Part shown: piece by piece, positions 1 to 64,000 of the stretch | How positions within the stretch are numbered: position 1 is the stretch's first letter | How the letters are laid out: each line of letters starts with the position of its first letter | NCBI GenBank assembly: GCA_003220495.1 | Contig: QHSP01000017.1 | Span: forward strand, 1-64,000 | DNA: 64,000 bases | Direction of reading: 5' to 3' | Source: Candidatus Rokuibacteriota bacterium | Lineage (GTDB): Bacteria > Methylomirabilota > Methylomirabilia > Rokubacteriales > CSP1-6 | The notes under the pieces: model-generated | Database searches by the model: none | Seen by the model: the letters and a program-made list of their open reading frames with translations, nothing else | Told to the model about the DNA's origin: nothing | Program-made: the position numbers and the translations under genes

Positions 1-1040
1 TCGCCAACGAGCCCAGGAGCGGCGATCGCACGGGGCAGCTCGTGCGCGGCTGGATCGCGGAGATGGCCGCCTATATCAAGTCGATCGACTCCAACCACAT
101 GGTGACGACGGGCGAGGAAGGCTTCGACCTCACAACTGCCGGCTACAACTCGGGTGCCTACAACAACCAGAGCTGGCTATTCGATGGCACCAACGGCATA
201 TCGTTCACGCAGAACACGGCGGACCCCAATATCGACTTCGCCCAAATCCACCTGTATCCGGAGTACTGGAACTTCTCGCCGTCGATCGGCAGTACCTGGA
301 TCGCCGACCATACCCAGATCGCCCGCCAGCTCCGCAAGCCCCTCCTCCTCGGCGAGTTCGGGCACGCCGTCAACTCCGCCGCGGTCTACGACGAGTGGCT
401 CCGCACATTCGACACCGAGAACGGCGGCGGCGCGCTTGTCTGGCAGCTCATGTGTGGCAGTTGTTACGCGATGCGCGACCAGTTCGGCGTGCAGTATCCG
501 CCGAACACCTCCGTCTCGGACGTGTTGCAGCGAGCGGCGGTAACCGCCAATGCGAAGAAGGGCACGCCCTCTGATAACGTCCCACCGGGCTCGCGGACGG
601 GCATCACCATAGGGAGCGTCTCCGTGAGCCCGGAGACAGTTGATCCGGGACAGGGGAAGGATGGCGCGTCGACGATCACCGTCACCTCCGGTACCGGCTC
701 CGGGAACGGGCCGGCCTTTGTCGTGACATCCACCGGAGCGTCGCCGAGCGCCGTGGCCCAAGGGGGTACGATCAACATCAGGACGTCGGTCCGATCGAGC
801 CAGATGACTTCGGCGATCGTGGATCTGGAGATCTACGATGCTTCAGGAACCAAGGTCGGACAGAACGCCTGCAGAGTCAGCTTCACCAGTAGCGGCAAGA
901 CGAAGAACTGCCGGTGGTCGTACGTCGTTCCTTCGTCCCTCGCTAGCGGCCTCTATACCGTGAAGGTCGGAGTGTTCAGCTCGGACTGGAGCGTTCTCTA
1001 CGTCTGGCTGAACCGGGCGGGAGTGCTGACCGTGCAGTGA
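1..1040 (+). CDS. GH5-family glycoside hydrolase (mannanase-like), 3' part
   Basis: The gene enters from before the window; the first complete codon is at base 3 and the frame reads ANEPRS at once. NEP with the general acid/base glutamate is the hallmark of GH5 (clan A) enzymes. The nucleophile is probably the Glu of LLLGEFGH near 350-360. The arrangement, with Trp-rich loops (WQLMCGSCY), resembles endo-beta-1,4-mannanases more than cellulases. After the barrel comes a Ser/Thr/Gly/Pro-rich linker (about bases 540-750) and a beta-rich C-terminal domain (DLEIYDASGTKVG...LASGLYTVKVGVF) that looks like a carbohydrate-binding or Ig-like module, so the enzyme is probably secreted. The signal peptide would lie outside the window. 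The exact substrate is inferred. The following region is gene-poor, unlike the rest of the window. Confidence 0.75.
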   Translation, partial: ANEPRSGDRTGQLVRGWIAEMAAYIKSIDSNHMVTTGEEGFDLTTAGYNSGAYNNQSWLFDGTNGISFTQNTADPNIDFAQIHLYPEYWNFSPSIGSTWIADHTQIARQLRKPLLLGEFGHAVNSAAVYDEWLRTFDTENGGGALVWQLMCGSCYAMRDQFGVQYPPNTSVSDVLQRAAVTANAKKGTPSDNVPPGSRTGITIGSVSVSPETVDPGQGKDGASTITVTSGTGSGNGPAFVVTSTGASPSAVAQGGTINIRTSVRSSQMTSAIVDLEIYDASGTKVGQNACRVSFTSSGKTKNCRWSYVVPSSLASGLYTVKVGVFSSDWSVLYVWLNRAGVLTVQ

Positions 1041-1343
1041 CAGTCAGTGACCGCGCGAGCGCGTGCCGAACCGGCGTACGACACCAGCCGGTTCCGGACC
1101 TTGTCGAATGAGGTTCTTCTCACGCCATCGCCTCCGTACAGTTCCGACCGGTGAGGAGAGTGGGGGGAGGCGCGGGGCAAATCAAACGCATCTAACTTTG
1201 CGTATTCTTGACTGGTGATGATGCTGAAGGTCTTCTGGAAGGCGAACCGCTTTCCAGGCTTCGGCAACTGACGCGACGAGACTTTTGCCGTTCGGCGTCG
1301 ACCACCAGGCAGCGCTTGTCGTCCAGGTTCCAAATTGCGCTCT
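1041..1343. other. gene-poor spacer
   Basis: No convincing gene is visible on either strand. The only frames here lack ribosome-binding sites, have no recognisable motif and show arginine/serine-rich shadow composition. The stretch contains the first copy of a 14-bp direct repeat (1196-1209), followed at 1221 by a 16-codon frame (MLKVFWKANRFPGFGN) that ends at 1271. This may be a decayed gene start. Confidence 0.4.
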
Positions 1344-1706
1344 CTACGGCGCCGCCCAGCTCACCGGGCGGGGCGTGCCGCCGCTGGGCGCATTGAGCAC
1401 CGCCCGGAGCGCATGCGCACTTCCTGTCGAGAATATGATCACGATCGTGATCCTCGTGTCCCGCTCGCGATCGAACGCACCGACCGGCGGAAGGATCTGA
1501 TATGGCGACCCGGCGTTATACAGCTGGTATCCGGGACCGCTCTGCGCGTTCGTGAAATACACATCGGACACGCCTGGCATCGGCGCGACGGAGGTACACG
1601 CGGAGCCCACCAGCACAAGGAGGAACCCGACGAACCATATCAGCGGCGTCATAGGCCCCCCCGACTTCTGCCGACAGTACATCCAACCAAGCCTTTGCGT
1701 ATTCTT
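1196..1706. repeat. pair of 14-bp direct repeats bracketing the small lipoprotein gene
   Basis: CTTTGCGTATTCTT occurs at 1196-1209 and again at 1693-1706. In both copies GTGATG follows exactly five bases later. The second copy sits immediately before the thioesterase start, so the repeat may carry its -10 element (TATTCT at 1700-1705, placing +1 near 1712). A duplicated promoter or a target-site-like scar are both possible; no transposase is visible between the copies. Confidence 0.5.
1344..1652 (-). CDS. small putative lipoprotein, unknown function
   Basis: This is a 102-residue frame starting at ATG 1652. It begins MTPLIWFVGFLLVLVGSAC: a short hydrophobic segment followed by a GSAC lipobox-like site with Cys19, so export and lipidation are likely. 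The rest (VYFTNAQSGPGYQLY...GAFDRERDTRITIVIIF) matches no family I recognise. A run of G residues just upstream could act as a weak ribosome-binding site. It lies between two 14-bp direct repeats and runs opposite to its neighbours, which hints at an acquired or rearranged segment. Translation is plausible because of the signal, but composition support is modest. Confidence 0.45.
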   Translation of the reverse strand: MTPLIWFVGFLLVLVGSACTSVAPMPGVSDVYFTNAQSGPGYQLYNAGSPYQILPPVGAFDRERDTRITIVIIFSTGSAHALRAVLNAPSGGTPRPVSWAAP

Positions 1707-1714
1707 AGATCGTG

Positions 1715-2131
1715 ATGGTCGAGCATGCAACGCAGGTTCAGATCCGCTGGAGCGACGTCGACCCCGCGGGCATCGTCTTCTATCCGCGGTTCTTCGAGTG
1801 GTACGACCTGGGGTGCGAGTCGCTCTTCGCGTCGCTCGGGCTTCCGTGGCCCGAGGCGTTTCCGAAGTACGACATCGTCGGCGTGCCCATCGTGGAATCC
1901 GGCTCGAAGTTCCTGAGCCCCGCCCGCTACGGCGACGTGCTGACGATCCGGTCGAAGGTCGCCTGGGTGCGGACGAAAACGTTCCGGATGGAGCACGAGA
2001 TCGCGGTCGGCGCGCGGCTCTGCTCGCAGGGCTTCGAGGTCCGCGCGTGGGTGGGCCGGCCGAAGTCGCCCGGCGAGCCGCTGCACGCCCGGCCGATCCC
2101 GGAAGACGTGCTCGCGCGACTGCGCGGGTGA
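1715..2131 (+). CDS. acyl-CoA thioesterase, 4HBT/YbgC hot-dog family
   Basis: This is a 138-residue single hot-dog protein. The N-terminal RWSDVDPAGIVFYPRFFEW block is the 4-hydroxybenzoyl-CoA thioesterase/YbgC signature, with the catalytic Asp of the DxDPAGIVFY motif. It should hydrolyse short or aromatic acyl-CoA thioesters in the cytosol. GTG at 1712 is in frame directly before ATG 1715. A TATTCT -10-like box at 1700-1705 would put the transcript start at about 1712, so the message may be leaderless. The next gene encodes a PaaA/PaaC-like oxygenase component, which suggests a shared role in aromatic-CoA metabolism; that link is inferred from context. YbgC-type roles in envelope maintenance are less likely because no tol-pal genes are adjacent. 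Confidence 0.85.
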   Translation: MVEHATQVQIRWSDVDPAGIVFYPRFFEWYDLGCESLFASLGLPWPEAFPKYDIVGVPIVESGSKFLSPARYGDVLTIRSKVAWVRTKTFRMEHEIAVGARLCSQGFEVRAWVGRPKSPGEPLHARPIPEDVLARLRG

Positions 2132-2212
2132 CCGTCCGGACCCGCGGCTCGGCCCATGTATACTCGGGCCGCGCCGCACGCATCGGAGCATAAGGGCGTA
2201 GGAGGTCACGGC

Positions 2213-2986
2213 ATGTCGGTCTCGCGCGGAGTCGAGTGGGGCGTCTTGCTCGGCATGCGAAAGGTCGAGACGGTCGAGCAGATGCCCGAGGAGTATCGTC
2301 AGGTCATCCTCAAGCTCCTCGCGGCGATCGCCTCCACCGAGTTCGCGTCCGTCGAGCAGCACCACCCCTGGATCAACAAGGGACCGACGGCGGAGGACCG
2401 GTACATCCAGGCGCAGATCGCGGCCGACGAAGCGCATCAAGGCTTCATCGACTGTCGCCTGCTACGCTCGTTCGGGCCGGAGGGCCTGGCCGAGGCCGAC
2501 GCCCTGCTGCGGCGCCGCATGGGCGAGCACCCGATCGACGCCTTCAACGTGCCGTTCGAGAGCTGGATCGACACGATCACCTTCTGCTTCACCATGGACC
2601 TGGTCGCCTGGTATCACCTGCGCGCGATGGAGAACTCGAGCTTCGCGCCCTGGGCGCGGGAGATGACGACGATGGTCCACGAGGAGAAGTTCCACGCCTC
2701 GTTCGGAGCCCGGCGGGTTGCCGACGTCATGCGGAGCGCGGAGTACGCGCGCCTGTGCGGCGCAGACCGCGACGAGGTGCAGCGTTCGGTGAACAAGTGG
2801 TACCCGCGGGCACTCGACACGTTCGGCAAGTCCGAGTCGCGCTTCAGCGACCTCGCCGTTGCCTACGGGATCCGGCGCTGGGGGAACGCCGAGCTGCGCC
2901 GGATGTACAAGGACGACATCGACGCGCAGATCCGCGGACTCGAGCTCGAGGTTCCGCCCGAGGACCGTGGCCGCAAGATTTTCTAG
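2213..2986 (+). CDS. PaaA/PaaC-like di-iron oxygenase subunit
   Basis: This 257-residue protein is a ferritin-like four-helix protein resembling the phenylacetyl-CoA epoxidase PaaA/PaaC group. Candidate iron ligands include Glu43 (STEFAS), the DEAH segment at 72-75, a Glu in the RAMENSS helix and the EEKFH motif. Start ATG 2213 is preferred over an upstream ATG at 2156 because AGGAGG lies just before it. Only one subunit is present and there is no reductase (PaaE) or PaaB nearby. It may therefore be a stand-alone di-iron hydroxylase or a solitary subunit working with genes elsewhere. It sits between a thioesterase and an ABC uptake operon. Family assignment is good; substrate is unknown. Confidence 0.75.
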   Translation: MSVSRGVEWGVLLGMRKVETVEQMPEEYRQVILKLLAAIASTEFASVEQHHPWINKGPTAEDRYIQAQIAADEAHQGFIDCRLLRSFGPEGLAEADALLRRRMGEHPIDAFNVPFESWIDTITFCFTMDLVAWYHLRAMENSSFAPWAREMTTMVHEEKFHASFGARRVADVMRSAEYARLCGADRDEVQRSVNKWYPRALDTFGKSESRFSDLAVAYGIRRWGNAELRRMYKDDIDAQIRGLELEVPPEDRGRKIF

Positions 2987-3040
2987 TCCGGCGGCCGTTT
3001 GCTAGAATCGCGCAACTCGTTTCGGCAGGAGGACACGATC

Positions 3041-4219
3041 GTGCGAACAACAACGGCACGCGCCGCTCTCGCTGGACTTCTCGTCGCGTTCTTCGCCGCG
3101 GCGCCGGCGTCGGCGCAGACGGTGAAGATCGGCTTCATCACCACGCTGTCCGGGCCGCAGGGCGCCATCGGCGAGCACATGAAGAATTCGGTCGAGCTCG
3201 CGCTCGACCATCTCGGCCGGAAGGTCGGAGGCCTCGACGTCGAGGTGATCTACGGCGACGACCAGGTCAAGCCCGACGTCGGCAAGCAGCTCGCCGACGA
3301 GATGCTCAAGAAGCACAAGGTCAACTTCGTCTCGGGCGTCATCTGGTCGAACGTGATGCTGGCGGTGGCGCCCACCGTGACGGGCGCCGGCACTTTCATG
3401 ATCGGCACGAACGCCGGGCCGCACGAGCTCGCCGGCAAGATGTGCCACGAGCTCTTCTTCACGACGTCGTGGCAGAACGATCAGACGCCAGAAGCCATGG
3501 GCAAGTACATGCAGGACCAGAACATCACCGACGTGTACGCGATGGCGCCCAACTATGCCGCCGGCAAGGACATGGTCTCGGGGTTCAAGCGCTACTTCAA
3601 GAACAAGATCGTCGGTGAGGTCTACACCCAGCTCGGGCAGCAGGACTATCAGGCCGAGATCAGCCAGCTCCGCGCCGGGAACCCGAAGGCGGTGTTCGTG
3701 TTCTATCCGGGCGGCATGGGTATCCAGTTCCTCAAGCAGTACGCCCAGGCCGGGCTGCGCGGCCAGATCCCGCTCTACTCCGTCTACACGGTCGACGAGA
3801 TCTCGCTGCCGGCGGTCAAGGAAGCCGCGCTCGGCCAGTTCGAGACCCGCTACTGGAGCCCGGATCTGAAGAACGAGGCGAACCAGAAATACGTGGCCGA
3901 GTTCCGCAAGAAGTACGGCAAGACACCGGTGTTCTACGGCGCCCAGAGCTACGACGGGATCATGCTGATCGACGCGGCGGTCAAGGCCGTGAAGGGCGAC
4001 CTCACGAACAAGAAGGGCATGATTGCGGCGATGCGCCAGGCCGACTACAAGTCGACCCGCGGCCCCTACAAGTACAACGTGAACCACTTCCCGATCGAGA
4101 ACTTCTACCTCCTGAAGGCCGTGCAGGATCCGGGCGGCGAGCTCGTGATGCAGATCCAGAAGACCGTCTTCGAGAACCACAAGGATTCTTACGCCGGCGA
4201 GTGCCCGATGAAGTGGTAG
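3041..4219 (+). CDS. livK: branched-chain amino acid/aromatic-type ABC substrate-binding protein
   Basis: This 392-residue periplasmic binding protein has an N-terminal signal peptide ending near APASAQ, then the type I fold opening VKIGFITTLSGPQGAIG typical of the LivK/HAAT family. GTG 3041 is chosen because CAGGAGG lies seven bases upstream; frame extension further upstream has no such site. It is followed by a strong hairpin (4243-4275) and then the two permeases and two ATPases, so this is a complete Liv-type importer. Many such paralogues in environmental bacteria carry aromatic acids, amides or urea rather than leucine, so the substrate cannot be read from the sequence. A weak TAGAAT -10-like box lies at 3003-3008. 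Confidence 0.9.
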   Translation: MRTTTARAALAGLLVAFFAAAPASAQTVKIGFITTLSGPQGAIGEHMKNSVELALDHLGRKVGGLDVEVIYGDDQVKPDVGKQLADEMLKKHKVNFVSGVIWSNVMLAVAPTVTGAGTFMIGTNAGPHELAGKMCHELFFTTSWQNDQTPEAMGKYMQDQNITDVYAMAPNYAAGKDMVSGFKRYFKNKIVGEVYTQLGQQDYQAEISQLRAGNPKAVFVFYPGGMGIQFLKQYAQAGLRGQIPLYSVYTVDEISLPAVKEAALGQFETRYWSPDLKNEANQKYVAEFRKKYGKTPVFYGAQSYDGIMLIDAAVKAVKGDLTNKKGMIAAMRQADYKSTRGPYKYNVNHFPIENFYLLKAVQDPGGELVMQIQKTVFENHKDSYAGECPMKW

Positions 4220-4242
4220 GGACACGAGGCGTGGCGATGATC

Positions 4243-4275
4243 GGGGGGCGCGGCCTGGCCGCGCCCCTTTTGTTT
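4243..4275 (+). terminator. intrinsic terminator/attenuator after the binding-protein gene
   Basis: Arms of 11 bases (4245-4255 and 4257-4267, GGGGCGCGGCC against its complement) are followed by CTTTTGTTT. It sits between the binding-protein stop and the permease start at 4290. It is well placed to terminate most transcripts so that binding protein exceeds membrane components, or to protect the upstream mRNA 3' end. Confidence 0.8.
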
Positions 4276-4289
4276 GCCCGGGGGCCCGC

Positions 4290-5222
4290 GTGTCGATAAC
4301 CCTCTCTCTCGTCCTCGAGCAGACGCTCAACGGGCTGCAGTACGGCGTGATGCTCTTCCTGATGGCGGCGGGGCTGACGCTCGTCTTCGGCATCATGAAC
4401 CTCGTCAACCTCGCGCACGGCTCTCTCTACATGGTCGGCGCGTATCTGGCGACGGCGTTCACGGAAAAGACGGGATCGTTCGTGCTCGGCGTCGCGCTCG
4501 CGCTGCCGGCCACTCTTCTGGTCGGCGTCCTCGTGGAGGTGGTGGCGCTCCGGACTCTGTACGAGCGGGACCACCTCGATCAGGTGCTGGCGACGTTCGG
4601 CCTGATTCTCTTCTTCAATGAGCTGGTCGCGATCATCTGGGGTCGCGCCGCGATCTTCACCAGCGTCCCCCGGTTCCTGAGCGGCCACTTCCGCATCCTG
4701 CCCGGCCTTCCGTATCCGACGTATCGCGCGGTCATCATCCTGATCGGTGTCGCCGTGGCGGTGCTCCTGTGGGTGCTCGTGACGCGCACGCGTCTGGGCA
4801 TGCGCATCCGGGCCGGCGCCAGCAACCGCACGATGATCTCGGCGCTCGGCGTCGACATCCGGCTTCTCTATACGCTGGTCTTCGGTCTGGGCGCCGCGCT
4901 CGCGGGCCTTGCGGGCGCCATGGCCGGCCCCATCTACTCCGTGCAGCCGGGCATGGGCGAGGGGATCTTGATCCAGGTCTTCGTCGTCATCGTCATCGGC
5001 GGTATCGGGTCCATCCGCGGCGCGATCGTCGGCGCCATCGTGGTGGGCATGGCGGACACGCTCGGCCGCGCCTTCCTCAAGCCCTTGCTGGCGACGGTCA
5101 TCTCGCCTCCTGCCGCGGACAAGGCGGGGCCCGCGCTGGCCTCGATGTCGATCTACCTCCTGATGGCGGCGGTGCTGTTCTTCCGTCCCGAGGGCCTCTT
5201 CCCGGCGCGGGGCTGCTCGTGA
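4290..5222 (+). CDS. livH: branched-chain amino acid ABC permease, LivH type
   Basis: This 310-residue inner-membrane permease has the LivH opening (LEQTLNGLQYGVMLFLMAAGLTLVFGIMNLVNLAHG) and the EAA-like segment GGIGSIRGAIVGAIVVGM near the C terminus. It starts at GTG 4290 only 15 bases after the attenuator T-run. Its stop overlaps the LivM start by one base (TGATG at 5220-5224), so the two permeases are translationally coupled and form the heterodimeric channel. Hydrophobic segments run throughout the protein. Confidence 0.92.
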   Translation: MSITLSLVLEQTLNGLQYGVMLFLMAAGLTLVFGIMNLVNLAHGSLYMVGAYLATAFTEKTGSFVLGVALALPATLLVGVLVEVVALRTLYERDHLDQVLATFGLILFFNELVAIIWGRAAIFTSVPRFLSGHFRILPGLPYPTYRAVIILIGVAVAVLLWVLVTRTRLGMRIRAGASNRTMISALGVDIRLLYTLVFGLGAALAGLAGAMAGPIYSVQPGMGEGILIQVFVVIVIGGIGSIRGAIVGAIVVGMADTLGRAFLKPLLATVISPPAADKAGPALASMSIYLLMAAVLFFRPEGLFPARGCS

Positions 5223-6169
5223 TGACGATCTCGCGACGCACGATCGCTCTCGCGGCAGGCGGTGTCCTATTGGCGCTCGTCCCGCCGGTCGCGGCCCTCA
5301 CCAATCAGCCGTTCTACGTCGACCTGTTCCGCCGTGTGATGATCTTCGCGCTCGCCGCCGTGAGCCTCGACCTGATCCTCGGCTACGGGGGCATGGTGAG
5401 CTTCGGTCACGCGGCCTATCTCGGCATCGGCGCCTACGCGGTCGGCATCCCCGCCTTCTACGGCGTCGACAACGGATGGCTGCAGTGGGGCCTGGCCATC
5501 GCGGCGTCCGCGCTGGCGGCAACGGTGATCGGCGCGATCTCGCTCCGGACGAGCGGAGTCTCCTTCATCATGATCACCCTCGCCTTCGCCCAGATGCTCT
5601 ATTACCTGGGCATCAGCCTCGAGACCTACGGCGGCGACAACGGGATGCGGCTCAGCGGACGCAGCCGGTTCGGCGGGCCGCTCGATCTCCGCGAGCCCGC
5701 TATCTTCTATTACGTCGTGCTGGCGATCCTCGTCCTGTTCCTGGCGCTCGGCAATCGCCTGGTCGCCTCGCGGTTCGGGATGGTGATCCGCGCGGCGAAA
5801 TCGAACGAGCCGCGCGCGCGGGCGATCGGCTTCTCGCTGTTTCGGTACAAGCTGACCGCCTTCGTCATCGCCGGGGGCGCGGGCGGGCTGGCCGGCGCCT
5901 TGCTGGCCAATCAGACCGAGTATCTGACGCCGGACTTCATGCACTGGACCCGATCGGGCGAGATCATGTTCATGGTGATCCTCGGCGGCATGGGGACCTT
6001 GTTCGGGCCGGTGATCGGCGCGGTCGTGCTCCTGCTGCTCGAGGATGTGCTGTCGGCGCTGACCGCGCACTGGCAGATCATCCTCGGGCCGATCCTGATT
6101 CTCGTGGTGCTGTTCGCCAAGCGTGGGCTGTTCGGCCTCCTGGTCGGCGCCGAGCCGCGCGATGGCTGA
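5222..6169 (+). CDS. livM: branched-chain amino acid ABC permease, LivM type
   Basis: This 315-residue permease starts at ATG 5222, overlapping the LivH stop. Conserved LivM blocks are visible: LDLILGYGGMVSFGHAAYLGIGAYA, then RAAKSNEPRARAIGFSLFRYKLTAFVIAGGAGGLAGAL, and the coupling segment GGMGTLFGPVIGAV that contacts the ATPases. It overlaps the next ATPase gene by eight bases (ATG at 6162). It partners LivH in one transporter. Confidence 0.92.
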   Translation: MTISRRTIALAAGGVLLALVPPVAALTNQPFYVDLFRRVMIFALAAVSLDLILGYGGMVSFGHAAYLGIGAYAVGIPAFYGVDNGWLQWGLAIAASALAATVIGAISLRTSGVSFIMITLAFAQMLYYLGISLETYGGDNGMRLSGRSRFGGPLDLREPAIFYYVVLAILVLFLALGNRLVASRFGMVIRAAKSNEPRARAIGFSLFRYKLTAFVIAGGAGGLAGALLANQTEYLTPDFMHWTRSGEIMFMVILGGMGTLFGPVIGAVVLLLLEDVLSALTAHWQIILGPILILVVLFAKRGLFGLLVGAEPRDG

Positions 6170-6914
6170 CGCGTTGCTGGCGATCCGCGGCCTCAGCAAG
6201 CGCTTCGGGGGCCTGCTGGCGAGCGACCGGATCGACCTCGACGTCGCCCGGGGCGAGACGCACGCGATCATCGGCCCCAACGGCGCGGGCAAGACCACGC
6301 TCATCAGCCAGCTCGCGGGCGACCTTCGCCCCGACGCCGGCTCGATCCGCTTTGCCGACCAGGACGTGACGCGTCTCGATGCACCGCATCGGGCGCGACG
6401 GGGACTCGCGCGCTCGTTTCAGGTGACGAGCATCTTTCGTGACTTCTCGGCCCTCGACAACGTCGCGCTCGCGGTTCAGGCGCACACCGGACAGAGCTTC
6501 CGGTTCTGGCGCGCGGCGCGCGCGGAGCCGGCGCTCCGCGAGCCGGCGCGCGCCGCGCTCGAAGCAGTGGGGCTCGGTGGGCGAGCCCACGTGCGCGCGG
6601 CCAATCTGGCCCACGGCGAGCAGCGCCAGCTCGAGATCGCGATGGCGCTCGCGACGGAGCCGCGGCTTCTCCTGCTCGACGAGCCGGTGGCCGGCATGGG
6701 GCTCGAGGAGTCTCAGCGGATGGTCCGCTTCCTCGCCACGCTCAAGCGGCGGATCACGATCGTGCTCGTCGAGCACGACATGGACGCCGTCTTCACCCTC
6801 GCCGATCGGATCTCGGTCATGGTCTACGGACGGATCATCGCCACCGGGACGCCGCCGGAGGTCCGCGGCAACGAGGACGTGCGCCGGGCCTATCTGGGCG
6901 AGGACCAGGCCTGA
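6162..6914 (+). CDS. livG: branched-chain amino acid ABC ATPase, LivG type
   Basis: This 250-residue ATPase has Walker A GPNGAGKT (about residues 38-45), an ABC signature shifted to LAHGEQRQLEIAMAL (LAHGE in place of LSGGQ, usual for LivG), Walker B LLLLDEPVAGM and the switch His of VEHDMDAVF. The C-terminal VMVYGRIIATGTPPEV is characteristic of LivG. ATG 6162 overlaps the end of livM; its TGA overlaps the livF ATG (ATGA at 6911-6917 region), so the operon is tightly coupled. Confidence 0.93.
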   Translation: MADALLAIRGLSKRFGGLLASDRIDLDVARGETHAIIGPNGAGKTTLISQLAGDLRPDAGSIRFADQDVTRLDAPHRARRGLARSFQVTSIFRDFSALDNVALAVQAHTGQSFRFWRAARAEPALREPARAALEAVGLGGRAHVRAANLAHGEQRQLEIAMALATEPRLLLLDEPVAGMGLEESQRMVRFLATLKRRITIVLVEHDMDAVFTLADRISVMVYGRIIATGTPPEVRGNEDVRRAYLGEDQA

Positions 6915-7615
6915 TGCTCGCCGTCGATTCGATCGAGACCGCGTACGGCGTGAGCCAGGTCCTGTTCGGGGTGAGCCTCGCGGTCGGCTCGGGACAGGTG
7001 GTAACCCTGCTCGGCCGCAACGGCATGGGCAAGACCACGACGATCCGCTCGATCATGGGCCTCGCGCCGCCGAAGGCCGGCACGATCAGCTTCGAGGGCC
7101 GCGCGATTCATGGGCTGCCCCCCTACCGCGTGGCCCAGGCCGGGCTCGGTCTGGTTCCGGAGGGGCGCCAGGTGTTCCCGAACCTGACCGTGCGCGAGAA
7201 CCTCGTGGCGACGGCGGTGAACAGGGCCGGGAGCAGCGCGCCATGGCGCGTCGAGACGGTCTTCGAGCTGTTCCCGCAGCTCGCGGCTCGCGCGCGCGGT
7301 CTCGGCGGCGCGCTCTCGGGCGGCGAGCAACAGATGCTCGCGATCGGACGCGCGTTGATGACGAACCCGCGCCTGCTCCTGCTCGACGAGGCCACCGAAG
7401 GGCTGGCGCCGCTCGTCCGCGCCGAGATCTGGCGCTGCGTGGAAGGGCTCAAGGCGAGGGGCCAGTCGATCCTGATCATCGACAAGGACGTGGCGACGCT
7501 CGCGCGGATCGCGGACCTGCACTACATCCTCGAGAAAGGGCAGATCGTCTGGAGCGGCACGTCGGCCGAGCTTCGCCTCCGAGCGGACATTCAGCACCGC
7601 TACCTCGGCGTATGA
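6914..7615 (+). CDS. livF: branched-chain amino acid ABC ATPase, LivF type
   Basis: This 233-residue partner ATPase has Walker A GRNGMGKT, the LivF-specific PPYRVAQAGLGLVPEGRQVFPNLTVRENL stretch, signature LSGGEQQMLAIGRAL, Walker B LLLLDEATEGLAP and a D-loop-like segment. The His switch is replaced by DKDVATL (usual LivF: EQN), a common variation in this subfamily. It begins with an ATGA overlap on livG and ends the transporter part of the operon; a metallo-hydrolase follows after 13 bases and probably shares the transcript. Confidence 0.92.
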   Translation: MLAVDSIETAYGVSQVLFGVSLAVGSGQVVTLLGRNGMGKTTTIRSIMGLAPPKAGTISFEGRAIHGLPPYRVAQAGLGLVPEGRQVFPNLTVRENLVATAVNRAGSSAPWRVETVFELFPQLAARARGLGGALSGGEQQMLAIGRALMTNPRLLLLDEATEGLAPLVRAEIWRCVEGLKARGQSILIIDKDVATLARIADLHYILEKGQIVWSGTSAELRLRADIQHRYLGV

Positions 7616-7628
7616 GAGACTGCGTGGC

Positions 7629-8483
7629 GTGAGCTGGATCGACCGCTCGTTTCCGACGACCGCGACCCCGAGCGATCTGGTGGGCCGCGTGCTCGGGCTC
7701 AACCCGGGCATGATGACGGGGCCCGGCACCAACACCTACCTCGTCGGCCGCCGCGATCCGATCCTCATCGACACTGGCGCCGGGATCGCGGAGTATCCGC
7801 CGCTCCTCGCGCGCTATCTGGGCGAGCGCGGATGGTCGCAGCCTTCTCGGATCATCCTCACGCACCGCCACGCCGATCACCTCGGAGGCGTTTCGCAGCT
7901 CCGGGCACGTTTCCGGGGCATCCACGTCTCGAAGATGATCTTCCGCGACGCGTCGCTACCCGAGTCGATCCACGATCTGCGCGACGGCCAGAAAATCGAG
8001 GCCGACGGCGCCACGCTCATCGTCGTCCACACGCCGGGCCACGCCTCGGACCATCTCTGCTACTACCTCGTGGAGGAGAAGGCGCTGTTCACGGGCGACG
8101 TGGTGCTGGCCGGATCCACGACGGTCATCCCGTCCGGCGACGGCGACCTGCTCGACTACATGAGCTCGTTGAAGCGACTCCAGGGGCTGGACGTTCGCCG
8201 GATCTACCCGGCGCACGGGCCGGTCATCGAAGACGGGCCGGCGCGGATCCAGGAGTACATCGACCATCGCCTGATGCGCGAGCGTCAAATCCTGACCGCG
8301 CTGGGCGACGGCCTGGCGACGATTCCGGAGATGGTCGCGAAGATCTACGCCGACGTCGTGCCCGCCCTGCACCCGATGGCGTCGCAGTCGGTCGAGTCGC
8401 ACCTGAAAAAGCTCGTGCGGGAGGGGCGCGTGCTGGAGACCGTCGTGCGCGACGCGCCGTCGCGCTGGCTGCTCGTGCGCTAG
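7629..8483 (+). CDS. metallo-beta-lactamase-fold hydrolase, LACTB2-like
   Basis: This 284-residue MBL-fold hydrolase carries the zinc motif THRHADHLGG (HxHxDH at residues 79-84), a second His in HTPGHASDH, the bridging Asp in FTGDVVLAG and a late His in YPAHG. A C-terminal winged-helix-like segment (MVAKIYADVVPALHPMASQSVESHLKKL) is typical of the LACTB2/glyoxalase-II-like branch. GTG 7629 starts 13 bases after livF, so it may act on a product related to the imported substrate, for example a thioester or lactone. It converges with the next gene, overlapping it by four bases at 8480-8483. Confidence 0.85.
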   Translation: MSWIDRSFPTTATPSDLVGRVLGLNPGMMTGPGTNTYLVGRRDPILIDTGAGIAEYPPLLARYLGERGWSQPSRIILTHRHADHLGGVSQLRARFRGIHVSKMIFRDASLPESIHDLRDGQKIEADGATLIVVHTPGHASDHLCYYLVEEKALFTGDVVLAGSTTVIPSGDGDLLDYMSSLKRLQGLDVRRIYPAHGPVIEDGPARIQEYIDHRLMRERQILTALGDGLATIPEMVAKIYADVVPALHPMASQSVESHLKKLVREGRVLETVVRDAPSRWLLVR

Positions 8484-9214
8484 GACAGCTCTCGGGCGCG
8501 ATTCGCGAGTGCGGCGAAGAGATTGAACGCCGCGCGATCATTGCCGACCAGCTCCTCCGGGTGCCACTGCACGCCGACGACGAACTGATCGGGTTCGCCG
8601 AGCTCGACGCCCTCGACGATCGAATCGGGCGCCCACGCCACGTCTGCGAGCCCCTGTCCGAGCCGCTTGATGGCCTGATGGTGAAAGCTGTTCACGTCGA
8701 CCTCCAGCGCGCCGAGGATCCCGGCGAGCCGCGAGCCGTCGCGAACCTTCACCTGATGCGTGGGGATGTGTCGAGCCTTGCCCTGCAGTCCCGCCTGACT
8801 GTGATCGAGCGGCGAGCCCGGCTCGCTCGGAATGTCCTGATAGAGGCTTCCGCCGAGTGCGACGTTGAGCACCTGGAGGCCGCGACAGACGGCCAGCAGG
8901 GGCAGACGCTTCTCGACCGCCCAGCGCGTCAGCTCGATCTCGAGCGTATCCCGGGCCGTGGAGACTTCAGTCGTGGTCGGATGCGGCGTCTCGCCGAAGC
9001 GCGCCGGGTCCACGTCACCGCCCCCGGTCAGCAGCACCCCGTGAACGTGCTTGAAAAGTTCGGCGCGCGCTGCCGGCGACAGGTGAGGCGGCATCGGAAC
9101 CGGCACGCCGCCGGCTTGCTGGACGGCGTTGAGATACGACGCGTTGACGTACGCGCGTTCCGGATATTTGTCGACGGTGACCGAGGTCGAGACCGCGATG
9201 AGCGGAAACTTCAT
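8480..9214 (-). CDS. gamma-glutamyl-gamma-aminobutyrate hydrolase-like class I amidotransferase (peptidase C26)
   Basis: This 244-residue protein has the PuuD/C26 layout: LLTGGGDVDPARFGE, the nucleophile Cys in LLAVCRGLQVLNVALGGSLYQD and the His-Glu pair in VQWHPEEL. It hydrolyses gamma-glutamyl amide bonds. The divergent neighbour at 9280 is a gamma-glutamyltransferase family protein, so the two may be functionally paired in turnover of gamma-glutamyl compounds. The end overlaps the convergent hydrolase gene by four bases. Confidence 0.88.
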   Translation of the reverse strand: MKFPLIAVSTSVTVDKYPERAYVNASYLNAVQQAGGVPVPMPPHLSPAARAELFKHVHGVLLTGGGDVDPARFGETPHPTTTEVSTARDTLEIELTRWAVEKRLPLLAVCRGLQVLNVALGGSLYQDIPSEPGSPLDHSQAGLQGKARHIPTHQVKVRDGSRLAGILGALEVDVNSFHHQAIKRLGQGLADVAWAPDSIVEGVELGEPDQFVVGVQWHPEELVGNDRAAFNLFAALANRARELS

Positions 9215-9279
9215 CGCTCCCAGCCTAGCATGACGGCCCCCTTGGCTGAGGTTCCCCCCGCGAGTATCATTGGTCCACT

Positions 9280-11055
9280 ATGAGCCTTGACTCCGCGAGC
9301 TCCCAGCAGAAGGCGCCGGCCCACACCCCGACTTCGTCACCCCAGGTGATCGGTACGCGCTGGGCGGTGGCCGCCGGCCACACGCTCGCCTCCGAAGCCG
9401 GAGCGCGCGTGCTCGCCGCGGGCGGCAACGCGATCGACGCCGGCGTTGCCGCCGGCATGACGCTCGGTGTCGTCCACTGCGACATGGTGAGCGTCGCGGG
9501 TGTCGCGCCGATCCTCGTGCACATTGCGCGCACCGGCGAGACCTGGCAGATCTCCGGGGTCGGCCCGTATCCGCGGGCAACGACGGTCGCGTACTTCCGC
9601 GAGCGGCACGGCGGCCAGATCCCCGCGGGTCTGCCGCGTACGGTTGTGCCGGCGGCGCCGGACGCCTGGTGCACGGCCCTCGAGCGCTGGGGCACGATGT
9701 CGTTCGCCGACGTCGCTCTGGCCGCCACCGAGCACGCCGAGCGCGGCTTCGCCGTCTCGCAGTTCACGGCGTATCAGATGGGGACGAACGCCGACAAGTA
9801 CCGCCGGTGGCCCTCGTCGACGTCGCTCTACCTGCGCGATAACCGCGCGCTCCGCATGGGCGAGGTGCTCGTGCAGCGCGAGCTCGGCGAGACGCTTCGC
9901 CGGATGGCCCGCGCCGAGGCGAAGGCGGGCGGCAGCCGCGAGACCGGGATCCGCGCGGCCCGCGACGAGTTCTATCGGGGTGAGACCGCGAAGCGCATCG
10001 CCGAATTCCACCGCGCCGAGGGCGGGCCGCTCGCCGCCAGCGACCTCGCCGAGTTCAGCGTTGAGGTCGGGCCCGCGCTGCGCACGAATTTTGGCCGTTA
10101 CGAGGTCGCCGCCTGCGGCTTCTGGTGCCAGGGGCCGTCCTTTCTCCAGATGCTGAACCTCCTCGACGGCATCGATCTCAAGGCCCTCGGCCACAACTCG
10201 GCGGCATACCTGCACCGGATCATCGAGACGATCAAGCTCGCGTTCGCCGACCGCGACGCGTACTACGGCGATCCGCACTTCGTGAAAGTGCCCGCCGACG
10301 GGCTCCTCTCGAAGGCGTACGCCGCGGTGCGACGAGAGCTCGTCAAGGAGCGCGCGTGGCCGCAGATGCCGCCCGCCGGCGATCCCGATCGTCTCGACAG
10401 CGTGCGGCGACCGGAGGCGGCGCTGCCGCTCGCCGGAGGGTCACACCGGCTCCCCGGACAAGAGACCGACGCGCTCGACACGAGCTACGTCGGGGTCGTC
10501 GATGAAGCGGGCAACGGCTTCTCGGCCACACCGAGCGATCCGAACGTCGATTCGCCCGTCGTCACCGGGGTCGGCTGCGTCGTGTCGCCGCGCGGGTCGC
10601 AGGGCTGGCTGGACCCGGAGCATCCGAGCGTGGTCGCGCCGGGCAAGCGGCCGCGCCTGACTCCGGCGCCGGCGATGGCGTTCACCGACGGCCGGCTTCT
10701 CATGCCGTTCGGCACGCCCGGTGGCGACGTCCAGCAGCAGGCCATGCTCCAGGTCTTCCTGAACACCACGGTCTTCGGCATGGATCTGCAGGCCGCCATC
10801 GAGGCGCCGCGCGTCGCGTCGCGGAGCCATCCCGATTCCTTCTGGCCGCATGCCGTCTCGCCGGGCAAGCTCGAGGCGGAACGCCGCATTCCGCGCGAGA
10901 CGCTCGAGGCGCTGGCCGCCCTCGGTCACACCGTCGGCGAGTGGCCGGAGTGGGAGTGGCGCGCCGGTGCCGTGTGCGGGGTGAAGGTCGGGTCGGAAGG
11001 CACGCGGTGGGCCGGCGCGGATCCGCGCCGTGGCGCCCACGCGATCGGCCGCTAG
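9280..11055 (+). CDS. gamma-glutamyltransferase family protein
   Basis: This 591-residue Ntn-hydrolase precursor has the family opening ASEAGARVLAAGGNAIDAGVAAGM and a predicted autoprocessing threonine in ALDTSYVGVVDEAGNGFSAT, where typical enzymes read TTH or TSY-like. The later MAFTDGRLLMPFGTPGGDVQQQAMLQVFLN block matches the small subunit, including the Gly-Gly oxyanion segment. There is no obvious signal peptide at this start (MSLDSASSQQKAPAHT), so it may be cytosolic, unlike classical periplasmic GGT. It is followed by a clear terminator. Divergent from a C26 hydrolase, it may serve uptake or catabolism of gamma-glutamyl or related amides; cephalosporin acylase-like activity is an alternative. 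Confidence 0.88.
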   Translation: MSLDSASSQQKAPAHTPTSSPQVIGTRWAVAAGHTLASEAGARVLAAGGNAIDAGVAAGMTLGVVHCDMVSVAGVAPILVHIARTGETWQISGVGPYPRATTVAYFRERHGGQIPAGLPRTVVPAAPDAWCTALERWGTMSFADVALAATEHAERGFAVSQFTAYQMGTNADKYRRWPSSTSLYLRDNRALRMGEVLVQRELGETLRRMARAEAKAGGSRETGIRAARDEFYRGETAKRIAEFHRAEGGPLAASDLAEFSVEVGPALRTNFGRYEVAACGFWCQGPSFLQMLNLLDGIDLKALGHNSAAYLHRIIETIKLAFADRDAYYGDPHFVKVPADGLLSKAYAAVRRELVKERAWPQMPPAGDPDRLDSVRRPEAALPLAGGSHRLPGQETDALDTSYVGVVDEAGNGFSATPSDPNVDSPVVTGVGCVVSPRGSQGWLDPEHPSVVAPGKRPRLTPAPAMAFTDGRLLMPFGTPGGDVQQQAMLQVFLNTTVFGMDLQAAIEAPRVASRSHPDSFWPHAVSPGKLEAERRIPRETLEALAALGHTVGEWPEWEWRAGAVCGVKVGSEGTRWAGADPRRGAHAIGR

Positions 11056-11058
11056 CCA

Positions 11059-11089
11059 GCAGGCTGCCGAGACAGCCTGCTTGATTTTC
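11059..11089 (+). terminator. rho-independent terminator of the gamma-glutamyltransferase gene
   Basis: Perfect 8-bp stem GCAGGCTG (11059-11066) with CAGCCTGC (11073-11080), a six-base loop and TTGATTTTCT downstream, three bases after the stop codon. Confidence 0.85.
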
Positions 11090-11105
11090 TAGAGCCAGCT
11101 CGAAG

Positions 11106-12383
11106 TCAGGAGACGGCGGGGACGGGGCTCGGCGTCGGGCGCGAGGCGACGGGCTCCTCGCGAATGGCGAGGGCCAGGCCGGCGGCGACGAAGCCCATGA
11201 TCGCGGCCGATACGAACGCGATCTCGTAGCCGCCAGTCCACTCGTAGATCCAGCCCGCCAGCGCCGCGCCGAGCGCCGAGCCCACCTGGTGCGAGAAGAA
11301 GATCCAGCCGGAGAGCTCGCCGACCGAGTAGCGGCCGAAGATGTTCGCGGTGAGCGTGGTCGTCGGCGGCACGGTCGAGATGTAGTTCAGCCCGAAGATC
11401 GCGGCCCAGAGGTGCAGTGAGGGCGCGTTCCAGACGTAGAGCAGGAACAGGAGTGAGACGCCCCGGAAGAAGTAGAAGAAGGCCAGGGGCCCACGCCGGC
11501 CGAATCGGTCGCAGATCCAGCCAGAGCTGATCGTCCCGACCACATTCATGGCGCCCATCACCCCGAGCGCGGTCGAGGCCTGCAGCTCGCTGAAGCTGTG
11601 CTCGAGGGCGTGCGGCATGAAGTGGGTGAGCACCATCCCGTTGGAGGTGTAGCCGCAGACGAAGAACGTCGCCATCAGGAGCCAGAACTGCGGAACGTAC
11701 ATTGCCTCCTGGAGCCGGACGCGATGCGACTTCTCGACCGCTGCCGCCTGCGCCGCGGCGAGGGCCGTGCCCGTGGCGCCGTAAGGGCGAAGCCCGCGTT
11801 CGGCGGGATCGTCGCGGATGAAGAAGAGCGCGATTGGGAGCGCCACGGCAAGGAGCGCGATCCCGAGCCAGAGATAGCTCGTGCGCCACCCGAACCAGAT
11901 CGTCAGTGCCGAGGCGAGGGGAATCATGACGAGCTGACCCGCGGACATGCCCCCGGCCGAGATGCCGATGGCCATGCCGCGACGGGCCTCGAACCATCGC
12001 GCGGCCACGGTCGATCCCGTCGTCATCGACGCGCCGCCCGCGCCGAGCGCCATGAGGAACCCGGTTGTGACGTACACGTGCCACAGCTTCTGCACGTACG
12101 CGGCGCCGATCGAGCCGATGCCGAGCAGGAGGAGCGCGATGATGACGATCCGCCGGGGACCCCAGCGATCGGCGAGGCGACCCACGACCGGGCCGGCGGC
12201 GCCCAGCAGGAGCAACGAGATGGCCGCGGCGCCGGAGAGGGCGCCACGCCCCCAGCCGAACTCCGCCTCCATGGGTTTGATGTAGACACCGAAGACCGAC
12301 CGGATGCCCGACGCGGCCAGCATACAGATGGTCACGGCACCCAGCACGATCCACGCCGGGTGCACGCGCCGGATCGAGCTCAC
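11106..12383 (-). CDS. MFS transporter, OFA/monocarboxylate-like
   Basis: This is a 12-helix major facilitator of about 425 residues. It has the family loop GRLADRWGPRR between helices 2 and 3 and a second similar loop ICDRFGRRGP between helices 8 and 9. The opening HPAWIVLGAVTICMLAASGIRSVFGVYIKPMEAEFGW resembles the oxalate/formate and monocarboxylate carriers. A frame extension to ATG 12446 exists, but that codon lies inside the stem of the clpB terminator hairpin; GTG 12383, just before the first helix, is therefore preferred. Substrate unknown; an organic anion is likely. Confidence 0.85.
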   Translation of the reverse strand: MSSIRRVHPAWIVLGAVTICMLAASGIRSVFGVYIKPMEAEFGWGRGALSGAAAISLLLLGAAGPVVGRLADRWGPRRIVIIALLLLGIGSIGAAYVQKLWHVYVTTGFLMALGAGGASMTTGSTVAARWFEARRGMAIGISAGGMSAGQLVMIPLASALTIWFGWRTSYLWLGIALLAVALPIALFFIRDDPAERGLRPYGATGTALAAAQAAAVEKSHRVRLQEAMYVPQFWLLMATFFVCGYTSNGMVLTHFMPHALEHSFSELQASTALGVMGAMNVVGTISSGWICDRFGRRGPLAFFYFFRGVSLLFLLYVWNAPSLHLWAAIFGLNYISTVPPTTTLTANIFGRYSVGELSGWIFFSHQVGSALGAALAGWIYEWTGGYEIAFVSAAIMGFVAAGLALAIREEPVASRPTPSPVPAVS

Positions 12384-12430
12384 GAGCTTAGGATACCGGC
12401 TCCCACCGTGGGGATTCGCCGCTTGAAAGA

Positions 12431-12479
12431 GAGCCGGGCTGGGCATCCGGCGGGTGACACCAGACGCCCAGCCCGGCTC
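12431..12479 (-). terminator. long hairpin terminator after clpB
   Basis: A perfect 14-bp inverted repeat, GAGCCGGGCTGGGC at 12431-12444 and its complement at 12466-12479, separated by 21 bases, begins 15 bases beyond the clpB stop. On the minus strand the stem is followed by CTCTTTC, a poor T-run, so it is a likely but not classic terminator. Confidence 0.65.
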
Positions 12480-12493
12480 GGAGCGGCGCGCGG

Positions 12494-15103
<2,610 letters not shown>

Positions 15104-15126
15104 CCCTCTTTTTGAGATTCGTCTCG

Positions 15127-16152
15127 TCAGCCCAGATACGCGCGCGGGTTGTCGGCGCGGAGCGTCCTGAGCTGCTCGTACAGCTCGCGTTCGGCCGGCG
15201 TCACGTCGCTCGGCATGACGATCCTCACTACCACCAGCTGATCGCCGGCGCCGCCTCCCTTGAGACGCGGCATCCCGTAGCCCGGCAGCCTGAACGTGCG
15301 CCCGCTCGACGTCGCGGGCGGAATCTTCATCGACACCTTGCCGCGAAGGGTCGGCACTTCCAGGGTCGCGCCCAGCGCGGCCTCGGGCGTCGTCACCGGG
15401 AGCGTCAGGTGGATGTCGTCGCCCTTGCGCTCGAAGAACGGATGGGGCGCGACCGTGACGCTCAGGTAGAGATCGCCGCGCGCTCCCGCGGCACCCGCGC
15501 CTTCACCGGCGACGCGCACGCGCTGGTCGCTCTTCACACCCGCCGGAATCTTCACGTCGAGCTGGCGTCTTGCACGCTGCCAGCCGGCGCCGCCGCACGC
15601 GGTGCACGGCTGCCGCTTGACGTGACCGGAGCCGTGGCAGGTTGGGCACGGCTCCTCGACGTCCATCGCGAACGTCTTCCGGGCGCCCTGAAAAGCCTCG
15701 TCGAGCGAGATCTCGATACCCGCCTGCACGTCGCCGCCGCGTGCGCTCGGTCCCCCCTGGAAGAGGTCCTCGAGCCGGATACCTCCACCTCGGGACGCTC
15801 CGCGACCGGTCATGTCGCCGAAGATCGAGCGAAAGAACTCCGAGAAGTCTCCGGCGTCGCCGATGTCGCCCCCGTATTCGACCCTGCCCCCCCCACCAGG
15901 GCCGCCGGGCGGGGCCTGCGCGTAGCGCTGCCAGTCCGGTCCGAGCGAGTCGTAGCGGCGGCGCTTTTCTGGGTCGGAGAGCACTTCGTACGCTTCGTTG
16001 ATTTCCTTGAAGCGGTCGGCGGAGTCCTTGCCCTTGGCGACGTCGGGATGGTGTTTCCTCGCGAGGCGCCGGTAGGCGGACTTGATCGTCTTGTCGTCCG
16101 CCTTCCTGTCGACGCCGAGAATCCTGTAGTAGTTCTTGAAATCGACGGCCAT
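15127..16152 (-). CDS. DnaJ/CbpA-like Hsp40 with a half-size zinc finger
   Basis: This 341-residue Hsp40 has a J domain (residues 4-70, HPD at 35-37) and a Gly-rich linker (82-140). It carries only two Cys repeats, CPTCHGSG (169-176) and CTACGGAG (183-190), instead of the four CxxCxGxG repeats of canonical DnaJ. The C-terminal substrate domains ([37 protein letters not shown]) are complete. It stimulates DnaK ATPase and delivers clients. With one zinc centre it is intermediate between DnaJ and CbpA. It lies 23 bases upstream of clpB in the same direction. AGAAAGAAG is a reasonable ribosome-binding site, and a TATACT -10-like box lies at 16171-16176 on this strand. Confidence 0.92.
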
Positions 16153-16260
16153 GGCTTCTTTCTATAAGGGAGTATAGCAGATAATCTGAGTCTTGCACGC
16201 TAATGCCACGAGAGCCATCAACTGGCGGACTATTCCTGGAAACACCGAGATTACCTGGGC

Positions 16261-17748
16261 TTAACCGCGCCCGACCCGGAACGCCACGTAGAGCGACATC
16301 GCCCCACGCTGGAGGAGGACCGTGAGCGGATCACCGTCCTTCATGTCACGCGTGAGCCGCTCGAAGTCGGCCATCGTACGAACAGTCTGGCCGTTGAGCT
16401 GCTTGACGACGTCGCCGCGCTGCACGCCGGCCTCGGCCGCAGCGGTGCCGTCTTCGACGCGAACCACGATGACTCCGTCGGTCGTTCTCAGATTGAGTTG
16501 GCGTGCGATCTCGGGCGTAACGGGACGAACCTCGAGCCCGAGCATCGACCGCGCGCGTCCGCCGCCGGGCCGCTGCTGTTGCTGAGCCTGGCGCTCGTCG
16601 GGCGCCTGGCCCACCTTGACCTCGAAGGTCTTCTCGGCCTGGTCGCGCCAGATCTTCACCTTTGCGCTGCGGTCGGGCGAGAAGAAGCCTACAGCGCGCT
16701 GGAGGTCCCCGGGCCCTTCCATCGGGCGCCCTTCGAACTCGAGCAGGATGTCGCCCGGCTTGAGGCCGGCCTTTGCCGCCGGACTTTCCGGCATGACCTC
16801 GTTGATCAGCACGCCCTTGACGTCCTTGGAACCGAACGAGCGCGCGAGCTCGGGGGTGAGCGGCTGGATCGAAACCCCGAGCCAGCCGCGCGTGACTCGG
16901 CCCTTGTCCCGGAGCTCCGTGTAGATCTTCCGAGCCATGTTCGAGGGGATCGCGAAACCGATGCCGGAGCCGCCGGCGACGATCGCGGTGTTGATGCCGA
17001 TCACCTCACCCTGCATGTTCACGAGCGGCCCGCCCGAGTTGCCGGGATTGATCGCGGCGTCGGTCTGGAGAAAGTCGTCGAACGGCCCCTGATCGAGCTG
17101 GCGCGCCTTGGCGCTGATGATGCCGGCGGTGACCGTTGCCTGGAGCCCGAACGGAGACCCGACGGCCAGGACCCAGTCCCCGACCTGCATCCGGTCCGAG
17201 TCGCCGAGCCGGGCGTACTTGAATGTGGCCTTGCCGTCGTCGAGCTTGAGCACCGCGAGATCGGTCTTCTTGTCGACGCCGATGACCTTCGCCCGGTGCT
17301 TGCCGCCGTCGAGCGTCACGACCTCGATCTCGGTGGCCTTGTCGACCACGTGGGCGTTCGTGAGGGCGATGCCGGTCTGATCGACGATGACGCCGGAGCC
17401 GAGGCTGCGCTGTGGGATCCGCTCCGGAACCTCGCCGAAGAAGCGACGGAAGAACTCCTCGCCGAAGTACTCCTCGAACGGCGTCCGGCCCTGGGGCCCG
17501 GCCGTCCTGGACACGGTGTTGATGTTGATCACGGCCGGCCTGATCGCGTCCGCGATGGACGCGAACGTGCCTCCCTGAGGCGGCATCTGGACCGGGAGAA
17601 CCGGGACGGGGCTCGCGGGCCCTTGCGACACGAACAGGGGACGCCGGAGCTCAGCGCGCGTCGCCGAGAACGCGCCCAGGGCGACGCCCGCTGCCAGGGC
17701 GATCGCGAGCGCTCCGAAGAAGGTTCTCCGCTGGAGCTGCATCGTCAT
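16261..17748 (-). CDS. degP: DegP/HtrA periplasmic serine protease with two PDZ domains
   Basis: This 495-residue protein has an N-terminal membrane/signal segment ([21 protein letters not shown]) followed by a trypsin-like domain. Its catalytic triad is visible as His in LTNAHVVD, Asp in KTDLAVLKL and Ser in [15 protein letters not shown]1 follows at about residues 260-350 ([11 protein letters not shown]...[13 protein letters not shown]) and PDZ2 at about 400-490 ([15 protein letters not shown]...[14 protein letters not shown]). It degrades or refolds misfolded envelope proteins. Its ATG overlaps the ftsH stop (17745-17748), so the two quality-control proteases are translationally coupled. 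Confidence 0.95.
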
Positions 17749-19658
17749 CGCGCACCCTCCATCGTACTCTCACCGGCGAGGGCCCGACGGAGTCGTTCAC
17801 CCTCCAGGGTCTCCGTCCGCTTGAGCTCCTGCGCCGCGGAGACCAGGATGGCCTTCTTCGTGGTCAGCATCCCCCGGACCCGGTCGTGGGTACGGTCGAG
17901 GATCGAGCGGATCTCGGCGTCGATCGTCCGCGCGGTCTCCTCGCTGTACTCGCGCTCGCCGCCCATTCCGGTGCCCTTGAGGAAGAGCGGCGTGTGCTCG
18001 CCGAACGTCGCGAGCCCGAGGCGCTCGGACATTCCGTACTTGGTCACCATGAGGCGCGCGATCTCGCTGGCGCGCTCGAGGTCGTTGTGCGCGCCCGTCG
18101 AGACCTCGCCGTAGACGAGCTCCTCGGCGACGCGTCCGCCCAGGAGCACGGCGATCCGGTCTTCGAGCTCGCTCCGGGTCATCAGGAAGCGCTCCTCGGT
18201 CGGCAGCTGATAGGTCATCCCGAGCGCGGCGATGCCTCGAGGGATGATCGTCACCTTGTGCACGGGATCGGCGTTGGCGATCGACGTCGCGACCAGCGCG
18301 TGGCCCATCTCGTGGTGAGCGACGATGTCGCGCTCCTTCTCGGACAGAACGCGGCTCTTCTTTTCGAGACCAGCGACAACCCGATCGATAGCCTCTTCGA
18401 AATCCGCCATCTCGACGGCGTTCTTCTCTTTGCGGGCCGCTAACAGAGCCGCCTCGTTGACGATGTTCGCGAGGTCCGCGCCGGCGAATCCGGGCGTGCG
18501 CGCCGCGATCACGCCGAGGTCGACGCCCGGGGCCAGCACCACCGCGCGGGCATGCAGTCTCAAGATCGCCTCGCGGCCCCTCAGGTCGGGCTTGTCGACG
18601 ACCACCTGACGGTCGAAGCGGCCCGGCCGCAGGAGCGCCTGGTCGAGCACCTCCGGACGGTTCGTCGCGGCCATGATGATGACGCCCTTCGAGGAGTCGA
18701 AGCCGTCCATCTCGGCCAGGAGCTGGTTCAAGGTCTGCTCGCGCTCGTCGTGGCCCCCGATGAACCCGGTGCTGCCGGCCCGCGACTTTCCGATCGCGTC
18801 GAGCTCGTCGATGAAGATGATGCACGGAGCCTTGTCCTTGGCCTGCTCGAACAAGTCGCGCACGCGCGCGGCGCCCACGCCGACGAACATCTCGACGAAC
18901 TCGGAGCCGGACAGGGTGAAGAAGGGCACGTCCGCTTCGCCGGCGACGGCCCGGGCCAGCAGGGTCTTGCCAGTGCCCGGGGGGCCCACGAGCAGGACGC
19001 CCTTCGGGATCCGACCGCCGAGCCGCTGGTACTTCTTCGGGTTCTTCAGGAAGTCGACGATCTCGACGAGCTCGGCCTTGGCTTCGTCGACCCCGGCGAC
19101 GTCGACGAACGTCGTCTTGAGCTCCTTGCGGTCGAAGATCTTGTGCTTGGAGCGGCCGAACGACAGGGCCTGCGTGGGCCCGCCACCGACGCGCCGCATC
19201 AGGAACATCCAGATGCCGACCATGACGCCGAGCGGGATGATCCAGCCGAAGAAAAGGTCGCGCACGAACGTCGATTCGATACGACCCGTGAACTCGACTT
19301 TGTGCTTTTCGAGGTCGGCGATGAGCGGCGCTTCATCCACGCCGGGGATCCGGGTGACGGTGAACACGCGGACCTCGCCATCCGAGCCGAGCCATTGCCG
19401 AATGCGGTCACCCGGCCCGCTGGGCGGGGTGGGGAGGGCTTCGGGCGTGGCGATGCCCCGGATCTCCTTCTCCGTCAGGGCGACTTTCTCGATCTTGTCG
19501 GCGCGCACGAGCTCGAGGAACTTCGACATCGGGATCTCGACCGTGCGGGGGGCCTGGAACCAGGACTGGAGCAAGAGCAGGACCATCGCCGCGACCAGCA
19601 CGTACGCGAGCGAGAACTGAATGCGCTGGTTGAGCCGCGGCCTCATTCGTGTCCCCAT
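17745..19658 (-). CDS. ftsH: FtsH ATP-dependent zinc metalloprotease
   Basis: This 637-residue membrane AAA protease has two N-terminal membrane helices (about 17-33 and 136-154) around a periplasmic domain, Walker A GPPGTGKT (225-232), Walker B IIFIDELD (280-287), the second region of homology ([18 protein letters not shown]) and the zinc site HEMGH (449-453). The hexamer extracts and degrades membrane and regulatory proteins. Starts at ATG 19658 or ATG 19646 are possible. The sigma70-like promoter at 19664-19692 would initiate at about 19657, so the mRNA is probably leaderless or nearly so. It overlaps degP by four bases and faces the respiratory cluster divergently. Confidence 0.96.
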
Positions 19659-19663
19659 TCGTC

Positions 19664-19692
19664 ATGCTAGCGTTGGGGGTCTCGAGTGTCAA
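19664..19692 (-). promoter_or_regulatory. sigma70-like promoter for ftsH-degP
   Basis: On the minus strand TTGACA (plus-strand TGTCAA 19687-19692) is followed after 17 bases by TAGCAT (plus-strand ATGCTA 19664-19669). The predicted start site is at about 19657, directly at the ftsH ATG. Confidence 0.6.
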
Positions 19693-19711
19693 ACATCCAG
19701 CCTCTTTTCGC

Positions 19712-19740
19712 TTGACACTTCAAGCCCTTTGGCCTAAAAG
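19712..19740 (+). promoter_or_regulatory. sigma70-like promoter for the respiratory cluster
   Basis: TTGACA (19712-19717), 17-base spacer and TAAAAG (19735-19740) give a leader of about 60 bases before the TTG start at 19806. The -35 lies in TTGACACT, the mirror of AGTGTCAA at 19685-19692; this 8-bp inverted repeat spans both divergent promoters and could be an operator. Confidence 0.55.
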
Positions 19741-19805
19741 TTGGCCCTGATCGCTCCTGTGAAACTGAGAACAAGCTCGTCTCTCGCGAGGGTCCACCAA
19801 CACCG

Positions 19806-21614
19806 TTGCGAGTTTCTGGTTCGGTAGTCGACGCGAAGAAGCGCCGTGCGGTTCGCCGGGGTGCCTGGACGGCTCTGGCAGTGGTGGCGCTCCTCACCTT
19901 GCTCTCGGCGCTCCCCGCGCTGGCCCAGGACGCCGCCAAGGAGCCCGCCTACCGCGCATTCCCCCTGATCGGCTCGCGGCTCGCGGTATGGGCGATCGCC
20001 CAACTCCATCTGAACTTCGCCGCCTTCATTCTCGGCGTGCCGATCTTCGCCGTCATCATCGAGATCATCGGCTGGCGGACCGGCGACGCCCAGTACGATT
20101 GGCTCTCGCACGAGTTCGTCAAGCTGACGTTCGCCGCGTTTTCGACGACGGCCCTGCTGGGCGCGCTCCTGCTGTTCTTGTTCATCGGCTACTACCCGAA
20201 GTTCTGGACCTACATGACGTCGATATTCTTCCCCACATACGGCGTCTACGCCGCCCTCTTCTTCGCCGAGACCTTCACCGTCTACATCTGGTATTACGGC
20301 TGGGACTGGCTCAGCGGCTCTCGGAAGTGGATCCACGTCAGCCTGGGCGTGCTGTCCAACGTGTTCGGCACCGCGATCCTCCTGGTCGCGAACTCCTGGG
20401 TCACGTTCATGATCTCGCCGGCCGGTGTCGACGAGTCCGGCGCCTTGAAAGGTTCGGTCTGGGCGGCGATCAACAACTTCACCTGGATGCCGATCAACAT
20501 CCACCGTTTGATCGCGAACATCGTGTTCGGCGGCACGATCGCGGCGGCCTACGCGGCGTTCCGGTTCCTCGGCGCCAAGACCGACGAGGAGCGCGCCCGT
20601 TACGACTGGATGGGTTACATCGGCAACTTCGTGGCGCTCTCGGCGTTCATCGTGCTCCCGTTCGCCGGTTACTATCTCGGCCGCGAGATCTACGCGTTCA
20701 ACCAGACCATGGGCATCACGATGATGGGCGGCTTCATGTCCTGGCTCTGGATCATCCAGGCGATCCTGATCGGCGTGCTCTTCATGGGCTCGAACTACTA
20801 CCTCTGGCTCGGCATGGAGCGGATCCCGGGCTCGGAGCGGTATCGACGCTACGTCCCGATGCTGATCGGTATCCTCGCGTTCGGCTTCATGGTCTGGGCG
20901 ACGCCGCGCTCGATGGTCATCACGCTCGACGAGGCGCGGGCGATGGGCGGCACGCACCATCCCGTGCTCGGCTTCCTCGGCGTCATGTCCGCCAAGAACA
21001 CCGCCGTGAACATGATGATCCTCACGACCTTCCTGTCGTTCGTCCTCTACCGACGCGCGAACAAGGTCTCGACCAAACCGTGGGTCGGGACGGGCATGGC
21101 GATCCAGTGGGCCGCGCTCGGCCTCGCGGCGGCGGTCGTCATCTTCTTCGGCGTCTACGGGTACTTCGTCGAGTCGCTCGTGCGGATCGGGTTCTCGGTC
21201 TACCAGGTGCTCGCGGTGCTTGGCGCCATCTTCGTCGTGATGGCGATCGATATTCCGATGTTCAAGGGCGCCCGCTCCACCGGGGCGATCCGGTGGGGCA
21301 CGATCGCGCCGCGCTCGCAGTACGTGCTGATCTTATTGGCGGTGACCTTCACCTGGCTGATGGGCCTGATGGGCTTCGCGCGCTCGGGCATCCGCCAGCA
21401 CTGGCACGTCTACGGCATCATGCGCGACAACTCGGTCGACGCGGTCACGCCGGCGATCGGCTACGCGGCCAACATGATCACGGTGGTCACGATCGCGTTC
21501 TTCGCGCTCGTGCTGTTCATCTTCTGGCTCGGCGGGCTCGGCGAGAAGGGCCGAGCCGAGGCGCACGGCCACGCGGCGCCCGTCATCGCCGGCGGAAGCG
21601 ATCGCCGCCCATAG
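19806..21614 (+). CDS. CydA-like membrane cytochrome (bd oxidase subunit I homologue)
   Basis: This 602-residue multi-helix protein has a leader-like first helix. It is related to cytochrome bd subunit I: SRLAVWAIAQLHLNFAAF carries the first-helix His, INIHRLIANIVFGG a second axial-His candidate, and GFARSGIRQHWHVYGIMRDNS replaces the canonical GRQPW region. The long quinol-binding Q-loop of classical CydA is not recognisable and no CydB follows. Instead three c-type cytochrome genes come next. It probably passes electrons between quinol and cytochrome c, or acts as an alternative oxidase; the direction is inferred. The start is TTG 19806, the only start codon in frame before the first helix. 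It is the first gene of the respiratory cluster. Confidence 0.75.
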   Translation: MRVSGSVVDAKKRRAVRRGAWTALAVVALLTLLSALPALAQDAAKEPAYRAFPLIGSRLAVWAIAQLHLNFAAFILGVPIFAVIIEIIGWRTGDAQYDWLSHEFVKLTFAAFSTTALLGALLLFLFIGYYPKFWTYMTSIFFPTYGVYAALFFAETFTVYIWYYGWDWLSGSRKWIHVSLGVLSNVFGTAILLVANSWVTFMISPAGVDESGALKGSVWAAINNFTWMPINIHRLIANIVFGGTIAAAYAAFRFLGAKTDEERARYDWMGYIGNFVALSAFIVLPFAGYYLGREIYAFNQTMGITMMGGFMSWLWIIQAILIGVLFMGSNYYLWLGMERIPGSERYRRYVPMLIGILAFGFMVWATPRSMVITLDEARAMGGTHHPVLGFLGVMSAKNTAVNMMILTTFLSFVLYRRANKVSTKPWVGTGMAIQWAALGLAAAVVIFFGVYGYFVESLVRIGFSVYQVLAVLGAIFVVMAIDIPMFKGARSTGAIRWGTIAPRSQYVLILLAVTFTWLMGLMGFARSGIRQHWHVYGIMRDNSVDAVTPAIGYAANMITVVTIAFFALVLFIFWLGGLGEKGRAEAHGHAAPVIAGGSDRRP

Positions 21615-21617
21615 CCG

Positions 21618-22412
21618 ATGCGCCTCCCCGTCGCGGTGAAGGTCGGTGCGTTCGCGCTGGTCGTGATGGGCACCTACACGTACTACGCGAACTCGATCCC
21701 CCAGATCCAGTCCAAGCCCCCCGCCGAGCTCTCGCTCGAGGGCGGCAACGTGACGCCGGCCCAGCTCGTGAAGGCCGGCGAGGAGATCTTCCATACCAAG
21801 GGCACGTGCGAGATCTGTCACCGCATCGGCCAGAAGGGGACCCGCGCGCCCGACCTGGCCGGCATCGGCGCCCGCGCCGGCAAGACGAAGCCGGGAATGA
21901 GCGCGAAGCAGTACATCATCGAATCGCTGCTGCAACCGGGTGCGTACCTCGTCGAGGGCTACCCGAACATCATGCCGCAGGTCGACAAGCCGCCGATCGC
22001 GCTCAACCGCTCCGAGGTCTGGGCCCTCACCGCGTTCCTCGAGTCCCAGGGCGGCAACGTCGACGTCACGCTCGACGACATCCCGAAGACCGCGGGCGCG
22101 ACCGCCGGTGGCGCGCCGGCTGAGATCAAGATTCCGGGCGACCCGAAGGCGGGAGAAGTCGTCTTCAGCACCAAGGGCGCCTGCATCGCCTGCCACAAGG
22201 CGGGCAAGATCGGCGCCTCGCCCGTCGGTCCCGATCTCTCGCAGATCGCGAAGATCCAGACGCCCGACTACATCATGAAGAAGATCCTGGATCCGGCCGG
22301 CTCGGGAACGGTCGCGGGCTTCCCGAAGGGCGTGATGCCGCCCATGTTCGGCCAGACCTTGACGGCGAAGGAGTACGTGGACCTGGTCGCGTTCCTGCTG
22401 ACGCTCAAGTGA
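21618..22412 (+). CDS. membrane-anchored dihaem cytochrome c
   Basis: This 264-residue protein has one N-terminal anchor (VAVKVGAFALVVMGTYTYY) and two class I cytochrome c domains with haem sites CEICH (64-68) and CIACH (189-193). Candidate distal Met residues lie in the NIMPQ and GVMPPMFG segments. The domains face the periplasm. It starts three bases after the CydA-like gene and probably receives electrons from it. Length and layout resemble tandem cytochromes paired with bd-like proteins in nitrite oxidisers and related lineages; that comparison is from family knowledge. Confidence 0.88.
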   Translation: MRLPVAVKVGAFALVVMGTYTYYANSIPQIQSKPPAELSLEGGNVTPAQLVKAGEEIFHTKGTCEICHRIGQKGTRAPDLAGIGARAGKTKPGMSAKQYIIESLLQPGAYLVEGYPNIMPQVDKPPIALNRSEVWALTAFLESQGGNVDVTLDDIPKTAGATAGGAPAEIKIPGDPKAGEVVFSTKGACIACHKAGKIGASPVGPDLSQIAKIQTPDYIMKKILDPAGSGTVAGFPKGVMPPMFGQTLTAKEYVDLVAFLLTLK

Positions 22413-22416
22413 GGGC

Positions 22417-23169
22417 ATGAACCTTTTCCGCTCGCGCTTCGCCCAGGCCGTTGTCGTCCTCGTGATCGCGTTCGTGATCTTCCGCTTCGGCATCCGGCCG
22501 CCGGCGCCGTGGAGCGTGCTGACCCTCTACATGGCCATCGTGCTCCTGGCCGTGCTGATCTACGTCTCGTCCGATTCCGACTCGTGGCGCGAGTTCATGC
22601 GGCCGATCCGGTCGACCCTGGTCGCTCCCGACAAGCGCCTCGCGCGGCTCGTGCTCTTGATCGTCGTGCCGCTCCTGTTCGGCTACTACGCCTACACGCA
22701 GGCCGCGGCCAAGCCGCAGGCGCCGCCGGAGCTGCGCGCCGTCCATCCCGCGCCGCCCGGGTCGATCCAGTTCCGCGGCAAGGAAATCCAGATCACGGGG
22801 CTGGACAATCCGCTCCGCAAGGACCAGGCGAATTTCAAGAAGCATTTCGCGGCGGGGGCCGAGATCTACATCCGCAACTGCGTCTACTGCCATGGCGACA
22901 ACCTCGACGGGAAGGGCCACTTCGCGTTCGGCTTCAACCCGCCACCGGCGAACTTCCAGGATCCGGGCACGATCGCGATGCTCCAGGAGGCGTTCCTCTT
23001 CTGGCGGATCGCGAAGGGGGGACCCGGGCTGCCCAAGGAGTCGACGCCCTGGAATTCGGTGATGCCGGCCTGGGAGGATCGACTGACCGAGGAGCAGATC
23101 TGGCAGGTCATCATCTATCTCTACGACGCGACGGGCCAGCACCCCCGGCGCTGGGAGTCGGAGCATTGA
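22417..23169 (+). CDS. membrane-bound monohaem cytochrome c with three helices
   Basis: This 250-residue protein has hydrophobic helices at about 8-25, 33-50 and 77-95, followed by a periplasmic cytochrome c domain with CVYCH (155-159) and a likely Met ligand in NSVMPAWED. The multi-helix anchor is unusual for a simple cytochrome c and suggests it is a structural subunit of the membrane complex made with the CydA-like protein. Its TGA overlaps the next gene's TTG (TTGA at 23166-23169). Confidence 0.85.
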   Translation: MNLFRSRFAQAVVVLVIAFVIFRFGIRPPAPWSVLTLYMAIVLLAVLIYVSSDSDSWREFMRPIRSTLVAPDKRLARLVLLIVVPLLFGYYAYTQAAAKPQAPPELRAVHPAPPGSIQFRGKEIQITGLDNPLRKDQANFKKHFAAGAEIYIRNCVYCHGDNLDGKGHFAFGFNPPPANFQDPGTIAMLQEAFLFWRIAKGGPGLPKESTPWNSVMPAWEDRLTEEQIWQVIIYLYDATGQHPRRWESEH

Positions 23170-24638
23170 GCCCCGCCGGCGTCGGCGGTCGGCTCGCGCG
23201 GGGCGTCACCCTCGTCGCCTCGATCGTCTTTGCCTCGCCCGCGCTCGTCGCCGCGCAGGCGGGGAACGCGATGGCCGGCAAGGCCCTTTACGAGTTGAGG
23301 TGCGTCGGTTGCCACGGCGAGAAGGGCGACGGCAAGGGGCCCGCCGCCGAGCTCGTGGTGCCCAAGCCGCGCGACTTCACGACGGGCCTCTACAAGATCC
23401 GGACCTCGGCGAACAAGGCGCCGACGGATCAGGACCTCTTCCGCATCATCACCGATGGGATGCCCGGGACGTCGATGCCGTCGTGGGCCGTCCTGCCCGA
23501 CAAGGAGCGCTGGAACCTGGTCGCGTACGTCAAGGCGTTCGCGGCGGACAAGTTCAAGGAAGCGCCGAAGAAGCTCGAGCTTCCCAAGGACGTCGCCTCG
23601 TCGGGGGAGTCGATCAAGCGCGGCAAGGAGATGTTCGAGGCGATCGAGTGCCACAAGTGCCACGGCACGGAGGGGCGCGGCGACGGGCCGTCGCGCGCCG
23701 AGCTGAAGGACGAGTGGGGCCATCCGATCGCGCCGGCGAACTTGACCAAGCGGTGGACCTTCCGCGGCGGTGCCTCCCGGACCGAGATCGCCACGCGGCT
23801 CGCCGCCGGTGTCCTCGGCACGCCGATGCCCGCGTTCATCGACAGCGTCGAGAAGCCCGAGGACATCTGGCATCTGACGAACTACATCCTGTCGCTCGGC
23901 CCCGACTCGCCGGGCTACGCGACGCTCGTCACGGTCACCGCGGTGTCGGACGCGATCCCGGACGATCCGAGCGCGGACTTTTGGAAGAAGCTCACGCCGA
24001 ACAACATCCCGCTCTTGGGCCAGGTGATCGTCGATCCGCGGAACTTCAATCCGTCCGTCGATCTCGTCTCGGTGCGGGCGGTGTACAACGACAAGGAGAT
24101 CGCGTTCCACCTGACGTGGGACGATCCGACCCAGTCGACCGCCGATCCCGGCAAGAAGCTCTTCGCCGACGCCATCTCGCTGCAGTTCCCGCCGCAGCCG
24201 ACGCCGGGCGTCGAGCGGCCGTACTTCCTGATGGGCGACGCCTCCGACGCCGTCTATCTCTTGCGCTGGGAGAACGGCAAGGGCGTGACCGAGTCGACGG
24301 CGAACGGTCCGACGAAGATCGCGGCGATCCAGGGCGCGGAGGCAACCGGCAAGGCGGTGTACGCGAACGGTCAGTATCGCCTCGTGATGAAGCGCCCCCT
24401 CGTGTCCAAGAGCGAGACGCGCCCGACGTTCGCGCCGATGGTCTTCATGCCGGTCGCGTTCCAGGCGTGGGACGGCGGCGCGGGGGAGAGCGGCACGAGG
24501 ATGTCGTTGACCTCATGGTACTATCTGCGGCTGGAGGAGCCGCAGTCGGGCCGACGTTTCGTCATTCCTCCGGTCGTGGCAATCCTCACATTGGCGGTGA
24601 TGCTGCTCGTGGTGCGAGTTGCAAATAGACGGGCATGA
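23166..24638 (+). CDS. dihaem cytochrome c fused to an ethylbenzene-dehydrogenase-type haem-binding domain
   Basis: This 490-residue protein starts at TTG 23166, overlapping the preceding stop. A signal peptide (TLVASIVFASPALVAAQ) leads into two cytochrome c domains, CVGCH (46-50) and CHKCH (162-166). A domain from about 270 to 460 (VSVRAVYNDKEIAFHLTWDDPTQ, ending VAFQAWDGGAGESG) resembles the gamma-subunit/EB_dh b-haem-binding fold of the DMSO reductase family. A C-terminal helix (VVAILTLAVMLLVVRVANRR) anchors it. It would hold three haems facing the periplasm. No molybdenum catalytic subunit is adjacent, so the EB_dh domain probably serves electron transfer inside the respiratory complex. 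Confidence 0.82.
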   Translation: MSPAGVGGRLARGVTLVASIVFASPALVAAQAGNAMAGKALYELRCVGCHGEKGDGKGPAAELVVPKPRDFTTGLYKIRTSANKAPTDQDLFRIITDGMPGTSMPSWAVLPDKERWNLVAYVKAFAADKFKEAPKKLELPKDVASSGESIKRGKEMFEAIECHKCHGTEGRGDGPSRAELKDEWGHPIAPANLTKRWTFRGGASRTEIATRLAAGVLGTPMPAFIDSVEKPEDIWHLTNYILSLGPDSPGYATLVTVTAVSDAIPDDPSADFWKKLTPNNIPLLGQVIVDPRNFNPSVDLVSVRAVYNDKEIAFHLTWDDPTQSTADPGKKLFADAISLQFPPQPTPGVERPYFLMGDASDAVYLLRWENGKGVTESTANGPTKIAAIQGAEATGKAVYANGQYRLVMKRPLVSKSETRPTFAPMVFMPVAFQAWDGGAGESGTRMSLTSWYYLRLEEPQSGRRFVIPPVVAILTLAVMLLVVRVANRRA

Positions 24639-24663
24639 CCCAAATTCAGGAGGATCAAGGGCA

Positions 24664-25362
24664 ATGCGCAAGGTAATCGGAGTGCTTCTGGCGATCGCGC
24701 TCGTGACGGGCGTCGCCCTCGTCGCCCACCGCCCCGGACCAGCCGGCGCGCAGGGCGGCGGGACGATCGAGGCGACGGTGACGTACGCCGGCACGCCGGT
24801 CGTCGAGAAGCTCAAGGTGAACAAGGACACCGAAAAGTGCGGGACCGAGGCGATGATCGAGAAGGTCGTGGTCGGCCCGAACAAGGGGCTGGCCAACGCG
24901 GTCGTGTCCGTCCCCAGCGCCAAGGGCGCGGCGAAGGCGGTGAAGACGACCGTCGATCAGCACGGCTGCAAGTTCGTGCCGCACGTGACCGCGATGACGC
25001 CCGGCGAGCTCGACCTCAAGAACTCCGACGACATCCTGCACAACATCCATACGTACTCGACGGCGAATCCGTCCATCAACAAGGCCCAGCCGAAGTTCAA
25101 GAAGATGATGACGGAGAAGTTCGAGAAGCCGGAGTTCGTCAAGCTGACCTGCGACGTGCACAGCTGGATGCTCGGCTGGGTGGCCGTCATGCCGAATCCG
25201 TTCTTCGGCGTGACCGACGCGGGCGGCAACGCCAAGATCGAGAACGTGCCGCCCGGCAAGTACGCGGTCGAGGCGTGGCACGAGACGCTCGGCAAGCAGA
25301 CGAAAGAGGTCGAGGTCAAGGCCGGGCAGTCCACGAAGGTCGCGATCGAGATGAAGAAGTAA
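24664..25362 (+). CDS. exported copper-type (amicyanin-loop) protein
   Basis: This 232-residue secreted protein has a signal peptide (residues 1-30), a cupredoxin-like core with candidate ligands His126 (DILHNIHT), Cys163, His166 and Met169 (CDVHSWM, the C-x2-H-x2-M loop of amicyanin), and a C-terminal carboxypeptidase-regulatory-like beta domain (VTDAGGNAKIENVPPGKYAVEAWH). A strong site, AGGAGG, precedes ATG 24664. It is a likely periplasmic electron carrier for the adjacent oxidase. A paralogue with the same loop closes the cluster at 32131. Copper binding is inferred from the motif. Confidence 0.75.
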   Translation: MRKVIGVLLAIALVTGVALVAHRPGPAGAQGGGTIEATVTYAGTPVVEKLKVNKDTEKCGTEAMIEKVVVGPNKGLANAVVSVPSAKGAAKAVKTTVDQHGCKFVPHVTAMTPGELDLKNSDDILHNIHTYSTANPSINKAQPKFKKMMTEKFEKPEFVKLTCDVHSWMLGWVAVMPNPFFGVTDAGGNAKIENVPPGKYAVEAWHETLGKQTKEVEVKAGQSTKVAIEMKK

Positions 25363-25383
25363 GAGCCAGGAGGCTCTGCGAGC

Positions 25384-26112
25384 ATGCTTGACTGGTGGCT
25401 GCCGGAGAACGTTTCCACGTACGGCCGGGAGATCGACTGGCTCTTCCACCTCATCTACTACATCACGGGCGTGACGTTCATCCTGGTCTTCGTCACGATG
25501 CTGGCGTTTCTCGTGATGTACCGCGATCGCCCGGGGCGGAAGGCGCGCTACACCCACGGCAACACCACACTCGAGATCGTCTGGACGGTGGTGCCGGCGC
25601 TGATCCTGGTCATCCTCACGCTGCTCAGCGTGCCGGCGTGGTCGAAGATCAAGATGACGATGCCGGAGACGGACTTCGTCGTGCAGGTGACCGCCAAGCA
25701 GTTCAACTGGCAGGTGACGTATCCCGGCCCCGACGGCAAGTTCGGCACGGCCGATGACAAGACGCTGCTCGACGAGATGCACGTGCCCGTCAACAAGGTC
25801 GTCCGCGTCATCCTGAAATCCCAGGACGTCATTCACAGCTTCTTCGTCCCCAACTTCCGGATGAAGCAGGACGCGGTCCCCGGTCGCGAAATCAGGCAGT
25901 GGTTCGAGGCGACCAAGCCCGGCAAGTACGAGTGGCCCTGCGCGGAGCTGTGTGGCTTCGGCCACTCGGGCATGCGGGGCTGGATCTACGTCCACACGCC
26001 CGACGAGTACGGGAAGTGGGCCGCCGAGAATCTGAAAGCCGAAGCGGCGGCCCCGGCCACCGCGGAGGCGAAGGCGGACGACCCCAAGAAAGAGGAGAAA
26101 GCCAAGAAATGA
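25384..26112 (+). CDS. coxB: cytochrome c oxidase subunit II (CuA)
   Basis: This 242-residue subunit has two N-terminal helices (about 20-46 and 63-83) and a CuA domain with all ligands visible: His151 (VIHSFFVP), Cys186, Glu188, Cys190, His194 and Met197 (CAELCGFGHSGM). There is no fused cytochrome c domain, so it is not a caa3 type despite the haem-rich neighbourhood. The C-terminal tail is Ala/Lys/Glu-rich. Its stop overlaps the COX I ATG (ATGA at 26109-26112). Confidence 0.95.
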   Translation: MLDWWLPENVSTYGREIDWLFHLIYYITGVTFILVFVTMLAFLVMYRDRPGRKARYTHGNTTLEIVWTVVPALILVILTLLSVPAWSKIKMTMPETDFVVQVTAKQFNWQVTYPGPDGKFGTADDKTLLDEMHVPVNKVVRVILKSQDVIHSFFVPNFRMKQDAVPGREIRQWFEATKPGKYEWPCAELCGFGHSGMRGWIYVHTPDEYGKWAAENLKAEAAAPATAEAKADDPKKEEKAKK

Positions 26113-27863
26113 GCGCCTCCAGCGCGACCGCTCACGCGCACGACGTGCACGCCGGCCATCACGAGCTCGGCTTCGTGCGGACGTACATCTTTTCGACGGA
26201 CCACAAGATGATCGCGCGGCAGTTCCTGTTCATGGGGCTCTTCATGATGGTCCTGGGAGGCTTGCTGGCGCTGATCGTGCGCTGGCAGCTCGCCTGGCCC
26301 GAGACGGCCGTGCCCGGCCTCGGCGGCATCCTCAAAGAGACCGGCGGCATCCTGGAGCCGAGCACCTACAACATGGCGTTCACCATGCACGCCACGATCA
26401 TGATCTTCTTCGTGATCATGCCGATCCTGGCGGGCGCCTTCGGAAACTTCTGCATCCCGCTCATGATCGGGGCGCGCGACATGGCGTTCCCGTTCCTCAA
26501 CATGCTGTCGTTCTGGGTGACGTTCTCCGCCGGCCTCATCATGCTCTCCGGCTTCTTCGTGGAGGGCGGCCACGCGGCCGCTGGCTGGACGTCTTATGCA
26601 CCACTATCGGCGGTGCCGTCGTATACCGGCGTGAACTGGGGCCAGAACATCTGGTGCATCAGCCTGTTCATCATGGGTGTCGGCTCCATGATGGGCTCGA
26701 TCAACTACATCACGACGATCATCAACATGCGGGCGCCGGGCATGCGGCTCTTCCGGATGCCGCTGGTGATCTGGTCGCTCTTCATCACGGCGATCCTGCT
26801 CCTGCTGGCCCTGCCCGTGTTGACCTCGGGTGTCGCGATGCTCCTGTTCGACCGCACGCTCGGCACCAGCTGGTTCCGCCCCTCGGGCGGTGGCGAGCCG
26901 CTGCTGTGGCAGCACCTCTTCTGGTACTTCGGCCACCCGGAGGTCTACATCCTCATCCTGCCGGCCATGGGCATCGCCTCCGAGATCCTGCCGGTGTTCT
27001 GCCGCAAGCCGATCTTCGGCTACCACGCGATGGCCTTCTCGATGATCGGCATCGCCTTCCTGTCGTGGATCGTCTACGGCCACCACATGTTCGTCAGCGG
27101 CATGAGCCCGGCGCTCGGAATGGCCTTCACCGTCACCACGATGATCATCGCGGTGCCCTCGGCCATCAAGACGTTCAACTGGCTGGGCACCATGTGGGGC
27201 GCGCGGATCCAGTTCACGGTGCCGATGCTGAACGCGCTCGCCTTCGTCTCGATGTTCGTCATCGGCGGGCTCTCGGGCATCTTCATGGCCTCGACGCCGG
27301 TCGACATCTACATCCAGGACACGTACTTCATCGTCGCGCACATCCACTACGTCGTCTTCGGCGGCTCGATCTTCGGCGCGTTCGCGGCGATCTACTACTG
27401 GTTCCCGAAGATGTTCGGCCGGATGACGAACACGGCGCTGGGCCATCTGCACTTCTGGCCGACGTTCGTGTTCTTCAACCTGACCTTCTTCCCGATGCAC
27501 ATCATCGGGGTCGGCGGCCAGATGCGCCGGATCTACAACCCGATGCAGTACGAGTTCCTCCAGCACCAGCAGCACTGGAACGTGATCATCACCTACAGCG
27601 CGCTCGCGCTCGGCGTCTCCCAGATCCCGTTCGTGATCAACTTCTTCTGGTCGTTGTTCGCGGGCAAGAAGGCGCCGCTGAACCCGTGGAACGCGAACAC
27701 GCTGGAGTGGACGGCGCCCTCGCCGCCTCCGCACCTGAACTGGGGCGCGACCTTGCCGACGGTGTACCGCGGTCCCTACGAGTACAGCTCGCCGGAATCG
27801 CGGGACGACTTCCTGCCGCAGTCCACGCCCCCGGTCGGGGCGGCCGGAGCGCGGCGGCACTGA
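26109..27863 (+). CDS. coxA: cytochrome c oxidase subunit I, haem-copper type A
   Basis: This 584-residue catalytic subunit has the low-spin haem His in TMHATIMIFF, the CuB/Tyr segment YFGHPEVYILILPAMG (the His-Pro-Glu-Val-Tyr crosslink helix; Glu present, as in type A1), the CuB pair GHHMFVSG and the haem a3/a His pair AHIHYVVFGG. It reduces O2 to water with proton pumping. The N terminus is His-rich (HAHDVHAGHHELG), possibly a metal-loading feature. It follows coxB with a 4-base overlap. Confidence 0.96.
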   Translation: MSASSATAHAHDVHAGHHELGFVRTYIFSTDHKMIARQFLFMGLFMMVLGGLLALIVRWQLAWPETAVPGLGGILKETGGILEPSTYNMAFTMHATIMIFFVIMPILAGAFGNFCIPLMIGARDMAFPFLNMLSFWVTFSAGLIMLSGFFVEGGHAAAGWTSYAPLSAVPSYTGVNWGQNIWCISLFIMGVGSMMGSINYITTIINMRAPGMRLFRMPLVIWSLFITAILLLLALPVLTSGVAMLLFDRTLGTSWFRPSGGGEPLLWQHLFWYFGHPEVYILILPAMGIASEILPVFCRKPIFGYHAMAFSMIGIAFLSWIVYGHHMFVSGMSPALGMAFTVTTMIIAVPSAIKTFNWLGTMWGARIQFTVPMLNALAFVSMFVIGGLSGIFMASTPVDIYIQDTYFIVAHIHYVVFGGSIFGAFAAIYYWFPKMFGRMTNTALGHLHFWPTFVFFNLTFFPMHIIGVGGQMRRIYNPMQYEFLQHQQHWNVIITYSALALGVSQIPFVINFFWSLFAGKKAPLNPWNANTLEWTAPSPPPHLNWGATLPTVYRGPYEYSSPESRDDFLPQSTPPVGAAGARRH

Positions 27864-27878
27864 TCGAGAGGGCGACCG

Positions 27879-28847
27879 GTGGCCTATCGTCTGGCCCTCG
27901 CCACGCTGGGCGCGACGTGTGTGCTCATCCTCCTCGGAGGACTGGTCACCAACACGGGGGCGGCCCTGGCCGTCCCGGACTGGCCGAGCACGTTCGGCTA
28001 CAACATGGTGCTCTTCCCGTGGTCGCGGATGGTGGGCGGGATCCTCTACGAGCACAGCCATCGGTTGATGGGCGCGCTCGTCGGCTTGCTCACCCTGGCG
28101 CTGGCCGGGGCGCTGTGGCGTGAAGGGGGCCGGTTGCGGCGGCTCGGCCTCGTCGCCGTGGCCGTCGTCGTCGCGCAGGGCGTGCTGGGCGGGCTGCGCG
28201 TCGTCCTGCTCGAGGACACGCTGGCGATCTTCCACGGCTGCCTGGCCCAGGCCTTCTTCGCGCTGCTCGCGGTGATCGCGCTGCTGACGGCTCCGGGCGG
28301 CCGCGCCGTCGCCTCGCCGGTCGAGCCCGCGCTGAAGGGGCTGGCCGTGCTCGCGGCCGTCCTCGTCTACGCGCAGATCGTCTTCGGCGCGCTCCTGACC
28401 CACGCCGGACGCATCGATCTCCACCTGGCGGGGGCCGTGCTCGTGTTCGTGCTGGTCCCGATCGTGGCCGCGCAGCTGCGTCGAACCGGCGACACGGTCG
28501 CCGCGCCGGTCTCGCGGCTCGTGAGCGTTCTGCTCGGCGTCCAGCTCCTGCTCGGCATCGGCAGCTTTCTGGCGAGGTTCTCGCCGATCTGGATTCCGGG
28601 CGAGCAGGCCACGGTGATCGCCCTGCCGGTCGCCCATCGACTGGTCGGCAGCCTGATTCTGGCCGCCACCGTCGTCCTCGCCGTCAGAGTGTCGTGGGCC
28701 GGTTCGCAACAGCAACCGTCCGAGCGCTGCGCGGGGAGCCACGCCGAATCCCCACCGGAACCGATCGAGCGGGCGCTGCGGAGCCGACACGCTTCTCTCT
28801 CAGGCCACCCTCGGTCAGAGCCGGCCTCATGGACCCCGCTACAATGA
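27879..28847 (+). CDS. ctaA: haem A synthase CtaA/COX15
   Basis: This 322-residue membrane protein has the haem-liganding segments YEHSHRLMGALVG, FHGCLAQAFF, a middle HAGRIDLHLAGA and PVAHRLVGSL. It converts haem O to haem A for the oxidase. GTG 27879 begins 15 bases after coxA. The last 46 or so residues, after the final helix, are polar and unlike the family; their 3' part is encoded by a 44-bp interspersed repeat (28799-28842). The stop overlaps the ctaB start (ATGA at 28844-28847). The tail is therefore likely a repeat-driven extension. Confidence 0.9.
   Translation: MAYRLALATLGATCVLILLGGLVTNTGAALAVPDWPSTFGYNMVLFPWSRMVGGILYEHSHRLMGALVGLLTLALAGALWREGGRLRRLGLVAVAVVVAQGVLGGLRVVLLEDTLAIFHGCLAQAFFALLAVIALLTAPGGRAVASPVEPALKGLAVLAAVLVYAQIVFGALLTHAGRIDLHLAGAVLVFVLVPIVAAQLRRTGDTVAAPVSRLVSVLLGVQLLLGIGSFLARFSPIWIPGEQATVIALPVAHRLVGSLILAATVVLAVRVSWAGSQQQPSERCAGSHAESPPEPIERALRSRHASLSGHPRSEPASWTPLQ
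28799..28842 (+). repeat. 44-bp interspersed repeat, copy 1
   Basis: Starts CTCAGGCCACCCTCG and ends CCCCGCTAC; 38 of 44 bases match the copy at 45524-45567 by direct comparison. Inner AGGCC/GGCCT arms could form a small hairpin. This copy lies inside the 3' end of ctaA, two bases before the ctaB ATG. Confidence 0.75.
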
Positions 28848-29770
28848 CGCCGCCGACCCTCGAGACGGCTCGCGTGTCGGCGGAGGCCGCGGTCGTCGCG
28901 CTGGCGCGCGAGCGCCGTCGCGTCGCCGCCGACCTCGTCGCTCTCACCAAGCCGCGGGTCGTCCTCATGGTGCTGGTGACGACCGTCGTCGGCTACTACG
29001 TCGGGCTCACCGGCGCGCCGGACTACGTGCGACTCGTTCACCTGCTGATCGGCACGATGCTGGCCGCCGGCGGCACACTCGCGCTCAACCAGTACTGGGA
29101 GCGGGACGTCGACGCCCGGATGGATCGTACGCGCGTGCGGCCGCTGCCGGACGGGCGGCTCTCGCCGCTCGAGGCGCTCGTCTTCGGCAGCGCGGTCACG
29201 GTCGCGGGTCTCGGCTACCTCGGCGCGTTCGTTGGAAGCCTCGCGTTGCTGGTGACCGCGGCGACGACCGTGCTCTACCTCTTCGCCTATACACCGCTCA
29301 AGCTCAGGACGCCGCTCTGCACGATCGTCGGCGCGGTGCCCGGCGCGCTGCCGCCCGTGACGGGCTGGGTGGCGTCGCGCGAAGGGTTCGGGCTCGGCGC
29401 CTGGGTCCTGTTCGGGATCCTGTTCCTGTGGCAGCTGCCCCACACGCTCGCGATCGCGCGTCTGTACCGCGACGACTACGCCCGCGCGGGCGTCCGCCTG
29501 CTTCCGGTCGTCGACGCCGACGGAACCTCGACCGAGCGGCAGATCGTCACCGGCTGTCTGGCGCTGCTCGCCGTCAGCCTGCTGCCGACCTTGATCGGTC
29601 TGGCCGGCCCGCTCTACTTCGTCGGGGCGTTCGTCCTCGGCGCGGCCTTCGTCGCGCTCGGGACCCGCCAGGCGCTGTCGCCGTCGGCCGGCGCGGCCCG
29701 GCGCGTCCTGTACGCGTCGCTGCTCTACCTGCCCGTTCTGTTGGCCCTCCTGGCCTTCGACAAGGCATGA
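28844..29770 (+). CDS. ctaB: protohaem IX farnesyltransferase (haem O synthase)
   Basis: This 308-residue UbiA-family prenyltransferase has the first Asp-rich motif NQYWERDVDARMDRT and a second Asp-containing loop (YRDDYARAGVRLLPVVDADG). It transfers farnesyl to haem B, giving haem O for CtaA. ATG 28844 overlaps the ctaA stop, so upstream in-frame starts are not needed. Its stop overlaps a 32-codon membrane gene (ATGA at 29767-29770). Confidence 0.95.
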   Translation: MTPPTLETARVSAEAAVVALARERRRVAADLVALTKPRVVLMVLVTTVVGYYVGLTGAPDYVRLVHLLIGTMLAAGGTLALNQYWERDVDARMDRTRVRPLPDGRLSPLEALVFGSAVTVAGLGYLGAFVGSLALLVTAATTVLYLFAYTPLKLRTPLCTIVGAVPGALPPVTGWVASREGFGLGAWVLFGILFLWQLPHTLAIARLYRDDYARAGVRLLPVVDADGTSTERQIVTGCLALLAVSLLPTLIGLAGPLYFVGAFVLGAAFVALGTRQALSPSAGAARRVLYASLLYLPVLLALLAFDKA

Positions 29771-29865
29771 CCAGCGACACACGGAACCGACAGACCCTGC
29801 GGCTCCTCCTGACGATCGTGGGCGCGCTGATCGTGGCGGCCTTCCTCATCGGGATCCGCTGGTGA
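29767..29865 (+). CDS. 32-residue single-helix membrane protein in the oxidase operon
   Basis: This is MTSDTRNRQTLRLLLTIVGA followed by LIVAAFLIGIRW. It is a basic N-terminal stretch and one membrane helix. It is placed between ctaB and subunit III with coding overlaps at both ends (ATGA at 29767-29770 and GTGA at 29862-29865), which strongly supports real translation. It resembles in size and placement the small single-helix proteins found in many haem-copper oxidase operons, but I cannot name a family. A role in oxidase assembly or stability is inferred. Confidence 0.75.
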   Translation: MTSDTRNRQTLRLLLTIVGALIVAAFLIGIRW

Positions 29866-30524
29866 CGACCGTCACCGTCGAGCGCCCGCGGCGTGCCAAC
29901 GGACACGTTCCGCCGCCGCCCCCGCCGACGGGGGGCGGGGACGGTCCCGATCGCGAGCCCGGGCCGCGCCGGCCCTTGCTGGACAACGTCAGGCTCGCGA
30001 TGCTGTTCCTGATCTGCGGCGAGGTGATGTTCTTCGGTGGGCTCATCTCGGCGTTCCTCGTCTTGCGGGTGACCGCCGCGCAGTGGCCGCCTCCGCTGCA
30101 ACCCCGGCTGCCGGTCGGCGTGACCGGCGTCAACACGCTGGTGCTGCTCGCCTCGAGTGTCGCGATCGCGGCGGCGAGCCCCGCGCTCGTGCAGCGCGAC
30201 CCAGGCACGCTCGTGCGCCGGCTCCTGCTGGCCGGGGGCCTCGGCGCCGCATTCTTGCTCGTGCAAGGCTACGAGTGGATTCGGCTCGTCGGCTACGGGC
30301 TCACGGTCGGGTCGGGCGCCTACGGCACGACGTTCTACACCGTCATCGGGACCCACGCAGCGCACGTGGTCGCGGCGGTGGTGTGGGTCGGCGTCACCGC
30401 GTGGCTCGCCGCCTGCGGCCGTTTCGTCGACGGCCAGACGGGCGCCTTGCGGGCGTGCGCGATCTACTGGCACTTCGTCGTCGCGCTGTGGCCGATCCTC
30501 TACGTGGCGGTCTATCTCGTATGA
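29862..30524 (+). CDS. coxC: haem-copper oxidase subunit III (first copy)
   Basis: This 220-residue subunit has a Pro-rich cytosolic N terminus (residues 10-40) and five helices. Characteristic segments are ICGEVMFFGGLISAFLVLR, GYEWIRL, TFYTVIGTHAAHVVAAVVW and the closing IYWHFVVALWPILYVAVYL. It is the short, five-helix type of subunit III. GTG 29862 overlaps the previous stop. A second subunit III lies 275 bases on, which is unusual. Confidence 0.88.
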   Translation: MTTVTVERPRRANGHVPPPPPPTGGGDGPDREPGPRRPLLDNVRLAMLFLICGEVMFFGGLISAFLVLRVTAAQWPPPLQPRLPVGVTGVNTLVLLASSVAIAAASPALVQRDPGTLVRRLLLAGGLGAAFLLVQGYEWIRLVGYGLTVGSGAYGTTFYTVIGTHAAHVVAAVVWVGVTAWLAACGRFVDGQTGALRACAIYWHFVVALWPILYVAVYLV

Positions 30525-30802
30525 AGATCCCGGCGCTGGCGGCGCTGGTCCTGATCCTGACGTCGCGGTCGGTGCTGGCGTGCGCGACGTGCATCGCCTC
30601 GCCGTTCGGCGATCAGGCCTACACCTGGCCGTACCTCGGCCTCATCCTGCTGCCGTTCGGCCTGATGGCCGCCATCGCCGGAATTCTCGGCTATCTCAGT
30701 TTGAAAGAGCGCCTCGGCTTCCGCCCGCGGACCATCGTGCGACGCCTGGTGGCGCACGTCGCCGCACAGGACGATCCTCAGATCATCAAGGAGACGACAT
30801 GA
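30521..30802 (+). CDS. small membrane protein with a CATC motif in the oxidase operon
   Basis: This 93-residue protein has a signal-like helix (IPALAALVLILTSRSVLA), then CATCIASPFGDQ and one membrane helix (YLGLILLPFGLMAAIAGILGYL), with a basic tail. CxxC without a following His excludes covalent haem; a copper or disulfide role is possible. Overlaps at both ends (30521-30524 and 30799-30802) tie it to the two subunit III genes. Similar small CPVC-type proteins occur in some bacterial oxidase clusters, but the function is unknown. Confidence 0.75.
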   Translation: MKIPALAALVLILTSRSVLACATCIASPFGDQAYTWPYLGLILLPFGLMAAIAGILGYLSLKERLGFRPRTIVRRLVAHVAAQDDPQIIKETT

Positions 30803-31413
30803 GTCAGGCAGCCGCGATGCACGGGGCGGTCGAGCCCGCCGAATCGCCGCTCACCCCCGAAAGCTGGGGAAAGCTCGGCATGTGGATCTTCCTGGCGGGC
30901 GACGCCGTCGGCTTCGGCACGTTGCTCGCCGGCTACGGCGCGATGCGGGCGACCAGCGCCGACTGGCCGTCGCCGTACGACGTCCTCGGCATCAACCTGA
31001 CCGCGCTCATGACGTTCTTGCTCATCTGCTCGAGCGTGACGATGGTCAAGGCCCTCGAGTGGCTCGGCAATGGGGACAAGATCCGGGCGCAGAAGTACCT
31101 CTTCTACACCGCGCTCGGCGGCGCCATCTTCGTCAGCCTGCAGGCCTACGAATGGACGCACCTGATCCATCGCGGTCTGCACATCAACGGCAACCCGTGG
31201 GGCGCCTCGCTCTTCGGGACCTCGTTCTTCCTGGTCACGGGCTTCCACGGCCTGCACGTCACCGGCGGAGTGATTTACTTGCTCTCGATCCTCCGGGTCG
31301 TCGCCCGACGGGCGCCCGAGGCCAGCTACAACGCGGTCGAGATCGCCGGCCTCTACTGGCACTTCGTCGACCTCGTCTGGATCATGGTGTTCACCTTCAT
31401 GTACCTCCTGTAG
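30799..31413 (+). CDS. haem-copper oxidase subunit III (second copy)
   Basis: This 204-residue subunit has family segments GKLGMWIFLAGDAVGFGTLLAGYGAM, QAYEWTHL, SLFGTSFFLVTGFHGLHVTGGVIYL and the closing GLYWHFVDLVWIMVFTFMYLL. It matches subunit III/CyoC-type proteins better than the first copy does (FFLVTGFHGLHV and the closing HFVDxVW). The two copies are clearly diverged, so they are not a recent duplication. ATG 30799 overlaps the previous stop. Confidence 0.92.
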   Translation: MSQAAAMHGAVEPAESPLTPESWGKLGMWIFLAGDAVGFGTLLAGYGAMRATSADWPSPYDVLGINLTALMTFLLICSSVTMVKALEWLGNGDKIRAQKYLFYTALGGAIFVSLQAYEWTHLIHRGLHINGNPWGASLFGTSFFLVTGFHGLHVTGGVIYLLSILRVVARRAPEASYNAVEIAGLYWHFVDLVWIMVFTFMYLL

Positions 31414-31425
31414 GGGGTCGAAGCG

Positions 31426-31755
31426 ATGGCGACGAGCGAGCACAAGCATCCCAACTACATGGCGATCTTCTGGTATCTTGCGATCCTCACCGTGGTCGAG
31501 ATCGCGGTGATCTACCTGCCGCTGCCAAAATTCACGATCGGCGTGCTGCTGTGCGCGCTGGCCCTCGGGAAAGCGGCGCTGGTCGCGATGTACTTCATGC
31601 ATCTCAAGTTCGAGACGCGGACGCTCGGCATGGTCGCCATCACGCCCCTGCTGATCGCCACCTTGCTGGTCTTCGTGCTCCTGCCGGACGGGTTCGCGGT
31701 CATGAAGCGGACGGTCGGCGTCAAGGCGGCCACGACCGAGCCCGCGAAGCATTGA
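31426..31755 (+). CDS. cytochrome c oxidase subunit IV family protein
   Basis: This 109-residue protein has three helices. ILTVVEIAVIYLP, ALGKAALVAMYFMHLKFETRTL and the following helix match the COX4-pro/CyoD family, including the KAxLVAxYFMHL signature. It stabilises the CuB site during assembly. It lies twelve bases after subunit III. Confidence 0.92.
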   Translation: MATSEHKHPNYMAIFWYLAILTVVEIAVIYLPLPKFTIGVLLCALALGKAALVAMYFMHLKFETRTLGMVAITPLLIATLLVFVLLPDGFAVMKRTVGVKAATTEPAKH

Positions 31756-31786
31756 GTGCGCTGCCCTGAGGCCGGCAGCGTGAGCG

Positions 31787-32155
31787 ATGGAATCGCAGCG
31801 GCTGGCCGACCGCCTCACGCGCGCCCTGGGCCGGGCGATCCGCCTGCGGTGTCCCCGCTGCGGAGCGACACCGCTCTTCCGCGGCTGGTTCCGGATGGCG
31901 GAATCGTGCGCCTTGTGCGGGCTCAAATTCGAGCGGGCGCAGGGCTACTTCGTCGGCGCGATCTACGTGAACTACGCGGTGACGACGATCATCGCGGTCG
32001 GTGGCTTCTTCCTGCTCTGGGGCCCGCTCGGGCTCTCCACCCGGGCCCAGCTCCTCGTCCTCGTCCCGATCGTGCTCGTCTTTCCCCTGTGGTTCTTCCG
32101 CTACAGCCGGAGCCTCTGGCTCGCCCTGGAGTGGTCGCTCAACCACGAGCCCTGA
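31787..32155 (+). CDS. DUF983 membrane protein
   Basis: This 122-residue protein has a cytosolic zinc-ribbon-like N terminus with CPRCG and CALCG, the GWF..A..C..CGL..ER..GYF signature of DUF983, and two membrane helices. DUF983 genes often neighbour oxidase or Surf1 genes, and that is so here. Function is unknown; a role in oxidase maturation is inferred from context. Confidence 0.88.
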   Translation: MESQRLADRLTRALGRAIRLRCPRCGATPLFRGWFRMAESCALCGLKFERAQGYFVGAIYVNYAVTTIIAVGGFFLLWGPLGLSTRAQLLVLVPIVLVFPLWFFRYSRSLWLALEWSLNHEP

Positions 32156-32913
32156 CGCGGCCGCGCGCGTGCGCCGCCGCGGCGTTCGGTCTCGTGCTCC
32201 TGCTGGCCGAGCCGGGCGGCGCCTACGAGGTGGCGACGGTGCCCGACGGCGGCACCGTCACGGGCACCGTGAAGTTCGTCGGCACGCGTCCGAAGCTCGA
32301 CCCGATCGCCGTGAACAAGAACCGCGACGTCTGCGGCCAGCACAAGCCGGCCGAAGCGCTGATCGTCTCCGCCGACCGCGGCGTCAAGGGCGGCGTCGTC
32401 CTGATCGAAGGGGTGGCGCGCGGCAAGAGGGGCGGCGGCGACGTCGTGCTGGACAACCACCAGTGTGTCTTCGTGAGCCACGTGACGGCGGTCGGTTTGA
32501 AAGATCGGGTCGCGATCCGGAACTCCGATCCGATTCTCCACAACACGCACGGCTTTCGCGGCCCGCCGACCGTGTTCAACGTCGCGCTGCCGACCAAGGG
32601 GCAGGTGATCGAGATCACGAAATATCTCAAGAGCCCGGGCGCGGTCCGCGTGCTCTGCGACGCGCATCCACACATGTCGGCGTGGATGATCGTGCACGAC
32701 AGTCCGTATTACGCGGTCACCGACGACAAGGGCGCGTTCCGCATCACCGACGTTCCGCCGGGGACCTACAAGGTCACGATGTGGCACGCCGGCTTCCGAC
32801 CCAAGGGCGCCGACAAGGACGGACGGATGCTGTACGACGCGCCGAGGACGGTGACGCGCGAGCTCGCGGTCGCCACGAAGGCGACCGCCACGGTGGACTT
32901 CGAGCTGAAGTAG
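32131..32913 (+). CDS. exported copper-type (amicyanin-loop) protein, second copy
   Basis: This protein of about 260 residues has a signal peptide (RACAAAAFGLVLLLAEPGGA) and a cupredoxin-like core with candidate ligands His137 (ILHNTHG), Cys176, His179 and Met182 (CDAHPHM). It ends in a C-terminal FxITDVPPGTYKVTMWH regulatory-like domain. It parallels the protein at 24664 throughout, so the oxidase cluster is bracketed by paralogues. No ATG is available; GTG 32131, overlapping DUF983 by 25 bases, is the last standard start before the signal peptide. Copper binding is inferred. Confidence 0.72.
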   Translation: MVAQPRALTRPRACAAAAFGLVLLLAEPGGAYEVATVPDGGTVTGTVKFVGTRPKLDPIAVNKNRDVCGQHKPAEALIVSADRGVKGGVVLIEGVARGKRGGGDVVLDNHQCVFVSHVTAVGLKDRVAIRNSDPILHNTHGFRGPPTVFNVALPTKGQVIEITKYLKSPGAVRVLCDAHPHMSAWMIVHDSPYYAVTDDKGAFRITDVPPGTYKVTMWHAGFRPKGADKDGRMLYDAPRTVTRELAVATKATATVDFELK

Positions 32914-32922
32914 CAGGCATTC

Positions 32923-33042
32923 GGTGGTGCGCGCTGCAGGCCGTCGCGGGGCTGGGGCCCCGCCGGCCGAGGCGTGCGTATAGGTGGTGCGCGCTGCAGG
33001 CCGTCGCGGGGCTGGGGCCCCGCCGGCCGAGGCGCGCGTATC
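32923..33042 (+). repeat. 60-bp GC-rich repeat, two tandem copies
   Basis: Two consecutive units at 32923-32982 and 32983-33042 differ at only a few positions. Each contains GGTGGTGCGCGCTGCAGG, GTCGCGGGGCTGGGGCCCCG and CCGGCCGAGGCG. Related copies lie at 46399-46454 (same strand) and, inverted, at 54853-54897 and 60055-60113. The GGGGC-TGG-GGCCCC core is self-complementary. All copies lie between genes. Confidence 0.9.
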
Positions 33043-33058
33043 GATAGAGGGGGACTTC

Positions 33059-34966
33059 ATGTTCAAGCACATCTGCGTACCGGTAGACAACTCGGACTGC
33101 TCGAACCGCGCGATCGACCTGGCGGTCGAGCTAGGCCGGACGTTCGGCGCCCGCCTCACGGGCGTGCACGTGTACGCGGCTCGCCTGCACGACTACCGGT
33201 TCAAGCAGATGGAGTACACCCTGCCCGAGGAGTACAAGGACGAGAACGAGCTCGAGCGCCAGCGGAAGATCCACGACTCGCTGATCGCGATGGGTCTCCA
33301 GCTCATCTCCGAATCGTATCTCGACGTCATGGCGAAGAAGGCGGCCGAGGCCGGGCTCGAGTTCGAGCCCAAGATGATCGACGGCAAGCACTACAAGGTG
33401 CTGATCGAGGACTGCCTGGCCGCCGAATACGACCTGGTCGTCATCGGCGCCCTCGGCATGGGCGCGGTCAAGGACAGCCAGATCGGCTCGGTCACCGAGC
33501 GGTTCGTCCGCCGCGTGACGCGCGACACCGTGATCGTGCGGAACGCCGACGCGTTGAAGGACCGGGAGGGCGCGATCGTCGTCTGCCTCGACGGCTCCCC
33601 GCAGTCGTTTAACGGCCTCAAGCTCGGGATCGCGCTCGCGGCGGCGCTCCATCGGCCGCTGCAGGCCGTCGCCGTGTACGATCCGTATCTCCACTACGCG
33701 ATGTTCAACGGCATCGTCGGCGTGCTGAGCGAGAAGGCGTCGAAGATCTTCCGCTTCAAGGAGCAGGAACAGCTGCACGAGGAGATCATCGACACGGGGC
33801 TCGCCAAGATCTACCAGTCGCACCTCGAGATCGGCAGAAAGCTCGCCGCCGACGCCGGGGTGGAGCTGGCGATCACACTCCTCGACGGCAAGTGCTTCGA
33901 GAAGATCCTGACCTTCGCCCGCAAGGAGCAGCCGTGGCTCCTCATCCTCGGACGGGTCGGCGTGCACTCGGACGCGAACGAGATGGATCTCGGCTCGAAC
34001 ACCGAGAACATCCTGAGGCTGGCGCCGTGCAACGTGCTCCTCACAGGCGGCAAGTTCTATCCGCCGCTCGACGTGAAGGCCGAGGAGATCATCTCGTGGA
34101 CCGCGGAGGCCGAGGCGCGGATGGAGCGGGTGCCGCCGCAGGTGAAGGGCGTCGCGCGCACCGCGCTCCTGCGCTACGCGATCGAGCAAGGGCACACCGT
34201 CATCACCAACAAGGTCATCGACGAGGCCATGGCGATCTTCATGCCGACGCGGATGGCCGAGCGCATGCAGATCCTGGCAGAGGACGTCGCGGTCGCGAAG
34301 CTGCGCGCCGAGTCGCAGCCGGCGACCGCCATCTGCTCGGTCTGCGGCTACACGGTCAAGGGCCCCAACCCCGTGGTCACGTGCCCGGTCTGCAAGGCCG
34401 CCGCCGACAAGTTCCAGATCATCTCGAAGGAGGCCGTGGAGGCGATCGCGACCCAAGAGGGCGGCGTCGAGGCCGAGGAGTCGATGCCGGGCGTGCAGGT
34501 GAAGTGGTCCGCCGAGGCGCGCGACGCCCTGCGCGAGGTGACCGACGCCTATCTCAGGCGCCGCGCGAAGGCGCGGGTCGAGAAGTACGCCCGCTCGCGG
34601 AAGATCCCGGTCATCACCTGCCAGCTCGCCCTGCCGATGATCGAGGAGACCGTCGGACGCGAGAAGCTCGGCGCCGGCTGGGACACCCTGCTCGCCAGGA
34701 CGAAGTTCGAGCCCGCCGACATGCCCGGCGCCGCGTCGAGCGACGCCGGCACCGGCTTCGGCTGGACCGAGGAAGCCACGGCGCGGCTCAATCGCGTCCC
34801 GGCCGGGTTCATGCGCGACATGACACGCGAAGAAGTGGAGCGCGTCGCGGCCGCCAAAGGCGTGACTACGATCGATCTCGCGGTGTGCGAGGAAGGCATC
34901 GGGCATGCTCGCGAGACCATGAACGAAGTGATCGCTGGGTACGTATCGAACAAGAAACCGCGATAA
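33059..34966 (+). CDS. tandem UspA protein fused to PCP_red-like and rubredoxin-like domains
   Basis: This 635-residue protein has UspA domain 1 (about 1-163, CVPVDNSDCSNRAIDLA, VVIGALGMGAV) and UspA domain 2 (about 170-332, VVCLDGSPQSFNGL, LLILGRVGVHS). Three PCP_red-like helical units follow at about 346-395, 483-532 and 569-622 (pattern W-x-x-EA-x-R-x-x-x-VP...EE...A). A rubredoxin-like ribbon, CSVCG and CPVC (Cys426, 429, 442, 445), sits between the first and second units. PCP_red segments are known from light-independent protochlorophyllide reductase and radical SAM tetrapyrrole enzymes. ATG 33059 follows AGAGGGGG. The next gene is a radical SAM protein with the same helical unit, so the pair may form a redox or cofactor-maturation system. 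Its molecular role is unknown. Confidence 0.8.
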   Translation: MFKHICVPVDNSDCSNRAIDLAVELGRTFGARLTGVHVYAARLHDYRFKQMEYTLPEEYKDENELERQRKIHDSLIAMGLQLISESYLDVMAKKAAEAGLEFEPKMIDGKHYKVLIEDCLAAEYDLVVIGALGMGAVKDSQIGSVTERFVRRVTRDTVIVRNADALKDREGAIVVCLDGSPQSFNGLKLGIALAAALHRPLQAVAVYDPYLHYAMFNGIVGVLSEKASKIFRFKEQEQLHEEIIDTGLAKIYQSHLEIGRKLAADAGVELAITLLDGKCFEKILTFARKEQPWLLILGRVGVHSDANEMDLGSNTENILRLAPCNVLLTGGKFYPPLDVKAEEIISWTAEAEARMERVPPQVKGVARTALLRYAIEQGHTVITNKVIDEAMAIFMPTRMAERMQILAEDVAVAKLRAESQPATAICSVCGYTVKGPNPVVTCPVCKAAADKFQIISKEAVEAIATQEGGVEAEESMPGVQVKWSAEARDALREVTDAYLRRRAKARVEKYARSRKIPVITCQLALPMIEETVGREKLGAGWDTLLARTKFEPADMPGAASSDAGTGFGWTEEATARLNRVPAGFMRDMTREEVERVAAAKGVTTIDLAVCEEGIGHARETMNEVIAGYVSNKKPR

Positions 34967-35082
34967 GCGCGGGCGAGGGGGTGGCTTACTTCCGGGTGTG
35001 GCCAATCACCATGCTTCGCGCGCGTGCGACGCTGCCGACACGGATCCGGGGAGGCACCCCCGCCACCCCCTCGCCCGCGCTT
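34965..35082. repeat. 118-bp element framed by 21-bp perfect inverted repeats
   Basis: Arms at 34965-34985 and 35062-35082 are exact reverse complements (first arm begins AAGCGCGGGCGAGG). The first arm starts at the last two bases of the UspA-fusion stop codon. The 76 bases between contain no gene. In RNA this would form a very stable stem between the two genes. It lacks a T-run, so it may be an mRNA-processing or partial-termination structure, or a small mobile palindromic element. Confidence 0.8.
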
Positions 35083-35132
35083 CCATGGATCCCGCGCGCT
35101 GTGCCCGTGTCGCCTGCCATGGGTCGCGTCGT

Positions 35133-36563
35133 ATGACCGAGCCTAGATCCTCGCGCTCCGCGGAGCCCGCTGCGGGCACGAACGTCGGCTCGACGGCGCC
35201 GTATACGGCGTATAGCGTGTCGTGGAATTTGACCCAGCGGTGCAATCTCGAGTGCTCGCATTGTTATATGTCGGCGTTCGCGGGCGCCGATACGCGGGGC
35301 GAATTGTCGACCCACGAGTGCCGGCGGGTCATGGACGAGATCGCGCTCGTCAACCCGAACGTCTTCCTGATCCTCACCGGCGGCGAGCCGCTGCTCCGCA
35401 AGGACATCTGGGACATTGCGGCCTACGCCGCGGAGAAGCGGTTCACGACGGTGCTCGGCACCAACGGCGTACTGTTGCGCGAGCGTGAGGCGAAGGCGAT
35501 GCGGGCGCACGGCGTCCTCGGCGCCTCGATCAGTCTCGACTCGATCGACCGCGCCAAGCACGACGGGTTCCGGCGCCTCCCGGGCTCGTGGGACGGCGCG
35601 GTGAGGGCCACGCGCGTCTTGACCGATGCCGGGCTCGACTTCTCGCTCCACATGTCGGTGACCGACTGGAACGTCGGCGAGGTGCCGGCGATGATCGACC
35701 TGGCGCGGGAGCTCGGCGCCAAGGTGCTGAACTTCTTCTTCCTGGTCAGGACCGGGCGCGGGAGGGATCTCACCGACATCGATCCGGCGGCCTACGAGCG
35801 GCTCCTGACCTATCTCGCGCGGGTGCAGGGTGTCGGCGGGGGCCCGCCGTCTTTCGTCCGAACGTTGCTCGGCGTGGGCGAGCGGCGGCCCGCGCAGGGC
35901 GCGGAGGCGTTCGAGGATCCGTGGTCGACACCGGTGGGCCGGAGCGACGGGCTCCTCATCAGGGCCAAGTGCGCGCCCCACTTCCGGCGGGTCCTCTACG
36001 AGATGAACCCGTCCTCGCCGCTGCTCCGGAACTATGCCCACGGCTCATGTCCGGCCGGCAAGTACTACTGCCGCATCACGCCGGAGGGCGACGTCACGCC
36101 GTGCCCGTACATGCCGGTCACCGCCGGCAACCTGCGCGAGCGGTCCTTCGCCGATCTGTGGCGCGCCGCGCCGGTGTTCGACGATCTGCGCGACCCTAAG
36201 CTCGGCGGGCGCTGCGGCGCCTGTGAGTTCGCGAAAATCTGTGGCGGATGCCGCTGCCGCGCCTACGCCACCCACGGCGACTATCTCGCCGAGGATCCGG
36301 CCTGCGGCTATCAGCCGGGCGCGCACGGCGGGACTCTGATCGACCTGCCGGCGTCGCTCACGTTCGGGCTGCCGGTCGACTACGAGCTCGTGTGGGACGA
36401 GGACGCGCGCGCGCGTCTGCAGGCGATTCCCTCGTTCGCGCGTGGAATGGTGATCAAGGCGGTCGAGGCCTACGCCCGCGGGCGGGGCGCGACGACGATC
36501 ACGAAGGAGCTGCTCGCGGACGTCCGCTCGACGTGGGGCGCCCGTTTCCGGGCCTCGTCCTGA
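35133..36563 (+). CDS. radical SAM/SPASM protein with C-terminal PCP_red-like unit
   Basis: This 476-residue protein has the SAM-cluster motif CNLECSHC (Cys37, 41, 44), a GGEPLLR segment, and a SPASM-type Cys set (SCPAGKYYCRITPEGDVTPCPYMP, CGACEFAKICGGCRCRA) for extra Fe-S clusters. The last 55 or so residues (LVWDEDARARLQAIPSFARGMVIKAVEAYA) are a PCP_red-like helix bundle. The layout resembles the NirJ/AhbC/AhbD branch acting on sirohaem-derived tetrapyrroles, but no other haem d1 or alternative haem genes are present, so peptide maturation is also possible. ATG 35133 is chosen as the start nearest the conserved region; in-frame ATG 35085 is an alternative. It overlaps the next gene by one base. 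Confidence 0.82.
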   Translation: MTEPRSSRSAEPAAGTNVGSTAPYTAYSVSWNLTQRCNLECSHCYMSAFAGADTRGELSTHECRRVMDEIALVNPNVFLILTGGEPLLRKDIWDIAAYAAEKRFTTVLGTNGVLLREREAKAMRAHGVLGASISLDSIDRAKHDGFRRLPGSWDGAVRATRVLTDAGLDFSLHMSVTDWNVGEVPAMIDLARELGAKVLNFFFLVRTGRGRDLTDIDPAAYERLLTYLARVQGVGGGPPSFVRTLLGVGERRPAQGAEAFEDPWSTPVGRSDGLLIRAKCAPHFRRVLYEMNPSSPLLRNYAHGSCPAGKYYCRITPEGDVTPCPYMPVTAGNLRERSFADLWRAAPVFDDLRDPKLGGRCGACEFAKICGGCRCRAYATHGDYLAEDPACGYQPGAHGGTLIDLPASLTFGLPVDYELVWDEDARARLQAIPSFARGMVIKAVEAYARGRGATTITKELLADVRSTWGARFRASS

Positions 36564-36988
36564 TGGACCGCTTCCGCCTCGCCGCGCACGCGTACCGGAC
36601 CTACGGGGTGATCTACTGGATCGGCGGCTTCTATCTCGCCATGCACGGGATCGGCGTGCGCGGTGGGCGCATGATGCAATCGGGCGTGGTGTGGATCGTG
36701 CTGGGGCTCGTCTTCATCGTGCTCATTCCGTATCTGCTCGCCCAGCGCCGAGCGTGGTTCGAGCGCTGGATCCTCTCACGGCGTGACTTCGCACGCGTGC
36801 TCACCGGGTTCATGGCCCTGCGGGCGTGGCATGTCCTGCAGGTCGCCGTTCGCCCGGAGACTGCCGGCGTGCCTGCGCCATGGGGCGGCGAGATCACCTT
36901 CCGCGCTGGCGCGATCGTGTTCCTGACCGTCACGATGGCGGCGCTCCTCGTGATCGCTCGGGCGGCCTGGGCGAAGGAGGCGGCGTGA
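36563..36988 (+). CDS. hypothetical membrane protein, three helices
   Basis: This 141-residue protein has predicted helices around YGVIYWIGGFYLAMHGIGV, VVWIVLGLVFIVLIPYLLA and FRAGAIVFLTVTMAALLVIARA, with basic loops. It starts one base inside the radical SAM stop (TGATG) and its own stop overlaps the Mrp-like GTG, so all three are coupled. I recognise no family. It could anchor the neighbouring radical SAM protein or the Fe-S ATPase at the membrane. Confidence 0.72.
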   Translation: MDRFRLAAHAYRTYGVIYWIGGFYLAMHGIGVRGGRMMQSGVVWIVLGLVFIVLIPYLLAQRRAWFERWILSRRDFARVLTGFMALRAWHVLQVAVRPETAGVPAPWGGEITFRAGAIVFLTVTMAALLVIARAAWAKEAA

Positions 36989-37845
36989 AGCGCTACAAGG
37001 ACATTGCCGGCGACGGCGGCTCGAACATCGCGGGCCAGGTCGAAGCCCAGCAGGGTCGGCTCAAGCAGCGGCTCGAGTCGGTGCGCGCGATCGTGGCCAT
37101 CGTGTCGGGCAAGGGCGGCGTCGGGAAGTCGACGCTCACGGCGAGCCTGGCGTGCTGCTTCGCGCTCGACGGCTGGAGGGTCGGCGTCCTCGACGCGGAC
37201 CTCAACGGCCCGACTCAGGCCAAGGTCCTCGGCGTGCGCGGCCGGCGCCTGCTCATCGCCGCCGGCGTCGTCGAGCCCCCGTCCACGGATCTGGGCGTGA
37301 AGGTGTTGTCGATGGATCTGCTGCTGCCCACCGACGCGGCGCCGCTCACCTGGGACGCGCCCGTTCAGGGCGAGGCGCACACGTGGCGCGGCGCCATGGA
37401 GGCGAACGTGATCCGCGAGTTCCTGGCGGACACGAACTGGGGAGCGCTCGACCTGCTCCTGCTGGATCTGCCGCCCGGCACCGATCGGCTCACGACGATC
37501 GCGTCGCTCGTGCCGACGCTCTCCGGCATCGTCGTCGTGACGATCCCGTCCGATGTGTCGCACCTGGTCGTGAGGCGATCGATCACCGTCGCCGCCAACA
37601 CGCGGGCGCCCGTCCTCGGGCTCGTCGAGAACATGGCGGGCCTCTTCGCGGGGCCGGACGCGGCCAAGCTCGCCGCCGATGCGGGGATCCCGTTCCTCGG
37701 GAGCGTCCCGTTCGATCGGGCGATCGCCGTCGCCGGCGACCAGGGCGATCCGTTCGTCGCCACGGCGCCCGAGCGCCCGGCCGCGATGGCTCTCCGGCGA
37801 ATCGCGGAGGGAATTCGGACCGCGCTGGGGCCGCGCCCGGCATGA
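36985..37845 (+). CDS. Mrp/NBP35-type P-loop ATPase
   Basis: This 286-residue protein has a deviant Walker A, SGKGGVGKSTLTASLA, switch Asp in VGVLDADLNGPTQ and LLLDLPPGTDRLTT typical of the Mrp/ApbC/Nbp35 Fe-S cluster carriers. The C-terminal CxxC used by some members is not visible and no N-terminal DUF59 domain is present. GTG 36985 overlaps the previous stop. Adjacent to a radical SAM enzyme with several predicted Fe-S clusters, it is a reasonable cluster-delivery partner. Confidence 0.88.
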   Translation: MKRYKDIAGDGGSNIAGQVEAQQGRLKQRLESVRAIVAIVSGKGGVGKSTLTASLACCFALDGWRVGVLDADLNGPTQAKVLGVRGRRLLIAAGVVEPPSTDLGVKVLSMDLLLPTDAAPLTWDAPVQGEAHTWRGAMEANVIREFLADTNWGALDLLLLDLPPGTDRLTTIASLVPTLSGIVVVTIPSDVSHLVVRRSITVAANTRAPVLGLVENMAGLFAGPDAAKLAADAGIPFLGSVPFDRAIAVAGDQGDPFVATAPERPAAMALRRIAEGIRTALGPRPA

Positions 37846-37853
37846 GCTCGCTC

Positions 37854-37888
37854 AAAAAAACTCGGCCCCGGACGTGGCCGGGGCCGAG
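37854..37888 (-). terminator. rho-independent terminator
   Basis: On the minus strand an 11-bp perfect stem (37861-37871 with 37878-37888, CTCGGCCCCGG) is followed by seven T residues. It ends the secreted-protein gene at 37915 and may also end the plus-strand Mrp operon. Confidence 0.92.
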
Positions 37889-37914
37889 CGGGGATTTGAG
37901 AGAAGCGCTCTAGC

Positions 37915-38610
37915 TCAGTTGCAGTTGATCTTGGGATCCGGGGTATAGCCGGCGACCTTGTACGTCAGCACGAAGTCATCGGCCCACGCCCTCGGCTTCA
38001 TGGCGCCGAGCTTGGTCTCGCCGTCCCACGCCATCACGTACGCGCCTTCAGCCAGCTGCGCGACCGTCGCCTGGCCGCGGAGGAAGTTCGCGACCAGCGC
38101 CTTCGGAACGAAGGCGGCGGCAGTCTCCATGACCGCCTGCTGCCCGCTCGCGGGCTGGGCCTTGAGCCAGCTGGCGATCACGGTGAAGCCCTCGAGGTTG
38201 GGGTCCTTCAGCAGGTCGTTCGTGGCCATCGAGCGCAGGAGGTGGGGAACGTAGCGCGAGAACATCGACGAGACGCGATCCTGGACGCTGAGCCGCGTGA
38301 ACTCCGGGGCCGGCTGCTGGTCGACGTTGACGTTCAAGGACAGATAGCGCACGTCGCCGTCGAGGTGCTTCGGCTTGTAGAAGCCGATGCCTTCCGGCTT
38401 CACGTCCAGCCAGGGCATGCAGTGGTAGATCTTCGTGTTGAGATCGCGAAGAGCCGCCTGGTACTTCTGGCCGAGCGCGCGTCCCTTGTCCGAGGTGTAC
38501 TTGTCGGGCTGGAGCACCCGATCCGGAGCATCGGCGGCCGAAGCCGGGTCGAGGGCAAGGGCCAACGTGGCGGCCGCGGCCAAACCAACGATCGCGCGTC
38601 CGAGCCTCAT
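37915..38610 (-). CDS. secreted protein, unknown function
   Basis: This protein of about 231 residues has a clean signal peptide, MRLGRAIVGLAAAATLALAL ending near ASAAD. The mature part has a CMPWLDVKPEGIGFYKP segment, and a C-terminal Cys (KINCN). A conserved-looking DGDVRYLSLNVNVDQQPAPEF region suggests a compact globular domain. No family is recognised. ATG 38610 best fits the signal peptide; ATG 38619 and 38649 are in-frame alternatives. A strong terminator follows. Confidence 0.75.
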   Translation of the reverse strand: MRLGRAIVGLAAAATLALALDPASAADAPDRVLQPDKYTSDKGRALGQKYQAALRDLNTKIYHCMPWLDVKPEGIGFYKPKHLDGDVRYLSLNVNVDQQPAPEFTRLSVQDRVSSMFSRYVPHLLRSMATNDLLKDPNLEGFTVIASWLKAQPASGQQAVMETAAAFVPKALVANFLRGQATVAQLAEGAYVMAWDGETKLGAMKPRAWADDFVLTYKVAGYTPDPKINCN

Positions 38611-38771
38611 GGTTATCATGGGTGACACACGTGGCATGTGTCGTGCCATCTGTCAAGGGCCGCTAAGCCTTCAGATCTCCGAAGGTCGGTCCCCACCAGC
38701 GGGGGAAGCCCTGACGCCAAACTGCCCCCTGAAACGTCAAAAGGTGCCGCCGTGGCCGGGGACAGACTCCC

Positions 38772-39026
38772 CTAGCGTTCGAGGATTTGGCCCTGGTCGA
38801 CGGTGACGGCTTTCCCGAACCAGTTCTGGTTTTGCGCCAAGGCGACGTCCTGGCGAGTCACGGTCGCCGCGCCGGAGCGGTTCTTCATGGAGAAGTCGTA
38901 GTGCTCCTTCGACGCGAAATGGCTCGTGTTCGACCGCCAAGTCTGCCACTCCTCGCCCGACGCGCAGCCGCCCGCCAGCAGGAGTGCAGTTCCCATCACG
39001 ACCGAGCGCCAGTGCTTCCCGTACAT
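38772..39026 (-). CDS. small lipoprotein
   Basis: This 84-residue protein has a signal with lipobox LAGGC (Cys21) and a ribosome-binding site GAGGAGG seven bases before the ATG. The mature part (WQTWRSNTSHFASKEHYDFSMKN) has a repeated pattern of aromatic and Ser residues and ends in DQGQILER. No known family, though the sequence suits a periplasmic or outer-membrane lipoprotein. It is divergent from the PAC2 gene. Confidence 0.78.
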   Translation of the reverse strand: MYGKHWRSVVMGTALLLAGGCASGEEWQTWRSNTSHFASKEHYDFSMKNRSGAATVTRQDVALAQNQNWFGKAVTVDQGQILER

Positions 39027-39149
39027 AGCCAGATCCTCCTCGAGAATTCGAACTGCGCGGTATCCTACAGTCGTGTGGGAAGCTGGTCAATTGGCCGTTC
39101 GTGCTAGACTCCCCCTTACAACGTCGAGGAGAGGACAGAGATCGAGATC

Positions 39150-40034
39150 ATGGATGCCCTGAAAGTCCACTCCCGTCCACAGGGCCTTCGCCGGCCTATC
39201 CTGATTATGGCGTTCGGCGGCTGGAACGACGCAGCCGAGTCGGCGACGACGGCGGTCCGGTACCTGGGCACCTCGTTTCACGCCGAGAAGTTCGCTGAGA
39301 TCGACCCCGAGGAGTTCTATCACTTCGGCCTCTCCAGGCCCTATGTCCGCTTCAAACCGGGCTCCGAGACTGAGCGTGAGATCACCTGGCCGGCTACCGA
39401 GTTCTCGCTGACCAGGGCGTCGGACCTGGTCCGGGACGTGATCGTCGGGGTGGCCGTCGAGCCGCATCTGCGCTGGAAGACCTACTGCAATCTGGTCCTC
39501 GACCTCGCGCGGACCTGCGAAGTCGGCCTGGTCTTGACCCTCGGGGCGCTGCTCGCCGAGGTGCCGCATACTCGGCCCGTCCGTCTCTCGGGCAGCGCAT
39601 CTGACCCGGAGCTCGGAACCCGCCTCGGGGTCCGTCCAACCCGGTACGAGGGACCTACCGGCATCGTCGGGGTGCTGAACACGATCTGTCGCGAGCAGGG
39701 ATTTGCGACGGCGACCCTCTGGGCCAACGTCCCGCATTACATCTCGGGCATCGAGAATCCCAAGGCCACCCTCGCCCTCGTCCGGCGGGTGGCGCCGCTC
39801 CTCGGAGCCACGATCGACACGGCCGATCTCGAGGCGGCGGGCAAGCAGTTCGATACCAACCTCAAAGAGATCGTCGCGCAGAACAACAAGATCGCCAACT
39901 ACGTCAAGAAGCTCGAGTCGCGCGACACCGAGGAGGCGGCGCCCGCCGCTCCAGGCGGACCGAGCGACCTCCCGCCCGCGGCCGAGCTCGTCGCCGAGAT
40001 CGAGCAGTTCCTCCGCCAGCAGCGCCCGGAGTGA
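39150..40034 (+). CDS. PAC2 (proteasome assembly chaperone-like) family protein
   Basis: This 294-residue protein has the PAC2-family features: PILIMAFGGWNDAAESATTAVRYLG, LTLGALLAEVPHTRPVRLSGSA and GPTGIVGVLNTICREQGF, followed by a helical C terminus. In actinobacteria and archaea such proteins are linked to proteasome or ATP-grasp ligase genes; none is present here and the function in other bacteria is not settled. It overlaps the next gene by four bases (GTGA). Confidence 0.85.
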   Translation: MDALKVHSRPQGLRRPILIMAFGGWNDAAESATTAVRYLGTSFHAEKFAEIDPEEFYHFGLSRPYVRFKPGSETEREITWPATEFSLTRASDLVRDVIVGVAVEPHLRWKTYCNLVLDLARTCEVGLVLTLGALLAEVPHTRPVRLSGSASDPELGTRLGVRPTRYEGPTGIVGVLNTICREQGFATATLWANVPHYISGIENPKATLALVRRVAPLLGATIDTADLEAAGKQFDTNLKEIVAQNNKIANYVKKLESRDTEEAAPAAPGGPSDLPPAAELVAEIEQFLRQQRPE

Positions 40035-40903
40035 CCTGGGCCGGGATCGTCCTCGCTGCGCTCGGCCTTCTCCTTGTAGCCGAAACCTCCATCGCGGCCG
40101 AGAAGGCCGCCGTCAGCTGGCACCCCTCGAAGCCCCGGGTGGGCGACGTCGCCTGGGTTCTCGTGAAAGACGTGATCGACGGCGCGACGGTCGAGGGCTC
40201 GGTCGACGGCAAGCCCCTCACGTTCTTTCCATACGCGGGCGGCCACGCGGCCCTCTTCGGCGTCGATCTCGAGACGAAGCCCGGCACTCATGCCTGGCGG
40301 GTCGGAGTCGTCGAGCCGGGACGCGAGCCGCGGAGCGCACAAGGAAGCGTGAAGATCGTCCGCCGCGACTTCCACGTGGAGCGGCTGACCTTGCCGAACA
40401 CGATGGTCGATCTCGATCCCGAGACCGAGCGCCGCGCGGTGGCCGAGAGCAAGCAGCTGGCGACGCTCTACCGGACGATCACGCCCGAACGAATCTGGCG
40501 TGGGAAGTTCACGACGCCGGTTGGAGCGGCCGGGACGGGCGCGGGGTTCGGCGCGCGCCGGATCATCAACGGCCAGCCCCGCTCACCGCACTCGGGCAGC
40601 GACTACTCGGCACCGCGGGGGACACCCGTGGTGGCGGTGAACGCCGGCCAGGTCGCGCTCGTGGCCGAGTTCTTCTTCCCGGGACGGCTCGTCATCCTCG
40701 ACCACGGTCTGGGGCTCTACACCGCCTATTTCCACCTCGACTCGATCGCGGTCGCCGACGGTGAGCGGGTCGAGCGCGGTCAGACTGTGGGGACGGTGGG
40801 AGCGACGGGGCGAGCCACGGGCCCGCACCTGCACTTCGGGGCCCAGGTGGCCGGGGCGAGAGTCGATCCCACGACCCTCCTGGGCCTCTCGCTGATCGAC
40901 TAG
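40031..40903 (+). CDS. M23 family metallopeptidase (LytM domain)
   Basis: This 290-residue exported protein has a signal peptide (IVLAALGLLLVAETSIAAE), a beta-rich N-terminal domain (about 30-125) and a C-terminal LytM domain with zinc ligands HSGSDYSAP (HxxxD) and HLHF. It cleaves, or helps activate cleavage of, peptidoglycan cross-bridges in the periplasm. GTG 40031 overlaps the PAC2 stop; its end overlaps the convergent basic-protein gene by four bases. Confidence 0.92.
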   Translation: MTWAGIVLAALGLLLVAETSIAAEKAAVSWHPSKPRVGDVAWVLVKDVIDGATVEGSVDGKPLTFFPYAGGHAALFGVDLETKPGTHAWRVGVVEPGREPRSAQGSVKIVRRDFHVERLTLPNTMVDLDPETERRAVAESKQLATLYRTITPERIWRGKFTTPVGAAGTGAGFGARRIINGQPRSPHSGSDYSAPRGTPVVAVNAGQVALVAEFFFPGRLVILDHGLGLYTAYFHLDSIAVADGERVERGQTVGTVGATGRATGPHLHFGAQVAGARVDPTTLLGLSLID

Positions 40904-41160
40904 CGGCGCCGGCGCGCCTTAGCTTTCTTCTTGCCCTTGCGCTTGGCCGACACCTTCGCCTTCTTCTTCGGCCGTGCCTTGGTCATCTTGCGCGCTTTGG
41001 CCTTTGCCTTGGGCTTCGGCTTCGCCGCCATCGGCGCAGCGGGTGCCGGAGGCGCCGGCCGCGGCGGTGCGGGCCGCGAAGGCGCGGGCGCCATGGGCGG
41101 CGGCGTCATGGGAGCTGGGGGCGGCGTCCAGGGCTCGGGTTGTCCGAACGGGCGTTCCAT
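40900..41160 (-). CDS. small Ala/Pro/Lys-rich basic protein
   Basis: This 86-residue protein has a Pro/Ala/Met-rich front (PEPWTPPPAPMTPPPMAPAP) and a strongly basic tail (KPKPKAKAKARKMTKARPKKK, then KGKKKAKARRRR). ATG 41160 follows GGAGGAG at good spacing, better than two upstream in-frame ATGs. The composition resembles histone H1-like or SWIB-type nucleoid proteins, so DNA or RNA binding is likely. Low complexity makes homology assignment unsafe. Confidence 0.65.
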   Translation of the reverse strand: MERPFGQPEPWTPPPAPMTPPPMAPAPSRPAPPRPAPPAPAAPMAAKPKPKAKAKARKMTKARPKKKAKVSAKRKGKKKAKARRRR

Positions 41161-41250
41161 CGTCTCCTCCATGCTTGGAGTCGCGTGGGGACGGCTCACT
41201 CGCGTAAGTCCTACCCTGCGGTCGAGGGCCTCATGAGCGCAAGAAAGAAA

Positions 41251-42270
41251 TTACACCGCGATGCGCGCGCGCAGACGGGCGGCGTGCGCGGCCAGCGCTC
41301 GATTCGACCATATCGTGACCGTCGACTGCGCCAGCAAGGCGCGCACGGCGCCGCGCGAGATCTTGATCGGCGTCGTCACCCCCAAGGGATTCGGGTGGGC
41401 CGCGAGCTCGGCGAGTGTCGCGAGGCCGATCAGGAGCGGCCAGGCGCAAGCCAGCCGCATCCGCCACTCGAGCCGCGGGATCGCGAGCGTGTAATCCCAC
41501 GCGACGTTGTAATGCTCGAGCGCCAGTCCGACCAGCCGGCGGTAGAGCGGGAGCGCACGGAACGCGCCGGCGGGCTCGAGCAGGTCGCGGGGCCCCAGGC
41601 CCAACGCCGCCAGCTCGCGTGCCGGTAGGTAGCAGCGGCCGTGGGCGAGGTCGCCGGGCACGTCGCGAAGGACGTTGGTGAGCTGGAGCGCCTTGCCGAA
41701 GCTCACGCCCTCCTCGCTCATCTCCCGAAGCGCCCAGTCGGCGAGCCGTTTGCGATGCGTGACGTGGAGGACCGTCCAGAACGGCCCGACGCAGCCGGCC
41801 ACCATGTAGATGTAGTGGTCGAGCTCTTCGAGCGTCTCGATCGCGGCCAGGCCCTTCTCGTCCTCGCCCGGGAAGCGCGTCAGGTCGAAGATCATCCCCG
41901 ACGTCAGGGTGGCCAGCACGGCGCGCACCTCGTGGCGGTCGGTCGGTGTCAGGGCCTCGAGGCGGGCGAGCGCCTCGGGAAGGCGCTCGAGCAGCCGCCG
42001 CTCCGCCGCGTGGGTCTGATGAAGCGCACACGCCCGCGCGACGGCGGCGACGTCGGCCGGCTCGCCCGCGCAGGCCCGGCGCACGGTTTCGAGGTGGGCC
42101 AGGCGGTCCTTGCGCGCGACGAGCTTGGTGTCGGTGATGGTGTCGGCCGCGCGCGCGAGCAGATACGCCAGGCCGATCGGCTCCTTCAAGGGACCCGGCA
42201 GGACGGCGAGAGAGAGATAGAAGCTCCGGCTGACCTGCCGCAGGAGGTCGCCTAGCAGGTCGCCGCTCAT
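41251..42270 (-). CDS. squalene/phytoene synthase family protein
   Basis: This 339-residue prenyl synthase has both Asp-rich motifs, DTITD in ARAADTITDTKL and the NVLRDVPGDL motif, preceded by SFGKALQLTN and followed by GRCYLP. The front SRSFYLSLAVLPGPL is the family start. It is closer to farnesyl-diphosphate farnesyltransferase (squalene synthase, for hopanoids) than to HpnC/HpnD as judged by length, but I cannot separate these by eye. The start overlaps nothing; a zinc-ribbon gene ends one base upstream. Confidence 0.88.
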   Translation of the reverse strand: MSGDLLGDLLRQVSRSFYLSLAVLPGPLKEPIGLAYLLARAADTITDTKLVARKDRLAHLETVRRACAGEPADVAAVARACALHQTHAAERRLLERLPEALARLEALTPTDRHEVRAVLATLTSGMIFDLTRFPGEDEKGLAAIETLEELDHYIYMVAGCVGPFWTVLHVTHRKRLADWALREMSEEGVSFGKALQLTNVLRDVPGDLAHGRCYLPARELAALGLGPRDLLEPAGAFRALPLYRRLVGLALEHYNVAWDYTLAIPRLEWRMRLACAWPLLIGLATLAELAAHPNPLGVTTPIKISRGAVRALLAQSTVTIWSNRALAAHAARLRARIAV

Positions 42271-42271
42271 G

Positions 42272-42568
42272 CTAGTCGTGGTCGAACGGTCGCTTGGGTG
42301 GCCCGGGATCGTCCTTGGCCCGCTTGAGGCCCTCCTGGAACTTGCGGTCGAGCAGCTTGCCCTTCTCACCCTCGGCGCGGAGCTGCTCCTTGAAGCGCTC
42401 CTCACGCTCGGCGGATTTCGAGCGGAGCTTGTCGAACGCGGCGCCCAGGTCGTCGACGGACCGCGTCGGGGGAGGTGGTTCGTGCGCGATGATGGCACGA
42501 AGCTCCGCGTCGAGCGTGAGCTTGGCCTTGCAGCACGGGCACTCGACGGTGAACGACGCGTTGGCCAT
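42272..42568 (-). CDS. small zinc-ribbon protein
   Basis: This 98-residue protein has an N-terminal CPCC zinc knuckle (FTVECPCCKAKLTLDAEL) and a charged helical tail (DKLRSKSAEREERFKEQLRAE). It ends one base from the squalene/phytoene synthase start in the same direction, so it is likely cotranscribed with it. Similar CPCC-type small proteins are widespread with unknown roles. Confidence 0.75.
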   Translation of the reverse strand: MANASFTVECPCCKAKLTLDAELRAIIAHEPPPPTRSVDDLGAAFDKLRSKSAEREERFKEQLRAEGEKGKLLDRKFQEGLKRAKDDPGPPKRPFDHD

Positions 42569-42615
42569 GGCGCCAAGCTAGCAGTGGCGCCCCAAGGGCG
42601 TCAAGCCGTGCGACA

Positions 42616-43545
42616 ATGCCGCCGATGGGCGATCTCGCCAACGAGTTTTCCTGGTCCCGCAGTCGGGACAACACCTTTCAGGAATGTCGGCGGCGGTACT
42701 TCTACCACTACTATGGCGCGTGGGGCGGATGGGACGCCGGCGCTCCCGAGGACATCCGAAGCCTCTACATCCTCAAGCAGCTCGCGTCCAGGCAGCAGTG
42801 GGCGGGTCGGGTGGTCCACGACGCGATCGAGATGGTGTTCCACGCGTTCGCCGGCGGCCGCGATCTGCCGGTCGAGCCCTTCATCGCGGACGTGATCGAG
42901 CGGATGCGCGGCGAGTGGCGCTCGTCGAAGGCGGCGCGCTACCGTGACAATCCCAAGACAGTGGCGCTGTTCGAGCACGAATACGCCGTCGATCTGAAGC
43001 CCGAGGTCTGGCAGGCGCTCTCCCGCAACGTCGCGGTCTGTCTCCGTCACTTCTTCCGTCTTCCGCTCGTGGCGGCGATCCGCAAGACTTCGCCCGAGCA
43101 CTGGTCGATCGAGCACTGGTCCAAGGTGTTCCTGTTCGAAGGCACCCCGGTGTGGATGGCTCCGGACTTCGGCTTCTGGAACGACGACGGGCGCCTGGCG
43201 CTCGTCGACTGGAAGACTGGTCGCTCGACGCCGGACGGCGCCGCGTTCCAGCTCGGCTGCTATGCGCTCTATGCCGCGGAGGTGCTCGGCGTCCCGCCGG
43301 CCAAGGTCGACCTGTTCGAGGCGAACCTGCGCGAGCCGGAGGTCACACAGCTCACGTGGAGCGACGAGCGGCTCGCGGCGATCAAGGAGCAGCTCCGCCT
43401 CTCCGTGCGCTCGATGAAAGCCTACCTCGTCGATCCCGCCGCGAACGTCGCTGCGATCGACGACTTCGAGAAGGCCGAAGATCTGAGAATCTGCAAGTGG
43501 TGTAATTTCCGGACGGTGTGCCGCCCCGAGCTCACGCAGGTTTAG
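42616..43545 (+). CDS. PD-(D/E)XK nuclease with predicted Fe-S cluster
   Basis: This 309-residue RecB/Cas4-type nuclease has catalytic residues in APDFGFWND and LALVDWKTG (Asp...Asp-x-Lys), the helix QLGCYALYA with the conserved Gln/Tyr, and a His in the VVHDAIEMVFH segment. Cys24 with Cys293, Cys296 and Cys302 (CKWCNFRTVC) matches the four-cysteine 4Fe-4S staple of AddB/Cas4-like nucleases. No CRISPR array, Cas or AddA gene is nearby, so a DNA-repair role is more likely than adaptive immunity. ATG 42616 or 42625. Confidence 0.85.
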   Translation: MPPMGDLANEFSWSRSRDNTFQECRRRYFYHYYGAWGGWDAGAPEDIRSLYILKQLASRQQWAGRVVHDAIEMVFHAFAGGRDLPVEPFIADVIERMRGEWRSSKAARYRDNPKTVALFEHEYAVDLKPEVWQALSRNVAVCLRHFFRLPLVAAIRKTSPEHWSIEHWSKVFLFEGTPVWMAPDFGFWNDDGRLALVDWKTGRSTPDGAAFQLGCYALYAAEVLGVPPAKVDLFEANLREPEVTQLTWSDERLAAIKEQLRLSVRSMKAYLVDPAANVAAIDDFEKAEDLRICKWCNFRTVCRPELTQV

Positions 43546-43597
43546 GGGGAATCGAGAGGGAGGCGGAGCCCCCTTCTCACATAAACAGGAGATCGTT

Positions 43598-44389
43598 GTG
43601 AGAGAGAACACGCTACGAAAGATCTGGGCGCGCGGTGAGGCCGTCGTGAACGGATGGCTGTCGATTCCGAGCTCGTTCTCGGCGGAGGTGATGGCCCACC
43701 AGGGCTTCGACTCGCTGACGGTCGACATGCAGCACGGCGTGGTCGACTACCAGACCGCGGTGACGATGCTCCAGGCGATCTCGACGACGCCGGTCATCCC
43801 GCTGGCCCGCGTTCCGTGGAACGACCCGGCGCTCCTCATGAAGATTCTCGACGCGGGCGTGTACGGTGTGATCTGCCCGATGATCAACACACGGGCCCAG
43901 GCCGAAGCGCTGGTGGCGGCTTGCAAGTACGCGCCGCGCGGCTATCGGAGCTGGGGCCCGGTGCGCGCGTCGATCTACGCGGGCGCCGATTACGGCGATC
44001 ACGCCAACGACGATCTGATCGTGATGCCGATGATCGAAACCGCCGAGGCGGTGAAGAACATCGACGACATCCTGCGCGTGCCCGGAATCGACGCGGTCTA
44101 CGTCGGCCCGTCGGACCTCTCGCTCACGATGGGCTGCAAGCCGCGATTGGACCAGACCGACCCGCCGGTGGTGGAGGCGCAGCTGAAGATCGTCGAGGCG
44201 TGCAAGCGTCACGGCGTGGCCGCCGGGATCCACAACGGCACCGCCGCGTACGCGCTGAAGATGATCGCGGCGGGGTACCAGTTCGTCACGCTCGCCAGCG
44301 ACAGCCGCTTCATGGCGGTCAAGGGCGCCGAGGAGGTCGCCGCGGTGCGCAAGACCGGCGTGAGCGCCGGCAAGGTGCCGGCCTATTAG
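43598..44389 (+). CDS. HpcH/HpaI-type class II aldolase
   Basis: This 263-residue TIM-barrel enzyme has the family opening NGWLSIPSSFSAEVMAHQGFDSLTVDMQHG with the metal ligands and catalytic residues in the usual places: LARVPWND, GVICPMINT, MIETAEAVKNID and the GPSDLS box. It cleaves 4-hydroxy-2-oxo acids to pyruvate and an aldehyde. GTG 43598 follows AGGAGA. The next gene starts directly at the following base. Confidence 0.92.
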   Translation: MRENTLRKIWARGEAVVNGWLSIPSSFSAEVMAHQGFDSLTVDMQHGVVDYQTAVTMLQAISTTPVIPLARVPWNDPALLMKILDAGVYGVICPMINTRAQAEALVAACKYAPRGYRSWGPVRASIYAGADYGDHANDDLIVMPMIETAEAVKNIDDILRVPGIDAVYVGPSDLSLTMGCKPRLDQTDPPVVEAQLKIVEACKRHGVAAGIHNGTAAYALKMIAAGYQFVTLASDSRFMAVKGAEEVAAVRKTGVSAGKVPAY

Positions 44390-44803
44390 ATGGGTCTCGA
44401 CGACCCGCGCATCCAGGGCTTCCTCGCGACGAAAGATGTCGCGGTGCTGGCGACCGTGCAGGCCGACGGCGCTCCGCTGGCGATGCCGATGTGGTTTCTC
44501 CACGCCCCGGCGAGCCTGACGATGATCAGCGTCGCCGACACCCAGAAGGTCCGAAATCTCCGCCGCGATCCGCGCGTGTCGGTGGTGGCCGAGGCGGTGG
44601 CGGGCGGCGGCGAGGTGCGCGGCGTCACCGTGCAGGGCCGTGGCGAATTCCTGTCCGACGGTCCCGAGCGGCGCGCGCTCATCGATCGGTTTCACGAAAA
44701 GTATCGCGGTCTCCAGCGCCTCTGGAACGGCAAGGCCATGCCAGCGAACCGCGTCATGTTCCGGATCGTCCCCTCGCGCGTGCGGAGCTGGGGGCTTGGA
44801 TGA
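44390..44803 (+). CDS. pyridoxamine-5'-phosphate-oxidase-like flavin/F420-binding protein
   Basis: This 137-residue split-barrel protein has KDVAVLATVQADGAPLAMPMWF, TQKVRNLRRDPRVSVVAE and GRGEFLSDGPERRALIDRF, typical of the PPOX class that uses F420 or FMN. It begins immediately after the aldolase stop and overlaps the Nudix gene (ATGA at 44800-44803), so the three form a transcript. Substrate not known. Confidence 0.85.
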   Translation: MGLDDPRIQGFLATKDVAVLATVQADGAPLAMPMWFLHAPASLTMISVADTQKVRNLRRDPRVSVVAEAVAGGGEVRGVTVQGRGEFLSDGPERRALIDRFHEKYRGLQRLWNGKAMPANRVMFRIVPSRVRSWGLG

Positions 44804-45453
44804 TCTCCCGCTCGCGCGTGCCCGAGCACGGAGCCGACCGCTTCGACGACGCGCTGCGGGCGCGGGTACGGACCAACCTCGCCGGATTCAGCCGCCAGCC
44901 CATCGTTCCTGACGGCCGCCGGCCCGCCGCCGTGGCCGTCGTGCTGCTCCCGGACGAAGAGGGGCGCGCCTGCTTTCTGCTGACCCGTCGCACGGCCACG
45001 TTGCGCGCGCACGCCCGGCAGTGGGCGCTGCCCGGGGGCCGGATCGACGCCGGCGAGACCGCGGAGGGCGCGGCGCTGCGCGAGCTCAAGGAGGAGGTTG
45101 GCCTCGGGCTCGAAGCGAGCGCGGTGCTCGGGCTCCTGGACGACTACGGCACGCGCTCGGGCTTCATCATCACGCCGGTGGTCGCGTGGGCGGGCGAGAC
45201 GATCGAGCTGGCGCCCAATCCGGCGGAGGTCGCGCACATCTACCGGGTGCCGCTCGCCGAGCTCGACAAGCCGGAGGTCCCGCGACTCATCACGATCCCC
45301 GAGAGCGACCGTCCGGTGATCCAGGTCCCGCTGCTCTCGTCGCTCATCCACGCCCCTACCGCCGCCGTGCTCTACCAGATCCGCGAGGTCGTCGTTCACG
45401 GCCGGCCCACACGAGTCGCCCACTTCGAGCAGCCGACCTGGGCCTGGAAGTAG
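44800..45453 (+). CDS. Nudix hydrolase, CoA-pyrophosphatase type
   Basis: This 217-residue protein contains the Nudix box GGRIDAGETAEGAALRELKE followed by EVGL, and the NudL/CoAse pattern before it (AVAVVLLPDEEGRACFLLTRR, RQWALPGG). The family splits CoA or related nucleotide diphosphates. It is coupled to the PPOX gene by ATGA. Confidence 0.88.
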   Translation: MISRSRVPEHGADRFDDALRARVRTNLAGFSRQPIVPDGRRPAAVAVVLLPDEEGRACFLLTRRTATLRAHARQWALPGGRIDAGETAEGAALRELKEEVGLGLEASAVLGLLDDYGTRSGFIITPVVAWAGETIELAPNPAEVAHIYRVPLAELDKPEVPRLITIPESDRPVIQVPLLSSLIHAPTAAVLYQIREVVVHGRPTRVAHFEQPTWAWK

Positions 45454-45523
45454 CAACGCGCGGCTACCGCCAAAACGAACGCCCCGGGAGGGACCGGGCG
45501 TGACGGAGCCTGACCGTGCCTAT

Positions 45524-45567
45524 CTCAGGCCACCCTCGAGGTGAGCCGGCCTCACGGCCCCCGCTAC
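45524..45567 (+). repeat. 44-bp interspersed repeat, copy 2
   Basis: Matches 28799-28842 at 38 of 44 positions over the same length. It lies 36 bases before the SDR start at 45604, between genes, and ends CCGCTAC followed by AAAAG. Confidence 0.75.
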
Positions 45568-45603
45568 AAAAGTGTATTCTCGGGTGGCTCAGGAGGGGAC
45601 TGG

Positions 45604-46392
45604 ATGGGCGCGCTCGATGGACAGGTCGCGATCGTCACCGGCGCCGGCAGCGGGATTGGCCGGGAGACGGCCAAGCTGCTGGCTGCGGAGGGCGCCCAGG
45701 TCGTCGTCACGGGCCGACGCCGGGCGCCGCTCGATGCCGTGGTCGGTGAGATCGGCTCGGCCCGCGGACGAGCCGCGGCGCGCGCCGTCGACATCGAGGA
45801 CCGCGAGGCGGCGATCGGTCTCGTCCGGTGGACGCTCGAGTCGTTCGGCCGGATCGACGTGCTCGTCAACAACGCCGGCTATTCGAGCCGAGCGCGATCG
45901 ATCCGCTGGGTGCCGAAGGACGAGTGGGATGGCGTGATCAACGTGAACCTGAACGCGGTCTACACGCTGACTCAGGCGGTGCTGCCGGACATGATCGAGC
46001 GCGGCGGTGGCACCATCGTGACGGTGTCCTCGGCGGCCGCGCTCCGCCCCGGGCTGATCGGCGGCGCGCCGTACGGTGCGGCCAAGGCGGGCGTGAGGAA
46101 CCTGATGGGCCACGTCCACAACGTGCTCCGCGCCAAGGGCATCCGCGCCACCACGATCATGCCGGGCGAAGTGGACACGCCGATCCTGTCGCGGCGCCCC
46201 CTGGTGCCCGACGACAAGGCGCGCGCCACGATGATGCAGCCGGAGGACGTCGCGCGGGCGGTCCTGCTGTGTGCGACGCTCCCGCCGCGGACCGTGATCG
46301 AAGAGATCGTCATGAGCCCGACGGTCGCGCGCGACTGGAGCGTGGACGTCGCGGTGGCGGCGCGCGAAGGCGGACCCGACGGCGGGTCCTGA
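45604..46392 (+). CDS. short-chain dehydrogenase/reductase
   Basis: This 262-residue NAD(P)-dependent SDR has TGAGSGIGRE nucleotide-binding motif, NNAG, Ser in VSSAAAL and catalytic Tyr/Lys in PYGAAKAG. The Rossmann fold is complete. AGGAGG precedes ATG 45604. It may act with the second SDR at 47385 and the redoxin between them; no substrate can be read from the sequence. Confidence 0.88.
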   Translation: MGALDGQVAIVTGAGSGIGRETAKLLAAEGAQVVVTGRRRAPLDAVVGEIGSARGRAAARAVDIEDREAAIGLVRWTLESFGRIDVLVNNAGYSSRARSIRWVPKDEWDGVINVNLNAVYTLTQAVLPDMIERGGGTIVTVSSAAALRPGLIGGAPYGAAKAGVRNLMGHVHNVLRAKGIRATTIMPGEVDTPILSRRPLVPDDKARATMMQPEDVARAVLLCATLPPRTVIEEIVMSPTVARDWSVDVAVAAREGGPDGGS

Positions 46393-46398
46393 GCCGAA

Positions 46399-46454
46399 GT
46401 GGTGCGCTGCAGGCCGTCGCGGGGCTGGGGCCCCGCCGGCCGAGGCGCGCTCAT
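46399..46454 (+). repeat. 60-bp GC-rich repeat, single copy
   Basis: Same family as 32923-33042: GGTGCGCTGCAGG, then GTCGCGGGGCTGGGGCCCCG and CCGGCCGAGGCGCGC; a two-base deletion near its start. It fills the gap between the SDR and the selenoprotein candidate. Confidence 0.85.
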
Positions 46455-46470
46455 AAATTGAGGAGAGCGT

Positions 46471-47382
46471 ATGGCGGGGACGAAGTTCACGGTCATCGAC
46501 GGAGGGCGCGCCGCGGAGGTCGACGAGGTCGAAGGCGCTGCCGTCGCGAAGCGGGCCCGGGCGTCGGGCCGGCCGGTGGCGGTCGATCTCGACGAGCGCG
46601 CCGCCTATCTCGGCGTGAGCGCCGCCGAGCGGGCGAAGGCGCTCGCCTCGCTCGAGGCGCCGGATTTCACGCTCCCCGACCTGGACGGGCGGCGCCATTC
46701 GCTGTCCGAGCATCGCGGGAAGAAGGTCCTGCTGGTCGCCTATGCGTCGTGGTGAGGGTGTCGTCTCGACCTGCCGGTCTGGCAGGGCGTGTACGACGAG
46801 CTCCGCGAGCTCGGCTTCACGGTGATCACCGTGGCGATCGACCAGAGCGCCGAGGATGCGCGCCCGTGGATCGAGGCGGCGCATCCCACGCACCCGTCGC
46901 TGATCGACACGACGCACGTGCTCGCCGATCTCTACAACATCGTCAACGTGCCGACGATCCTCTGGATCGACGCGCGCGGCCGCATCGTCCGCCCCAACGA
47001 CGTCGCGTTCGGGACCGACACCTTCAAGCACATCACCGGCCTGCCGGCGGCCACGCACCTCGCGGCGCTCCGCGCCTGGGTGCGCGGCGAGACGACGGCC
47101 TTGCCGGAGGCCCGGATTCGCGCGCTCCAGTCGTTACCGACCGACGACGATCAACAGGCGCGCGCCGAGTTCGGACTCGGCGAATGGCTGTTCAATCAGG
47201 GACGAACCGAGGCGGCCGCGCGCCACTTCGCGAAGGCCGGCGAGCTGGCGCCTCATGACTTCACGATCCGACGCGGCACGATGCCCATGCGCGGGATCGA
47301 TCCGATGGGCCGAGAGTTCCGCGAGATGCTCGGAGCGTGGGTCAAGGCAGGGAACCCTTACTATCGGCCGTTGGCGGAGTGA
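46471..47382 (+). CDS. selenocysteine-containing redoxin (TGA read as Sec)
   Basis: The frame is open from ATG 46471 (site GAGGAG) to the stop at 47380-47382 except for one TGA at 46753-46755, codon 95. Reading it as selenocysteine gives 303 residues. The region ASW-U-GCRLDLPVW sits at the position of the active-site Cys of a redoxin/TlpA thioredoxin fold (APDFTLPDLDGRRHSLSEHRGKKVLLVAYASW before it; cis-Pro in VNVPTILWID after it). The result is a U-x-C active site (U95, C97). A SECIS-like hairpin with a GGUCU loop begins directly after the codon. The C terminus (about 225-303) has helical, TPR-like pairs. A nonfunctional stop would leave residues 96-303, which are conserved in pattern, untranslated. 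It sits between two SDR genes and is likely a peroxide or thiol reductase. selA, selB, selC and selD are not in the window. Confidence 0.85.
46756..46799 (+). promoter_or_regulatory. bacterial SECIS-like stem-loop
   Basis: Directly after the TGA, CCTGCC (46770-46775) pairs with GGCAGG (46781-46786) around the loop GGTCT (46776-46780). Below an A-G mismatch, CG (46767-46768) pairs with CG (46788-46789). A lower stem TCGTC (46761-46765) pairs with GACGA (46795-46799). The loop starts 21 bases after the TGA, inside the usual bacterial spacing, and GGUCU is the loop core of the E. coli fdhF SECIS, the SelB-binding element. Confidence 0.78.
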
Positions 47383-47384
47383 CC

Positions 47385-48377
47385 ATGGGAATGCTCGACG
47401 GAAAGACAGCGCTGGTGACAGGGGCCGGACGGGGAATCGGACGCGGGATCGCGATCGCGCTGGCCGCGGCGGGGGCGAAGGTGGTCGTCAACGACCTCGG
47501 CGCTTCCTTGAGCGGTGAGGGCACGGAGAGTACGCCCGCCCAGACGGTGGTCGACGAGATCGTCAAGTACGGCGGCACGGCGAAGGCCAACTACGGCTCG
47601 GTGGCGGACTTCGGCCAGGCCGCCGCGATGGTCCAGCAGGCCATCGACGCCTGGGGCCGCATCGACATCGTGGTGCACGTCGCCGGCATCCTGCGCGACC
47701 GGATGATCTTCAACATGACCGAGGACGAGTGGGACGCGGTCGTCAACGTGCACCTCAAGGGCATGTTCAACGTCCTCCGCGCGGCCTCGGTCTCGATGCG
47801 CGAGCAGCAGGGCGGCCGCATCATCAGCATGTCATCGGTGTCCGCGCTCGGCGCGCCCGGGCAGCCGAACTACGCGGCCGCGAAGGCCGGGATCATCGGG
47901 CTCACCTGGTCGACCGCGAACGCGATGGCGAAGTACGGCGTGACCGTGAACGCGATCATGCCGAGCGGCGCCACGCGCATGATCGACTCGACGCCGCGCG
48001 GCCGCGCGGTCTTCGAGCAGACCGGCAAGTGGCCGAGCGAGCAGGCCGTCGGGACCGATCGGGACCCCGACAACGTCGCGCCGATCGTCGTCTACCTGGC
48101 GAGCGACGCCGCCGCGAACGTCAACGGGCAGGTCTTCCACGCGCGCGGCTTCGGCTACACCTTGCTCGCCCAGCCCCACGCCGTGCGGCACATCAAGCAC
48201 GGGCGCCGCTGGGATCCCGAGGAGCTGACGAAGATCTTTCCGGAGACGCTCGGCGGCAATCTCAAGCAGCCCCCGAGCATCGAGTTCGGCCAGAAGCTCG
48301 ACGAGCGTCCCGCCGACGAGTGGCGGGATCTCGGCGGCGGCCGGAGGTTCTGGAAGTCCCGGTACGAGGAGCCGTGA
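47385..48377 (+). CDS. short-chain dehydrogenase, MFE-2-like hydroxyacyl-CoA dehydrogenase type
   Basis: This 330-residue SDR has TGAGRGIGRGIA, VNDLGASLSG, VHVAGILRDRMIFNMTEDEWDAVVNVHLKG and SxxxY/K in SSVSALGAPGQPNYAAAKAG. The VxDLG...AGxLRDxx pattern is typical of the peroxisomal multifunctional-enzyme-2 family acting on 3-hydroxyacyl-CoA. A C-terminal extension of about 70 residues (HGRRWDPEELTKIF...) follows the SDR core. It starts two bases after the selenoprotein stop, so they share a transcript. Its end overlaps the phosphatase GTG. Confidence 0.85.
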   Translation: MGMLDGKTALVTGAGRGIGRGIAIALAAAGAKVVVNDLGASLSGEGTESTPAQTVVDEIVKYGGTAKANYGSVADFGQAAAMVQQAIDAWGRIDIVVHVAGILRDRMIFNMTEDEWDAVVNVHLKGMFNVLRAASVSMREQQGGRIISMSSVSALGAPGQPNYAAAKAGIIGLTWSTANAMAKYGVTVNAIMPSGATRMIDSTPRGRAVFEQTGKWPSEQAVGTDRDPDNVAPIVVYLASDAAANVNGQVFHARGFGYTLLAQPHAVRHIKHGRRWDPEELTKIFPETLGGNLKQPPSIEFGQKLDERPADEWRDLGGGRRFWKSRYEEP

Positions 48378-48856
48378 AAACAGTCCTGATGGTGTGTCAC
48401 GCCAACACCGCTCGGAGCGTGATGGCCCAGGTGCTGCTGGAGCGGATGTTGGCGCGGCACGGCGTCGACGGCGCCATTCGTGTTCGGTCGGGAGGGATCG
48501 CGAACTACGCGCGTGACGGCATGATCGCCTCGCTCGACGCGCGCCTGGCGCTCCGGGAGGAGGGCATCCAGCTGGGCGAGAACGATTTCGTCTCGACCGA
48601 CCTCCGTCGCCACCGCGATCTCCTCGTCGGGGCGGACCTGATCTTGACGATGACGGTGCTCCAGAAGCAGATGCTGACGGCCTTCGACGAGGTCCGCGAC
48701 CGGCCGGTGTTCACCCTGCGGGAGTTCGTCGGAGAAGAGGGCGACATCGACGATCCCGCCACCCAGGGCGAGGACGTCTTCCGCGCCTGCCGGGACGAGA
48801 TCAAGCGGTGCCTGGAAAAATCAGTCCCGCGCCTGCTGATGTTATTGTCGGGGTGA
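48374..48856 (+). CDS. low-molecular-weight phosphatase, YwlE-like
   Basis: This 160-residue protein has the P-loop CHANTARS (Cys8, Arg14; C-x5-R-S) and a general-acid candidate in DIDDPATQ. In this fold a Thr at the fifth P-loop position (Thr12, as in YwlE-type arginine phosphatases; Ile in tyrosine phosphatases) is proposed to favour phospho-arginine. The call is therefore protein-arginine phosphatase-like with moderate confidence; no McsB kinase is in the window. GTG 48374 overlaps the SDR stop. Confidence 0.82.
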   Translation: MKTVLMVCHANTARSVMAQVLLERMLARHGVDGAIRVRSGGIANYARDGMIASLDARLALREEGIQLGENDFVSTDLRRHRDLLVGADLILTMTVLQKQMLTAFDEVRDRPVFTLREFVGEEGDIDDPATQGEDVFRACRDEIKRCLEKSVPRLLMLLSG

Positions 48857-48870
48857 AACGGGAGACCCCG

Positions 48871-48939
48871 ATGACCGACGCGCCGTTCGACATCCGCTCG
48901 GAAGGCCGGTCGTCGAGCGACGGCAGGGGTCACCCGTGA
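48871..48939 (+). CDS. 22-codon leader ORF before the sensor kinase
   Basis: ATG 48871 (MTDAPFDIRSEGRSSSDGRG then HP) ends at TGA 48937-48939, which overlaps the kinase GTG 48936 (GTGA). A GGGAG site lies just upstream. Such overlap would couple kinase translation to the leader. No peptide function can be proposed. Confidence 0.35.
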   Translation: MTDAPFDIRSEGRSSSDGRGHP

Positions 48940-51824
48940 CTCCGCGGGGCCATCTCTTCCGGAAGTACGTGATCGTCTTCGCCGGCCTGGTCAGCGGAGC
49001 CCTGCTGGCCTCCGGTGCCATCGAGCTCTACTTCTCCTACTACGAGAACCGCGAGGCGCTCGTCGCGCTGCAGAGCGAGAAAGCGCTCGGCGTGGCCGAG
49101 CGGATCGAAGCGTACATCAAGGAGATCGAGCGCCAGATCAGCTGGACGACCCAGCCCCAGCTCGGCGCGCCGTCGGCCGCGATGTCCCAGCGCCGCGTCG
49201 ACTACCTGCGGCTCCTGCGGCAGGCGCTGCCGATCACCGAGATCAGCCATCTCGACGCCGAGGGCAAGGAGCAGCTGCGCGTCTCGCGCCTGGCGATGGA
49301 CGTCACGGGCAGCGGCATCGACTACTCGCGCGAGCCGCAGTTTCTCGAGGCCAAGGCCGGGAAGATCTATCACGGGCCGGTGACCTTCCGGAAAGAGTCC
49401 GAGCCGTACATGAAGATCGCCATGGCCGGGAGCGGCAAGGACGCCGGGGTCACCGTGGCCGAGGTGAATCTCAAATTCATCTGGGACGTCGTCTCCCAGA
49501 TCAAGATCGGCAAGGCCGGCCACGCCTTCGTCGTCGACGGCCAGGGGGTCCTCATCGCGCATCCCGACATCAGTCTGGTTCTCCAGAAGACGACCTTCGC
49601 CGGGTTGGACCAGGTCAAGGCCGCGCTGGCCGCCGCCCCGGGACGCAACGAACGGCGCTCGGAGGTTGCGATCGCCCGCGATTTCAAGGGCCGGAACGTG
49701 ATGACCGCCTACGCGACCATCGCGCCGCTCAGGTGGACGGTGTTCGCGGAGCAGCCGCTCGAGGAGGCGTTCGCGAGCCTCAACGCCTCGATCCAGCGGA
49801 CGATCATGCTCCTCGTCGCGGGCGTCATCCTCTCGGTCGCGGCGAGCCTGGTCCTGGCTCGTCGCATGGTCACGCCCATCCAGGCGCTCCGGGCCGGCGC
49901 CGCCCGGATCGGCGCCGGCGAGCTCGACCAGCGGATCGACGTCCGGACGGGCGACGAGCTGGAGGCGCTGGGCGACCAGTTCAACAGCATGGCCGCCCAG
50001 CTCAAGGAGTCGTACGCGGGTCTCGAGCGCAAGGTCGAGGAGCGCACGCGCGAGCTGACGGAGGCGCTCGAGCAGCAGACGGCCACCGCCGAGATCCTGC
50101 GCGTCATCTCGAGCTCCCCGACGGACCTGCAGCCGGTGATGGACGCGGTCGCGGAGAATGCAGCGCGGGTGTGCGGCGCGACCGACGCGAGCATCCGTCT
50201 CATCGATGGCGATTCGCTGCGCCTGGTCTCCCGGTTCGGCTCGATGCCCCCGGGCGCGCCCGACGTGATCCCGCTCGGTCGCGAGTACCCTTCCGGGCGA
50301 ACGATCATGGAAGGCCGCACGATTCATATCGGCGACCTCGGTCTCTTGGACGCGACCGAGTACCCAGACATGACCCGTGATGCACGCACCGTGCTGGCCA
50401 CCCCGCTGCTGCGCAAGGGGGTACCGATCGGCGCGATCTTGATTCGCCGGGCCGACGTCGGGCCGTTCACGGACAAGCAGATCGATCTCCTCAAGACCTT
50501 CGCCGACCAGGCCGTGATCGCGATCGAGAACGTCCGTCTGTTCCAGGAGCTGCAGACGCGGACGCGCGATCTGGCGCGGTCCGTCGATGAGCTGAAGGCC
50601 CTCGGAGAAGTGGGCCGGGCGGTCAGCTCGACGCTCGACCTCGAGACGGTGCTGGCGACGATCGTGTCTCAGGCGAGCCAGCTCTCGGGCACCGACGGCG
50701 GCGCGATCTACGAATACGACGAAGAGACGGAAGAGTTCCAGCTGCGCGCAACCCAGAACCTGGACATCAACTTCGTTGAGCTCCTGCGCTCGACCCGCAT
50801 CCGCAAAGGCGAGGGGGCGGTCGGGCGGATGGCGGTCACGTTCGAGCCGACCCAGATACCGGACATCGAGCATGACCCGACGTACCAGAGCCGCCTGAGA
50901 ACGGCGGCCCTCCGCGAGGGCTATCACGCGCTGCTGGCGGTGCCGCTGCTCCGCGAGAGTCGCATCATCGGCGGGCTCATCGTGAACCGCAAGGCTCCCG
51001 GGGAGTTCGCGCCCGACGTCATCGAGCTCCTGCGCACGTTCGCCGCCCAGTCGGCGCTGGCGATCCAGAACGCGCAGCTCTTCCAGGAGATCGAGGAAAA
51101 AAGCCGGCAGCTCGAGATCGCCGACCGGCACAAGTCCGAGTTCCTGGCCAGCATGTCGCACGAGCTCCGGACGCCGCTCAACGCGGTCATCGGCTTCTCG
51201 GAGGTGCTCCTCGAGCGGATGTTCGGCGAGCTGAACCCGAAGCAGGACGAGTACCTGCAAGACATCCTGACGTCCGGCCGCCACCTCCTGTCGCTGATCA
51301 ACGACATCCTCGACCTCGCGAAGATCGAGGCGGGGCGCATGGAGCTGGAGGTGAGCGATTTTCACCTCCCGCAGGCGATCGACAACTCGATCACGTTGAT
51401 CCGCGAGCGCGCCGCGCGGCGCGCGATCACCCTCGGGGTGGAGATCGATCCCCGCCTGGGCGAGATCAAGGGCGACGAGCGGAAGATCAAGCAGGTGCTC
51501 CTGAATCTCCTCTCCAACGCGATCAAGTTCACGCCCGAGGGCGGCCGTGTCGGGGTCCAGGCCGGGCTCGCGAACGGCTTCGCCGAGATCTCGGTGACCG
51601 ACACCGGTGTCGGGATCGCGCCCGAGGACCACGAGGCGGTGTTCGAGGAATTTCGCCAGGTCGGGTCCGACTACGCCAAGAAGCACGAGGGCACGGGGCT
51701 CGGGCTGACCCTGTCACGGCGCTTCGTGGAGCTGCACGGCGGCAAGATCTGGGTGAAGAGCCAGCTCGGTCAGGGCGCGACGTTCACCTTCACACTCCCG
51801 GTGACCGCATGGCCAACGAGCTGA
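48936..51824 (+). CDS. hybrid-input sensor histidine kinase (dCACHE-HAMP-GAF-GAF-HisKA-HATPase)
   Basis: This 962-residue membrane kinase has one helix at about 10-30, a dCACHE sensor (about 40-280, HAFVVDGQGVLIAHP), a second helix (about 287-307), HAMP (about 308-362, MVTPIQALRAGAARIGAGELD), two GAF domains (about 395-540 and 565-720), HisKA with the phospho-acceptor His in SHELRTPLNAVIGFSE, and HATPase boxes NLLSNAIKF, DTGVGI and GTGLGL. It senses periplasmic signals and phosphorylates the following receiver proteins. GTG 48936 is coupled to a leader ORF. The receiver gene at 51809 overlaps its end by 16 bases. Confidence 0.93.
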   Translation: MTPRGHLFRKYVIVFAGLVSGALLASGAIELYFSYYENREALVALQSEKALGVAERIEAYIKEIERQISWTTQPQLGAPSAAMSQRRVDYLRLLRQALPITEISHLDAEGKEQLRVSRLAMDVTGSGIDYSREPQFLEAKAGKIYHGPVTFRKESEPYMKIAMAGSGKDAGVTVAEVNLKFIWDVVSQIKIGKAGHAFVVDGQGVLIAHPDISLVLQKTTFAGLDQVKAALAAAPGRNERRSEVAIARDFKGRNVMTAYATIAPLRWTVFAEQPLEEAFASLNASIQRTIMLLVAGVILSVAASLVLARRMVTPIQALRAGAARIGAGELDQRIDVRTGDELEALGDQFNSMAAQLKESYAGLERKVEERTRELTEALEQQTATAEILRVISSSPTDLQPVMDAVAENAARVCGATDASIRLIDGDSLRLVSRFGSMPPGAPDVIPLGREYPSGRTIMEGRTIHIGDLGLLDATEYPDMTRDARTVLATPLLRKGVPIGAILIRRADVGPFTDKQIDLLKTFADQAVIAIENVRLFQELQTRTRDLARSVDELKALGEVGRAVSSTLDLETVLATIVSQASQLSGTDGGAIYEYDEETEEFQLRATQNLDINFVELLRSTRIRKGEGAVGRMAVTFEPTQIPDIEHDPTYQSRLRTAALREGYHALLAVPLLRESRIIGGLIVNRKAPGEFAPDVIELLRTFAAQSALAIQNAQLFQEIEEKSRQLEIADRHKSEFLASMSHELRTPLNAVIGFSEVLLERMFGELNPKQDEYLQDILTSGRHLLSLINDILDLAKIEAGRMELEVSDFHLPQAIDNSITLIRERAARRAITLGVEIDPRLGEIKGDERKIKQVLLNLLSNAIKFTPEGGRVGVQAGLANGFAEISVTDTGVGIAPEDHEAVFEEFRQVGSDYAKKHEGTGLGLTLSRRFVELHGGKIWVKSQLGQGATFTFTLPVTAWPTS

Positions 51825-52192
51825 TCCTGATCGTCGAGGACAACGACAAGAACCTCAAGCTGGTGCGCGACGTGCTCCAGTTCAAGGGCTATCAGACGAT
51901 CGAAGCCGGCACCGGCGAGGACGGGGTGCGGCTGGCCAAGTCGCGTATCCCCGACCTGATCCTGATGGACATCCAGCTGCCCGGCATGGACGGCATCACG
52001 GCGCTCGGCGAGCTCCGTGCCGATCCGACGACGCGAGCGATCCCGGTGATCGCGGTGACGGCCTCCGCCATGACCCATGACCGCAAGAAGATCATGGCCG
52101 CCGGCTTCGACGGCTATCAGAGCAAGCCGATCAAGGTGAAAGAGTTCATGGACGCGGTCCGCGAGATGCTCGACCGGCGGGGCGCCAAGTAG
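51809..52192 (+). CDS. single-domain response regulator, DivK-like
   Basis: This 127-residue receiver has acidic pair VEDND, phospho-acceptor Asp in LILMDIQLPGMDG, Thr/Ser in VTASAM and Lys in SKPIK. There is no output domain, so it probably relays phosphate onward or acts allosterically, in the DivK manner. It overlaps the kinase gene by 16 bases and precedes a receiver-cyclase by seven bases. Confidence 0.92.
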   Translation: MANELILIVEDNDKNLKLVRDVLQFKGYQTIEAGTGEDGVRLAKSRIPDLILMDIQLPGMDGITALGELRADPTTRAIPVIAVTASAMTHDRKKIMAAGFDGYQSKPIKVKEFMDAVREMLDRRGAK

Positions 52193-52198
52193 CGCGCG

Positions 52199-53290
52199 AT
52201 GCCCGAGAAGATCCTCGTCGTCGACGACGTGGCGGTCAACGTGAAGCTGCTGGCCGACCTCCTGGGCGTGAAAGGCTACGCGGTGGTCACGGCGGCCAGC
52301 GGCGCCGAGGCGCTCGAGAAGATCGACAAGGAGCAGCCCGCGCTCGTCTTGCTCGACGTCATGATGCCCGGCATGAGCGGGTACGACGTGTGCCGGAAGA
52401 TCCGCCAGAACGCGGCGACGGCGATGCTGCCGGTCGTCATGGTGACGGCCCTCGATCCCACGCAGGAGCGCGTGAAGGGCATCGATGCCGGCGCCGACGA
52501 CTTCCTGAGCAAGCCCATCAACCAGCCCGAGCTCCTGGCGCGCGTGAAGTCCTTGCTGAGAATCAAGCTGCTCCACGACGAGCTCGCCGACTGGAACACC
52601 ACCCTCGAGCGCCGGGTCGAGCAGCAGCTCGCCCAGCTCGACCGCCTCGAGCGGCTCAAGCGCTTCTTCTCGCCGCACCTCGCCGAGCTTATCGTCAGCG
52701 GCGACGCCGAGGATCCCCTGAAGAGCCATCGGCGCGAGATCACCGTGGTGTTCCTGGACCTGCGCGGCTTCACGGCCTTCGCGGAGACCTCCGAGCCCGA
52801 GGAGGTCATGGGGGTGCTCCGCGAGTACCACGTCGCGATGGGACGGGTCATCGTGGAGCACGAGGGCACGCTCGAGCGGTTCACCGGCGACGGGATGATG
52901 ATCTTCTTCAACGACCCGATGCCGGTCCCGGACGGCCCGGAGCGCGCGGTGCGGATGGCGGTGGCGATGCGCGCGCAGGTCGACGAGCTGCTCGTGAAGT
53001 GGCGCAAGCGCGGCTACGATCTCGACTTCGGCGTCGGCATCGCCCAGGGCTACGCCACGATCGGCGCGATCGGGTTCGAGGGCCGGATGGATTACGGCGC
53101 GATCGGCACCGTGACCAACCTGGCCGCCCGCCTCTGCGGTGAGGCCAAGCCGCGGCAGATCCTGATCGCGCAGCGCGTATTCGGCGCGGTCGAGGCGCTG
53201 GTCGAGGTCGAGGAGCTCGGCGGTCTCGCCCTGAAGGGCTTCTCGAAGCCCGTTCCCGCCTTCAACGTTCTCGGTCCGAAGGCGCCCTGA
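52199..53290 (+). CDS. response-regulator class III nucleotide cyclase
   Basis: This 363-residue protein has an N-terminal receiver (1-120, LVLLDVMMPGMSG with the Asp, SKPINQ Lys), a coiled-coil linker (about 125-165, TTLERRVEQQLAQLDRLERL) and a class III cyclase domain (about 180-350). The cyclase has VFLDLRGFTAFAE (metal Asp), FTGDGMMIFFN (second Asp) and DYGAIGTVTNLAARLC (transition-state Asn/Arg). It likely makes cAMP on phosphorylation by the upstream kinase. Adenylyl versus guanylyl specificity is not resolved by eye. Confidence 0.9.
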   Translation: MPEKILVVDDVAVNVKLLADLLGVKGYAVVTAASGAEALEKIDKEQPALVLLDVMMPGMSGYDVCRKIRQNAATAMLPVVMVTALDPTQERVKGIDAGADDFLSKPINQPELLARVKSLLRIKLLHDELADWNTTLERRVEQQLAQLDRLERLKRFFSPHLAELIVSGDAEDPLKSHRREITVVFLDLRGFTAFAETSEPEEVMGVLREYHVAMGRVIVEHEGTLERFTGDGMMIFFNDPMPVPDGPERAVRMAVAMRAQVDELLVKWRKRGYDLDFGVGIAQGYATIGAIGFEGRMDYGAIGTVTNLAARLCGEAKPRQILIAQRVFGAVEALVEVEELGGLALKGFSKPVPAFNVLGPKAP

Positions 53291-53305
53291 CGCCGGCCGC
53301 CGGGC

Positions 53306-54835
53306 TCAGATCTTCCGGCCGCGCCCCACCCAGAAGGGATCGCGAAGCAGCCGCTTGATGAGCTTGCCCGCGGTGTCGCGCGGGAAATCCGAGGGGAACG
53401 ACACCTCTCGCGGCACCTTGTAGTCCGCCAGATGCCGCCGCGCGAAGGTACGCAGCTCGTCGGCGGTGAGCGTCTGCTTCGGCCGCAGCTGCACCGCGGC
53501 GTGAACCCGCTCGCCCCAGTCGTCGTCCGGGACGCCGAAGACCGCGACGTCGTCGATGGCCGGATGCCGATGCAGCGCGTCCTCGATCTCGGCCGGATAG
53601 ATGTTGACGCCGCCGGAGATGATCATGTCGCGCTTCCTGTCGCAGAGCGTGTAGAAGCCCTCCGCGTCCACCCACGCCACGTCGCCGACGGAGTGCCAGC
53701 CGCCGCGCTCGGTCTGCCGGGTCGCCTCCGAATTCTTGTAATACGAATCGAACATACCGCCGAAGCGACGGACGTAGACCTCGCCCGGCTCACCCGGCGT
53801 GACGGGCCGGCCGTCGTCGTCGAGCAGCGCGATCTCGACATTGGGCGCCACCCGGCCGCACGAGCCCGGCTTCCTCAAGACGTCCTCGGGTCTCAAGATG
53901 GTGTTGATCCCGAGCTCGGTCGAGCCGTAAAACTCGAAGAGGCACGGCCCGAAGTAGGCGAGCGTCGCCTCCTTGACGCGCATCGGGCACGGCGCCGCCG
54001 CCACGACCAACGAGCGCATCGAGGAGACGTCGTAGCGCACGCGCACCGATTCGGGCAGGTCCACGATGCGCTTGATCAGGGTGGGCGCCATGAACGTGCT
54101 GGTGACGCGGTGCTTGGCGATCAGGTGCAGCGCCTGCTCGGGGTCGAACTTGGGCATGACCACGACGGTCCCGCCGAGCACGGCCGCGAAGAGGGCGAAG
54201 GAGCCCGGCGCCGAATGGTAGAGGGGACCGGCGACCAGATGCGTGTGACCCTCGTGGATCATCCCGAGCGCCTGCATGAAGGCGAGGGTGAGCTGGGCGT
54301 CGGAGGCGGCCCGCAGCGCGCCCTTGGGCTTTCCCGTGGTCCCGCCGGTATAGATCATCGATCCGCCGAGGCCCTGCGCCGGATCGACCACCGGGGACTC
54401 GGTGCTGCCCGCGCCGAGGAGCTCGTCGAGGCTCGTCGCCCACTCGCGGCGCTCGGCTCCGAGCGTGATCCAGAGGCGCACCCGCGAGGCGTGGCGCCGC
54501 ACCTCGTCCGCCGTCGCCACGAAGGGACCGCCGACGAACGCCGCCACCGCGTCGGAGTGGTCCAGGATGTAGCGCACCTCGTCGGCCACCAGGCGGTGGT
54601 TCATCGGGATCGGCACGGCGTTGGCGGCGCGGGTCGCGGCCGACGCCAGGAGGTACTCGAGCGAGTTGGGCGCGTAGATGATCACGTGCTCGCCCGGGCC
54701 CACGCCCTGCTTGACGAGCGAGCTGGTGACGCGGTTGCGCCGCTCCAGGAGCTCCCGCCAGGTCAGGTGCCGCTCGCCCTCGATCTGCGCGACCACGTCG
54801 GGCTTCGACTGCGCGTGAATCGAGACGTAGTCCAA
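53306..54835 (-). CDS. acyl-CoA synthetase (AMP-forming)
   Basis: This 509-residue ANL-family ligase has core motif MIYTGGTTGKPKG, FEFYGSTELG, GEVYVRRFGG, YTLCDRKRDMIISGGVNIYPAEIE (A8 hinge) and the A10 Lys in RDTAGKLIKR. It activates a carboxylic acid through the acyl-adenylate to the CoA thioester. Family relatives act on fatty, cyclohexane- or aromatic acids. It stands next to an oligopeptide-type transporter and upstream of CoA transferase and enoyl-CoA hydratase genes on the same strand, consistent with an acid-degradation pathway. Confidence 0.93.
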   Translation of the reverse strand: MDYVSIHAQSKPDVVAQIEGERHLTWRELLERRNRVTSSLVKQGVGPGEHVIIYAPNSLEYLLASAATRAANAVPIPMNHRLVADEVRYILDHSDAVAAFVGGPFVATADEVRRHASRVRLWITLGAERREWATSLDELLGAGSTESPVVDPAQGLGGSMIYTGGTTGKPKGALRAASDAQLTLAFMQALGMIHEGHTHLVAGPLYHSAPGSFALFAAVLGGTVVVMPKFDPEQALHLIAKHRVTSTFMAPTLIKRIVDLPESVRVRYDVSSMRSLVVAAAPCPMRVKEATLAYFGPCLFEFYGSTELGINTILRPEDVLRKPGSCGRVAPNVEIALLDDDGRPVTPGEPGEVYVRRFGGMFDSYYKNSEATRQTERGGWHSVGDVAWVDAEGFYTLCDRKRDMIISGGVNIYPAEIEDALHRHPAIDDVAVFGVPDDDWGERVHAAVQLRPKQTLTADELRTFARRHLADYKVPREVSFPSDFPRDTAGKLIKRLLRDPFWVGRGRKI

Positions 54836-54852
54836 CCGGACTCCTTAGGCTC

Positions 54853-54897
54853 GCCTCGAACGTCGGGGCCCCAGCCCCGCGACGTCCTGCGGCTCGC
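54853..54897 (-). repeat. 60-bp GC-rich repeat, degenerate inverted copy
   Basis: On the minus strand it reads GCAGGACGTCGCGGGGCTGGGGCCCCG, interrupted from the family core by several substitutions. It fills the gap between the DppF-like gene and the acyl-CoA synthetase. Confidence 0.7.
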
Positions 54898-54903
54898 AAA
54901 TCC

Positions 54904-55872
54904 TCACTTCGGGTAGAGGTGGCAGGCGACCAGGCGACCGGATTCGTGGAGCAAGGTCGGCTCCTCGCTCGAGCAACGCGGGAGCGCGAAGGGGCAGCGC
55001 GGGTGGAAGCGGCAGCCGGACGGCGGCGCCAGCGGGCTCGGCACCTCGCCGGCCAGGATGATCTCGTCGCGCCGCTCGTCGGGATGCGACGGCAGCGCCG
55101 CCGAGAAGAGCGCCTGCGTGTACGGGTGCTTGGGCGCCTTCGAGACCGTCTCGGCGTCGCCGAGCTCCACGATCTTGCCGAGATACATCACGGCGATCGT
55201 GTGGCTCATGTGCGCCACCGCGGCGAGGTCGTGGGCGATGAAGAGGTACGACACACCCAGCTGGGCCTGGAGATCCCGCAGGAGATTCAGGATCTGGGCG
55301 CGGATGGACACGTCGAGCGCCGAGACCGGCTCGTCGAGCACGATGACCTTGGGCGAGAGCGACAGCGCGCGCGCGATCGCGATTCGCTGGCGCTGGCCAC
55401 CCGAGAACTCGTGCGGGAACAGATCGGCGGAGCGCTCGGGCAGCCCCACCAGGTCGAGCAATCGCAGCAGGCGCTTGCGGACCTCCGCCGACGCCAGTGA
55501 CTCGTTCGTGACGAGCGGCTCGACGATGATCGAGCCGACACGCATGCGGGGATTCAGCGACGCGTACGGGTCCTGGAACACCGCCTGCACGGAGCGCCGG
55601 TAGGCGCGCAGGGTCCCGCCGTCGAGCGTCTGCAGATCCTGCCCTTCGAAGCGCATGATGCCGCTCGTCGGCTGCTCGAGCAGCAGCACCATCTTCGCCG
55701 TCGTCGTCTTGCCGCAACCTGACTCGCCGACGACCCCCAAGGTCTTGCCGGGGTCGATCGAGAACGAGATGTCGTCCACGGCGCGGACGACCGCCGTCTG
55801 TCGCGAGAGGATTCCGCGCTTCACCGGGAAGTGCTTGGTGAGGCTCTTGGCTTCGAGGACCGGTCCGGCCAT
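54904..55872 (-). CDS. dppF: oligopeptide/dipeptide ABC ATPase, DppF/OppF type
   Basis: This 322-residue ATPase has Walker A GESGCGKTTTAK, signature FSGGQRQRIAIARAL, Walker B VIVLDEPVSALD and the C-terminal oligopeptide-type extension with CRFHPRCPFALPRC (four Cys, reported 4Fe-4S in some members). ATG 55872 is used because upstream sequence is overlap with the DppD gene and Arg-rich. It pairs with DppD. A short spacing of five bases separates them. Confidence 0.9.
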   Translation of the reverse strand: MAGPVLEAKSLTKHFPVKRGILSRQTAVVRAVDDISFSIDPGKTLGVVGESGCGKTTTAKMVLLLEQPTSGIMRFEGQDLQTLDGGTLRAYRRSVQAVFQDPYASLNPRMRVGSIIVEPLVTNESLASAEVRKRLLRLLDLVGLPERSADLFPHEFSGGQRQRIAIARALSLSPKVIVLDEPVSALDVSIRAQILNLLRDLQAQLGVSYLFIAHDLAAVAHMSHTIAVMYLGKIVELGDAETVSKAPKHPYTQALFSAALPSHPDERRDEIILAGEVPSPLAPPSGCRFHPRCPFALPRCSSEEPTLLHESGRLVACHLYPK

Positions 55873-55877
55873 GGTCG

Positions 55878-56879
55878 CTAGGCCCTCACCTCGGTGCGGT
55901 CCGACGCAGGCGCCGACAGCCAGCAGCGGCTCGTCTGCCCGTCCGCGACGCGGAACTCGGGCGGCGCCTCGACGCGGCACCGGTCCATGACCTTTGGACA
56001 GCGCGGATGGAACGCGCAGCCGGGTGGCGGCGCCGAGGGGTCCGGCGGCTGGCCGTCGATCGCGGTGAGCCGCTTGCGGCTGTCACCGAGCCGGGGAATC
56101 GACTCGAGCAGCGCTTGGGTGTAGGGATGCGCCGGCGCGTTGTAGATTTGCTTGACCGGTCCCGCCTCGACCAGCCGGCCCGCATACATGACCGCGACCC
56201 GGTCGCACATCTTGGCGACGATGCCGAGGTTGTGCGTGATGAAGATCAGCGCGAGATTGTGCGCGCGCTGCAGGTCGCGCAAGAGCTTCAGGTACTGCGC
56301 CTGGATCGTGAGGTCGAGGCTCGTCGTGGGCTCATCGGCGATGAGGATCTTTGGCTCGCACGAGATCGCGATCGCGCCGACGATGCGCTGCCGCATGCCC
56401 CCCGAGAGCTGGTGCGGGTACTCGCGCACGCGCCTCTCCGGCGCTGCGATGCGAACGGCCTTCAAGAGCTCGGTCGCCCGACGCCACGCGCTCCGACGAG
56501 GAGCGCCCTCGTGGACACGGATCGGCTCCGCGACCTGGTCACCCACGGTGAACAGCGGGTTGAGCGACATCATCGGATCCTGCAGGATCATCGCGATGCG
56601 CTTGCCGCGGATCCGCCGCATCTCTCCCTCTGACTTCTTGAGCAGATCGGCGCCCTCGAACAGCATCTCGCCCGAGACGATGCGCGCCGCCGGCGGGAGC
56701 ATTCGCAGCAGGGTCAGCGCCAGGGTCGTCTTGCCCGAGCCCGACTCGCCCACGATCCCGAGCGTCTGGCCCTGATCGAGCGACAAGGTGATGTCGTCCA
56801 CGGCGCGCGTGACGCGGGTGCCACGGGCGCTCACGTAGTGCGTGGACAGGCGCCGGATGTCGAGGAGCGGACCGGTCAC
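55878..56879 (-). CDS. dppD: oligopeptide/dipeptide ABC ATPase, DppD/OppD type
   Basis: This 333-residue ATPase has Walker A GESGSGKTTLALTL, signature LSGGMRQRIVGAIA, Walker B ILIADEPTTSLD and the extension CAFHPRCPKVMDRC. GTG 56879 overlaps the DppC stop (GTGA at 56876-56879), which fixes the start. It makes the second half of the ATPase heterodimer. Confidence 0.9.
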   Translation of the reverse strand: MTGPLLDIRRLSTHYVSARGTRVTRAVDDITLSLDQGQTLGIVGESGSGKTTLALTLLRMLPPAARIVSGEMLFEGADLLKKSEGEMRRIRGKRIAMILQDPMMSLNPLFTVGDQVAEPIRVHEGAPRRSAWRRATELLKAVRIAAPERRVREYPHQLSGGMRQRIVGAIAISCEPKILIADEPTTSLDLTIQAQYLKLLRDLQRAHNLALIFITHNLGIVAKMCDRVAVMYAGRLVEAGPVKQIYNAPAHPYTQALLESIPRLGDSRKRLTAIDGQPPDPSAPPPGCAFHPRCPKVMDRCRVEAPPEFRVADGQTSRCWLSAPASDRTEVRA

Positions 56880-57778
56880 AACTGGCGGAGCTGCGGGTCG
56901 AACTTCACGCGAAGCCAGTCGCCCAGGAGGTTCGCCGACAGGACCATGAGCATGATGCACGAGCCCGGCAGCACGGTCAGCCACCAGTAACCCGCCATCA
57001 GACCCTTCTTGCCGTCCGCGAGCATCAAGCCCCACGCGGGCAGGGGCGGTGGCACGCCGACCCCGAGGAACGAGAGTCCCGCCTCGGCGATGATCACCTG
57101 GCCGAGCTGCAGGGTGGCCAGCACGATCGCGGAGTTGATCACGTTGGGCAGGATGTGCTTGCGCATGATCGTCCACTTCGAGCAACCGGCGACGACGGCC
57201 AGGCGCACGAAGTCCCGCTCTCGGACCGACAGCACCTCTCCCCGAATGACGCGCGCGTAGCGCGTCCACCACACGGCGGCGAGGATGATGATGATGTTGG
57301 AAACGCCGGGCCCGACGATGGCCGCCAGAAAGATCGCGAGCATGAGCGCGGGCATCGCGAGCCAGGCGTCGGTGATCCGCATGATGGCCTGATCGACCCA
57401 GCGCCCGAGATAGCCCGAGATGATTCCGAGCGCGGTGCCGATGGCGCCCGCCACGATGATGACCATGAGACCGACGACGACCGAGATCCGCGCGCCGAAG
57501 ATGAGCCGCGAGAGCACGTCCCGGCCGAGGTGATCGGTTCCGAGGAAGTGATCCGCGGTGCCGTTCGTCTGCCACGCCGGCGGCCGGAAGCGGTCGCCCA
57601 GCACGCCGACCTCGGGATTGTGAGGTGCCAGCACGGGCGCGAAGATCGCCACGAGCATGATCGTGAGGAGGATCAAGCTCGGGATGAGCGGAAATCCCTC
57701 CGCGCGAAGGAAGGCCAGACGCGAGGGGAGCGCCAGGACCGTCGACGCGAAGCGGCTGTTGGCGGTGGTACCGTTCAT
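56876..57778 (-). CDS. dppC: oligopeptide/dipeptide ABC permease, DppC type
   Basis: This 300-residue inner-membrane permease has NGTADHFLGTDHLGRDVLSR and the EAA loop EVLSVRERDFVRLAVVAGCSKWTIMRKHILPNVI, diagnostic of the DppC/OppC family. The cytosolic N terminus precedes a first helix at about 33-53. ATG 57778 lies 18 bases after DppB. Confidence 0.93.
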   Translation of the reverse strand: MNGTTANSRFASTVLALPSRLAFLRAEGFPLIPSLILLTIMLVAIFAPVLAPHNPEVGVLGDRFRPPAWQTNGTADHFLGTDHLGRDVLSRLIFGARISVVVGLMVIIVAGAIGTALGIISGYLGRWVDQAIMRITDAWLAMPALMLAIFLAAIVGPGVSNIIIILAAVWWTRYARVIRGEVLSVRERDFVRLAVVAGCSKWTIMRKHILPNVINSAIVLATLQLGQVIIAEAGLSFLGVGVPPPLPAWGLMLADGKKGLMAGYWWLTVLPGSCIMLMVLSANLLGDWLRVKFDPQLRQL

Positions 57779-57796
57779 AGGATTCTCCGCAGGGCA

Positions 57797-58717
57797 CTAG
57801 CCCTCATATCTGATCCTCGGGTCGATGACGGCGTAGAGGATATCGACTACCAGGTTCACGACGACGATCATCGTGCCGCCGAGCAGGATCGACGCCTGCA
57901 CGATCGGGAAGTCGCGGAAGGCGATGCCCTCAAACAGCAGGCGGCCGACACCAGGCCACGCGAAGACAGTCTCGACGATGACCGCCGTGTTGACCATGAT
58001 CACGAGATTGACCCCGGCGAGGGTGAGCACCGGGATCAGCGCGTTCTTGAAGGCGTGCTTCGAGATGACGAGCGCCTCCGGCAGGCCTTTGAGCCGCGCG
58101 AGCTTCACATACTCGGAGCCGAGCACCTCGAGCATGGACGAGCGCGTCAGGCGCATGTGCGCGGCCGCGAACACCCAGCCGAGCGCGATGGCCGGCATCA
58201 CCAGATGCAGCACCGTTCCGGATCCGGACGACGGCAGCCAGCCGAGGTAGACGGAGAAGAAGAGGATCATGACCAGGCCGACCCAGAACGAGGGCATCGA
58301 GAGTCCGAGCAGCGCGAAGATCTTCCCGATGCTGTCCTGCCATTTGTTGACCCGCACCGCGGCGACGATGCCCGTGGGAATGCCGATGATCAACGAGAAC
58401 ACCATTGCCGCGGCGGCCAGCATCAACGACGCGGGCAGCCGCGACAGATAGAGCTCGAAGACGTCGGTGCGGTAGTAGAACGATTGGCCGAAGTCGGCGC
58501 GGAAGAGATGCGAGATGAAGCTGACGTACTGGATCCAGAGCGGGCGATTGAGGCCGAACTGATTTCGGATGGCTTCGAGGTCGGCGGCGCTGGCGCCGGG
58601 CTCGGCGAGCAACACCGCGGGGTCGCCGGAGATGCGGATCAAGAGGAAGATCGTCAACGAGAGGAGGAAGAGCGAGATGGCGGCCAGTCCCAGTCTCTTG
58701 AGGATGAACTTCTTCAT
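57797..58717 (-). CDS. dppB: oligopeptide/dipeptide ABC permease, DppB type
   Basis: This 306-residue permease has the DppB opening KKFILKRLGLAAISLFLLSLTIFLL, the loop NQFGLNRPLWIQYVSFI and the EAA segment EVLGSEYVKLARLKGLPEALVISKHAFKNALIP. ATG 58717 has AGGATG-rich sequence just upstream. It is first in an operon dppB-C-D-F with a good sigma70-like promoter about 100 bases upstream; no periplasmic binding protein follows or precedes it, so that part must be encoded elsewhere. Confidence 0.93.
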   Translation of the reverse strand: MKKFILKRLGLAAISLFLLSLTIFLLIRISGDPAVLLAEPGASAADLEAIRNQFGLNRPLWIQYVSFISHLFRADFGQSFYYRTDVFELYLSRLPASLMLAAAAMVFSLIIGIPTGIVAAVRVNKWQDSIGKIFALLGLSMPSFWVGLVMILFFSVYLGWLPSSGSGTVLHLVMPAIALGWVFAAAHMRLTRSSMLEVLGSEYVKLARLKGLPEALVISKHAFKNALIPVLTLAGVNLVIMVNTAVIVETVFAWPGVGRLLFEGIAFRDFPIVQASILLGGTMIVVVNLVVDILYAVIDPRIRYEG

Positions 58718-59055
58718 AGCATCCTGCCCCTCACGGCCTGATTCTCAATGATAAGCCTCCTCGCTACCGGCTGCGGACCCGACTGCGAGCGGGAGAGGTG
58801 CGAGCGCCGAAAAGCGAGGGGATTATGCCCGATTCTACTTCAGTGTCAATGTCCGAGCGCGTCAACACCGGGCCGATCGACCCGGTGTTGGCCCCGCTCA
58901 GGGAGAGCCTGGCGCCCGGGCGGCGGCGACGCTTTCCGGAAGGTCGGGTCGCCGTCGCGGAACGTTCCGGGCGAGCCGCGCGTTTCCTACGACCGGCGCC
59001 GTCGCCCCCTCGGCGGAGGGAGGCGGCCGGCGCCGGCCGGCGCGACCAAGGCCGT
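58718..59055. other. intergenic region before the dpp operon
   Basis: No convincing gene. It holds the dpp promoter (58822-58849) and a 10-bp perfect inverted repeat, CAACACCGGG at 58863-58872 with CCCGGTGTTG at 58881-58890. The repeat lies just upstream of the -35 box and could be a regulator site or part of a terminator for the 2-hydroxyacid dehydrogenase gene. The rest (58900-59050) is extremely GC-rich with no T-run. Confidence 0.45.
58822..58849 (-). promoter_or_regulatory. sigma70-like promoter for dppBCDF
   Basis: On the minus strand TTGACA (plus TGTCAA 58844-58849), a 16-base spacer and CATAAT (plus ATTATG 58822-58827). The expected +1 is near 58815, leaving a leader of about 98 bases before the dppB ATG. 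Confidence 0.65.
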
Positions 59056-60033
59056 CTAGAGGTCCTGCAGCTCGGGGATCACCCAGAGTGGCTTCCGCCC
59101 GGCCGCCACGCGCTGGACGTTGTCGAACGCGTTACGAAACGCCTTGGCCCAGTTCTCCCACGTCGGTCCGGCCGAGTGTGGGGTGATCGTGATGTTCTCG
59201 AGCCCGAACAGGGGATGGTTGGCCGCCGGCGGCTCTTCGACCATGACGTCGAGCCCGGCCGCGGCGATCTGGCCCGACGCCAGGGCCACCTGCAGGGCCG
59301 CCTCGTCCACGACGGGACCGCGGCAGGTGTTGATCAGGATCGCGCTCCGCTTCATGGTTGCGAACTCGCGAGCGCCCATCAGGTTGCGGGTCGCGCTCGT
59401 CAGGGGCACGTGCAGGCTGACCACGTCCGAGGTGCGCAGGAGCTCGGGGAAGAGCACGAAGCGGACGTCGAGCGCGTCCTCCGCGTGCTCGGCGAGGCGG
59501 ACGATGTCGTAGTACTGAACGTGCATGTCGAAGGCCTGGGCCCGCTTCGCGACCTTCTTGCCGATGGTCCCGAGGCCGACAATCCCGAGGGTCTTCCCAG
59601 CGAGCTCGTAGGTCCGGGTCTGGGAGAAGTCGCCCACGCGCCACTTGCCGGTGATGACGTTGTGGTGGTGCCAGGCCAGCTTCTTGTAGACGGCCAGGAT
59701 CAGCATCAAGGTGTGCTCGGCGACCGCGACCGAGTTCGAGCCGCCGTTGTTGGCGACCGGCACCTTCGCCTGGCGCGCCGCCGCGATGTCCAGGCGGTCG
59801 TAGCCGGCGCTGATCAGCTGGATCAGCTTCAGCTTGGGCGCTCCGCGATAGAACTCCGGGCCGAGGCTCTCGCGGGCGAAGCCCACGAGGTATTCGGCGT
59901 CCTTCATGGCGGCGGGAAACTCCGGCGTGCCCTGATCGGCCACCTGCATCTCGTACTCGGCCGGCAGCAGCGAGCGGGCGACGTCCACGAGCGCCGCGGG
60001 GAGCTTCGGGGAGAGAACGATCTTGGTCGGCAC
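59056..60033 (-). CDS. D-2-hydroxyacid dehydrogenase
   Basis: This 325-residue NAD-dependent enzyme has GLGTIGKKVAKRAQAF (GxGxxG), the catalytic Arg in NTCRGPVVDE, the Glu in DVMVEEPP and the His in ITPHSAG. It reversibly oxidises a 2-hydroxyacid; glyoxylate/hydroxypyruvate reductase or phosphoglycerate dehydrogenase-like activity cannot be separated. ATG 60033 has GGAGA upstream. Confidence 0.92.
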   Translation of the reverse strand: MPTKIVLSPKLPAALVDVARSLLPAEYEMQVADQGTPEFPAAMKDAEYLVGFARESLGPEFYRGAPKLKLIQLISAGYDRLDIAAARQAKVPVANNGGSNSVAVAEHTLMLILAVYKKLAWHHHNVITGKWRVGDFSQTRTYELAGKTLGIVGLGTIGKKVAKRAQAFDMHVQYYDIVRLAEHAEDALDVRFVLFPELLRTSDVVSLHVPLTSATRNLMGAREFATMKRSAILINTCRGPVVDEAALQVALASGQIAAAGLDVMVEEPPAANHPLFGLENITITPHSAGPTWENWAKAFRNAFDNVQRVAAGRKPLWVIPELQDL

Positions 60034-60054
60034 AGCGGTCTCCTTTCTACTTTA

Positions 60055-60113
60055 GACGCGCGCCTCGGCCGGCGGGGCCCCCGCCCCGCGACGGCCTGCA
60101 GCGCGCACCACCT
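60055..60113 (-). repeat. 60-bp GC-rich repeat, inverted copy
   Basis: Reads on the minus strand GGTGGTGCGCGCTGCAGG, then GTCGCGGGGCGGGGGCCCCG and CCGGCCGAGGCGCGCGTC, near-identical to the tandem units at 32923-33042. It lies between the 2-hydroxyacid dehydrogenase and the CoA transferase. Confidence 0.88.
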
Positions 60114-60122
60114 CTGCGGTTC

Positions 60123-61319
60123 TCACGCCAGCGCGACGACGCCGGCGGCGGCGAGACGCTCGATCTCGCTCTTCGGCAGACCGAGCTCGGTGAGGACCTC
60201 GGCGGTGTGCTCGCCGAGCCGCGGGGCGGGGCGTCGGATCGTTCCGGGAGTCGCCGACGCCTTGACCGGGAAGTCGAGCATGCGCGTGGTCCCATAGCCG
60301 GGCTGCTCGACCGTCGCCACCAGGCCGAGGTGCTTCACCTGCGGATCGTCGAAGACCTCGTCGAACTCGTAGATCGGACCGGCAGCCACCTGCTCGGTCT
60401 CGAACCGCCCGACCCACACCGCCGTCGTCTCCCGTGACAGTGCGCGCTCGACGCGCGCCTTGAACTCGCCGTGGTTTGCGACGCGCGCGTCGTTGGTCGC
60501 GAACTTGGGATCGGTGGTCAGCGACTCCTCGCCGAGAGCCCGGCTGAAGCGCGTGTACTGATCGGGATTCATGATGACGACCTGGACCCAACCGTCCTTG
60601 GTCTGGAACGCCTCGGCCGGCGAAAGATACGGGTTCCGGTTGCCCACGCGGGTTGGCCGCTGTCCCGAGTCGAAGTAATGGGCGACCGGGTCCGGGAGCA
60701 GCGCCAGGGTCGAGGCGAGCAGGCTCACGTCGAGGTGCTGACCCTGTCCGGTGCGCAGCCGATGAGCGAGCGCCGCGTTCGCGACACCGAACGCGAGGAA
60801 CGCCGCGGCGAGATCGGAGACCGACCCGCCGACCTTCGTCGGGGGATGTCCCGGCATCCCCGTGAGCGCCATGATGCCGCTCATGCCCTGGGCGATGGTG
60901 TTGTAGCCCGCCCGGCGGGCGTGCGGCCCGTTCTGACCGAAGCCCGTCACCGAGACGTAGACCGCCGCCGGGTTGACGGCGCTCACGGCGGCGTAGCCGA
61001 GCCCGAGCTTGTCGGCGACGCCGGGCAGGAAGTTCTCGACGACGACGTCGGCGCGGCGGGCCAGCTCGAAGACGAGCTTGCCGCCTTCGGGCTGCTGCAG
61101 ATCCACGGCGATGCCGCGCTTTCCGCGGTTGATCGCCGCGAAGGTCGCGCTCATCCCGCTGCCGCGCCACGCACGCAGGTCGTCACCGCGGCCGGGACGC
61201 TCCACCTTCACCACGTCGGCGCCCAGGTCGGCCATGAGCGTCGCGCAGTACGGGCCCGCGATCACGCGGGAGAGGTCGAGCACGCGGATGCCGTCGAGCA
61301 TCATCGCGCGGTCAGCCAC
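60123..61319 (-). CDS. CaiB/BaiF family (class III) CoA transferase
   Basis: This 398-residue enzyme has the family start LDGIRVLDLSRVIAGPYCATLMADLGADVVKVERPGRGDDLR and the catalytic Asp in GGSVSDLAAAFLAFG. It moves CoA between acyl and free carboxylates. GTG 61319 overlaps the upstream enoyl-CoA hydratase by eight bases; ATG 61304 (MMLDGIRV) is an alternative start. With the adjacent hydratase and acyl-CoA ligase it suggests carboxylate degradation via CoA esters. Confidence 0.93.
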   Translation of the reverse strand: MADRAMMLDGIRVLDLSRVIAGPYCATLMADLGADVVKVERPGRGDDLRAWRGSGMSATFAAINRGKRGIAVDLQQPEGGKLVFELARRADVVVENFLPGVADKLGLGYAAVSAVNPAAVYVSVTGFGQNGPHARRAGYNTIAQGMSGIMALTGMPGHPPTKVGGSVSDLAAAFLAFGVANAALAHRLRTGQGQHLDVSLLASTLALLPDPVAHYFDSGQRPTRVGNRNPYLSPAEAFQTKDGWVQVVIMNPDQYTRFSRALGEESLTTDPKFATNDARVANHGEFKARVERALSRETTAVWVGRFETEQVAAGPIYEFDEVFDDPQVKHLGLVATVEQPGYGTTRMLDFPVKASATPGTIRRPAPRLGEHTAEVLTELGLPKSEIERLAAAGVVALA

Positions 61320-62040
61320 GATCGAGGAATCCCTCCGTCATCGCGTTGACCTCCGGAGTGCCGGTGCGCGCGACGGCGTTGATGCGGGCCTTGACCTCCG
61401 CCATCGCCTTGAACGGCTTTCGGGTCAGCGCGTCGGCGTAGGCGTGCACGTCCTTGGAGAGCGACGCGCCGGGCACGACGCGGTGCACGAGGCCCCATGT
61501 CTGCGCCTCGGCGGCGGAGTAGCGCCGGCACTCCATGATGATCTCCTTCGCGCGCGCGGGGCCGACGAGGCGCACGAAGCGGGTCGTCGACGCGACGCCG
61601 AGCGGCACGCCGAGATCGACCTCGGGAATCCAGAGCTGCGCTTCGGCGGCGGCCCAGCGAAAGTCGCACGCGAGCGTCAAGCCCCAGCCGCCGCCGACCG
61701 CGTGGCCGTTGATCATCGCGATCGTCGCCTGCTCGAGACCTTCGAGCAGCGTGTTGGCGCGCTCGAAGAGCCGCCGGAACTGGCTCTTGCGCTGGCCGAA
61801 CGCCTGGCGGCGCTCATCGGCCGACATCGACGACTTGAGCCCGGCATCGGCGCCCGCCGAGAACACCGGCGGCGCGCCGGTCACGATGACGACGCGGGTC
61901 CCGGCGTCGTCGCGCAGCTCGACGAAGGCCGCGGCCAGCTCGGTCAGCATCGCGTCGCTCAGGGAGTTACGGCGCTCGGGACGGTTCAGCGTGACGGTCG
62001 CGATCGCGCCGTCGCGTGCAAGCGTGACGTTGTCGCCCAT
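61312..62040 (-). CDS. enoyl-CoA hydratase/isomerase family protein
   Basis: This 242-residue crotonase-fold protein has LNRPERRNSLSDAM, the first oxyanion Gly in FSAGADAGL and the second in HAVGGGWGLTLACDFRWAA. The usual Glu pair is not obvious: ALWIPEVDLGVPLG has one Glu. It may be a hydratase or an isomerase. ATG 62040 (MGDNVTLARDG) is preferred over the upstream ATG 62127 because that would read through the adjoining palindrome. Confidence 0.9.
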   Translation of the reverse strand: MGDNVTLARDGAIATVTLNRPERRNSLSDAMLTELAAAFVELRDDAGTRVVIVTGAPPVFSAGADAGLKSSMSADERRQAFGQRKSQFRRLFERANTLLEGLEQATIAMINGHAVGGGWGLTLACDFRWAAAEAQLWIPEVDLGVPLGVASTTRFVRLVGPARAKEIIMECRRYSAAEAQTWGLVHRVVPGASLSKDVHAYADALTRKPFKAMAEVKARINAVARTGTPEVNAMTEGFLDRG

Positions 62041-62061
62041 GCGCGCGGACGGTACCACAGG

Positions 62062-62189
62062 GGAGGCGGCTGAAAAAGGCCCATCTGCTTCGTTGGCGCC
62101 CTCGGCCGCACGCTCAACGTACATCAAGTACGCCTCGCGTGCGGCCTTCGGGCGCCGCCTCGCATCTGGGGCCTTTTTGAGCCGCCTCC
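62062..62189. repeat. 128-bp near-perfect palindrome
   Basis: Outer arms GGAGGCGGCT at 62062 with AGCCGCCTCC ending 62189, then AAAAAGGCCC paired with GGGCCTTTTT, then inner arms GGCGCCC and CCGCACGC with their complements, and a centre GTAC-ATCAA-GTAC near 62125. Only scattered mismatches and small bulges. On the minus strand it lies after the DUF1501 stop and contains a short T-run, so it may double as a terminator. Similar REP-like palindromes with CATCTG and GTAC centres are common in environmental bacterial genomes; no counterpart is in this window. Confidence 0.8.
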
Positions 62190-62193
62190 AGCG

Positions 62194-63426
62194 TCAGGCG
62201 AGGATGCCGAGCGGCGGCTGCGTCGGGCGGAAGCCGGGGAAGAGCGGGGCGGCGGAGACGCCGAGGTGACGGATAGCAACCTCGGAGAAGAGGGTGCGGA
62301 AGTCGGTGGTCACCGCGAGGTCGCGGCCGTCGAAGAGCTGATGGCGGCCGAGCCCCGGCCACTGCCCGTAGACGCGGCCGCCGCGCACGCCGCCACCCAG
62401 CGCGAGCATGGCGGTCGCGTGACCGTGATCGGTGCCGCGGTTTCCGTTCTCGGCGACGGTCCGGCCGAACTCCGACATCGTGAGCACGACGACGTCCGAC
62501 ATCTTGTCGCCGAGGTCCTGGTCGAACGCGGCGAGCGCCGCGCCGAAATCCCGGAAGCGGAGCGCGAGCTGCCCGCGCTCGGCGCCCTGGCCGACGTGCG
62601 TGTCCCAGCCCAGCATGTCGGCGAAGGCGACCTCGAGCCCGACGTTGGCCTTGATGAGCTGAGCGATCTGGCGCAGCGCCTCGCCGAGCGGCGCGCGCGG
62701 ATACTCGGCGCCGTTCGCCGGTGGGATGCGCGAGGCCTCGACCTTGCGGAGCAACTTCACGGCCTCGAACGTCTCGCGCCCCGTCCCGTGGAGGAGATCG
62801 CGGACCCCTTGCTCGTAGAGCGACTCGAAGCCCGTCCGCGCGGCGCCATCGGACCCGGCGCGCACGTCGAATCGCTCGAGCGACTGCATCGAGATCGCGC
62901 CGGCGTCGCCCTGGAGGGTTCGCGGGAGCGCCGGGCCGATCGCGACGGCGCGGAACGGCGTCGACTTCGCTGGCCGCGTGCCGACGGCCCGCGCGAGCCA
63001 GCCGTCGGTCGTCGCCTTCACACCGGGCGTGCCGGTCTCCATGTAGTCCTGCGCGTCGAAGTGCGAGCGCGTCGTGTCGGGCGAGCCGCACGCGTGAACC
63101 ACCGCGAGCGTGCGGTTCGACCAGAGCGGCACGAGCGGAGCGAGGGCCGGATGAAACGCGAAGAACCCGTCGAGGTCGGCCGCGCGCTCGCTCTCGCCGC
63201 GCCTGGGCGGCTGGAGCGCGATCGACGGTCGTACGCCGGCGTAGCCGGGATCGCCGTGGGGCATCACCATGCTGAGCCCGTCCACGGCGCCGCGCTGGAA
63301 GACCGCCACGAGCACCTTGCCGCTCGCCTGGGCGGCGTGGGCGGTCCGGAGCAGGAATCGTGGGGCTCCGGCAAAGGCGACCAGGGCGCAACCGCCGGCC
63401 TTCACGAAGGTTCGTCGAGTGATCAT
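62194..63426 (-). CDS. DUF1501 (sulfatase-like fold) protein with Tat signal
   Basis: This 410-residue exported protein starts MITRRTFVKAGGCALVAFAG (twin Arg, hydrophobic core, AHA cleavage). The DUF1501 pattern follows: VAVFQRGAVDGLSMVMP, DTTRSHFDAQDYMETG, VVVLTMSEFGRTVAENGNRGTDHGHATAML. This is the alkaline-phosphatase superfamily; the catalytic residues are not certain. It is usually paired with DUF1800, as here. ATG 63426 overlaps the DUF1800 stop by four bases. Substrate unknown. Confidence 0.92.
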   Translation of the reverse strand: MITRRTFVKAGGCALVAFAGAPRFLLRTAHAAQASGKVLVAVFQRGAVDGLSMVMPHGDPGYAGVRPSIALQPPRRGESERAADLDGFFAFHPALAPLVPLWSNRTLAVVHACGSPDTTRSHFDAQDYMETGTPGVKATTDGWLARAVGTRPAKSTPFRAVAIGPALPRTLQGDAGAISMQSLERFDVRAGSDGAARTGFESLYEQGVRDLLHGTGRETFEAVKLLRKVEASRIPPANGAEYPRAPLGEALRQIAQLIKANVGLEVAFADMLGWDTHVGQGAERGQLALRFRDFGAALAAFDQDLGDKMSDVVVLTMSEFGRTVAENGNRGTDHGHATAMLALGGGVRGGRVYGQWPGLGRHQLFDGRDLAVTTDFRTLFSEVAIRHLGVSAAPLFPGFRPTQPPLGILA

Positions 63427-64000
63427 CGCCGCTGGAACTCGGGAGAGCCGATCACGAGCGCGGCGAGCTTGGCGACATCGGTGTTCGCCGGGCCTCGGTC
63501 GTCTGGCGACAACCGCGTGATCTGCGGCTCGCGCAGCTGGGCCGCCAGCACCGCGCGCGTCTCCGGCCCGGCCTGGTCGGCGACGATCGAGGCCAGGAGG
63601 CGATCGAGCACGGCCGCCGGCACGCTCGGATCGGCGCCCGCCACGAGGGCGGGAAGCTCGACGCTCACGTGGGGATAGCGGCCCGACGCCAGGCCGAGCG
63701 CGAAATTCATGCGGGCCAGCAGGGCGCCGGCGTTCACCCATACCTCGCCGCGGTCCGTGTAGCCCGTGGGCGGCTGGGCCTGATAGAGCGGCTCGCCGAT
63801 CTCGGCGCTCGCCCGCGCGAGCGCCATGCCGCCCTGCGCGTCGGTGCGGCCTCCGAGCGCGCGCACCGCGCTCGCCACGAACTCGAACGGCTTCTTGATC
63901 TTGGCCCGGTAGGCGTCCTCGCTGAAGAACTCCGGCGATTCGAAGATGGTCCTGAGCATGGCCGGGATGTCGCCGTCCGTGCTCATGTAGGTGCCGGCGA
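63423..64000 (-). CDS. DUF1800 family protein, C-terminal part
   Basis: The 5' end lies beyond the window; about 190 codons are visible. YMSTDGDIPAMLRTIFESPEFFSEDAYRAKIKKPFEFVASAVRALG is the C-terminal DUF1800 pattern, and the ending VAKLAALVIGSPEFQRR is typical. Together with DUF1501 it forms a common two-gene unit, probably for an envelope or periplasmic function not yet described. Confidence 0.88.
   Translation of the reverse strand, partial: AGTYMSTDGDIPAMLRTIFESPEFFSEDAYRAKIKKPFEFVASAVRALGGRTDAQGGMALARASAEIGEPLYQAQPPTGYTDRGEVWVNAGALLARMNFALGLASGRYPHVSVELPALVAGADPSVPAAVLDRLLASIVADQAGPETRAVLAAQLREPQITRLSPDDRGPANTDVAKLAALVIGSPEFQRR

Follow-up and report, generated by a model that had tools for sequence, protein, structure and literature searches.

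The PCP_red domain (PF08369) has been solved alone (structures 2kru and 2l09) and as the C-terminus of BchB/ChlB chains, and in the open-licence literature we found no paper on PCP_red beyond protochlorophyllide reductase. Among radical SAM enzymes of tetrapyrrole metabolism, AhbD is a coproheme decarboxylase (PMC7242693). The motif CX2CX5CX20-21C was described as the auxiliary-cluster motif of NirJ/AhbC, and CX12GX4C as a motif of two-cluster SPASM enzymes (PMC12505453). As for cytochrome bd-like oxidases, they are called conspicuous and enigmatic in one source (PMC3578206), and their metabolic role is called undetermined in another (PMC6606698). For nitrite oxidisers and other bacteria, they are considered as possible terminal oxidases or as quinone-interacting complexes, and their function is unsettled. 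Here, we report on a group of genes combining PCP_red, a NirJ/AhbD-like radical SAM protein and the company of a bd-like oxidase. Neither this module nor its link with the oxidase was found in a published account in the open-licence literature, a body that leaves most subscription journals outside.

Organisation of the locus

The analysed stretch of 64,000 nucleotides, hereafter the window, corresponds to contig 100 in the draft genome (6 Mb) of a Candidatus Rokuibacteriota bacterium. A codon-usage gene map combined with Pfam matches showed that four genes of the module end one co-directional respiratory block of 18 kb (19881-37845), which is flanked on both sides by genes of the opposite direction. 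A fifth gene lies on another contig.

19881-21614, plus strand: cytochrome bd-like oxidase subunit (PF01654, 1.2e-16), the sole copy found in the window genome
21618-24638, plus strand: three cytochrome c genes assigned by Pfam, the third at 23166-24638
24664-32913, plus strand: remaining respiratory block, with periplasmic carboxypeptidase-regulatory-like proteins, CoxB, CoxA, CtaA, CtaB, two Cox3, Cox4 and DUF983
33059-34966, plus strand: Usp-PCP, with two Usp domains, three PCP_red units and a rubrerythrin-type rubredoxin (CSVCG...CPVC), from Pfam, AF2 and a motif check
35133-36563, plus strand: rSAM-PCP, with radical SAM, SPASM and C-terminal PCP_red, NirJ/AhbD-like, from Pfam, NCBIfam, AF2 and its cysteines
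36563-36988, plus strand: MEM, a small membrane protein of 141 aa without a Pfam family
36985-37845, plus strand: MRP, an MRP/NUBPL-like P-loop ATPase with a GTG start and without the CxxC loop (PF10609, 4.7e-61)
Contig 47 of the window genome: PCPsmall, 170 aa, with a zinc-ribbon-like CxxC...CxxC N-terminus and PCP_red

The block runs from the bd-like gene through the three cytochromes c, CoxB, CoxA, CtaA, CtaB, two Cox3, Cox4, DUF983 and a periplasmic protein to the four module genes, about 11 kb downstream of the bd-like gene; the names CtaA, CtaB, Cox3 and Cox4 reflect sequence character and position, not a family search. No RNA element was found within the window. The bd-like subunit scores 60.8 bits against a PF01654 cut-off of 26.2, and its matches to solved structures are weak. 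His43, Glu130 and His208 are invariant and are candidate heme b ligands. The third cytochrome c gene product carries a C-terminal ethylbenzene-dehydrogenase/NxrC-type heme b domain (113 bits with TIGR03477, whose cut-off is 170). The heme A synthase CtaA and the heme O synthase CtaB are encoded at 27879-29770, 3-5 kb upstream of the module and in the same direction, and the original prediction, made from the sequence alone, was therefore incomplete in stating that no tetrapyrrole pathway was nearby.

The same prediction had proposed a membrane protein and an ATPase with coupled starts, and the starts do overlap: the TGA of rSAM-PCP with the ATG of MEM at 36563, and the TGA of MEM with the GTG of MRP at 36985-36988. 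MEM has homologues in the same cluster of other Methylomirabilota, and weak ones upstream of MRP in about 18 Gemmatimonadota-type loci. MRP had been labelled an Fe-S carrier. Its Walker motif GKGGVGKS is present, and no CxxC was found in the window copy, in which the 11-residue loop bearing CxxC in most relatives is deleted. This loop is kept in most orthologues and lost in the window and in loci L054 and L055. Since the CxxC ligands of the bridging cluster are missing, the Fe-S carrier label is unsupported for the window copy.

PCP_red proteins of the module

The window genome has five PCP_red matches, four in window proteins and one in PCPsmall. This agrees with the predicted three units in the Usp fusion and one ending the radical SAM/SPASM protein. 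As single copies, the window units score 56.2, 46.5 and 44.1 bits, above the curated cut-off of 32.5, and 30.6 bits, just under it; Usp-PCP as a whole reaches 92.5 bits for the same cut-off. No BchB was found in the window genome, where all five PCP_red copies belong to other proteins, and a role in chlorophyll or bacteriochlorophyll synthesis is ruled out on this ground.

A separate set of Nitrospirota genomes has PCP_red joined to coproheme-decarboxylase/chlorite-dismutase-like domains (PF06778 at 5e-18 with PCP_red at 2e-14); two of these fusions were identified by Pfam and a third by eye, and about ten more proteins of matching length are candidates. Late tetrapyrrole metabolism thus has three enzyme types with this domain, namely BchB, the coproheme-decarboxylase-like proteins and rSAM-PCP. 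This distribution is the strongest argument for tetrapyrrole handling by PCP_red. PCP_red might be a general protein-protein helical unit.

In Usp-PCP, Pfam detects Usp in two stretches (2.1e-37), PCP_red in three (1.6e-26) and RUBY_RBDX (2.3e-9). The Usp part of its AF2 model (pLDDT 74.8, pTM 0.53) matches tandem Usp structures such as Rv2623 and TTHA0350, and the placement of the PCP_red units relative to each other is unreliable in this model. The nucleotide motif G-x2-G-x9-G-S is intact in the first Usp domain (GALGMGAVKDSQIGS), with a spacing of 10 in the second, and the rubredoxin cysteines are intact as well. Two Gemmatimonadota orthologues were checked for the motif, which was found in neither, and the cysteines are missing in 66/66 Gemmatimonadota-type Usp loci. 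Because both were not found in the Gemmatimonadota-type copies examined, neither the nucleotide motif nor the rubredoxin site has a fixed place in the system.

A radical SAM protein close to AhbD and NirJ2

Pfam identifies Radical_SAM (2.1e-21), SPASM (2.1e-10) and PCP_red (4.1e-14, 52.8 bits) in rSAM-PCP, whose AF2 model is confident (pLDDT 84, pTM 0.83). Among equivalog families, it scores best with NirJ2 (303 bits) and AhbD (296), followed by NirJ (196) and AhbC (173); it stays under all the curated cut-offs of the NirJ/AhbC/AhbD equivalogs, which are set at 500-650 bits. By HMM scores, AhbD and NirJ2 are the top families for all 31 of the 31 orthologues. The protein has the auxiliary-cluster motif CX2CX5CX20C, with C361, C364, C370 and C391 invariant, together with the CX3CX2C and CX12GX4C motifs. 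That the substrate of rSAM-PCP is a tetrapyrrole is somewhat more probable than not.

No siroheme decarboxylase (PF17805) was found in the window genome, and among the PCP-positive genomes of the phylum it occurs only in two (G018 and G073). The substrate is therefore not didecarboxysiroheme, and a NirJ/AhbC function is ruled out for rSAM-PCP in the window genome.

Conservation and exchange of the module

Relatives of the window are found in Candidatus Rokuibacteriota and Methylomirabilota records, and a scan of genome contigs retrieved 80 loci, mainly from Gemmatimonadota and also from Nitrospirota, Nitrospinota, Acidobacteriota and Entotheonella. Methylomirabilota, Gemmatimonadota and Nitrospirota share the module (MEM, MRP, PCPsmall, Usp-PCP and rSAM-PCP), and a survey of gene neighbourhoods, one of the checks initially proposed, confirmed that the pair of Usp-PCP and rSAM-PCP is conserved in several phyla. 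Across Methylomirabilota families, the cluster Usp-rSAM-MEM-MRP-PCPsmall is repeated, often with the cox cluster as its neighbour (L043, L046, L050) or with the bd-like one (L036, L053). Dozens of Gemmatimonadota-type loci keep the near-invariant order MRP-PCPsmall-Usp-rSAM-bd-like-cytochromes c-...-cox, in which the reading frames of rSAM and bd-like abut or overlap, and rSAM also adjoins bd-like in a Nitrospinota locus (L133). Nitrospirota differ: in the loci that we examined, Usp-rSAM is separate from MRP-PCPsmall and no bd-like gene was found beside the module genes.

The Rokubacterium locus L055 has a mixed ancestry. Its rSAM, Usp, MRP and PCPsmall proteins have their best identity with the Gemmatimonadota type (71-84%) against 30-50% with Methylomirabilota, while the bd-like protein encoded beside them is 75% identical to that of the window and at most 66% to those of Gemmatimonadota. 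Likewise, its cytochrome c genes are closer to the Methylomirabilota type (61%) than to the Gemmatimonadota type (41%). As judged from these identities, L055 is a case of replacement of the module in place beside a native oxidase, and the module therefore travels as a unit. Altogether, what does not vary in the system is the radical SAM protein with SPASM and PCP_red, its partners that carry PCP_red and the presence of a bd-like oxidase in their company.

Co-occurrence with the bd-like oxidase

PCP_red was found in 130 of the 132 genomes of three phyla that have a strong bd-like match; the other two genomes have a completeness of 78% and 87%. A wide score gap lies between strong bd-like matches and canonical CydA-like ones, and the threshold was placed within it after the scores had been seen. 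Within Methylomirabilota, PCP_red is present in 64/95 genomes and missing in 31/95. Both markers occur in 57 genomes, PCP_red only in 7, bd-like only in 2 and neither in 29 (Fisher 1.5e-15, a value that treats genomes as independent and ignores shared ancestry), and a genus-stratified test over the seven mixed genera gave z=4.16 and p=3e-5. All bd-like genomes have PCP_red in Nitrospirota (39/39) and in Gemmatimonadota (34/34). For multi-copy PCP_red in Nitrospirota, a tally that leaves some single-copy genomes unclassified, both occur in 37 genomes, PCP_red only in 2, bd-like only in 2 and neither in 77. Nine Gemmatimonadota genomes are PCP-only, six of them with a phototrophic BchB pattern judged from open-frame length and score only. 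PCP_red without a detected bd-like gene concerns 7 Methylomirabilota, 2 multi-copy Nitrospirota and at most 3 Gemmatimonadota genomes, several of which are fragmented or incomplete.

As controls, ferrochelatase does not track the module (p=0.05) and the COX1 family is present in 92/95 Methylomirabilota genomes. Being near universal, COX1 is not discriminating, and general tracking of aerobic respiration by the module is ruled out. Adjacency alone is not the source of the correlation, since module and bd-like genes lie apart in the Nitrospirota loci that we examined. The original prediction did not include what is most informative about this module, its near-obligate association with the bd-like oxidase. 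A functional link between the module and the oxidase complex is probable.

Proposed role of the module and alternatives

We propose that MEM, MRP, PCPsmall, Usp-PCP and rSAM-PCP form a biogenesis module that would make or deliver heme for the bd-like oxidase complex, taken here as the bd-like subunit, the cytochromes c and the NxrC-like heme b subunit. We give this reading, based on sequence comparisons, a probability of about 0.5. As the module is kept almost wherever the oxidase occurs and its key enzyme resembles heme enzymes, it may well make or load a heme for this oxidase. The sequences show the domains, the conserved clusters and the co-occurrence with the bd-like oxidase; from these data, we infer a tetrapyrrole substrate, the entry of the product into the bd-like complex and a role for each partner. 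rSAM-PCP would perform SAM radical chemistry on a side chain or on the ring of a heme or porphyrin. The PCP_red units of rSAM-PCP, Usp-PCP and PCPsmall could dock the tetrapyrrole or the enzyme, holding the pigment and passing it on. MRP may hydrolyse ATP for assembly, and MEM would tether these steps to the membrane, the site of oxidase assembly. It is conceivable, if less likely than not, that the module makes, through rSAM-PCP, a new modified heme serving as a dedicated cofactor of bd-like oxidases in Nitrospirota, Gemmatimonadota and Methylomirabilota.

SPASM enzymes are frequently peptide maturases, and the wider SPASM clade includes peptide-modifying enzymes too. rSAM-PCP could thus modify a peptide or protein of the oxidase complex, with PCP_red units acting as adaptors that gather the partners. 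Indeed, the solved structures closest to its model by fold are PqqE, SkfB, SuiB and anSME, and its seven-cysteine SPASM-like pattern (C306...C391) is complete. Yet the scores for peptide-type families (PqqE 114 and mycofactocin 157 bits) are well below the roughly 300 bits of NirJ2 and AhbD, and the other PCP_red carriers are BchB and coproheme-decarboxylase-like proteins, which makes an action on peptides unlikely. Somewhat less likely again is that rSAM-PCP is an alternative coproheme decarboxylase making heme b for general use. The kinship with AhbD and the fusion of PCP_red elsewhere to a coproheme-decarboxylase-like domain are in its favour. Moreover, the ferrochelatase gene of the window genome is flanked by hemE-like and hemY-like frames in an apparent hemE-hemH-hemY operon (recognised by eye, not by family search), an arrangement known from coproporphyrin-route bacteria. 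Against this, PCP_red is missing in almost a third of a phylum in which COX1 is near universal, and the module tracks the bd-like oxidase rather than a demand for heme, ferrochelatase being unassociated.

It is improbable that the genes form a redox or stress-response system whose Usp domains would sense a nucleotide or the redox state and control rSAM-PCP and the ATPase. Such a system is consistent with the intact Usp ATP motif and rubredoxin cysteines of the window protein and with Nitrospira marina, in which low O2 raises several Usp proteins located next to induced operons (PMC8115632); these may or may not include the Usp-PCP fusion. In Gemmatimonadota, however, both sites were not found in the copies examined, as described above, and the gene order with bd-like is still kept. 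Hence, control by a universal-stress-type sensor, part of the original prediction, finds no support. The wider idea of an undescribed redox or cofactor-modifying system agrees with the data for its cofactor part, in view of the NirJ/AhbD-type radical SAM protein, PCP_red in three types of tetrapyrrole enzyme, a conserved module and no paper found on it. The genes are no isolated stress system and belong to the respiratory block. Finally, clustering of respiratory genes is common and these genes could be chance neighbours without a common function, but this is very improbable given the co-occurrence in three phyla, which extends to Nitrospirota loci with separated genes, and the exchange of the module as a unit in L055.

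A near-obligate module with an enzyme resembling heme-modifying ones makes two points testable, namely which heme the bd-like complex contains and what makes it. If the heme biogenesis proposal is true, PCP_red would gain a general role in tetrapyrrole handling.

Comparison with known systems

The module proteins share PCP_red with BchB/ChlB of dark-operative protochlorophyllide reductase and differ by lacking the nitrogenase-like BchB core. Like Mrp/NUBPL/ApbC Fe-S carriers, the window MRP has the PF10609 P-loop domain with GKGGVGKS, but it lacks their CxxC ligand pair. AhbD, NirJ2, NirJ and AhbC are the families closest to rSAM-PCP, with AhbD and NirJ2 leading for the 31 orthologues, and the CX3CX2C and CX2CX5CX20C motifs are shared. 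In contrast, rSAM-PCP scores about 300 bits where the cut-offs are at least 500, has extra SPASM cysteines and a C-terminal PCP_red, and belongs to a genome without siroheme decarboxylase. A term look-up in PMC6606698 and PMC3578206 did not find the PCP/rSAM module. The window block resembles the bd-like/alternative NxrC clusters that Nitrospira, Nitrospina and anammox bacteria have: both combine a bd-like protein and cytochromes c with an NxrC-like heme b protein of the DMSO-reductase-type II gamma kind. The block differs from them by adding a cox operon with CtaA and CtaB.

Module exchange and related PCP_red proteins

On the Rokubacterium contig JACPDG010000040.1 (locus L055), the entire PCP module is of the Gemmatimonadota version and the adjoining genes for the bd-like oxidase subunit and cytochrome c are native. 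Judged from sequence, this module is a horizontal replacement, exchanged whole beside the native bd-like and cytochrome c genes.

At five loci, within or close to the PCP module cluster, we also identified genes for proteins consisting nearly wholly of at least two PCP_red-like units:
L038:5189-5980
L045:3503-4351
L050:1034-2728
L053:2269-3225
L129:7271-8320
A PCP_red search of the whole window genome returned no such protein.

Repeats around Usp-PCP

Two repeats flank the Usp/PCP_red/rubredoxin fusion gene (Usp-PCP):
32923-33041, tandem duplication of a GC-rich 59-60 bp unit (copies 98% identical), directly preceding the Usp-PCP start
34965-35082, inverted repeat with perfect 21-nt arms 76 nt apart, in the gap separating the Usp-PCP stop from the start of the radical SAM gene
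The inverted repeat has a predicted RNA fold with z = -3.8 and could represent a short palindromic insertion or a hairpin internal to the operon.

Heme-related loci

At G000:C76:146336-149818 (= L209:8337-11819), the window genome's ferrochelatase lies between reading frames resembling hemE and hemY (putative). In some Nitrospirota genomes, PCP_red is fused to a coproheme-decarboxylase/chlorite-dismutase-like domain:
L204:3083-4114
L205:2823-3836
L207:3243-4316 (assigned by eye only)
The group bearing these fusions gave no bd-like match scoring above the gap that separates bd-like from canonical CydA-like matches. The fusions are possibly an undescribed heme-synthase variant.
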